A DNA stretch of 28,984 nt, from positions 1-28,984 of the IMG/VR virus record IMGVR_UViG_3300048919_000369; one strand, 5' to 3'. This DNA is from a virus. The notes under the pieces were generated by a model. The model made no database searches and was not told the origin of the DNA. It saw nothing but the letters and a program-made list of their open reading frames with translations. The translations under genes and the position numbers were made by a program. Positions 1 to 28,984 of the stretch are shown piece by piece (position 1 is the stretch's first letter; every line of letters starts with the position of its first letter).

Positions 1-216
1 CCGCGCCTGCGGCGTCGAGCCTCTCGCGTGGCTACGCCATGTCCTCACTGAACTGCCCCAGCGACCTCACGACGCCGATATCGACGACCTGCTGCCATTC
101 AACTTCGAAAGACACGCCTGACCCGCCCACGTCGTTGCGGTGGGCTGTCTCGTCCAGCGTCAACTATGATGGCCGCACCGCATCCGGAAACGGCGTGCTA
201 CGAAATGCGCGCTTAC
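1..216 (+). mobile_element. Right end of an IS66-family insertion sequence
   Basis: This stretch carries the last 39 codons of an IS66-type transposase followed by about 95 bp of non-coding DNA. It ends at 216 with GCGCGCTTAC, which read inward is GTAAGCGCGC, the start typical of IS66-family terminal repeats (established for the family). Immediately after 216 the sequence is good phage primase coding DNA on the minus strand, so 216/217 is the insertion boundary. The rest of the element lies left of the window. IS66 elements usually make 8-bp target duplications, so the first phage bases (from 217) should recur beyond the far end. That cannot be checked here. Confidence 0.8.
2..121 (+). CDS. 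tnpC: IS66-family transposase, C-terminal fragment (gene runs off the left edge)
   Basis: Reading from base 2, the frame gives 39 residues ending in a TGA at 119-121. The fragment contains WLRHVLTELPQRP, then an acidic DADIDDLLPFNF tail, the characteristic C-terminus of the IS66 transposase (TnpC), the large DDE transposase of these elements. Everything upstream, including the catalytic residues, is outside the window, so whether the transposase is intact is unknown. The 95 bp between the stop and the IS end look non-coding, as in other family members. The identification rests on recognising this conserved tail and on the matching terminal repeat at 216. Confidence 0.8.
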   Translation, partial: RACGVEPLAWLRHVLTELPQRPHDADIDDLLPFNFERHA

Positions 217-852
217 CTCGCTGGGGTAGTTGTTGCTCGACATGGTGGACGCGGCGCGCTGGCCCGCTTGTTCCAGCGCCCAGGCGTTGAAGATGCCTTC
301 GGCGAACCAGATGCTTGGCGCGTCGGCGAAGTCTTCCATGCAAACGTCCGGCCGCGACCATGCCTGCCCTTTGTACGCCTTGCGCGGCGCGAAGTGCGCC
401 TTGCGATCGAACCGGCCGGGCTGGTCGATCAGGCGTTCCCACCAGCTGCCGCCGGGCAACGGGAAGCGGACGGTGGCCGAGCCGATGTTGCGGGTGTCGT
501 CGCGGAAATACTCCTGCGAGTACGCATCGCGCATGCCCATGAGGTTGAGGCCGCGGGCATCGGTCAGGTAGGCGTCAGCCGCCGCGTTGGGGTTCTGCGG
601 CGTCTTTTTGAACCGCTTCGACCACGTGTCGAAGATCTCAGGATAGAGATCGCGGATAGAGGATTCCCACCCGCAGCGGTTGGCCCGGCCGCACTTGAGC
701 ACCCACGGGCTTTCGGAGCGGGTGTAGACCTCGCGACCGTCGCATTCTGGACACTTGCCGCCTTGCAGCCACTCGCCCTGGTCCTTCTTCCACTGGAAGT
801 CGGTCTTCAGGAGCGGCATCAGTTCGCGGCGAATATCGTCTCGCATTTGCAT
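217..852 (-). pseudogene. Phage primase with zinc ribbon and Toprim start, truncated by the IS66 element
   Basis: The gene starts at ATG 852 (an in-frame ATG at 846 is an alternative) and encodes 212 phage-derived residues before the IS junction. An N-terminal zinc ribbon has cysteines at 34, 37, 54 and 60 (C-x2-C-x16-C-x5-C), as in CHC2/P4-alpha-type primases that make RNA primers for phage replication. Residues 181-210 hold EGIFNA (185-190) and STMSSNNYP, which look like the start of a Toprim catalytic domain. The frame then runs through the IS for 18 foreign residues to a stop at 160. The remaining Toprim region and any helicase part are lost or lie beyond the IS. It is the last visible gene of the early operon, 26 bp after the preceding small gene. 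The product is probably inactive. Confidence 0.8.
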
Positions 853-878
853 GGGAAATTCGGGTCTTTCGGCAGGGA

Positions 879-1097
879 TCAGGCGGGCGACAGGGCTTCG
901 CGCGGGTAGACTTCGACTTCGGGGAGCATTCCGCTGCCCCGCCAGACTTCCACGAAGCCCCGGCGCCGGTTGCGCATGACGTTGGGCGTGAGGACGAGAC
1001 CGGTCTCGGTGGCGGGAACCCAGCCATCGGGCGTCCACCGCTCCGACGAGATGATCACCGGCTGACCGATGAAGAATGCAGGGCGCCGTGCGCTCAT
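879..1097 (-). CDS. Small protein of unknown function, early operon
   Basis: This 72-residue reading frame starts with MSARRPAFFIGQPVIISSE at ATG 1097 and overlaps the stop of the upstream small gene as ATGA, the tight coupling seen throughout this phage. It has a mixed beta-like composition with many Arg and Val and no membrane segment or recognised motif. The WTPDGWVPATETG stretch suggests a small SH3-like barrel, but that is a guess. It lies directly before the primase in the early operon. I do not recognise a family. The overlap and the coherent protein sequence are the reasons to accept it over the competing frames. Confidence 0.65.
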   Translation of the reverse strand: MSARRPAFFIGQPVIISSERWTPDGWVPATETGLVLTPNVMRNRRRGFVEVWRGSGMLPEVEVYPREALSPA

Positions 1098-1300
1098 GCT
1101 GGCACCATGATCCAGAGGGCGGCGAAGGCGCAGAGCAGGACCGGCGTCGCGGCAGTGAGGGTGAGAAAGTCGCGCCGGACCTCGCGGGGCGCGAAGCGCC
1201 AGAGATCGCAGCAGGCGGCGAGGGTGGAAGGCTTCACGGCAGGCCGGGCGGGCCGGGAGACGTGAAAAGTGCGGAACTGGCTGGACGGGATGTGCAGCAT
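1094..1300 (-). CDS. Small single-pass membrane protein, unknown
   Basis: A 68-residue frame starts at ATG 1300 with CCGGAG as ribosome-binding site about 7 bases upstream. The N-terminal half is basic. Residues about 46-66 (LTLTAATPVLLCAFAALWIMV) form one likely membrane helix at the C-terminus, suggesting a tail-anchored protein with its N-terminus in the cytoplasm. Its stop overlaps the start of the next small gene (ATGA). It lies between the Ogr-like activator and the primase, so it is probably made early. Function unknown; P2-type early operons carry many variable small genes at this position. Confidence 0.6.
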   Translation of the reverse strand: MLHIPSSQFRTFHVSRPARPAVKPSTLAACCDLWRFAPREVRRDFLTLTAATPVLLCAFAALWIMVPA

Positions 1301-1409
1301 GGTTTGGCTCCGGTGGAGTGCGGGAAAAAGGCAAAGCGGGGGCGTTCCCGGAAGCGAGCCGGGTTGAAGGCATTCGGAAGTGTCAGGTCAGGCCAGCGCG
1401 GCCTTCAGA

Positions 1410-1712
1410 TCAGGTGCCGGCGGCGCTGGTGTCCGGCGCCGGGGCAGGGCCGTTGTCGTTGTCGGCCCGGTCGTTCGCGGCCGGGCGCCACTGCGTCATC
1501 GGAAGGGTGTGCAGCGGGTTCGGGTAGGAGCTGGCGCGGACCGTGCGGACGGCCTGCATCTCGACGACGAACCGGTGTCCGCAGACATCCGGGTTTCGGC
1601 AGTCGTAGTAGACCTCCCGGAATGTCGCGCTCGACTTGCCGGAAGACCGCGCAAATGCGCGACCGCCGCAAGCCGGGCAGGTAACGTGTGGAAGTTTCGC
1701 ATGACGTGACAT
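1410..1712 (-). CDS. ogr: Ogr/Delta-type zinc-finger activator of late transcription
   Basis: This 100-residue protein has four cysteines at 12, 15, 38 and 44 (C-x2-C-x22-C-x5-C) framing the ARSS...FREVYYDCRNP core that typifies the Ogr/Delta family of P2, P4 and relatives. Family members bind near -55 of late phage promoters and contact the RNA polymerase alpha subunit. The C-terminal 40 residues are Pro/Asn-rich and probably disordered. The start is ATG 1712, with GGGGGC upstream and the previous gene ending at 1715. In P2, ogr lies downstream of gene D; here it is inside the early operon between an HTH gene and small genes. Its likely targets are the palindromic boxes before V, J and P. 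Confidence 0.88.
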   Translation of the reverse strand: MSRHAKLPHVTCPACGGRAFARSSGKSSATFREVYYDCRNPDVCGHRFVVEMQAVRTVRASSYPNPLHTLPMTQWRPAANDRADNDNGPAPAPDTSAAGT

Positions 1713-1714
1713 TG

Positions 1715-2203
1715 CTAGATGTGCCCCCTAGCTTCGGCCCCGGCGCCATTGCCGGGCAGAAGTGCTTTCAACCGACCGAGAAGGCGCGGAATGACCGCGT
1801 CCGCTTCTTGGGTTTCGGCAATGGCGCGGTAGATTTCGGCGGGCGTCGAACCCGGCTGAAGCGCCTGGATACAGTGGCTGATGGCGTCGCCGGTTTCGCG
1901 TGACAGCAAGGCGATGTCCTCGGCGAGCGCGGTGCGGCAGGCAACCGGGTCAACGGCGGCAACGTCCATCTGCAGCATGTAGCTGGCGAGGATCGGCGCC
2001 ATGGCGCCGCCAGCGGCCACATAGGCGCGGTCCAAGGCGATTGCCTGATCGAGGGTCGGGGTGCCGTGTTTGTCGCTCTCGCTCCAGTGGCGAATGGTGC
2101 GAACGGACCGGCGGGTGATGCGGGCGGCGGTTTGCCATCCGATGACGCCAGCAACCGTGGTGATCGCGAGCGAGAAGCTGAGCGGGGCGCGGGTCTTGGT
2201 CAT
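1715..2203 (-). CDS. Putative HTH phage regulatory protein
   Basis: A 162-residue protein starts at ATG 2203, overlapping the end of the upstream Cox-like gene by ATGA. Residues about 24-60 (TAARITRRSVRTIRHWSESD and following) read as a helix-turn-helix with an RTIRHW recognition helix, followed by an alpha-helical C-terminal half. Position two in the early operon, after the Cro/Cox-like gene and before ogr, fits a CII-like or replication-associated regulator, but no specific family is certain. Base composition matches the phage backbone. It could instead be a P2 gene B-like replication accessory. The HTH assignment is by eye only. Confidence 0.6.
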   Translation of the reverse strand: MTKTRAPLSFSLAITTVAGVIGWQTAARITRRSVRTIRHWSESDKHGTPTLDQAIALDRAYVAAGGAMAPILASYMLQMDVAAVDPVACRTALAEDIALLSRETGDAISHCIQALQPGSTPAEIYRAIAETQEADAVIPRLLGRLKALLPGNGAGAEARGHI

Positions 2204-2484
2204 TGCCCGTCGTCCATGCGTTGCGTTTCAGCCTGCCGAGCGCAAGCGACGTCTGCCGTCGTGTTCGCTACATGATCGGCTGAACGACCAAGGGGGAAGA
2301 CTACGTGTTCGGCGGTAAGCGGCACACCAAGGGCAATGCCCTTTTCGAGAACCTCGGCCTGCTTCTGAGCAGGAATGTGGCCAGCGCGCTTCCACGCCAT
2401 GATTTTGCTCGGACTTTCGTCCAGAGCGCGAGCCATAGGGCGGATGCCGCCGAACAGATCGAAGATTGACGTGAGCCGTTCCAT
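2200..2484 (-). CDS. Cox/Cro-like HTH regulator, first gene of the early operon
   Basis: Starting at ATG 2484 the protein has 94 residues (MERLTSIFDLFGGIRPMARA...). The first 55 residues form a compact HTH with KIMAWKRAGHIPAQKQ, the arrangement of YdaS-like/Cro-type proteins. It is divergent from the immunity repressor at 2569, the position of cox in P2, whose product represses lysogenic transcription and directs excision. A TTG at 2502 would add six residues, but it lies right at a TATAAAAT box (2510-2503 on this strand) that would place the transcription start near 2496, so ATG 2484 with a very short leader is preferred. The role is inferred from position and fold. Confidence 0.72.
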   Translation of the reverse strand: MERLTSIFDLFGGIRPMARALDESPSKIMAWKRAGHIPAQKQAEVLEKGIALGVPLTAEHVVFPLGRSADHVANTTADVACARQAETQRMDDGQ

Positions 2485-2568
2485 AGACGGCGGTGTATTC
2501 AAATTTTATACGACATGCAATCCATTTTGAGGACTGACTCTGTCTAATTTTTCAACACAGTCCCGAGC
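2485..2568. promoter_or_regulatory. Divergent promoter/operator region between early operon and repressor
   Basis: This 84-bp AT-rich gap separates two divergent regulator genes. Minus strand: TATAAAAT at 2510-2503 is a good -10 element for the early operon, although no convincing -35 is visible. Plus strand: TCTAAT at 2543-2548 could be a -10 for the repressor. GGACTG (2531-2536) and CAGTCC (2557-2562) form an inverted repeat around the repressor start region and may be operator half-sites. By analogy with the P2 Pe/Pc switch this is the lysis-lysogeny control region. The individual sites are tentative. Confidence 0.5.
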
Positions 2569-3105
2569 ATGAAAAGTGCTGCTGAAAAATTGAAGGAATT
2601 GCGCCTTTCTGCGGTTCCGCCGATCTCCATCCGGAAGATGGCGGAGGAGGCAGGGATCGGCTTTCCACGATATTCGTATTTCGAAGATCCGAAGCGATAT
2701 AAGAAGCGCGAACTCCCGATCGACGTGACGCGGCAGATTGCAGCGGTACTGTCGCAGCGCGGCGTTGATCCTGCTGAAGTGATGTTGTTGGCGGGCCTCA
2801 ATGAAACGGAAGCGGAGCCTGAGGGCAGGGCTGTGGAAGCCGCGCGCCCGGCCATTCAGTACGTGTCATTGCAGGTGGCGCTGCCTAGTGAAGCCGCGCT
2901 CCGTGAGATGTTCGCCAAGCTGCTCGTTCTTGTTCCTGAAGGGGCGTCCAGGGACGAGACTGCTGAAATTCTCGCTCGATGGCTTCCATCTGGCTTTGCA
3001 GGGATCGGACCCTATCTGCCCGATCCGGGTGTGGCCTCGTCGCCTGCAAGCGACGTTCCTCCTCGATCTGACGCCACAGACGATCGCGAATCGCCACGAC
3101 CGTAG
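2569..3105 (+). CDS. Phage immunity repressor-like HTH protein
   Basis: A 178-residue protein. Residues about 5-80 look like a Cro/C1-type HTH with an inserted loop: SIRKMAEEAGIGFPRYSYFED is the scaffold and recognition region, followed by LPIDVTRQIAAVLSQRGVDPAEVMLLAG. Residues 95-145 (ALPSEAALREMFAKLLVLV...ETAEILARWLPSG) form a helical domain found in sphingomonad prophage regulators; the last 30 residues are Pro/Ser/Asp-rich. There is no LexA-type Ser-Lys peptidase domain, so SOS self-cleavage is not expected, as with the P2 C protein. It is divergent from the Cox-like gene. The start ATG follows CCCGAGC, a weak ribosome-binding site. Assigned as the lysogeny repressor by position. Confidence 0.78.
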   Translation: MKSAAEKLKELRLSAVPPISIRKMAEEAGIGFPRYSYFEDPKRYKKRELPIDVTRQIAAVLSQRGVDPAEVMLLAGLNETEAEPEGRAVEAARPAIQYVSLQVALPSEAALREMFAKLLVLVPEGASRDETAEILARWLPSGFAGIGPYLPDPGVASSPASDVPPRSDATDDRESPRP

Positions 3106-3330
3106 CGCAGCCTACGCTGCACATCGGACAGCCCAAATCGCAGCCCGGCGTCAGTCGCAGCACGTCCCCACTCACTCTGTTGCACCTCTGCGTGTTCCTG
3201 ATTCGTTCTACTACTGGCGATGACAAATCGTGTAGGAAAGAGGCAATCGCCTCTGGCCGAAAAATTTCGTGTAGACAGGCAGATAGGTGGCAGCTTAGCC
3301 CCGTTCAGGATTTCTGAACGGGGGGCTCAG
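3106..3330 (+). promoter_or_regulatory. Intergenic region with a hairpin covering the ribosome-binding site of the next gene
   Basis: Three structures are visible. An AGAGGC/GCCTCT hairpin lies at 3239-3254. A direct repeat of TCGTGTAG occurs at 3228-3235 and 3267-3274. A perfect 10-bp stem, CCCCGTTCAG (3299-3308) and CTGAACGGGG (3314-3323) with a 5-nt loop, ends 7 bases before ATG 3331. The right arm supplies the G-run that would act as Shine-Dalgarno for the DUF2939 gene, so folding would hide it. The strong stem could instead be a protein-binding site. No long T-run follows, so an intrinsic terminator is unlikely. Confidence 0.5.
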
Positions 3331-3849
3331 ATGAAAAAGTTTGTTCTCGCGGGCGTGGCCGCGATCGTTCTCGCTGCTGGCGGTTGGTACTGGCTGTCGC
3401 CGGGGCTGGCCATGAAGGGCCTGAAAGATGCCGCCTTGGCTGGCGACAAGGAAGAACTCCGGGATCGTGTCGATTTCCCGGCGATCCGTGAATCGATGAA
3501 AAGCCAGATGCGGGCGATGATGCTCGCCGAGATGGCCAAGGAAAAAGACAACCCCTTCGCGGCCATGGGCATGGCGTTCGCTGGCGCGATCATCGACCCG
3601 ATGATCGACGGCATGATTTCGCCGGACGGCATCAAGGTGATGGTTGAAAGCGGGAAGATGAAAAATCCCGACAAGTCTGCTGCGGAACAGACCAAAGGTA
3701 AAGAAACCTACTGGGCGATTGAACGCCGAGGTTTCGACCGTTTCACGGCCCATCCGAAGACGAAGGAAGGTGAGAAGGTACCGACGCTCGTCTTCCAGCG
3801 CGATGGGCTGGGCTGGGATTTAATTGACATCGAAATCCCGCAAAAATAA
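3331..3849 (+). CDS. DUF2939-family membrane-anchored protein
   Basis: Starting at ATG 3331 the protein has 172 residues. MKKFVLAGVAAIVLAAGGWYWLSP is one N-terminal membrane helix or uncleaved signal anchor, followed by a soluble domain with AMKGLKDAALAGDKEELRDRVDFPAIRESMKSQ. This pattern (Y-x-SP, then a small helical pair and VDFPAIRESMK) is characteristic of DUF2939, a family of unknown function common in alphaproteobacterial and other chromosomes. The soluble part is probably periplasmic. A longer frame from 3220 is possible but would translate through the hairpin, so the internal ATG is preferred. It is cargo (a moron gene) located between the repressor and gene D. Confidence 0.75.
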   Translation: MKKFVLAGVAAIVLAAGGWYWLSPGLAMKGLKDAALAGDKEELRDRVDFPAIRESMKSQMRAMMLAEMAKEKDNPFAAMGMAFAGAIIDPMIDGMISPDGIKVMVESGKMKNPDKSAAEQTKGKETYWAIERRGFDRFTAHPKTKEGEKVPTLVFQRDGLGWDLIDIEIPQK

Positions 3850-3904
3850 CAACAAAGTAATATTTTATCGAGCGGTAATTCAAAGCAAAAAACATGGAGA
3901 CTGT

Positions 3905-4468
3905 ATGAGCACTCATTCTTGTGATCCGGTTGATCCAGATCCATTTACCATTGCTCAAACGCTGTTTGGCGCAGCAGCCCTTGTGTTGCAATTATTGGCA
4001 ATGCGAAAAGATAAGCCTTCGGATAGTAATTACTCGCCACCGAGCCAGAACTTGCTTCATCTCGAAACCGCAGTCGACAATATGAGGGCGAAGTCGCAGA
4101 AAATTCTACGGACTTTGGACCACGGCGTCAGGGATGTTGACGGAAGTTTTTATGACCGCCCGTTTCGCGTAGGAACGGCGCCGATGATGCTAGATTATGC
4201 AAGCCATCAGATCTTCAGCAAAGAGTTGATGGAACTATCGACGGTCGCCGGACAAATGGGATCGTGGATAAACCACGTAATTGCAAATGAGCCTGAACTC
4301 GCATCTCGACTTGGAGCGCGATTGCATCAAAATCTCGGAGATATCGTAGATCGCCTCAATACCATCATGGAAAAAGGTCTTCCTAATCGCGAAGCGGTGC
4401 AGGCAGAAAAAGAGGCGATTGATGCATTGTCTACAGCAATCGAGAGCGAACTTCGCCGTCGCAATTAA
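3905..4468 (+). CDS. AT-rich cargo gene, unknown protein with N-terminal membrane helix
   Basis: The start is ATG 3905, with GGAGA 6 bases upstream, giving 187 residues. Residues about 12-32 (FTIAQTLFGAAALVLQLLAM) form a likely membrane helix; the rest is soluble and mostly helical, ending in a charged helix rich in Glu, Lys and Arg. The DNA is clearly richer in A+T than the phage backbone, and an AT-rich stretch upstream (3850-3900, with TATTTT-like elements) could be its own promoter. It faces gene D tail to tail. I do not recognise a family. Location, composition and anchor suggest a lysogenic-conversion or superinfection-exclusion gene, but this is only inferred. Confidence 0.65.
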   Translation: MSTHSCDPVDPDPFTIAQTLFGAAALVLQLLAMRKDKPSDSNYSPPSQNLLHLETAVDNMRAKSQKILRTLDHGVRDVDGSFYDRPFRVGTAPMMLDYASHQIFSKELMELSTVAGQMGSWINHVIANEPELASRLGARLHQNLGDIVDRLNTIMEKGLPNREAVQAEKEAIDALSTAIESELRRRN

Positions 4469-4539
4469 ATGTCCCTCGGCTTCACAACGATGCCGATGTC
4501 TTCGGTAAGCAGAAGATTGGCGTAGAAAGGTGTTTCCAA

Positions 4540-5553
4540 TCATCCTGGTGCTATTTCCGTCCGCAGTTCGCTGGTGAATCCGCCGCGATTATCCAGGCGG
4601 TGGGTCACTTCGGAAATCAGCCACATTGTCGCGTCGATCTCATCCTTGAAGCCTGCGGCCTTTACGCGGGCTTCAGGGAAGGCATCAGGCCGCCCCAGTG
4701 CGAGCCGGATATCGAATGTGGCCGGGGCGCGCTTCAGGCGGTCGCGCTCGGCGACGGCAGCGCGCTTGGCGGAAGCCTCGTCCGGGTAAACCTTCCGGAT
4801 TTTCTTCGCGCCATCTTCCTTACCCACGGTGAACGTCTTGCGCTTCGCGGCCTTTTTGTCGTGCCAGCAGGCCGTAACGCCCTGTTGACCGTCGCGCTTC
4901 TGCCGCTGCCAGTTGTGGCCATCACCGCTGGCCTTGGTGATAGAGAGAGTGGGCAGGGCCTTGCCGGTGCTGGTCAGCCCGGCGCCCTTCGGCGCGAAGA
5001 TCAGGTTTTTGTCCTTGATCGTGGCGACCGCATCATGTTCGCGGCCGAGGCGGCGCAGGAAGGCGATATCACTTTCCCGGCTCTGGCTGATCGACGGCAG
5101 CGCGATCGAGGCGAGCGAGGCGGTGATGCGCGCGGCCAGCCCGTTTCGCCCGGCAACATCGCGCAGGACGGCGCCGAGCGTCGTCTTCTTCCACGATTGC
5201 GAACGGCGGTTGCGGATGGCGCTGGTGAAGTCTGCCGCGCGGGCCTTGATCGTGATCCGATCCGGCGGGCCGCTGTGCTGGACATCGTCCACCTTGAAGC
5301 TGCCCTTGTCGATCAGACCCACGGTGACGTCGCGGCCCTGTTTCCAGCCCAGCTGCAACTTGAGCACGGCACCTTCCTTCGGGATCGCGAGCATGCCGTC
5401 CGTGTCGCTCAGCACGATGTCCAGCTGATCCGCTTCGTCGCCGCGCTTCTCCGATAGGGTGAGCGATACCAGGCGGGGATTGATGCGGTCGGACAGGTCC
5501 TTGCCGTCCAGCGTCACGCGCCAGTCGGCCATGTTGTTGATGGCTTCGCTCAT
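4540..5553 (-). CDS. D: Tail protein D (late control gene D protein), baseplate hub
   Basis: This 337-residue protein matches P2 gpD. The opening ADWRVTLDGKDLSDRINPRLVSLTLSEKRGDEADQLDIVLSD is the family signature, and later blocks include GLAARI, SQSRESDIAFLRRLGREHDA and FAPKG. gpD-type proteins form the hub that joins tail tube and spike, structurally like T4 gp27 and the VgrG base. It is slightly shorter than P2 gpD (387). The start overlaps the end of gene U as ATGA, showing translational coupling. It is the last gene of the V-D tail operon, and ogr does not follow it as it does in P2; the next genes are convergent cargo genes. Confidence 0.9.
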   Translation of the reverse strand: MSEAINNMADWRVTLDGKDLSDRINPRLVSLTLSEKRGDEADQLDIVLSDTDGMLAIPKEGAVLKLQLGWKQGRDVTVGLIDKGSFKVDDVQHSGPPDRITIKARAADFTSAIRNRRSQSWKKTTLGAVLRDVAGRNGLAARITASLASIALPSISQSRESDIAFLRRLGREHDAVATIKDKNLIFAPKGAGLTSTGKALPTLSITKASGDGHNWQRQKRDGQQGVTACWHDKKAAKRKTFTVGKEDGAKKIRKVYPDEASAKRAAVAERDRLKRAPATFDIRLALGRPDAFPEARVKAAGFKDEIDATMWLISEVTHRLDNRGGFTSELRTEIAPG

Positions 5554-5963
5554 GCCGCAGCTTCCGTGGAATTGGTCGGCGCGGGGTCATCTACGCGCAG
5601 AAGGTCGATGCCGAAGTCGATCCGGCGGGGGGTGCCGTCCGCCATCAGCACGGCATGGCGCTCGTCGATCGCAGTGATGACGTAGTTGCCGAACACCATG
5701 CCGTTGCCGCTGACGAGTGGCAGTGCTTCGCCTGCGTCCGCCATCTCGCGCAGTTCGTCGAGCGAGACGCGGCCGTCAGCGATTTCGGTGTAGACCGCGC
5801 CGGAAAGGCTGATCGTTTCATCGCCGGGGCCGACGAACTGCGTAGCATCGCGCGCGCCGACGCGGCCCGATCGGGCATGGCGCCAGTCGGTCTTGCGCTG
5901 CAATTCGTCGGGGCCGAGTGTGCCGATCTCTAACAGGAACATGCCAAGGGCAAGCAGATGCAT
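5550..5963 (-). CDS. U: Tail protein U (tail terminator region)
   Basis: A 137-residue protein starts at ATG 5963 with GAGGAAA upstream. The sequence MHLLALGMFLLEIGTLGPDELQRKTDWRHARSGRVGARDATQFVGPGDETISLSGAVY is the conserved gpU pattern: a length-setting N-terminus, then the R...R.G..D..Q..G.G...I.L.G motif. gpU helps finish the contractile tail of P2. It lies between tape measure T and gene D, exactly as in P2, and overlaps D by 4 bases. It is a little shorter than P2 gpU (159). Confidence 0.88.
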   Translation of the reverse strand: MHLLALGMFLLEIGTLGPDELQRKTDWRHARSGRVGARDATQFVGPGDETISLSGAVYTEIADGRVSLDELREMADAGEALPLVSGNGMVFGNYVITAIDERHAVLMADGTPRRIDFGIDLLRVDDPAPTNSTEAAA

Positions 5964-5974
5964 GGTGGGTTTCC

Positions 5975-8707
5975 TCAGTCGTCGCCGAAGCCGCGCCCGC
6001 GCCGTTCGCGCTCGATCTGCTCGATCGCCTTGCGGACCTCATCGGCAATGTCCTGGCCCTGTGCGCCGCCGGTAACTTCGATCTTGATGCTGTAGGTGAT
6101 GGAGACGGGCGTCGGCGCGCCAGCAGGGGCGATGGAAGGCTGTGCCGCAGCGGGAACGGCGGCCATGGCGGTGCTGGCGGCGCCTGCCGCAAGCGCACGG
6201 CCCACCTGTCCCGAAATTTCCTTCAGGCGCGGCACCAAGCCGCCCGGCGAGAAGGCGCTCGCCATCCTGCTGCCCCTGTCTTCCTCTGAAGCCGATGCCG
6301 GGCCGCGGGAGAACTGGCTCGAATCGACAAGAACGGGCACTTGCTGGTCACGCGACAGTGCCGCGAGCCTGCTGCCCCGGTCATCGTCAGTTGGGCCTGT
6401 GACGCCGGGGAAAGCCTTCCCGGCGCCGATGAGGTCGGGAGCAGCCGCGCCGGGCGAGAACGCCTCGGTCATCCGGTTCGACAAATCGCCGACGCGTCGC
6501 AGCGGCGCCGCCGAGCCATCGGCAAGGCCTTCGTCCAGGCCTTCCATGACGAAGCCGCCGAGGCTGGCAAAGACACGCGAGGGTGAATGGATGCCCAGCA
6601 CCTCCTTGAACCAACTGACGGCCGAGTTCGCAGCGCCGACGATCGTGGATTTGAGCGCAGACAGGCGGCCGGTGATGCCGTTGATGAGGCCCTGCATCAG
6701 GTCGCTGCCCGCCTGTGACAGACGCGAGGGCATCGAGACGCCCAGCCAGTTCATCAGTGCGGCGAAGCCTGCATAGAGCAAACCCATGGGCGAGAAGTTG
6801 ATCAGCATGGCGGAAATCCCGGCAATGCCGCCGTTGAAGTAGCCTTGGATCTCGGTCCAGATGCCGCTGAACCACGTCGTGATCGCGCCCCAGTTCTCGT
6901 AGATCAGGTAGCCCGCCGCCGCGAGCAGACCGATGCCCAGCACGATACCGGCGACGATGCCGATCAGCGGTAGCATGCCGATGCCGAGCGCCGTGGCGGC
7001 GGCCGACAGCACGGCGAACGGCGCGACAAGCCCGGCGAGGATGATGGCGCTGCCGCCCATGATCAGGAAAAGCCCCGCGAAGAGCGCCGTGGCGAAGGCA
7101 AGGGCGCGGGTCAGCTGGGGATGGCGCTTGGCGAAGTCGGCGATGCTTCCGGCCCATGACGACATGTAATCCGCCGCCGAGGAAATCATCGGCAGCAGCT
7201 GATCGCCGACCGTGGTCGCCAGCGACTTGGACTGGATCTGGAGCCGCTTCACCTTCTCGGCGCCGTCATTCATGCGGTCGGCGAAGTCGGTGTTGACGGT
7301 GCCGTCGGCGCCGAGGGCCTCGGCGCGGATGCTCTGATATTCCTGAAAGGCCGACATAAGCGGGCGCAGCGCTTGCTGCACCTGCATATCGCCGAACAAG
7401 CTGGATAGCTTCGCCTGGTCGCCGCCGGTGGCCTTCTGGGTCAGGCGCACGATCTCCTCGATCGGGCTGCGCCCTTCCTTGGCGGCCTTCTTCATAGCGG
7501 CGGGAATGTCGATGCCGAACTTCTTGAAGTTCTTGATCGTGTCCCCGGCGTTGATCTTGGAAAGCAGGTTCTGAAGGTTGGTCGCGGCACCGGCGGAATC
7601 GCCGGCGCCCTTGCGCGTGATCTGGAGCGCGGCGGCAAGATCCGCGACGGCCGGGATGCCCTTGGAGCCGAGGCTCTGCATGCTGGCGGTCAGTTCGGGG
7701 AAATACTGCGCCATGTCCTTGACCTCGAAGGCGCCGCTCTTGCCCGCCTGGGCCATCACGTCGAGCGCCTTGCCGGTCTGGGCGATCGGCACCTTGAGGT
7801 TGTCATAGGAGGCGAAGGTTGCGCGGCCGAGATCGTCGATTTCCGCCTTGTACGCGGTGGCGGCGCGCCCGATCGGCGTCATCATGTCTACGGCCTGCTG
7901 CGCGCCGAGGCCGAAGCCAGTGAGCGTGTCCACGCCCTTCTGCAGATCGGAGGGCAGCTGGTTCACTGCCAGCGCGGCCCGGCGCAAATCGAGACCCATC
8001 AGGCGCCCAGCCTCGCGGCTCTGGTTCACCTTCTGGTTGATATCGGTCATCACCGATTCGAATTCCATGGCGTCCTGCACGGCCCCTTCAAGCGGCCGCG
8101 CGATCACCATGCCGGTGCCGATCGCTGCGGCGCCGCCCGCAGCGAGACCGGCCGCCGAACCCTGCACTTGCGAGAAGCGCGAGCGGGCAGCGGAGAAGCG
8201 GCGCTCCCGGTCGGAGACTTCCTGAAGGCGGCGATCCTGACTGCGCAGACTGTCGTCGGTCCGCTCGATCTCGCTGCGCAGGCGGCGCTCCTCGCCCACG
8301 AGGTTGCGGGTCGAAACACCGGCCTCCGCGAGACGGCTGCGGACCTCGGTCAGGCGGGTTTCGTGCTGGCGGTGCTGCGCGGTCAGGCGCTCGGCTTCGC
8401 GGCGGGCGCGGTCGAACTCGGTCCGCATGGCGCGGGTGGGATTGGTCGTTGCCGCCATGGCGCGGCCGAGTTCGGTGGCACGGGCACGGGCCTGCTGCAT
8501 GGCGCGTTCGCTTTCGCGCATGCCCTGTTTCAGCTGGCGGAACTCGCCCACGTCGGCCTGCGCGCGCTGCAGGCCTTTCAGCTGGTCGCGGGTGGCCTTC
8601 AGGGTCTGCGCAAGCCGGGAGGAACCCGAGGCAGCGTCCCGCATCGGCCGGGTGAGCCGGTCGGCGCCCTCCATGAGCACCCGAATGCGCAGATTCCTGT
8701 CAGACAC
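5975..8707 (-). CDS. T: Tail tape measure protein T
   Basis: A 910-residue protein starts at GTG 8707, directly abutting the TAA that ends the E' frame (TAAGTG). Residues 1-200 are long charged helices (coiled coil), followed by a glycine/alanine-rich segment and a TP901-type tape-measure core (AMEFESVMTDINQKVN, KSGAFEVKDMAQYFPELTASM). Residues about 540-620 form a strongly hydrophobic region (LFAGLFLIMGG, then several helices) that may insert in the host membrane during DNA delivery. The C-terminus has GLINGITGRLSALKSTIVGAANSAV, typical of tail-tip regions. The protein sets tail length; it is about 12 percent longer than P2 T (815), predicting a slightly longer tail. Confidence 0.92.
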   Translation of the reverse strand: MSDRNLRIRVLMEGADRLTRPMRDAASGSSRLAQTLKATRDQLKGLQRAQADVGEFRQLKQGMRESERAMQQARARATELGRAMAATTNPTRAMRTEFDRARREAERLTAQHRQHETRLTEVRSRLAEAGVSTRNLVGEERRLRSEIERTDDSLRSQDRRLQEVSDRERRFSAARSRFSQVQGSAAGLAAGGAAAIGTGMVIARPLEGAVQDAMEFESVMTDINQKVNQSREAGRLMGLDLRRAALAVNQLPSDLQKGVDTLTGFGLGAQQAVDMMTPIGRAATAYKAEIDDLGRATFASYDNLKVPIAQTGKALDVMAQAGKSGAFEVKDMAQYFPELTASMQSLGSKGIPAVADLAAALQITRKGAGDSAGAATNLQNLLSKINAGDTIKNFKKFGIDIPAAMKKAAKEGRSPIEEIVRLTQKATGGDQAKLSSLFGDMQVQQALRPLMSAFQEYQSIRAEALGADGTVNTDFADRMNDGAEKVKRLQIQSKSLATTVGDQLLPMISSAADYMSSWAGSIADFAKRHPQLTRALAFATALFAGLFLIMGGSAIILAGLVAPFAVLSAAATALGIGMLPLIGIVAGIVLGIGLLAAAGYLIYENWGAITTWFSGIWTEIQGYFNGGIAGISAMLINFSPMGLLYAGFAALMNWLGVSMPSRLSQAGSDLMQGLINGITGRLSALKSTIVGAANSAVSWFKEVLGIHSPSRVFASLGGFVMEGLDEGLADGSAAPLRRVGDLSNRMTEAFSPGAAAPDLIGAGKAFPGVTGPTDDDRGSRLAALSRDQQVPVLVDSSQFSRGPASASEEDRGSRMASAFSPGGLVPRLKEISGQVGRALAAGAASTAMAAVPAAAQPSIAPAGAPTPVSITYSIKIEVTGGAQGQDIADEVRKAIEQIERERRGRGFGDD

Positions 8708-9207
8708 TTATCGTTTTCCGTGCTTCGGTGAGGTGCCGGCAGACCCGGCGCGCTTTTCGGCTTTCGCGCGCCAGATCATGAGTTCGGCAATCGGCCACCC
8801 GTCCATCTCGGACGGCGGCCAGCTGAAGACGCTGGCGATGTCCGCCATGGCGTCGGTTACGTCCGCTGGGAGAGATCCTGCTTCGCGCCCTTCGGCAGCA
8901 AAAAATCCATGACTTCGCTGCCCAGCTGGGTGAGGTCGGCGGGATCGAGGTTGGCGATATCCTGCTTCGACAGCATCGGATCGGTGATGCGCGGCAGCAG
9001 CGTTTCCAGCGCGCCGTATTCGAGGTTGAGGAGGCCCGACAGCGAGAGGCCGCGCAGCGAGCCGGACTTGGGCTTGCGGACAAGCACGGTCTCGATCTTG
9101 GTTTCGCCGCGCGTGAACGGTGCGTCGAGCGTGACGGTGCGAACTTCCGGGGTAGCGGCGGTGGCGATCGCGGTCGATGCGGCCAGATTGGCCTTGGTAC
9201 GGGTCAT
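8708..9207 (-). CDS. E': Tail assembly chaperone E+E' made by -1 ribosomal frameshift
   Basis: In the E frame the codons ATG GAT TTT TTG contain the heptamer T TTT TTG (plus-strand 8899-8905). A -1 shift there carries ribosomes into a frame that runs to TAA at 8710-8708 and gives a fusion of about 166 residues. The new C-terminal part contains DIASVFSWPPSEMDGWPIAELMIWR, the signature of the GpE family (P2 E'). P2 uses the same heptamer for its E+E' product, which acts with E as a chaperone pair for the tape measure. The geometry is right: E codon phase 0 and E' phase 1 differ by exactly one backward step on this strand. Confidence 0.85.
8857..9207 (-). CDS. E: Tail assembly protein E
   Basis: A 116-residue protein starts at ATG 9207 with GGAGATC upstream. 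It has a variable N-terminus, then TVTLDAPFTRGETKIETVLVRKPKSG, LRGLSLSGLL and DPMLSKQDIANLDPADLTQLGSEVMDFL, the usual phage tail assembly chaperone pattern (Mu gp41/P2 E family). It binds the tape measure during tail building and is not part of the virion. Its 3' part holds the frameshift site used to make E+E'. It lies between tube FII and tape measure T, as in P2. Confidence 0.88.
   Translation of the reverse strand: MTRTKANLAASTAIATAATPEVRTVTLDAPFTRGETKIETVLVRKPKSGSLRGLSLSGLLNLEYGALETLLPRITDPMLSKQDIANLDPADLTQLGSEVMDFLLPKGAKQDLSQRT
8899..8905 (-). other. Programmed -1 frameshift heptamer T TTT TTG
   Basis: Plus-strand CAAAAAA reads TTTTTTG on the coding strand, in the phase T TTT TTG relative to gene E, about 16 codons before the E stop. 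It is the canonical slippery form and the same heptamer reported for P2 E/E'. A GC-rich stretch follows (CTGCCGAAGGGCGCG), but I could not define a clear stimulatory pseudoknot by eye. Confidence 0.82.
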
Positions 9208-9278
9208 TGTGGATCTCCGATGTCAGAATAGATCGGCGGGGAAGGGGAAGCGGCCCGGCGCGTGGCCGGGCCAAGGGA

Positions 9279-9791
9279 TCAGAACATGCCGAGGGCGTTG
9301 CGGCGCGCAGCGAGCAGGTCCACGCCGTTGACGGTCTCGACCATGTTGATCGGGTCAATCTCGATCTCGGTGCGGCCATTCCAGACCAGCTTGTAGTAGG
9401 CGACGGCCATGGTGACCTTGAAGTCGCCGACCGTGCCCACTTCCTGATCGCCGAACTCAAGCCCAGGGAACCTGCCGCGCAGGATCGCTTCGACGGTGTC
9501 GATTTCTGCGGTGTCGTCGCGCTGGTAGTTTCCAGCAAAGCGCATGTAGACGCCGTCCACCGTGGGCGTGCCCCACTGGCGGACGATGTCACGCATTGGC
9601 GCGGTGAAGGTCATGGAGGCTTCCATCGCCTCCATGCCCATGTCGAGCGAGACCTCGCCGCTCATGCCGCCGCCGCGATATCCTTCCATCTTGCGATTGA
9701 GGGGCGGCAGGCCAACGGTCTTTACTTCGCCTTGATAGTCATTGCCTTCGTTGAACAGCATCATGTCCTTGAGGACGCGTCCAAGTCCCAT
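9279..9791 (-). CDS. FII: Major tail tube protein FII
   Basis: A 170-residue protein starts at ATG 9791 with AGGAG upstream, close to P2 FII (172). It has LKDMMLFNEGNDYQGEVKTVGLPPLNRKMEGYRGGGM at the N-terminus and later TAEIDTVEAILRGRFPGLEFGDQEVGTVGDFKVTMAVAYYKL, both diagnostic for the contractile tail tube family. The subunits stack as rings forming the inner tube inside the sheath. The gene directly follows sheath FI, with 41 bp between them. Confidence 0.93.
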   Translation of the reverse strand: MGLGRVLKDMMLFNEGNDYQGEVKTVGLPPLNRKMEGYRGGGMSGEVSLDMGMEAMEASMTFTAPMRDIVRQWGTPTVDGVYMRFAGNYQRDDTAEIDTVEAILRGRFPGLEFGDQEVGTVGDFKVTMAVAYYKLVWNGRTEIEIDPINMVETVNGVDLLAARRNALGMF

Positions 9792-9832
9792 GGCGGGCTC
9801 CTATGATCGAGTGGAGAGAAAGGGCGGCCGGA

Positions 9833-11005
9833 TCAGGCCGCTTCGGCCAGCTGGTTCGCGAAGTCGGCGAAATAGCTGTCGGTGATGCGCTGATTGAATC
9901 CGAGGTCTTCGAGCGGCGGCGGCACGGTGTAGTCGTAGTCGATCCGCAGCTTGCCCGCCTTGAGGCTGGCAGTGCTGTTGTTCGCCTCGTCGTACCTGGC
10001 GTTGAAGCCGAGCACGATGCCCTGCGACTTCAGCTGGCGCCCGAAGCCGTTGATGGTTTCGACGATGTCCTTGACGAGCGCCGGGTTCAGCGGCTTGTCG
10101 ATCGCCCAGAGCATGCCCGCAACCACGGTATCGGCGAGCAGCTGGGCGACGCGCACGGTGCTTTCGAACTCGAACAGCGGATCGTCCGAGCAGGTGCGGT
10201 TGCCCCAGAAGCGGAAACCGTCATCGGTGCGGACAAGCGCGGTGACCTCGGAAGCGTTGAGGAGGTTGGCCTCGCTGGTGTCATCCTCAATATCCCAGCG
10301 AATGGGCTGGGTGACGCCGACGACGCCACTGACGGCCACGTTCGAGAGCGTCTTGTGCGGGCCGGTCTGGGTGTCGATCAGCGCGCGCAGGCCCATGGCG
10401 TAGGCGGCGGCATAGCCGGTGACGTTGGTGCTGGTCGCGGTGTCGAACAGCATGAAGTCCGGCATCAGCAGCATCAGTTCGCGTGCGGAGAAGCTGGCGC
10501 GGTAGAGCGTAGCAGCGGCCACGGTGTCTCCGACAACGCGGGCATAGGCGAAGCCGCGCAGCTTCTTGGCGATCGCGACGAGGGCGGTAGTGACGGCCTG
10601 CGTTTCGAGGCCGGGCGTGCCGAGGATCTTGGGCTTCACGCCCAGCTGCGACTTGGCGTCGAGCAGGGCCTGCATGCCGGTTTTCTTGCCATCGGCCGTC
10701 GTGGTGCCGATGACGTTGCTGGCGGTCTCGGCTTCGTCGGCGCCTTCCTCGACCCGCACGACGACGACGACGGCGCGGGTTTGGTCGGCGATAGCGCGCA
10801 GGGACTTTGCCAGCGTGCCGTCCGTGCCCGCCTTGCCGATCGCGGTCTCGATGTCGGTGATGAGCGCCGGGGAATCGAGCGGGAAGGTGGTGGCGTCGGC
10901 GTTGGCGCCGGTAGCGACCAGGCCGATGATGGAGGTGGAGACAGCGGTAAGCGTGCGGGCGCCGTCGCTGATCTCGGTGAGGGTAATGCCGTGCTTGAAG
11001 GCCAT
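9833..11005 (-). CDS. FI: Tail sheath protein FI
   Basis: A 390-residue protein (P2 FI is 396) starts at ATG 11005 with AAGGA upstream. The opening FKHGITLTEISDGARTLTAVSTSIIGLVATG and the C-terminal GIVLGFNARYDEANNSTASLKAGKLRIDYDYTVPPPLEDLGF are typical of contractile phage sheaths. The central RFWGNRTCSDDPLFEFESTVR and ADTVVAGMLWAIDKPLN blocks are the conserved sheath core. It polymerises around the FII tube and contracts at infection. It directly follows W with a 15-bp gap; in P2 the J-I-H-G genes lie between W and FI. Confidence 0.94.
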   Translation of the reverse strand: MAFKHGITLTEISDGARTLTAVSTSIIGLVATGANADATTFPLDSPALITDIETAIGKAGTDGTLAKSLRAIADQTRAVVVVVRVEEGADEAETASNVIGTTTADGKKTGMQALLDAKSQLGVKPKILGTPGLETQAVTTALVAIAKKLRGFAYARVVGDTVAAATLYRASFSARELMLLMPDFMLFDTATSTNVTGYAAAYAMGLRALIDTQTGPHKTLSNVAVSGVVGVTQPIRWDIEDDTSEANLLNASEVTALVRTDDGFRFWGNRTCSDDPLFEFESTVRVAQLLADTVVAGMLWAIDKPLNPALVKDIVETINGFGRQLKSQGIVLGFNARYDEANNSTASLKAGKLRIDYDYTVPPPLEDLGFNQRITDSYFADFANQLAEAA

Positions 11006-11020
11006 GAACAGGATCCTTGG

Positions 11021-11368
11021 TTAGAGAGAGACGGGCACGAGAAGGCGGGAACGGGCGTTCGACGAAGTGCCGGTGCGGCGAGTGTCGAGGACGACGACGG
11101 CAGAGCCGCGCGTTGCACCGGCCATGAGGCCGACCTGATCCAGGCGGATGCGGTCCTCCCAGCGGGTGAGGGCGATGACGGTGGCCGCGTAGATCCGCAG
11201 GATGTTGGCGCGGCTCATGGGCTGGTCGATCAGGTCCGGCACCAGCGAGCCGAATTCGCGGCGGCCGACGCATGAGCCGATGCGGGTGCGCAGGATGATT
11301 CCTGCCGACTGGCGGATATCTTCGTCGCCCTCGATCAGTTCGCCGGTGGTTTCGTTCATGGCGCTCAT
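11021..11368 (-). CDS. W: Baseplate wedge protein W
   Basis: A 115-residue protein, the same length as P2 gpW, starts at ATG 11368 in ATGA overlap with the small gene upstream. It begins with NETTGELIEGDEDIRQSAGIILRTRIGSCVGRREFGSLVPDLIDQP, the gpW/gp25-like family signature (the IxQSI.iIL.T..G.R...P.fG...LiD pattern). It is a T4 gp25-like wedge protein linking sheath and baseplate. The longer frame upstream to 11563 only overlaps the small gene and V in another phase and is not used. Confidence 0.92.
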   Translation of the reverse strand: MSAMNETTGELIEGDEDIRQSAGIILRTRIGSCVGRREFGSLVPDLIDQPMSRANILRIYAATVIALTRWEDRIRLDQVGLMAGATRGSAVVVLDTRRTGTSSNARSRLLVPVSL

Positions 11369-11526
11369 CGGTCGAGTCCCGAGCCAAGTTGAAACCAATC
11401 GCTCGGATCTCGGACTGTGAACCAAAATGGCTTCCAGTTGCCGGTGCGAATCGCGAATTTTAACCAGACGAGAAGGCGGCAGTGGCGAACGCGGTGGCGC
11501 CACTTGATCTTCCAAGGGTCGGCCAT
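11365..11526 (-). CDS. Small basic protein between V and W, unknown
   Basis: A 53-residue frame starts at ATG 11526, coupled to the end of V as TGATG, and ends in an ATGA overlap with W. It encodes MADPWKIKWRHRVRHCRLLV followed by an aromatic-rich stretch with WLKF, NWKPFWF and DWFQLGSGL. It is strongly basic and has an unusual number of Trp residues. Perfect start and stop coupling on both sides and the absence of any other explanation for the 160-bp gap between V and W argue that it is translated. P2 has no gene between V and W. Function unknown. Confidence 0.65.
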   Translation of the reverse strand: MADPWKIKWRHRVRHCRLLVWLKFAIRTGNWKPFWFTVRDPSDWFQLGSGLDR

Positions 11527-12080
11527 CAGACGGGGCCTCCGCTTTGGGCGGCGCCAGCGGCAACGCCGGTATGCTTGTGGGTCTTGAGGCTGATGCCGCC
11601 GCCGATGACGTCCTCGGAAGCAGTGACCTTCGCGTTCACAGTCACGTCGTCGTTGAACGTGACGGGGCCGTTCCATGTGGTTCCGCCAGGCGCGTCGATC
11701 TTGGCGGTACCGCCATCCGGCAGGGTCACGGTCAGCGCGTGGGTCGCGTGGTTGTAGGAGATGATGGCGCCGTCGGGGAATTCGAGCTGGAAGAGATCGG
11801 GGTCCGACGTGCTCGGCGAATTGGCGTCCGAGTAGATGCCAGGCAGCACAAGGCCGTTATCGACATCGCCCTCGGGGCAGAGGACTGCGCACTGTTCACC
11901 TGCGGAGGGCGGGCACCAGAGCTTCACTCGCCCGGCGAGCAGGGCGACCCACGGAAGATCGCCGGTTTCGAGGTCACCCAACTGTACGGTGCAGGTGCGC
12001 GCGGCATGGTCGATGGACGCGACAGTGCCCACCTGAATGACCTCGCCGGTCAGCTGCTCATGATCGTTGGATTGCGCCAT
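11526..12080 (-). CDS. V: Baseplate spike protein V
   Basis: A 184-residue protein with an N-terminal OB-fold region (GEVIQVGTVASIDHAARTCTVQLGDLETGDLPWVALLAGRVKLW), middle CPPSAGEQCAVLCPEGDVDNGLVLPGIYS, then a beta-helical C-terminus with DVTVNAKVTASEDVIGGGISLKTHKHTG. The THKH at 167-170 supplies the HxH pair that binds iron at the tip of the P2 V spike. It punctures the outer membrane. It is the first gene of the V-D tail operon, preceded by the palindromic box at 12120-12151. No Shine-Dalgarno is visible before ATG 12080. Confidence 0.93.
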   Translation of the reverse strand: MAQSNDHEQLTGEVIQVGTVASIDHAARTCTVQLGDLETGDLPWVALLAGRVKLWCPPSAGEQCAVLCPEGDVDNGLVLPGIYSDANSPSTSDPDLFQLEFPDGAIISYNHATHALTVTLPDGGTAKIDAPGGTTWNGPVTFNDDVTVNAKVTASEDVIGGGISLKTHKHTGVAAGAAQSGGPV

Positions 12081-12119
12081 GGTGAGACCATGGCGCGAGA
12101 AGGATCAGGTTTCGCCGGG

Positions 12120-12151
12120 CTGCATTTGGACAGGCGCTTGTCCAAATGCAG
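12120..12151. promoter_or_regulatory. Palindromic late-gene box upstream of V
   Basis: A perfect 13-bp inverted repeat, CTGCATTTGGACA (12120-12132) and TGTCCAAATGCAG (12139-12151), has a 6-bp GGCGCT centre. It lies between the AbiTii gene stop and the V start, centred 55.5 bp before ATG 12080. The same core (CATTTGG, GGCGCT, CCAAATG) occurs at 26290-26315 between divergent O and P, with compensating base changes in both arms. Likely an Ogr-type activator site, although a bidirectional hairpin remains possible here. Confidence 0.65.
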
Positions 12152-12171
12152 GAACGCGACGGCTGCAAGCT

Positions 12172-13140
12172 TTAGCTTGGAATTCCCAAGTACGAATTTA
12201 AGGCTCCCGTCAGAGCTGCCTTCGCAACTTCAAGCGTCATTTCGCCGCCCTTTTTTGCGATTGATACCGCTGCTTTTGCGACCCACCCCTTCAACTTTGT
12301 CGGCAGAGCTTTCTCGGCTTTTGCAGCGCTTTCTTCCGTAGAAAGAAGGCCAGCCAGTTCTGTGACAGTAGGCGCCGCGACTCCCAGAGACTGCAATCGG
12401 TCCGAAAGTGAATTAAAGTCACCCTCGATGATGATCTGATTTTCAGCAACGTTGATTGAATTTCCCGCATAGCCCCCAATAGCTGCGGATCCACCGTTAA
12501 TTGTCGTGTGAAAGATCTGTGTGACGGCTGGCTTGATAGCTTCAACCTTACCTTCGGTAATGGCGGCATCCACGTCCACACCATCGCTTTCAAGCTCTAG
12601 TGCGAATTGAAGTAGTCTGGTCCTCACGGTATCGATAATTTCCACAAGCGAGGACATCGGTATTTCTTGCCATGCCCGGTTAAGCGCATATCCATCCAGA
12701 AACGAACTTTGGTATTTAACTACTAAATCCGCTGGCCAAGACATTGCAGCGAAGCCAGATGCATCTTTCGCGATCATGCCCTCATATGCGGCTACACCCT
12801 GTCCTGCATAAGCGGTCGTTGCCCACCAACGATGCTCCTCGCGCATGACAAAAGACGGTATCGGCTGATTCGCGATCTGCGCACCAAGCGGCCCCAAGAA
12901 GTGTCCCTTGGCCGTCACTTTTATGATGCGATAAGGAGGCAGATCATCGTTATCGATTCCTTTGTATCCTTGAAGTTCATTGGTCACCCATGACTTCAAT
13001 TCATCGTGCTTGAGGCGTGACGCCAAGATCAGGCACTTACGTAGGATGGTCGATAGGGGAACGGTGTGATCCGCAGCTTGGTCAATTATGGTTGAGAGCA
13101 CGAAATCTCTTTCATCAATTTCGGCCGCAGCGAACACCAT
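12172..13140 (-). CDS. AbiTii-domain abortive infection protein (defence cargo)
   Basis: A 322-residue protein. Residues about 27-80 (VPLSTILRKCLILASRL, ELKSWVTNELQGY, DDLPPYRIIKVTAKGHFLGP) match the AbiTii N-terminal domain pattern: LRK.L.LA..L....L..W...EL.GY......P.YR......G. The C-terminal half has a Gly/Asn-rich link (GGSAAIGGYAGNSINVAENQIII), then helical EGDFNSLSDRLQSLGV and a hydrophobic end. AbiTii proteins are tied to abortive-infection phage defence, but their mechanism is unclear. It lies alone between the methylase and V, is more AT-rich than its neighbours, and is bounded by hairpins on both sides: a typical cargo insertion in a P2-like phage. Confidence 0.78.
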   Translation of the reverse strand: MVFAAAEIDERDFVLSTIIDQAADHTVPLSTILRKCLILASRLKHDELKSWVTNELQGYKGIDNDDLPPYRIIKVTAKGHFLGPLGAQIANQPIPSFVMREEHRWWATTAYAGQGVAAYEGMIAKDASGFAAMSWPADLVVKYQSSFLDGYALNRAWQEIPMSSLVEIIDTVRTRLLQFALELESDGVDVDAAITEGKVEAIKPAVTQIFHTTINGGSAAIGGYAGNSINVAENQIIIEGDFNSLSDRLQSLGVAAPTVTELAGLLSTEESAAKAEKALPTKLKGWVAKAAVSIAKKGGEMTLEVAKAALTGALNSYLGIPS

Positions 13141-13150
13141 TGAGCTGTGC

Positions 13151-13176
13151 GATGCAAGTCACGCTAACCTTGCATC
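13151..13176. promoter_or_regulatory. Inverted repeat upstream of the AbiTii gene (operator candidate)
   Basis: GATGCAAG (13151-13158) and CTTGCATC (13169-13176) form a perfect 8-bp inverted repeat with a 10-bp spacer, one helical turn and a half between arm centres, ending 11 bp before ATG 13140. This geometry suits a dimeric repressor. A TTGATG (13180-13175, minus) overlapping one arm could be a -35 element, but no good -10 is evident. Confidence 0.45.
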
Positions 13177-13186
13177 AACTGTAGGG

Positions 13187-13221
13187 ATGCGCGCGCTTAG
13201 CGGAAAGCGTGGCGCGCGCAT
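13187..13221 (-). terminator. GC-rich stem-loop after the methylase gene
   Basis: ATGCGCGCGC (13187-13196) and GCGCGCGCAT (13212-13221) form a perfect 10-bp stem with a 15-nt loop that starts 7 bases after the methylase stop codon. It has no T-run, so it is not a classical intrinsic terminator, but its place directly after a stop suggests 3'-end formation or mRNA protection. Confidence 0.45.
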
Positions 13222-13227
13222 CGAGGT

Positions 13228-14046
13228 TCAATCGTCGTTGTCGGCCAGCTGGAAATTACTGATCAGCACTTCGCTTGCCGGGCGCGAACCGGCGCCGACG
13301 CTGTACGTCGTGTCGATCGGCGCCACGATGAAGCGCTCGAACGTCTCGCGCACACCCTCGTTGTCGTTGAGCGACATCAGGAACTTGCCCTTGATGCCCG
13401 CCAGCTGGTCTGCCAGCGCGGCGAAGTCTTCGCGGGTGAAGACGTCGGGGCCATAGTCCTTCTCGCAGGCCCAATAGGGCGGATCGAGATAGAACAGGGC
13501 GCCCTCACGGTCATAGCGGCGGATGAAGTCGCTGTAGGGCAGGCGCTCGATTACAACGGATTGCAGGCGGTCATGGATGTCGGCGAGCATCGGCTCGATC
13601 TTGCTGACATCGAAGCGGGCCGGACTGGATGCATCCACACCGAAGGTCCGGCCGGACACCTTGCCACCGAATGCCAGGCGCTGGAGGTAGAGGAAGCGCA
13701 CGGCGCGCTGCAGGTCGGTCAGCCGCTCGGGATCCTGACCAAGCAGGCGCGCGAACTCGGCTCTGCTGGTGACGCGGAAGCGCAGCATATCGACGAGGTA
13801 GGGATAGTGCTCGGTCAGGCAGCGAAACAGGCTAACCACGTCGCCGGAAATATCGTTGATCGCCTCGGCCTTCGGGCGCCGGGTTCGGCGCAGGAAGATG
13901 CCGCCCATGCCAACGAAAGGCTCAGCGTAACTGGAGTGCGGAGTGCGGTCGATGATGGCGCAGATGCGCTTGGAAAGGTTCCGTTTTCCGCCGATGTAAC
14001 CGGCCGGGGGAGAAACGGGGCGAACGAGAACAAAAGGGGTAGACAT
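13228..14046 (-). CDS. DNA adenine methylase, D12 class (Dam-like), orphan
   Basis: A 272-residue protein starts at ATG 14046 with AGGAT upstream. It carries the D12-class N6-adenine methyltransferase motifs in order: PPAGYIGGKRNL (13-24, SAM-binding variant), AEPFVGMGGIF (41-51, motif I) and LDPPYW (187-192, catalytic DPPY). Between them are the small target-recognition helices. This class methylates adenine, often in GATC. No restriction enzyme is adjacent, so it is an orphan phage methylase, probably modifying phage DNA against host restriction or altering regulation. It lies between the fibre chaperone region and the AbiTii gene, preceded by a hairpin-rich leader. Confidence 0.88.
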   Translation of the reverse strand: MSTPFVLVRPVSPPAGYIGGKRNLSKRICAIIDRTPHSSYAEPFVGMGGIFLRRTRRPKAEAINDISGDVVSLFRCLTEHYPYLVDMLRFRVTSRAEFARLLGQDPERLTDLQRAVRFLYLQRLAFGGKVSGRTFGVDASSPARFDVSKIEPMLADIHDRLQSVVIERLPYSDFIRRYDREGALFYLDPPYWACEKDYGPDVFTREDFAALADQLAGIKGKFLMSLNDNEGVRETFERFIVAPIDTTYSVGAGSRPASEVLISNFQLADNDD

Positions 14047-14220
14047 GTGATTGATCCTGCACGATTGCCCTTCCGCGCCTGAGACGCGGAAGGGTGCTCG
14101 AAGGGGCAGGCGTGCTGCCCGGAGAGTGCGAGTGCAGGCTCGCTGGTTTCGAGATGCGGGAACATCCGAGACCCCCTTCCGTAAAGGGGGAATTGGGCGG
14201 CGTGAAGTGCCGCCGATCAC
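14047..14220 (-). promoter_or_regulatory. Structured leader with four hairpins upstream of the methylase
   Basis: Four hairpins fill 123 bp: CCCCCTT/AAGGGGG (14172-14178, 14084+100 to 14190), GCGAG/CTCGC (14128-14132, 14139-14143), GGGCAG/CTGCCC (14104-14109, 14115-14120) and a perfect 10-bp CCCTTCCGCG/CGCGGAAGGG (14068-14077, 14085-14094) with a 7-nt loop. The first right arm is 14184-14190. No credible gene is present. The region may terminate the upstream message, attenuate methylase expression, or encode a small RNA. Confidence 0.5.
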
Positions 14221-14490
14221 TTACTCAGCAGTAGCGGAATCCGCGGCGTTTTCGACCGGCGCTTCCGGTTCCGGTGCAGGCACGGTGATGACGCCGAGGC
14301 CAATCTTGTGGGCGACGCCGAGCGCGACTTCATCCACGCGCGCTTTGGTCGCGGTCTTATCGTAGCTGCCATCAGCCTTGAGCGCGGCGTTCACCGTCCG
14401 CTCGTGCTTGATATCGCCGCTGGTGAAGGTCACCGGGACGTTGCGCAGGGTGCTGTCATAAGCACCGATCTTGATTTTCAGGTCAGACAT
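14221..14490 (-). CDS. Small acidic-tailed protein of unknown function
   Basis: An 89-residue protein starts at ATG 14490 with AAGGAA upstream, overlapping the chaperone gene by 8 bp. Residues 1-30 (SDLKIKIGAYDSTLRNVPVTFTSGDIKHERTVN) look like a beta-rich start; residues 48-66 are helical; the last 20 are Pro/Glu/Ala-rich. It is coupled to the tail fibre and chaperone genes, so it may be a minor virion or fibre-associated protein. I do not recognise a named family. P2 has no equivalent here. Confidence 0.65.
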   Translation of the reverse strand: MSDLKIKIGAYDSTLRNVPVTFTSGDIKHERTVNAALKADGSYDKTATKARVDEVALGVAHKIGLGVITVPAPEPEAPVENAADSATAE

Positions 14491-14881
14491 TCAGGTTCCT
14501 TTCGGCGGGGGCCACCGGCCAAACGACGGCGGCCAGATCAATGGTGGTTTCGGGAAGGTCGCGCAGCGCCTGGCGGTAGACGCACCAGGCGGCGCGCTGA
14601 TCGTCGGTCAGCGGGACATCCGCCATTTGCGAAAAGTCCGAGGCCCGCAGGCGCTTGTCGCGCTCCATCCGGATCAGCGCGAGCATCTCGTCTGAAGGCG
14701 GCACAGGAGCTTCCACCACAATCGGACCGCCATCGGGTCCGGTGACGATGCAGAGGCCTGCCTCCTGTGCGGCAAGAAGCGAGCGATGCAGGTCAGCGTC
14801 GATCGGGAGGACATCGGCCGGAAAGGCGGCGTGAAGCTCGCTGTCGTAGAAGGCGACAGCCGAGGGGCTGAAATAGATCAT
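14483..14881 (-). CDS. G: Tail fibre assembly chaperone (gpG-like)
   Basis: A 132-residue protein starts at ATG 14881, two bases after the fibre gene stop. IYFSPSAVAFYDSELHAAFPADVLPIDADLHRSLLAAQEAGLCIVTGPDGGPIVVEAP followed by a helical RDKRLRASDFSQMADVPLTDDQRAAWCVYRQALRDLP is the usual phage tail-fibre assembly pattern: an N-terminal YYS...gfy and a C-terminal W..YRQ.LRD. It helps the long fibre trimerise. Its immediate 3' position to the fibre gene supports this. It is shorter than P2 G (175). Confidence 0.88.
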   Translation of the reverse strand: MIYFSPSAVAFYDSELHAAFPADVLPIDADLHRSLLAAQEAGLCIVTGPDGGPIVVEAPVPPSDEMLALIRMERDKRLRASDFSQMADVPLTDDQRAAWCVYRQALRDLPETTIDLAAVVWPVAPAERNLNV

Positions 14882-14883
14882 GG

Positions 14884-17550
14884 TCAGACAGGTCCTACGG
14901 CGAAGTAGCGGCAGCCCACGCTGGCGATGCTGCAGCGCGCGGGGAATGACGATCCGGTAATGCCGTTGCTCGACCACGTGGAAACGTCGCTGGCGGTGGT
15001 CACAACCGCCATGGTCACCAGGGTGTACGGCTCTTCGGAAAAGGCGATCGGGAAGGTGACGGTAATTGCCTGTCCGGCAGTGGCGGGAGACGTCCAGCGC
15101 CCCCACTGCAGGACCAGGCCGTTCGACAGCCGCATGTAGCCGCTGGCAGACTTGCTCTCGGCAATGATGCGCAGATAGTCGGAGCCTTGCAGGCCATCGA
15201 GCGTGTCGGCGTCGAGGCCGGAGCCAGATCCATCGTTGGCCGCATCCCACACGACATTGCCCTGCCGGGTGAGCGGCATTGCGACGTTGAATGGCCCCGT
15301 CTGGCTTCCGACGCTCCACACGACGGCATCGCCGCTGCCGGCATTGCGATAGAACACGATGTTGCCGTCAGTCTGCGCAGAGAAGCGCGCAATGACCGCT
15401 CCGGTCGAATTGAGCGTGACGGAGGCGTTGCCGGAATAGTTGATCGTGACCGGGCCGGAGATGCCGCCGCCCGCGCTGCTGAACGGCGTGTAGCCGAGGC
15501 GGGCCGGGATATTGGCGTAGTAGCTGCCGTCCTGACCATCGAGCAGATCGGCATCGAGGCCGGACCCGGAGCCGTCGTTCCCGGAATGCCACAACTCATA
15601 GGCCACGGTGCCCATCGACCAGCCACCCACCTTCCAGCGGTTGTCGGTGTCGATGCCAAGAAAGCCCGCGAAGGCGTTCGGACGCTCGAACGACATGAGC
15701 GCAGGGCCGCCCTCGACCGTGGTGACATGCAGCGCGGTCGTGGTGCTTGGGCGAGAGGCCAGCGGGCTGGTGTCGGTGTTGCGATAGCGGATCGTCGCCG
15801 TCAGCGTGTCGCCCGCCCGGTTGATCGGGCTGTAGCCCAGGCGCGATGGAATATCGGTGTAGTAGCTGCCCTGCTGGCCATCGAGCAGATCGGCGTCCAG
15901 CCCGGAGCCGCTGCCATCGTTCCCGCCATGCCAGACAATCTGCCCGTTCACGGTGATGCCTGCGCGCGCCCACAGATAGCCGTCGGGGCCGCAGTAGGCT
16001 TGGACCGCACCGCCGATGTAGAGACTCAGCGTGTTCGTCGTGCGACCGAACTGGAAATAGTCATACCCGTCGAAGTTGATGATCGGATTGCCGTTCAGCA
16101 AATCGATGTAGAGATTATCGTCCCGCCTGATCGAGCCGGTGAAAGTGTCTCCGGCGCGGTTAGCAGGCGTGAAGCCGAGGCGCGCGGGAATATTGGCGTA
16201 GTAGGCGCCTTCCTGCCCGTCGAGCAGGTCGGCATCCATCCCTGAGCCTGCACCGTCATTCCCGGCGTTCCAGACCAGGCTGGAATTGAACAGCATGGAG
16301 GTATCGGAAATGACGAGGCGAGCCGCGCCGCCCACCATGAAGGTATGGCTGACGATCGCGCCGTTCGAGGTCCGGAAACCGTAGCCCAGGCGTCCCGGTT
16401 CGCTGGCGATTCCCACAGCGCCAAGCCAATGATTTCCGTTTGCATCCGCGCCGAGGTAAGAGCGGCCGTTCGTGTTCGTGAAGGAAGGGACCGTGACGGG
16501 GCCGGTAAAGGTGTCACCGGCGCGGTTCGCGGGCGTATACCCAAGCCGGGCCGGGATGTTCACGAAGTAGCTGCTGTCCTGCCCATCGAGCAGGTCCGCA
16601 TCCAGCCCAGAGCCGGAGCCGTCATTGCCCGAGTGCCACAGGTCGTAAGCCACCGCGCCCATCGACCATCCGCCGACCTTCCAGCGGTTATCGGTGTCAA
16701 CGCCGAGGTAAGCAGCGAAGGCGTTGGGGCGTTCGAACGACATGATCGCCGGGCCGGTGCCGTTGCCGATCGCGTGAAGCGCCGCGAGCGAGTTCGGACG
16801 GGTTGCGATCGACGCGCTATCGTTTGTCCGGAAGCTGATCGTGGCGGTCACGGTGTCGCCCGCGCGATTGATGGGCGTGTAGACCAGACGCGCGGGGATG
16901 TTCGTGTAGTAGCTGCCCTCCTGACCATCGAGTAGGTCGGCGTCGAGGCCAGATCCGGCCCCGTCATTGCCGGGATGCCAGATTGCGCTGTTGCCGGGGC
17001 CAAACCGCGCGTCGAGGCGGGTCGAAAGGGCATCAGCAAAAGCGCGAGGGGTTACGGCGCGCTCAGTATCGGTTCCGGTGTTCGTCTCGGTGCTGGTGGC
17101 AAGTTCGACCACGCCCTTGATCTCGGTGGTGGCAGGCGGGTTGAGGAAGTTCGTGTTGCCGAAGGTCAGTTGCGCGGCGGCGATGTCGGCGAACTGGACG
17201 TCGATCGCGAGCAGCATGATCGCCTGCGACGACTTTTCAAGGATCGGATCGGCCTGGCCGTAAATCGCGAACAGGGTGCCGTCGGCAAGGTAGAGCGCGA
17301 AGCTGCGCACGGTGTAAACTGACGTGCTTTCGTCGCGAACGATCAGGTGGATCGTGTCGTCAGCCACGACGTCGCCCGACAGGGTGGCGATGCGCTTGGT
17401 TTCGCCGGTCAGATTGGTGGCCGCAGGACTGGGCGCCACCGCGACGCCGGAGACGCCGACCTGCGCAATCGTGACGGCGGCGGTGCCGGTGTTGGCGGCA
17501 TTCACAAGCGCGGCGCGGCCCGCGTTGGTGACGGTGATGGTGAGGGCCAT
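14884..17550 (-). CDS. H: Tail fibre protein H with about 114-residue repeat modules
   Basis: An 888-residue protein starts at ATG 17550 with GGAG upstream. Residues 1-150 form the baseplate-attaching N-terminal domain (ALTITVTNAGRAALVNA, LYLADGTLFAIYG, LNPPATTEIKGVVELATSTE). Residues 165-190 match the short VTPRAFADAL fibre motif. From 190 to 795 there are six copies of a WHxGNDGxGSGLDADLLDGQ unit followed by YYxNIPARLGYTPxNRAGDT, spaced about 114 residues apart. Residues 800-888 (LSNGLVLQWGRWTS, VTFPIAFSEEPYTLV) form a receptor-binding or trimerising tip of the gp53/S-type fibre family. It recognises the host surface. The gene is followed by its chaperone. Confidence 0.9.
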   Translation of the reverse strand: MALTITVTNAGRAALVNAANTGTAAVTIAQVGVSGVAVAPSPAATNLTGETKRIATLSGDVVADDTIHLIVRDESTSVYTVRSFALYLADGTLFAIYGQADPILEKSSQAIMLLAIDVQFADIAAAQLTFGNTNFLNPPATTEIKGVVELATSTETNTGTDTERAVTPRAFADALSTRLDARFGPGNSAIWHPGNDGAGSGLDADLLDGQEGSYYTNIPARLVYTPINRAGDTVTATISFRTNDSASIATRPNSLAALHAIGNGTGPAIMSFERPNAFAAYLGVDTDNRWKVGGWSMGAVAYDLWHSGNDGSGSGLDADLLDGQDSSYFVNIPARLGYTPANRAGDTFTGPVTVPSFTNTNGRSYLGADANGNHWLGAVGIASEPGRLGYGFRTSNGAIVSHTFMVGGAARLVISDTSMLFNSSLVWNAGNDGAGSGMDADLLDGQEGAYYANIPARLGFTPANRAGDTFTGSIRRDDNLYIDLLNGNPIINFDGYDYFQFGRTTNTLSLYIGGAVQAYCGPDGYLWARAGITVNGQIVWHGGNDGSGSGLDADLLDGQQGSYYTDIPSRLGYSPINRAGDTLTATIRYRNTDTSPLASRPSTTTALHVTTVEGGPALMSFERPNAFAGFLGIDTDNRWKVGGWSMGTVAYELWHSGNDGSGSGLDADLLDGQDGSYYANIPARLGYTPFSSAGGGISGPVTINYSGNASVTLNSTGAVIARFSAQTDGNIVFYRNAGSGDAVVWSVGSQTGPFNVAMPLTRQGNVVWDAANDGSGSGLDADTLDGLQGSDYLRIIAESKSASGYMRLSNGLVLQWGRWTSPATAGQAITVTFPIAFSEEPYTLVTMAVVTTASDVSTWSSNGITGSSFPARCSIASVGCRYFAVGPV
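15166..16980 (-). repeat. Six-copy internal repeat in the tail fibre gene
   Basis: Copies start at 16980, 16638, 16272, 15933, 15591 and 15249 (descending, coding strand), each about 126 bp of strong similarity; the last is shorter. The spacing is about 340-366 bp. The blocks encoding residues 240-310 and 590-660 are also near copies of each other (SFERPNAFA, DTDNRWKVGGWSMG). This indicates tandem duplication with divergence and offers material for recombination in the fibre shaft. Confidence 0.85.
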
Positions 17551-17561
17551 GGGTGCTCCGG

Positions 17562-18113
17562 TCAGGCCGCCGGAGCCGAGCAGGACAGGCGGGCGAAGAG
17601 GGTGGGGCGGACAGTCGCGATGAGGCCGACGTCTGCGGCGGCGGTGATGCCTTGGGTGAAGGTGAAGTGGCTGCGCACCGGCTTGGCGCGGCTGACCTCG
17701 GCGATGACCTGATCGACGAAGGCGGCGCTGGCGGGCGCGCCCTTCTGTTCGAGGTTGAGCACGAGGTCGAAGGTGTGCGGAATGCCCTTCGGCTCCATCT
17801 GCCACCATTCGCGCAGGGCGACCGATCCGCCGAAGCTCTGGACCACCGCGCGCACGGATGCCGCCGTGCCCTTGCGCCGCGCGATCGGGATCGCCTGGCG
17901 GACGCGCTCGCGGCGGATCGCCTCGGGCCAGTCGGATGACCAGTTGTCGAGCGAGCGTTCCCACGCCAGCCACGGCAGGAACTGCAGCGGGCTGTCGTCG
18001 GCGGACTTCACCGCGCGGACGAGGATCGGGAGGTCGAGCATCTCCGAGCCGACCCGTTCGAGGGCCTTCTGCAATGCGGTGGAGCCGGGCGGCAGGAGCG
18101 AGGCGAAGGTCAT
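17562..18113 (-). CDS. I: Tail protein I, baseplate
   Basis: A 183-residue protein (P2 I is 176) starts at ATG 18113 in ATGA overlap with J. MTFASLLPPGSTALQKALERVGSEMLDLPILVRAVKSADDSPLQFLPWLAWERSLDNWSSDWPEAIRRERV is the conserved gpI pattern (LLPPgat...ALE.a...rl...pvpi...w.p..cP...LPwLAwe.svD.W...W). It joins J and the fibre H in the baseplate. The C-terminal residues are variable. It directly precedes H with an 11-bp gap. Confidence 0.93.
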   Translation of the reverse strand: MTFASLLPPGSTALQKALERVGSEMLDLPILVRAVKSADDSPLQFLPWLAWERSLDNWSSDWPEAIRRERVRQAIPIARRKGTAASVRAVVQSFGGSVALREWWQMEPKGIPHTFDLVLNLEQKGAPASAAFVDQVIAEVSRAKPVRSHFTFTQGITAAADVGLIATVRPTLFARLSCSAPAA

Positions 18114-19117
18114 TCGTCAACGCCCGCGTAGGTGACGTCAATCTTGGTGCAGTACGGGGCCTGCGTTCGCGAAATGATGATGTCGGCCGGGGGCTGGGTC
18201 AGCTGGACGTTCTGGACGCCTTCGACGTGCAGAGCGGCGTGGAGGCCGGACAGGGTGATATCGCGGCCGAGCCGGTGGCTCTCGTCGGTGTAGGCCTTGG
18301 CGCTGGCGAGCGCGGCGTCCATGACCACGCCGCCATCGGGGCCGGAAAACGTCTTAATCGTGCCCTCGACGGAGTAGGGTATGATCTGGGCAGACTGCGT
18401 GATGACATGGTCGGTCAGCGGGCGGATGTCCTCGCTGGACAGATACTCGCCGACATCCTCGATCAGATCTGCGCTTGCGGCGCCGCTATCAACCCGGGAC
18501 AGAAGCGAGACGATGACTTCGCCCGGCCAGATCGCGCCGTCGAGCGCGGTGGTCATCGCCGTCACCAGCGCATTGCTGGCCGCGTTGGCTTGCAGGACGC
18601 CCAGCACCAGCGCGCGGATGTCGTCCGGCGCGGGGCTGGTGGCGCTGGCATCGAGCACGTCGGGGTGAGCCGACAGTGCGTGGTAGATGTAGGCGCCCTC
18701 GGGACCGGCGACCGAATAGCCCTCGGGTGCCAGGACAATGCGGCGCCGGAATTCGGTGTCGCTCTCCATCACGGCCGGGATGCCGAGCACGTCGTCGGCG
18801 GGGGTGATGGTGCGGCGGACCACGCCGAAACCGGCGGCGAGGTTGTCGAGGTCATTCTCGACGGCGTAGGCGACCATGACCGCTCGGACGGCCTCGTTGA
18901 GGCGCTGCAGCAGCAGCTGGACCTCGTAGGCGAAGACCTGAAGCACACGGGTCGATGGGTTGCTTTCGCGGCCGTCGAAATCGACGCCTTCTTCCGCCAT
19001 CAGCGCTTTCATGCGCGCAAGCGCCCGCGCAAAGAGGGTCTCGAAATCGAGTTCCTCGACAGCGTCAGGCAGCGGAATGCGCGACAGGTCTACGGCGGTG
19101 AAGGTTGCATCGGCCAT
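18110..19117 (-). CDS. J: Baseplate assembly protein J
   Basis: A 335-residue protein starts at ATG 19117 (an in-frame ATG at 19126 is possible). It has the gp47/gpJ-type baseplate features: FTAVDLSRIPLPDAVEELDFETLFARALARMKAL, ESNPSTRVLQVFAYEVQLLLQRLNEAVRAVMVAYA, DNLAAGFGVVRRTITPADD, DTEFRRRIVLAPEGYSVAGPEGAYIYHAL. It builds the baseplate periphery. No Shine-Dalgarno precedes the start. A palindrome-like box at 19162-19187 is centred 57.5 bp upstream. Here J heads its own block, whereas in P2 it follows W. Confidence 0.92.
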   Translation of the reverse strand: MADATFTAVDLSRIPLPDAVEELDFETLFARALARMKALMAEEGVDFDGRESNPSTRVLQVFAYEVQLLLQRLNEAVRAVMVAYAVENDLDNLAAGFGVVRRTITPADDVLGIPAVMESDTEFRRRIVLAPEGYSVAGPEGAYIYHALSAHPDVLDASATSPAPDDIRALVLGVLQANAASNALVTAMTTALDGAIWPGEVIVSLLSRVDSGAASADLIEDVGEYLSSEDIRPLTDHVITQSAQIIPYSVEGTIKTFSGPDGGVVMDAALASAKAYTDESHRLGRDITLSGLHAALHVEGVQNVQLTQPPADIIISRTQAPYCTKIDVTYAGVDE

Positions 19118-19161
19118 GCCGCCCATGTCGCGGCAGGCAGGGGGGCAGCGCTACCGGGCTG

Positions 19162-19187
19162 CATTTGGTGGAGCCGCCGTACAAAAG
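19162..19187. promoter_or_regulatory. Degenerate late-gene box upstream of J
   Basis: CATTTGG (19162-19168), preceded by GGGCTG exactly as in the V box, is followed at the same 26-bp spacing by a weakened right half, TACAAAAG. The centre is 57.5 bp before ATG 19117. Symmetry is poor, so this would be a weaker site. Its placement matches the boxes before V and P. Confidence 0.5.
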
Positions 19188-19242
19188 CGCAATCTGCCGA
19201 GGCAGCAAGCTGCTCGGAGCTTCAAGTCAGCCTTAGCATCCA

Positions 19243-19530
19243 CTATGGCTTTTTGGACATGAGCTGATTGTAGCAAAAGGCAGTGTGTTCGGTGGTTTCA
19301 GGCCCAGAAGCGAGACACGAATCGAACTCGCTCGGGGGCTTTGGCCTAGCAAAGTAGGCCACGGCCAGGCAGAACACGATCCCGACCGCAAACTGTATTA
19401 CCCTCGCTGTCGGAAAGCTTGGAAGCTGTACGTCATCTTCTAGCGCCTCGAGTGCGCGTCCGTGTTGTGCTACAGTATAGATGCATGCGCCTGCAAAGAT
19501 GATCGCGAGGCAAATGAACAGAATGGTCAT
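19243..19530 (-). CDS. Small two-helix membrane protein, cargo gene
   Basis: Starting at ATG 19530, with AGGGGAG upstream, the protein has 95 residues. Residues 2-19 (TILFICLAIIFAGACIYT) and about 46-62 (VIQFAVGIVFCLAVAYF) form two membrane helices, with a charged loop between and a short Cys-containing tail. An ATG at 19560 would add ten residues but lacks a ribosome-binding site. It is inserted between S and J with a composition nearer 50 percent GC than its neighbours. Possibly a superinfection-exclusion or lysis-timing protein, but no family is recognised. Confidence 0.65.
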   Translation of the reverse strand: MTILFICLAIIFAGACIYTVAQHGRALEALEDDVQLPSFPTARVIQFAVGIVFCLAVAYFARPKPPSEFDSCLASGPETTEHTAFCYNQLMSKKP

Positions 19531-19602
19531 GAATACGCTCCCCTGAAGGGTCGCTGCCATAACCTTCGTTAAGACGCAAGATAACCGGTCTGATAGGGCA
19601 TG

Positions 19603-20271
19603 CTATGCTGCTGATAAATGATCGTACAGCGCATCGAGCAAAAGTTCTCTATCCGCTGCCGTCACCCCGAGTATTTCTCGCTTGGGGTAAGGCACGGCCT
19701 TCGCGCGCAGGGAGGGCTTGTCGCGCAGGCCGTACTGGTGGACGCTGGCGATTTGCGCGACTTTGCCGGTAAACCCGACCCAGATTCCCTGATTGTCTAC
19801 GCCGCTGCGCAGGAATCGCGCCGTTGCCAGGCGGCGGAACATCGCCCGGCGGCGGATGCGGGCGGGCCGCTTGCGCGCGCCGCTACCGCCGCGATGCTCC
19901 TCGGGCACCGGGAGCCACTTCACGATCTTGTCGCGCTCGAAAGAGCGGATGGCGCCAGCCTCGATGTCGAAGCCGGTCAGCATGTGCCCGCTGCCCCATG
20001 TGAAACTCTTCATCAGCACGCGGCGCGGTTCGCCGCCACCGCCCGCCGGGTAGAGGAAGCATGCCGGGCCGCGCCCCGGCTGCGCAGGCGTGCGCTCCCG
20101 GCGCGCTTCGAAGACGCTGCCGTCCGGCTGTTGCTGCGCGGCGATGCGGCGGCGCTGGCTGGCGGCGAGGTCGCGGCCCATGCGGCGCATCAGGCCGCGC
20201 TGCTCGGCCGCCGACAGGCTGCGCAGGAGAGCGCCAGCTACCCGTTCCAGTTCGGCGAGATCGTCGCTCAT
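19603..20271 (-). CDS. S: Tail completion protein S (virion morphogenesis)
   Basis: A 222-residue protein starts at ATG 20271, overlapping R as ATGA. MSDDLAELERVAGALLRSLSAAEQRGLMRRMGRDLAASQRRRIAAQQQPDGSVFEARRERT is the gpS/phage virion morphogenesis family start (a helical pair, then R.RI..Q..PDG..F..R). The C-terminus has VGFTGKVAQIASVHQYGLRDKPS and YPKREILGVTAADRELL. It finishes the tail head-proximal end. It is longer than P2 S (150), with an insertion of about 50 basic residues around 90-150. Confidence 0.9.
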   Translation of the reverse strand: MSDDLAELERVAGALLRSLSAAEQRGLMRRMGRDLAASQRRRIAAQQQPDGSVFEARRERTPAQPGRGPACFLYPAGGGGEPRRVLMKSFTWGSGHMLTGFDIEAGAIRSFERDKIVKWLPVPEEHRGGSGARKRPARIRRRAMFRRLATARFLRSGVDNQGIWVGFTGKVAQIASVHQYGLRDKPSLRAKAVPYPKREILGVTAADRELLLDALYDHLSAA

Positions 20272-20786
20272 GCGGTGGGCGGTACGGCAGGCGTGAGCAC
20301 GGCTTCGGGATCTTCGGTCTCGACCAGCAGGTCGGTATTGCCGAAGCCTTGCAGGAACGAGGCGTGGATACCCGCGAAGCTGTCGGGGAATCTGGGTTCG
20401 GGGATATGGTCGACGTCGTAGCCGCTGCCGTCCGGCCGGGGGATTACGAGCACCGGCTCGGTCAGGTCGATGGCGATCTCGATATCGAACTTCTCGGTGT
20501 CGAGCGGCTGCGCTTCGAAGCCGAAGGGCTTGCTGTCGGCGCGCTGCAGCAGCTGCGGCTGCTCCTTTTCTATCCATGCGAGGATCGGGACCATCAGCGT
20601 GTCCGGATCGGCGGCGAAGTCGAAGATCGTGACCTTGAGCGCGTAGCTGTAGGAGAACGACAGCGTCTTAGACCGGCGGGCGTTGATCTGGCCCGCGTCG
20701 ATGTAGATGCTGAGGTTCTCCGGGTTCTTCTTCAGGTCCGGCAGATAGGCCGTGAGCCAGCGGCGCAGGTCATTTGCCTTGCGCAT
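20268..20786 (-). CDS. R: Tail completion protein R
   Basis: A 172-residue protein starts at ATG 20786. MRKANDLRRWLTAYLPDLKKNPENLSIYIDAGQINARRSKTLSFSYSYALKVTIFDFAADPDTLMVPILAWIEKEQPQLL matches P2 gpR (K...LR..L....P.L..nPd.L.ifid.G.i.....gSLSFEy.Y.l.l...Df...d.l..pll.W...nQP.LL). It acts with S in tail completion. Its start overlaps the end of the Rz1-type gene, and its end overlaps S. Confidence 0.93.
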   Translation of the reverse strand: MRKANDLRRWLTAYLPDLKKNPENLSIYIDAGQINARRSKTLSFSYSYALKVTIFDFAADPDTLMVPILAWIEKEQPQLLQRADSKPFGFEAQPLDTEKFDIEIAIDLTEPVLVIPRPDGSGYDVDHIPEPRFPDSFAGIHASFLQGFGNTDLLVETEDPEAVLTPAVPPTA

Positions 20787-21084
20787 CGGTGCCTCCCGCG
20801 CTGGGCGTCAGCATGGTGCGGACCTGCCCCTGCAGTTCGATGAACGCGGCGCGGATCTGCCCGGCGACGTCGTACAGCGCGGTGAGGCTGGAATGCGCGT
20901 CGGCGCCGGTCATCTCGCCGGTGCTAGTGCGCTGGACTTTCGGCAGCGCCGGTGGCGGTGCCAGCAGGGCCGGGGACACTCTCGCCGTTGGCGATGGATG
21001 CGGCGCGGTCGAGCAGGCCGACACCGTCAGCATCAACGCAGACATTGCGATACACCGGCCGCTCAATGACCTTCTGGCTTTCAT
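20770..21084 (-). CDS. Outer-membrane spanin lipoprotein, Rz1-like
   Basis: A 104-residue protein starts at ATG 21084, inside the Rz-like gene in another frame. A signal peptide (about residues 1-24, with ALMLTVSAC) ends in the lipobox VSAC, and the next 25 residues are proline-rich (STAPHPSPTARVSPALLAPPPALP), typical of Rz1 o-spanins that fuse with the Rz protein to disrupt the outer membrane. The C-terminal 50 residues extend beyond the Rz stop and are helical (ALYDVAGQIRAAFIELQGQVRTML), longer than lambda Rz1. The mature lipoprotein would sit in the inner leaflet of the outer membrane. Confidence 0.82.
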   Translation of the reverse strand: MKARRSLSGRCIAMSALMLTVSACSTAPHPSPTARVSPALLAPPPALPKVQRTSTGEMTGADAHSSLTALYDVAGQIRAAFIELQGQVRTMLTPSAGGTDAQGK

Positions 21085-21322
21085 GGTAGATTTCCCTGAC
21101 GTTGGTCTGCCGGGCGTATTCGGCGGCCTGGCTGCGCTCGGTGGAGGCGTCGATCTGGCCTTGCAGCCGGTCGCGTTCGGCCCGCGCGGCATCGTCCGCA
21201 CGCTTCTGCGCGGCCTGTTCCTGTGCGCCGCCGACGCTGGTGCCGTAGAAGAAACCGCCGATGCCGGCAGCGCTCGCGGTGAGCGCCCCGGCAAGGACGA
21301 CGTGGGAGAGGCCGAGCGTCAC
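20924..21322 (-). CDS. Inner-membrane spanin, Rz-like
   Basis: A 132-residue protein starts at GTG 21322, overlapping the endolysin stop as GTGA. Residues about 5-30 (LSHVVLAGALTASAAGIGGFFYG) form one membrane anchor, followed by a long charged coiled-coil stretch (AQEQAAQKRADDAARAERDRLQGQIDASTERSQ) and VYRNVCVDADGVGLLDRA, a tail common in Rz-like proteins. It forms the periplasm-spanning complex with the embedded lipoprotein. A longer upstream reading in this frame is only an overlap with the endolysin. Confidence 0.82.
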   Translation of the reverse strand: MTLGLSHVVLAGALTASAAGIGGFFYGTSVGGAQEQAAQKRADDAARAERDRLQGQIDASTERSQAAEYARQTNVREIYHESQKVIERPVYRNVCVDADGVGLLDRAASIANGESVPGPAGTATGAAESPAH

Positions 21323-21891
21323 GCCCAGCGGCCCCGGATCAGCGCCGCCTGAATCTTGACCGCGATGTCGGCGATGTCGTCGGCGCGATCGGTGCCGTTG
21401 ATGATGCGGCGGTCCTGCACGAACTGCTCGCGGGTGCCGGTGTCGGAGACGTGGCGGCTGAGGCTGCGGCCGGTGAACGCGCCGTCTTCCATGCCCTCGA
21501 TGAGGATCCGCACCGACAGGTCGGGATCGAGGGCGAGGTCGAAATTCTTGAGCAGGGCGCCCTTGAGGCCGAGCGCCTTGTCCGCCCACTCGTAATTGCG
21601 GTCCCACGTCAGCTGGACGAGGCCGCGACCGTACTGCGGCTGACCATACTTGCCGGGTGCGGCGTAGGGCCTGCCCTTGCCGAGGCCCCATTCGCGCTGG
21701 GGCGTGAAGCGGGCTTCGTGCCAGGCGGTGGCAAGCGCATAGGCCAGCCAGCCTAACGGCCACGCGGCGGCGGATGCCAGAATCGCGTTGATGATGTTCA
21801 CCTGTTTCTGATCGAGGCCGCCGGTGATCGAGCGGAGCGAAGCGAAGAAGGCGGCAGGGTTGGCGAGCGCGCGGCGCAGGTTCACGGGCAT
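21319..21891 (-). CDS. Endolysin, GH19-type glycoside hydrolase
   Basis: A 190-residue protein. YALATAWHEARFTPQREWG (51-69) gives the GH19-like catalytic Glu59 and a second Glu67; YGQPQYGRGLVQLTWDRNYEWADKALGL is the conserved substrate-cleft stretch of chitinase-like phage lysozymes. It cuts peptidoglycan. No signal peptide is obvious, so it needs the holin. It replaces the P2 K gene at the same position. It overlaps the Rz-like gene by 4 bases. Confidence 0.88.
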   Translation of the reverse strand: MPVNLRRALANPAAFFASLRSITGGLDQKQVNIINAILASAAAWPLGWLAYALATAWHEARFTPQREWGLGKGRPYAAPGKYGQPQYGRGLVQLTWDRNYEWADKALGLKGALLKNFDLALDPDLSVRILIEGMEDGAFTGRSLSRHVSDTGTREQFVQDRRIINGTDRADDIADIAVKIQAALIRGRWA

Positions 21892-21895
21892 GGGG

Positions 21896-22228
21896 TCAGT
21901 CCTTCTTGGGGAGGAAGCGGTCGGCGAGGCGGGCCGGGAGGCTGGCGAGGGTATCGATCGCGGCCTTGGCCAGCTTGGGCGTGGCGTCGTAGGCGAGCAG
22001 GGCGATGCCGAAGCCGATCGACTGGGACACGAGGCCGCCCCATCCGGTCAGCGTGACGATGGCCAGCGTCGCGTAATAGCTGACCGTCGAACCGATCGCC
22101 CACTGGGCGAAGCGCTGGCGGTACGAGAGGCCGGGCTTCCATGCCTGAGCGACGGCCGAGCCGATCAGCGAGGGCGACAGCGAGCCGAGAAATTCAGCTG
22201 CGGCTTCGAAAATGGGGCGCAGTTCCAT
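21896..22228 (-). CDS. Putative holin
   Basis: A 110-residue protein immediately before the endolysin. It has amphipathic N-terminal and C-terminal ends and two likely membrane helices, about 45-65 (AIGSTVSYYATLAIVTLTGWGG) and 66-80 (LVSQSIGFGIALLAYDA). The C-terminus is basic (ARLADRFLPKKD), as in holins. The X-holin-endolysin order equals P2 X-Y-K. The sequence is not clearly P2 Y, so the assignment rests on topology and position. Confidence 0.72.
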   Translation of the reverse strand: MELRPIFEAAAEFLGSLSPSLIGSAVAQAWKPGLSYRQRFAQWAIGSTVSYYATLAIVTLTGWGGLVSQSIGFGIALLAYDATPKLAKAAIDTLASLPARLADRFLPKKD

Positions 22229-22231
22229 GTG

Positions 22232-22462
22232 TCAGCTCCAAAGCTGGATGAGGGGGAGCACGCGGTTCGCGCTGGTGGTGGCAGTGGCTGTTGCGGGGAT
22301 CAGGACGACGGTGCCGAGCGGCAGCACCTTCCCGCTGTCGGCAAGGCCGGGGTTGGCATCGAGCACGCGCGTCAGTTCGCCCGGTCCCAGCCCGGCTTCG
22401 CGCCAGAGCAGCTGGTCGAGCGTGTCGCCCTGTTTGGACCGGAGGCGCTGCGCGGCGGCCAT
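22232..22462 (-). CDS. X: Tail protein X
   Basis: A 76-residue protein with the gpX/LysM-like pattern: RSKQGDTLDQLLWREAGLGPGELTRVLDANPGLADSGKVLPLGTVVLIP. It is slightly longer than P2 X (67). It overlaps the stop of L by one base (TGATG). The role is in tail assembly, probably binding peptidoglycan or joining tail components. Confidence 0.92.
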   Translation of the reverse strand: MAAAQRLRSKQGDTLDQLLWREAGLGPGELTRVLDANPGLADSGKVLPLGTVVLIPATATATTSANRVLPLIQLWS

Positions 22463-22944
22463 CAGATCAGGTCCACCGTCGTTCGCGATACGCCGAGGAT
22501 GTCGCGCACGGCATGCAGGGCATCCCGGCGCAGTTCGCCGATCGAGGGCGTGAGATCGTCCGCCTGACTGCCGCCTGCGGTGGTCGTATCGAAGTCGCGG
22601 TAGCGCTCCACCAGTTCGGCCTTGGCGTAGAGGCTGACGGCGCGGTGATAGCGGATCAGCTGCTGGCTCTGGCCGTCCAGCTGCGGCGACGGCACATCGG
22701 CAAGCGTGGCGTACCCGGCGGCAATCGACCGCGCAGCGTAGGCGCGCAGGTCGTACTCCACCGACATAATGGCGCCGAGGATCGCTGCCCGCAGCCGGGG
22801 CGCAGTGATACTGCCCGAAATGCGGGCATCTGCGCGCACAGCTGCGAGTGCGATGTCGGGGAAGAAGCCGTCGTTGGCGATGACGCCTTCATCGGCGGGC
22901 GGATCCTCGATCGCATCGCACGGCGGGTTGGCGATGAAGGTCAT
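22462..22944 (-). CDS. L: Head completion/stabilisation protein L
   Basis: A 160-residue protein (P2 L is 169) starts at ATG 22944, overlapping the upstream membrane gene as ATGA. It has DEGVIANDGFFPDIALAAVRADARISGSITAPRLRAAILGAIMSVEYDLRAYAARSIAAGYATLADVPS and LIRYHRAVSLYAKAELVERYRDFDTTTAG, the gpL hallmarks. It closes filled heads at the connector. Confidence 0.93.
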   Translation of the reverse strand: MTFIANPPCDAIEDPPADEGVIANDGFFPDIALAAVRADARISGSITAPRLRAAILGAIMSVEYDLRAYAARSIAAGYATLADVPSPQLDGQSQQLIRYHRAVSLYAKAELVERYRDFDTTTAGGSQADDLTPSIGELRRDALHAVRDILGVSRTTVDLI

Positions 22945-23264
22945 GGCGCGATCAGGGCACTGTAACTGGCGAGACCAACTATCAGGGTGAGACGGCCGGT
23001 ATGATAGGCCGCGAAGGCCCAGAATGCGGCCCAAGCGAGCGCATAGGCGATGTAGAGCAGCAGCCCACTCTTGCCCGGCACTGCGCGGAACAACGTCACT
23101 TTCGACGCCTTCATCGCTTGGGCCAGCGCGGCACTCGGCTTGCCCAGCAGCAGTGCAATCCCCAGCGCGCAGGCCAGTCGATGGACCATCCTGCGGATGT
23201 TGTCGGCGAAGGTGACGGCGAAAGCGAGTGAGGCAACGAAAAGGACGATCGTGACGAGGCTCAT
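22941..23264 (-). CDS. Small multi-pass membrane protein inserted between M and L
   Basis: A 107-residue protein starts at ATG 23264 with GGAG 6 bases upstream. Three to four hydrophobic helices are visible: 1-18 (SLVTIVLFVASLAFAVTF), about 30-48 (ACALGIALLLGKPSAALA) and 68-105 (GLLLYIAYALAWAAFWAFAAYHTG and LTLIVGLASYSALIAP). It overlaps L as ATGA. P2 has nothing between M and L, so this is an insertion in a highly conserved head block. It may be an additional holin/antiholin or an exclusion protein. No family recognised. Confidence 0.68.
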   Translation of the reverse strand: MSLVTIVLFVASLAFAVTFADNIRRMVHRLACALGIALLLGKPSAALAQAMKASKVTLFRAVPGKSGLLLYIAYALAWAAFWAFAAYHTGRLTLIVGLASYSALIAP

Positions 23265-23383
23265 TGCAGGCTCCATTTCGGCCGCCCGGCTAACAGGGGT
23301 GGGGATCGGGTCAGCTGGCGGCCCTTCGGCTCGAAAGCCTCCCGCAGCGCGCGATCCGCCCCTGAGCGCCGGGGGCGAGCTTG

Positions 23384-24178
23384 TTACGCGGCAGGGTTGC
23401 CGCCGGTGTCTGTGGTGGACGCGGCGGCGCTGACAGCGGCCAGCAGCTTTTCCGCGCGCTTGACGCGGTCCTTCACGCCGATGCGATCGTGCAGGCGCTG
23501 GGCTTCGCGAAGGTTGATGAGGGCGCTTTCCAGAGGGGCCTGGCTGGATTCCGCTGGCGCGTCCTCGGCTTTGCGCAGCTGCTCGATGCCGATGGCCTTG
23601 AGCAGCTTGGCGCGAACCTGATCGTGGATGTCGAGGCCGATGGTGAGGTTATCGGCGGTGTCGAGCACGGACGGCGGGAAAGCCTTGCCGGTGTTCTGGA
23701 CCTTCAAGGCGGCGTCGGCGATCTCTTCGACGAGGATCGTCGCGACATCGCGCTCGTAGCGCTTGGGCATCGCCACATGGTGGCGCAGCAAGAATTCCCC
23801 GATGGCGAGGGCATCATCATAGGCACCGACGTCGATCGACCAGACCATGCAGGTGGGAACAACATCGGCGGCGATGCCGGTGCCGACGCCTGCATCGGCG
23901 CTCATCACGCCAACGACCCACGCGTTGTACTGCGGGAGCATCTCGCGCTTGGCTTCGATCTTGCGGTCGATCGACTTGATTTCCTTCAGGCGGCGCAGAT
24001 CGTGCGTCAGGCGCAGGGCGATCTCGGCGGCGGCCCGGTCGGCGGGCGTTGCCTTGCCCCCCGCTGCCGAAGGGAGGACGGCAGCGGGGGAGGCAACCGC
24101 CCCCGTGACAGGTGCGGTTGCTGCGATGATGGTCTGGGCAGCGAGTACGCGATCACGCTTAAGACGAGCGAGGCTCAT
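23384..24178 (-). CDS. M: Terminase small subunit M
   Basis: A 264-residue protein (P2 M is 247) starts at ATG 24178 with AGGATATC upstream. Key blocks are LRRLKEIKSIDRKIEAKREMLPQYNAWVVGVMSADAGVGTG, TCMVWSIDVGAYDDALAIGEFLLRHHVAMPKRYERDVATILVEEIADAAL and IHDQVRAKLLKAIGIEQL, all conserved in gpM, the DNA-recognition and cleavage partner of terminase P. An Ala-rich N-terminal linker (VTGAVASPAAVLPSAAGG) is extra. After the TAA the same frame stays open for another 40 codons. Confidence 0.93.
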   Translation of the reverse strand: MSLARLKRDRVLAAQTIIAATAPVTGAVASPAAVLPSAAGGKATPADRAAAEIALRLTHDLRRLKEIKSIDRKIEAKREMLPQYNAWVVGVMSADAGVGTGIAADVVPTCMVWSIDVGAYDDALAIGEFLLRHHVAMPKRYERDVATILVEEIADAALKVQNTGKAFPPSVLDTADNLTIGLDIHDQVRAKLLKAIGIEQLRKAEDAPAESSQAPLESALINLREAQRLHDRIGVKDRVKRAEKLLAAVSAAASTTDTGGNPAA

Positions 24179-24226
24179 GGTGATATCCTGTGACGGGAGC
24201 GGTTACGGGAGGGCGAAACCGGGCTA

Positions 24227-25324
24227 TCAGCCGGGCTTCTTGGCCATCTTGATGTTCTCGACGAGGGCGCAGCGGCCGTAGTCTTCCACTACGTAGTCCT
24301 CGTTGACGGACTCGTAGTTTTCGATCTGGTCGAGTGCCGGCTCATCCTTGAGCTGGCGGCGGCGGGTCTCTTCCTGAACGTAGATCGCGAGGTTATCGAG
24401 GCTGGTGATCAGCAGCGAATCCTCGGGGAAGAACGGCACGATGACAGCGCGCTTGCCTGCCAGCTGCTTGGGCAGCGTCAGGATGCGGTGCGCGGCTTCG
24501 CGTTCGGTCGCGGTATCACCGGCGGCCTGCAGCAGGTTCAGGTACTTGTCCTTGACCAGTGCCCAGCCCACGATGACGACGAGGTCGGTGTCGCTGCGGT
24601 TCCAGGGATCGAGCAGATCGAGCGCGTCGAAGGCGACCGCGTCGAGGTTCGCATAGTCGGCCTTGGCGGTGTCGGCGTTCGTGACCTCGCCGTCGATCAC
24701 TTCGACGATATCGACATCGGCAGCGACGTAGATCGCCTTGTCGGCGCCGTCCGTCAGGGCGCCGTCATCGAGCACGCGCTCGTCGGCATGGGTGCGGATC
24801 TTGTGCAGCCAGCCCTCGTTGACGTCCTGCAGAAGCGGATTGGCGGCGCGATCGGTGGTTGCGGCGGCCGAGGTGCCGTTGAAGCCGATCATGATGCGGT
24901 CGCGGCCCTGCTGTTTCAGGATCACGTCGCGCAGCAGCGTCTGGAAGTTCGGCTTGTGGCGCCACTGGTCGAGCTTGGCGTAGGGGATCGCGTGGTCGTA
25001 GTTGGTCTGGCGGCAGAAGTAGCCGCCGTCGTCGGTGGTGTCGGTCGGATCGCTGGGGGTGCGGCGCTCGCCGTTCTTGGTGTTGGTGCGCCCGGCCAGC
25101 GGGCGGGTGACGCCGACGCCGACCTTGTCGCCGGACTGTGCCACGACCGGCACCACGCTGACCTGCTGCAGGAATTCGCTCGATTCCTGGATCTTCTCTT
25201 CCAGCGTCTGTTCGACAGACGGGGCCACGCTGAACTTGGCAACGGTATCGGCTTCGTCGATGCCATTGAGTTCGGCAACGCGGGCGACGTACTTCTTGTA
25301 GGCTGCGCGGGTTTCTTTACGCAT
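24227..25324 (-). CDS. N: Major capsid protein N
   Basis: A 365-residue protein (P2 N is 357) starts at ATG 25324 with AGGAG upstream. RKETRAAYKKYVARVAELNGI, FSVAPSVEQTLEEKIQESSEFLQQVSVVPV, CRQTNYDHAIPYAKLDQWRHKPNFQTLLRDVILKQQGRDRIMIGFNG and VEDYGRCALVENI are the family blocks. The N-terminal part is removed by the O protease during head maturation in P2. It folds as an HK97-type capsid subunit. Confidence 0.95.
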   Translation of the reverse strand: MRKETRAAYKKYVARVAELNGIDEADTVAKFSVAPSVEQTLEEKIQESSEFLQQVSVVPVVAQSGDKVGVGVTRPLAGRTNTKNGERRTPSDPTDTTDDGGYFCRQTNYDHAIPYAKLDQWRHKPNFQTLLRDVILKQQGRDRIMIGFNGTSAAATTDRAANPLLQDVNEGWLHKIRTHADERVLDDGALTDGADKAIYVAADVDIVEVIDGEVTNADTAKADYANLDAVAFDALDLLDPWNRSDTDLVVIVGWALVKDKYLNLLQAAGDTATEREAAHRILTLPKQLAGKRAVIVPFFPEDSLLITSLDNLAIYVQEETRRRQLKDEPALDQIENYESVNEDYVVEDYGRCALVENIKMAKKPG

Positions 25325-25376
25325 TTGGGGTGCTCCTGAGAGGCGCGAGGGGCTTGGGCAGGTGGGGGCGGGCCGA

Positions 25377-26198
25377 TCAGCAGTCGGTCAGGAGCGCGGC
25401 ATCGCCGCCGCCGCCGGTTGCAGGGTCGCGACGGAAATTCTGCGGCTGTTCGGTGGATGCCAGCTGCGCTTCCAGCTTGTCGAAGCGGGCGCCGAGGGCG
25501 GCGACAGCGTCGTTCGACGGCTTGACGGCGGCGGCCACCTGCTCGCCCATCACGGCGGCGAAGCGTTCGATGTCGGGAGCGTTGTCGTTGGCGGGTGCCG
25601 GGGCTGGGGGCGGCGTGGCTGGTTCCTTGGGTTTCTCCGACTTGAAGAGCGTGGAGAACGCGGCGAGGAAGCCGGACTTGGTCGCTTCGGCGATAGTCGC
25701 ACCGTCGAGCGACGGCTCGATCTCAAGCTCGGTCTCGTAAGCCGAGGTGAAGAAGTTGGGGCGGGACTGGACGGCGAACTTCAGCGGTTCGGTGCCGAGC
25801 GATGCCGGGGTGTCGGTGATGGCGAGGCCGACGAGATAGCCTTTGCCTTCGCCTGCAAAATTGGGGTGAAGCTCGCAGCTGGTGTAGAGCTTCTGCCCCG
25901 CCTTGTTGAGCGCGACCAGCTGGTCGTTGGCTTCGATCTCGGCGACCAGGCTGAGCAGCTTCTTCGGCGCGCCGTTGATGGTAAGTTCCACCTCTTCGGT
26001 GCGCAGCGACAGCACGGTGCCGTAGGCATTGAAGGGCTTGTCCGGGCTGTACCCGGCGATGTGCTCGCAATTGATGCGCGCGGCATAGGTGGCGGGCGCG
26101 TAGCTGGCGGCAGCCTGTTCGAGCAGAGCGCGCTCGATGACGCGGCCATCGACGGTGGGGCCTTCGACGGCGACGCGGAAAAACTTGCTCTTGGCCAT
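25377..26198 (-). CDS. O: Capsid scaffold and maturation protease O
   Basis: A 273-residue protein starts at ATG 26198 with AAGGAA upstream. The N-terminal serine protease has candidate catalytic residues Asp17 (TVDGR), His46 (NCEHIAGYSP) and Ser107 (YTSCEL), matching the P2 gpO triad (Asp19, His48, Ser107). Residues 130-215 link to a Pro-rich segment, and the last 60 residues (ERFAAVMGEQVAAAVKPS, FDKLEAQLAST) form the helical scaffold that shapes the procapsid. It heads the O-S late operon, divergent from P. Confidence 0.94.
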   Translation of the reverse strand: MAKSKFFRVAVEGPTVDGRVIERALLEQAAASYAPATYAARINCEHIAGYSPDKPFNAYGTVLSLRTEEVELTINGAPKKLLSLVAEIEANDQLVALNKAGQKLYTSCELHPNFAGEGKGYLVGLAITDTPASLGTEPLKFAVQSRPNFFTSAYETELEIEPSLDGATIAEATKSGFLAAFSTLFKSEKPKEPATPPPAPAPANDNAPDIERFAAVMGEQVAAAVKPSNDAVAALGARFDKLEAQLASTEQPQNFRRDPATGGGGDAALLTDC

Positions 26199-26287
26199 GA
26201 TCGGTCCGGTTCCTTGAGGGTGCGGCGGGTTCGGCAGCGGTGTTGACCCGGCCAAAAGGACCGCTGCGGCGCATCTTCTCAAGGGCA

Positions 26288-26317
26288 TCCATTTGGTCTG
26301 GCGCTGGACCAAATGGA
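26288..26317. promoter_or_regulatory. Palindromic late-gene box between divergent O and P
   Basis: TCCATTTGGTC (26288-26298) and GACCAAATGGA (26307-26317) form a perfect 11-bp inverted repeat with an 8-bp centre containing GGCGCT. The core matches the V box in both arms and centre. Lying between divergent genes it cannot be a terminator for either. The centre is 57.5 bp before ATG 26360 of P and about 104 bp before O. This is where P2 has its PO and PP late promoters. Confidence 0.68.
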
Positions 26318-26359
26318 CAGCGGTGATTGACGGCAAAAACGCGGCGCATGGTCGCCGTC

Positions 26360-28213
26360 ATGAGCACGCACGCGACCCTCCCTGACCCGCTGGCTTCCGC
26401 ATGGAAGTTCGATCCGCGTCGCCACGCCCGCAGCCTGTACTGGCGCGGGTGGGGCGTGACGCAGATCGCCGACGAGTTCGCGCTGCACGGCGTGGCGAAC
26501 GATCAGGGCAAGCCAATCCCGCGCCCGACGATCGAATCGTGGCGCCAGCGCGACAAGTGGGACGAGGCGCCGTCGATCAAGAAGATCGAGGACGGCATCG
26601 AGATCCGCCTGCTGACGCTGATCGCGAAGGAAAAGAAGACCAGCGGCGACCTCGTCGAGATGGACGCGCTCAACCGGTCGATCGAGAGCCTGGCCCGCGT
26701 TCGGCGGTTCGAGCAGCCGGGCGGGCATAGCGGCGATCTCAACGAGAAGGTCGGCAATCGCAACGCCGGGCCGCGCAAGGCGCCGAAAAAGAACCACTTC
26801 ACCGAAGAGCAGGCCGAGGAACTCAAGCGTATCTTCCTCGACGGGTGTTTCGACTATCAGCTGCGCTGGTGGAAGGAGAAGGATCAGCGCACCCGCATGA
26901 TCCTGAAGTCGCGCCAGATCGGCGCCACCTACTTCTTCGCCTTCGAAGCGCTGATGGACGCGATCGAGACAGGGCGGAACCAGATCTTCCTGTCAGCCTC
27001 CAAGGCGCAGGCCCATCAGTTCCGGTCCTACATCGTCAGCTTCGCCAAGCTGGTGGGCGTGTCGCTGGCGGGTGACCCGATGGTCATCACGTCCGATCTG
27101 CGCCCGCCGGAAGAGGCCGGGGCTGAACTGCACTTCCTCGGCACGAACTTCCGCACCGCGCAGGGACGTAGCGGCAATTTCTACTTCGACGAGTTCTTCT
27201 GGGTCCACTCGTTCGAGGAGCTCAACAAGGTCGCCTCGGGCATGGCGACGCACAAGAAATGGCGGAAAACCTACTTCTCGACGCCATCGACCATCGCGCA
27301 CCCGGCCTATCCGTACTGGACCGGCGAGCGCCGCAACAAGCGCCGGAAGAAGACCGACCGGATCGAGATCGACGTCAGCCACCAGGCTCTTGCCGCTGGC
27401 AGCGTCGGGCCGGACCGGGTGTGGCGGCACATCGTCAACATCCGTGACGCGGATCTCGCGGGCTGCGACCTGTTCGATATCGAGGAGCTTGAGGACGAGT
27501 ACGCGGCCGACGAGTTCGCGAACCTCTACATGTGCGAGTTCGTCGACGACAGCCTGTCCGCGTTCAAGTTCAACGACCTGATCGCGTGTGGCTGCGACAG
27601 CCTAGTCGAATGGGAGGACTTCAACCCGGAGGCCGCGCGGCCATATGGCAATCGCGCGGTCTGGGCTGGGTATGATCCGCAGTCGAGCGAGACCGGCGAC
27701 AACGCGGCGCTGGTGATCGCCGCGCCGCCGTTGTCGGAGGGCGGGACGTTTCGGATCCTCGAACGACACCCGCTGCGCGGTCAGGACTTCGAAGAGCAGG
27801 CCGCCTTCATCAAGGCCATGCTGGGCCGGTACAACTGCACGTACCTGGGCGTGGACGCGACCGGCGTTGGCGCCGGTGTCTATCAGCTGCTGGCCAAGCC
27901 CGGCGCGCTGCCCGGCTGTTCCGTCGCCAAGATCGAATACTCGCTGGAAGTAAAGGCGGGCATGATCATGAAGGCGCAGAACGTGATCCGGCGCGGGCGC
28001 CTGGCGTTCGAGAGCAGCTACCTCGACATCGTCTCGGCGTTCGTCTCGATCAAGAAAACGCTGACCACCAGCGGGCGCAACGTGACCTTCAAGGCCGGGC
28101 GCGGCGGTGACGACGGCCATGCCGACATCGCGTGGGCGACCATGCACATCCTCATGAACGAGCCGCTCGACGGCAAGGAAAAGCCCAAGGGCACGATGGA
28201 GATTATCGAATGA
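26360..28213 (+). CDS. P: Terminase large subunit P
   Basis: A 617-residue protein from ATG 26360 (ATG 26348 is an in-frame alternative). Residues 18-70 hold a small HTH (SLYWRGWGVTQIADEF, TIESWRQRDKWD). The ATPase has Walker A-like LKSRQIGAT (182-190) and Walker B FYFDEF (274-279), followed by STPSTIAHPAY. The nuclease domain has AGYDPQSSETGDNAALV, GVDATGVGAGVY and GHADIAWA acidic residues of the RNase H-like fold. It packages DNA into heads with M. It overlaps portal Q as ATGA. No Shine-Dalgarno is visible at its start. Confidence 0.94.
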   Translation: MSTHATLPDPLASAWKFDPRRHARSLYWRGWGVTQIADEFALHGVANDQGKPIPRPTIESWRQRDKWDEAPSIKKIEDGIEIRLLTLIAKEKKTSGDLVEMDALNRSIESLARVRRFEQPGGHSGDLNEKVGNRNAGPRKAPKKNHFTEEQAEELKRIFLDGCFDYQLRWWKEKDQRTRMILKSRQIGATYFFAFEALMDAIETGRNQIFLSASKAQAHQFRSYIVSFAKLVGVSLAGDPMVITSDLRPPEEAGAELHFLGTNFRTAQGRSGNFYFDEFFWVHSFEELNKVASGMATHKKWRKTYFSTPSTIAHPAYPYWTGERRNKRRKKTDRIEIDVSHQALAAGSVGPDRVWRHIVNIRDADLAGCDLFDIEELEDEYAADEFANLYMCEFVDDSLSAFKFNDLIACGCDSLVEWEDFNPEAARPYGNRAVWAGYDPQSSETGDNAALVIAAPPLSEGGTFRILERHPLRGQDFEEQAAFIKAMLGRYNCTYLGVDATGVGAGVYQLLAKPGALPGCSVAKIEYSLEVKAGMIMKAQNVIRRGRLAFESSYLDIVSAFVSIKKTLTTSGRNVTFKAGRGGDDGHADIAWATMHILMNEPLDGKEKPKGTMEIIE

Positions 28214-28861
28214 GCAAGCGTAACCGTGCCCGCCGTATGAGCCGTCAGGAAACGGCGGAGGCATCGCCCGGCGCGATCGTCGCCGCCAATGACAACCGCG
28301 GCGTAGTGCAGGCCTTCACCTTCGGCGAACCCGAGCCGGTGCTCAGCCGGGCGACGATGCTGGACATGCTGGAATGCTATCACAACCAGCGCTGGTATGA
28401 GCCGCCGATCTCCTTGCATGGCCTTGCCCGCGCCTTCCGCGCCTCGCCGCATCATTCCAGCGCGATCATCCTCAAGCGCAACATGCTGGCCGCCAGCCTA
28501 GAGCCGACCCAATGGCTGAGCCGCGCGGCGTTCAAGGGCATGGCGCAGGACTATCTGGTGATGGGCAACGCCTATGCACAGGAGGTCCGCAACCGCCTCG
28601 GCGGCCTGTTGCGGCTCGACCACGCGCTTGCGAAGTATACCCGGCGCGGCGTGGAGTCGGGGCACTTCTGGTGGGTGCCGGGGCATCAGCCCGAGGTTGA
28701 GTTCGCGCCGGGCACGGTGCACCAGTTGATCGCGCCGGACGTCAATCAGGAGATCTATGGCCTGCCCGAATATCTGTCGGCCTTGCAGTCGGCGCTGCTG
28801 AACGAGAACGCGACGCTGTTCCGCCGCCGCTACTACGAGAACGGCAGTCACGCGGGCTACA
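28210..28861 (+). pseudogene. Q: Portal protein Q, interrupted at about 28861
   Basis: From ATG 28210, 217 residues match the P2-type portal: AFTFGEPEPVLSRATMLDMLECYHNQRWYEPPISLHGLARAFRASPHHSSAI, LVMGNAYAQEVRNRLGGLLRLDHALAKYTRR, LIAPDVNQEIYGLPEYLSALQSALLNENATLFRRRYYENGSHAGY. P2-like portals then continue with IMY and about 120 more residues; here the protein changes abruptly to RGGRVGLNRDRRRLSG, which is not portal-like. The frame stays open to the window edge. The end of the gene is therefore displaced or lost, which would block head assembly. The start is coupled to P. Confidence 0.85.
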
Positions 28862-28984
28862 GAGGTGGCCGGGTTGGTCTGAACAGGGATCGGCGACGGC
28901 TAAGTGGATCGTCTGCCGGTTGTTTCCTCGAACTGCCGATATGGGGCGTCATGCAGGGAGGGCGTAGCCCGACCGGAGTGACGC
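28862..28984. mobile_element. Foreign DNA interrupting the portal gene, probable IS end, family not recognised
   Basis: The sequence begins GAGGTGGCCGGGTTGGTCTG directly after portal codon 217 and has no portal similarity. It runs 123 bp to the window edge without a recognisable protein. The abrupt break inside a conserved gene suggests an insertion-sequence end, with the first transposase ORF probably further right. A recombination junction or assembly join could look the same. Confidence 0.5.

Follow-up and report, generated by a model that had tools for sequence, protein, structure and literature searches.

What reads the three palindromic boxes that stand before the late genes of this P2-like phage record, and where would the late transcripts begin? 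We analysed the whole stretch of 28,984 nucleotides (hereafter the window), in which the portal and terminase genes occupy the plus strand at the right end. The minus strand carries, in this order, the scaffold (O), capsid (N), terminase small subunit (M), L, lysis and R genes, then J and the tail fibre genes, followed by V, W, sheath (FI), tape measure, U and D. The initial annotation had placed the boxes before V, before J and between the divergent genes O and P, and had proposed them as operators of an Ogr-like protein.

Palindromic boxes in the window

A pattern scan of the window found CATTTGG-N12-CCAAATG with 0 mismatches at operators 1 and 3 and a copy with 2 mismatches, CATTTGG-TGGAGCCGCCGT-ACAAAAG, at operator 2 (Table 1). 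These were the sole matches at ≤3 mismatches with 7-bp arms; shuffled windows gave a mean of 0.71 matches to this loose pattern, and the pattern of arms plus centre appeared in 0 of 100 shuffles. Under a model of the window's own arms, the boxes scored 35.5, 34.0 and 26.1 bits, against 8.4 bits for the next-best place. The scan, the shuffles and the bit scores thus confirmed three palindromic boxes where they had been described. The degenerate arm of the J box is the promoter-distal one, and this box is better preserved in L200 and L242, the nearest relatives of the window phage.

The finer description of the motif held in part. The CATTTGG and CCAAATG arms and their 12-base spacing stood, whereas GGCGCT, which had been counted as a motif element, is missing from the J copy and variable in the relatives. 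The inner arm bases of the two good copies (ACA/TGT vs TCT/GGA) had been said to differ yet stay paired; in the O/P copy this is correct for the T-A and C-G pairs and incorrect for the third, T-G, which is unpaired.

Table 1. Boxes, promoter-like elements and genes of the window
Feature	Position	Strand	Remarks
Ogr-like late activator, proposed operator binder	1410-1712	-	Pfam Ogr_Delta; CX2CX22CX5C
Gene V, first of V-W-FI...D operon	11526-12080	-	Leaderless mRNA predicted
CATGGTC at -10 position, V promoter	12086-12092	-	Conserved, not in frame with V; putative function
Late operator 1 (candidate), upstream of V	12123-12148	.	CATTTGGACAGGCGCTTGTCCAAATG; dyad centre 12135.5, 55.5 nt from V start codon
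Gene J, first of J...G operon	18110-19117	-	Start corrected from 19126 (probable)
CATGGGC at -10 position, J promoter	19121-19127	-	Conserved; putative function
Late operator 2 (candidate), upstream of J	19162-19187	.	CATTTGGTGGAGCCGCCGTACAAAAG, one arm degenerate; dyad centre 19174.5, 57.5 nt from in-frame J start 19117
Gene O, first of head and lysis operon	25377-26198	-	Leader and AAGGAACC ribosome-binding-like site
TTGAGA, -35-like element of O promoter	26277-26282	-	Conserved; ~23 nt from dyad centre; putative function
Late operator 3 (candidate), common to divergent O and P	26290-26315	.	CATTTGGTCTGGCGCTGGACCAAATG; dyad centre 26302.5, 57.5 nt to P ATG (26360), ~104 nt to O ATG (26198)
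CATGGTC at -10 position, P promoter	26347-26353	+	Conserved; putative function
Gene P, terminase large subunit, first of P-Q operon	26360-28213	+	Leaderless or nearly so, predicted

Conservation of the boxes in related prophages

The closest relatives are prophages of Novosphingobium, Sphingobium, Sphingomonas and Sphingopyxis. We took the O/P side for ~160 related loci and the tail and regulatory half for 42 of them; in all of these 42 sphingomonad P2-like prophages, the V, J, O and P genes were then located. A loose pattern scan of viral contigs, which returned scattered matches, was dropped, and this homology-guided comparison was used instead. Nearly all of the 42 relatives carry a palindrome at the same three positions, so the check proposed for the boxes, their retention upstream of V, J and O/P in such prophages, came out in their favour. 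The relatives did not show random or intragenic copies as a rule, extra in-gene sites being no general feature.

The three copies agree inside one phage and differ between phages, where we found the half-box types CATTTGG, CATTTCG, CATATGG, CATCGGG, CATTGGTA, CTTGTGTA, CTTGTAGAA, CTTGTGGGA, CAATCGTAGAG and CTTGTGAAA. The arm spacing also differs among relatives, giving even or odd palindromes, and TGT-N12 to N14-ACA is present in many of them. In a comparison that assumed no palindrome, we scored the best ungapped 26-mer matches among the V, J and P regions: regions of one phage averaged 22.8-23.5, regions of different phages 16.3-16.5 and shuffled sequences 15.3-15.6. L245 and L213 were the weakest cases. 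Short repeats are common in phage genomes, and the boxes could on that ground be chance palindromes or mobile repeats. This account, already at odds with the absence of the full pattern from the shuffles, is refuted by the conserved placing of the boxes in 42 phages, which come from several genera of sphingomonads, and we give it practically no weight.

About eight relatives (L289, L288, L291, L284, L281, L304, L303 and L310) carry a fourth box of their own type, degenerate in one arm, ~0.9-1.3 kb beyond ogr. The fourth copy of L212 and L239 lies ~61 nt upstream of a gene without assigned function, and the gene after the copy in L239 has a weak YdaS-like match (E 0.005).

Promoter geometry and predicted transcript starts

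Across the window and its relatives, the dyad centre lies 55.5-63 nt from the start codon of V, 56-60.5 nt from that of J and 56.5-62 nt from that of P (SD 1.2-1.9), the J distance being counted to the second in-frame ATG (19117 in the window). The distance to the O start is ~104 nt. V, J and P have no Shine-Dalgarno-like sequence and O has one (p ~1e-14), with median duplex energies of -2.7 for V, -2.0 for J, -3.9 for P and -5.7 for O. CATGGTC-like elements recur ~+44 to +54 from the centre for V, P and J, and CTTGAG, the O element in most relatives, at ~+20 to +26. The J element at the -10 position overlaps the upstream in-frame ATG in many relatives. J therefore probably begins at 19117, the second in-frame ATG, and not at 19126, where the first ATG falls on a conserved promoter-like element.

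These distances are most simply read as the geometry of P2, the V, J and P transcripts being leaderless, with predicted start sites that would fall at the start codon or a few bases from it; the O transcript would instead have a leader with a ribosome-binding site. In the window, the predicted starts are 12080 (V), ~19119 (J), ~26247 (O) and ~26358 (P). Such starts bear on a second account of the boxes, as RNA hairpins (terminators, attenuators or elements of translational control) or DNA structural sites. The boxes do form perfect inverted repeats with loops of 6-8 bases. However, starts ~55 nt downstream would leave them untranscribed in their own operons, and terminators are not required to be shared within a phage and changed between phages. 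Moreover, one copy serves divergent genes, the ground on which the initial annotation had rejected a terminator, and no T-run follows the boxes. We regard a hairpin or structural role as highly improbable.

The Ogr-like protein and its co-variation with the boxes

The product of the Ogr-like gene matched Ogr_Delta (PF04606) with 53.5 bits, against a curated cut-off of 26.3. Its cysteine motif, CX2CX22CX5C, departs from the canonical CX2CX22CX4C by one extra residue in the last loop and is found in the window and in 16 relatives with CAT-type boxes (17 phages), with all four cysteines kept. The motif of P2 Ogr has the canonical CX4C ending (PMC3931495). In phages with a CX4C Ogr, the boxes mostly contain TTGT, CTGT, GTGT or CGT; L231, with a CX5C Ogr and a TTGT box, is an exception. 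We read both the cysteine class and the box type from the alignment, having rejected an automatic table in which flanking bases misfiled several phages. An AlphaFold model of the protein gave a confident three-strand core (pLDDT >90 for residues 11-70, block means) and a disordered tail. A structure search against the PDB returned no match at E <0.001, and a sequence search found no solved Ogr structure. Upstream of ogr lie two small minus-strand genes (1715-2203 and 2200-2502), of which one matches phrog_38866, a family without assigned function, and the other has a weak match to a Cro/YdaS-like helix-turn-helix.

We compared operator distance with the distances of 13 proteins in 33 non-redundant phages, Ogr being the one early-region protein in the set. 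In these Mantel tests, which do not fully remove shared ancestry, Ogr distance was the best predictor of operator distance (r=0.51, the highest of the 13), followed by V, U, L, R and FI (r=0.39-0.41); P (0.23), O (0.17) and N (0.08) were lower. Once Ogr was controlled for, P, O and J added nothing (p 0.72, 0.56 and 0.40, respectively), and the tail or lysis genes U, L and R kept a small residual of 0.12-0.19. Conversely, Ogr kept r=0.36-0.49 (p=0.001) when any of the seven genes tested in this way was held constant. Ogr was the best predictor even for the O/P site, which the O and P sequences do not predict, and this is a strong control because O and P directly flank that box.

Natural swaps provide a cleaner argument, since the Mantel tests under-correct for ancestry. 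The P proteins of L233 and L207 are 82% identical to that of the window and the O proteins 69% and 60%, respectively, whereas their Ogr proteins, of the CX4C type, are 34% and 37% identical; all three boxes in both phages, the O/P one included, are of the TTGT type. Where Ogr was swapped, the box that lies between the conserved O and P genes was swapped as well. The operator half-site and Ogr have changed together in each related phage.

The boxes might instead be operators of another regulator (an immunity repressor, a Cox-like or other early protein) that silences the late operons in the lysogen. Repressors do typically bind long perfect palindromes, and some relatives have the degenerate fourth copy in the early region before a gene without assigned function. 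That copy, however, is absent from the window and from most phages. The box type tracks Ogr better than it tracks the 12 other proteins compared, and the distance to the start is that of P2 activator sites, far upstream of the position from which a simple repressor would block. We consider another regulator unlikely by a wide margin.

The within-phage co-variation and the rank of Ogr among the 13 proteins thus support the proposal that the boxes are candidate Ogr operators. Very probably, they are the operators of the late regulon, read by an Ogr-like dimer that would activate P(V), P(J), P(O) and P(P). In the proposed mechanism, the zinc-ribbon protein would bind as a dimer to the two 7-bp arms (core TTTGG-N12-CCAAA) and, centred ~55 bp upstream of the start, would recruit RNA polymerase through a presumed contact. 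It would thereby serve four late promoters, with the divergent P(O) and P(P) on one common site.

Comparison with known systems

The arrangement has a close counterpart in P2, which also has an Ogr-family zinc finger and one site common to divergent pO and pP. In the P2 record (AF063097), the activator site at 3057-3087 serves pO and pP, with starts at 3127 and 3016, ~55 either side; another activator site lies at 10239-10266, and the V start (10308) is the V start codon. Counted on the P2 sequence, 57 nt separate the ATG from the centre of the V dyad TTGT-N11-ACAA, and the dyad-to-start-codon spacing of the window and its relatives matches that of P2 V, P2 sites being centred ~55 nt upstream of starts. 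Unlike P2, the window has a TTTGG half-site and an Ogr finger that ends in CX5C; its J has its own site and its V is joined with FI...D, whereas P2 groups V-W-J-I-H-G and has a site apart for FI. A sequence unlike that of P2 had been claimed for the boxes, and a pattern search for TGT-N12-ACA indeed gave 0 matches in the window; yet the 12-base spacing of the published consensus and its TG/CA ends are both retained in TGG-N12-CCA, which qualifies the claim. Since the sites of P2 itself fall far short of the window boxes in symmetry, this spacing match is to the published consensus and not to a clean P2 sequence.

Stenotrophomonas phage Smp131 (PMC3931495) shares the operon plan, with PP' and PO' on one dyad in addition to PJ' and PV', but its dyads fit TGT-N12-ACA and its Ogr is of the CX4C type. 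The portion of the report on Ralstonia phages phiRSY1 and phiRSA1 that we drew on (PMC5694545) describes four late promoter regions with one dyad type, as proposed for the window. That dyad is longer (TGTTGT-N13-ACAACA, -50 to -90 from start codons) and has a different half-site; the same portion does not set variants of Ogr against the dyads that go with them in related phages. Given these precedents, the kind of system is already known; the sites of the window have an ordinary function, and it is their sequence that is new. What is new is the TGG-N12-CCA half-site, the CX5C finger and the family of matched activator-operator pairs, for none of which did a non-exhaustive search of the open-access literature find an earlier report.

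Possible operator specificities across the phage family

The part deserving follow-up is the co-variation across the phage family. The satellite activators P4 Delta and phiR73 Delta, like PSP3 Ogr, belong to the Ogr/Delta family, whose members are known to differ in promoter specificity. Ogr is a very small activator. The sphingomonad P2-like phages offer ~40 pairs of protein and operator made by nature, every pair with three operators, and the half-site has switched several times, in some cases between phages with nearly the same flanking genes; with such pairs and switches at hand, the recognition code of the Ogr family is directly testable. A further prediction is that many sphingomonad prophages not yet studied each have four late promoters, with three of the four late mRNAs leaderless.

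More tentatively, the sphingomonad P2-like phages may hold at least 10 distinct co-evolved Ogr-operator specificities, which would insulate co-resident prophages (and any satellites) from cross-activation, with leaderless mRNAs at three of four late promoters and with residues beside the first Ogr cysteine pair setting the half-site. Taken whole, this proposal is plausible, though we lean slightly against it. Its last element comes from L123 and L204, in which a change from TTTGG to TTTCG in the box accompanies a change of Arg22 (window numbering) to Gln; residue 22 is Arg or Lys in the other CAT-type phages. Because L123 and L204 represent one evolutionary event, we offer this reading only as a hypothesis, and column-wise covariation within Ogr served as an exploratory analysis. 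Among 401 genomes searched for CATTTCG boxes, nine had a match (of these, G005 was tied to a phage), and they gave no second independent Arg22-Gln case. L209, which has a CATTTCG box, carries three Ogr candidates with Arg at position 22, among which the cognate ogr was not singled out, and this case counts neither for nor against the reading.

Defence-type cargo is present in a late operon of the window: the J operon ends with an AbiTii-family gene (12172-13140, minus strand; PF18864, 136 bits) and a DNA methyltransferase gene (13228-14220, minus strand). Between D and ogr, a DUF2939 gene (3220-3849, plus strand; 90 bits) runs against the direction of most late genes.
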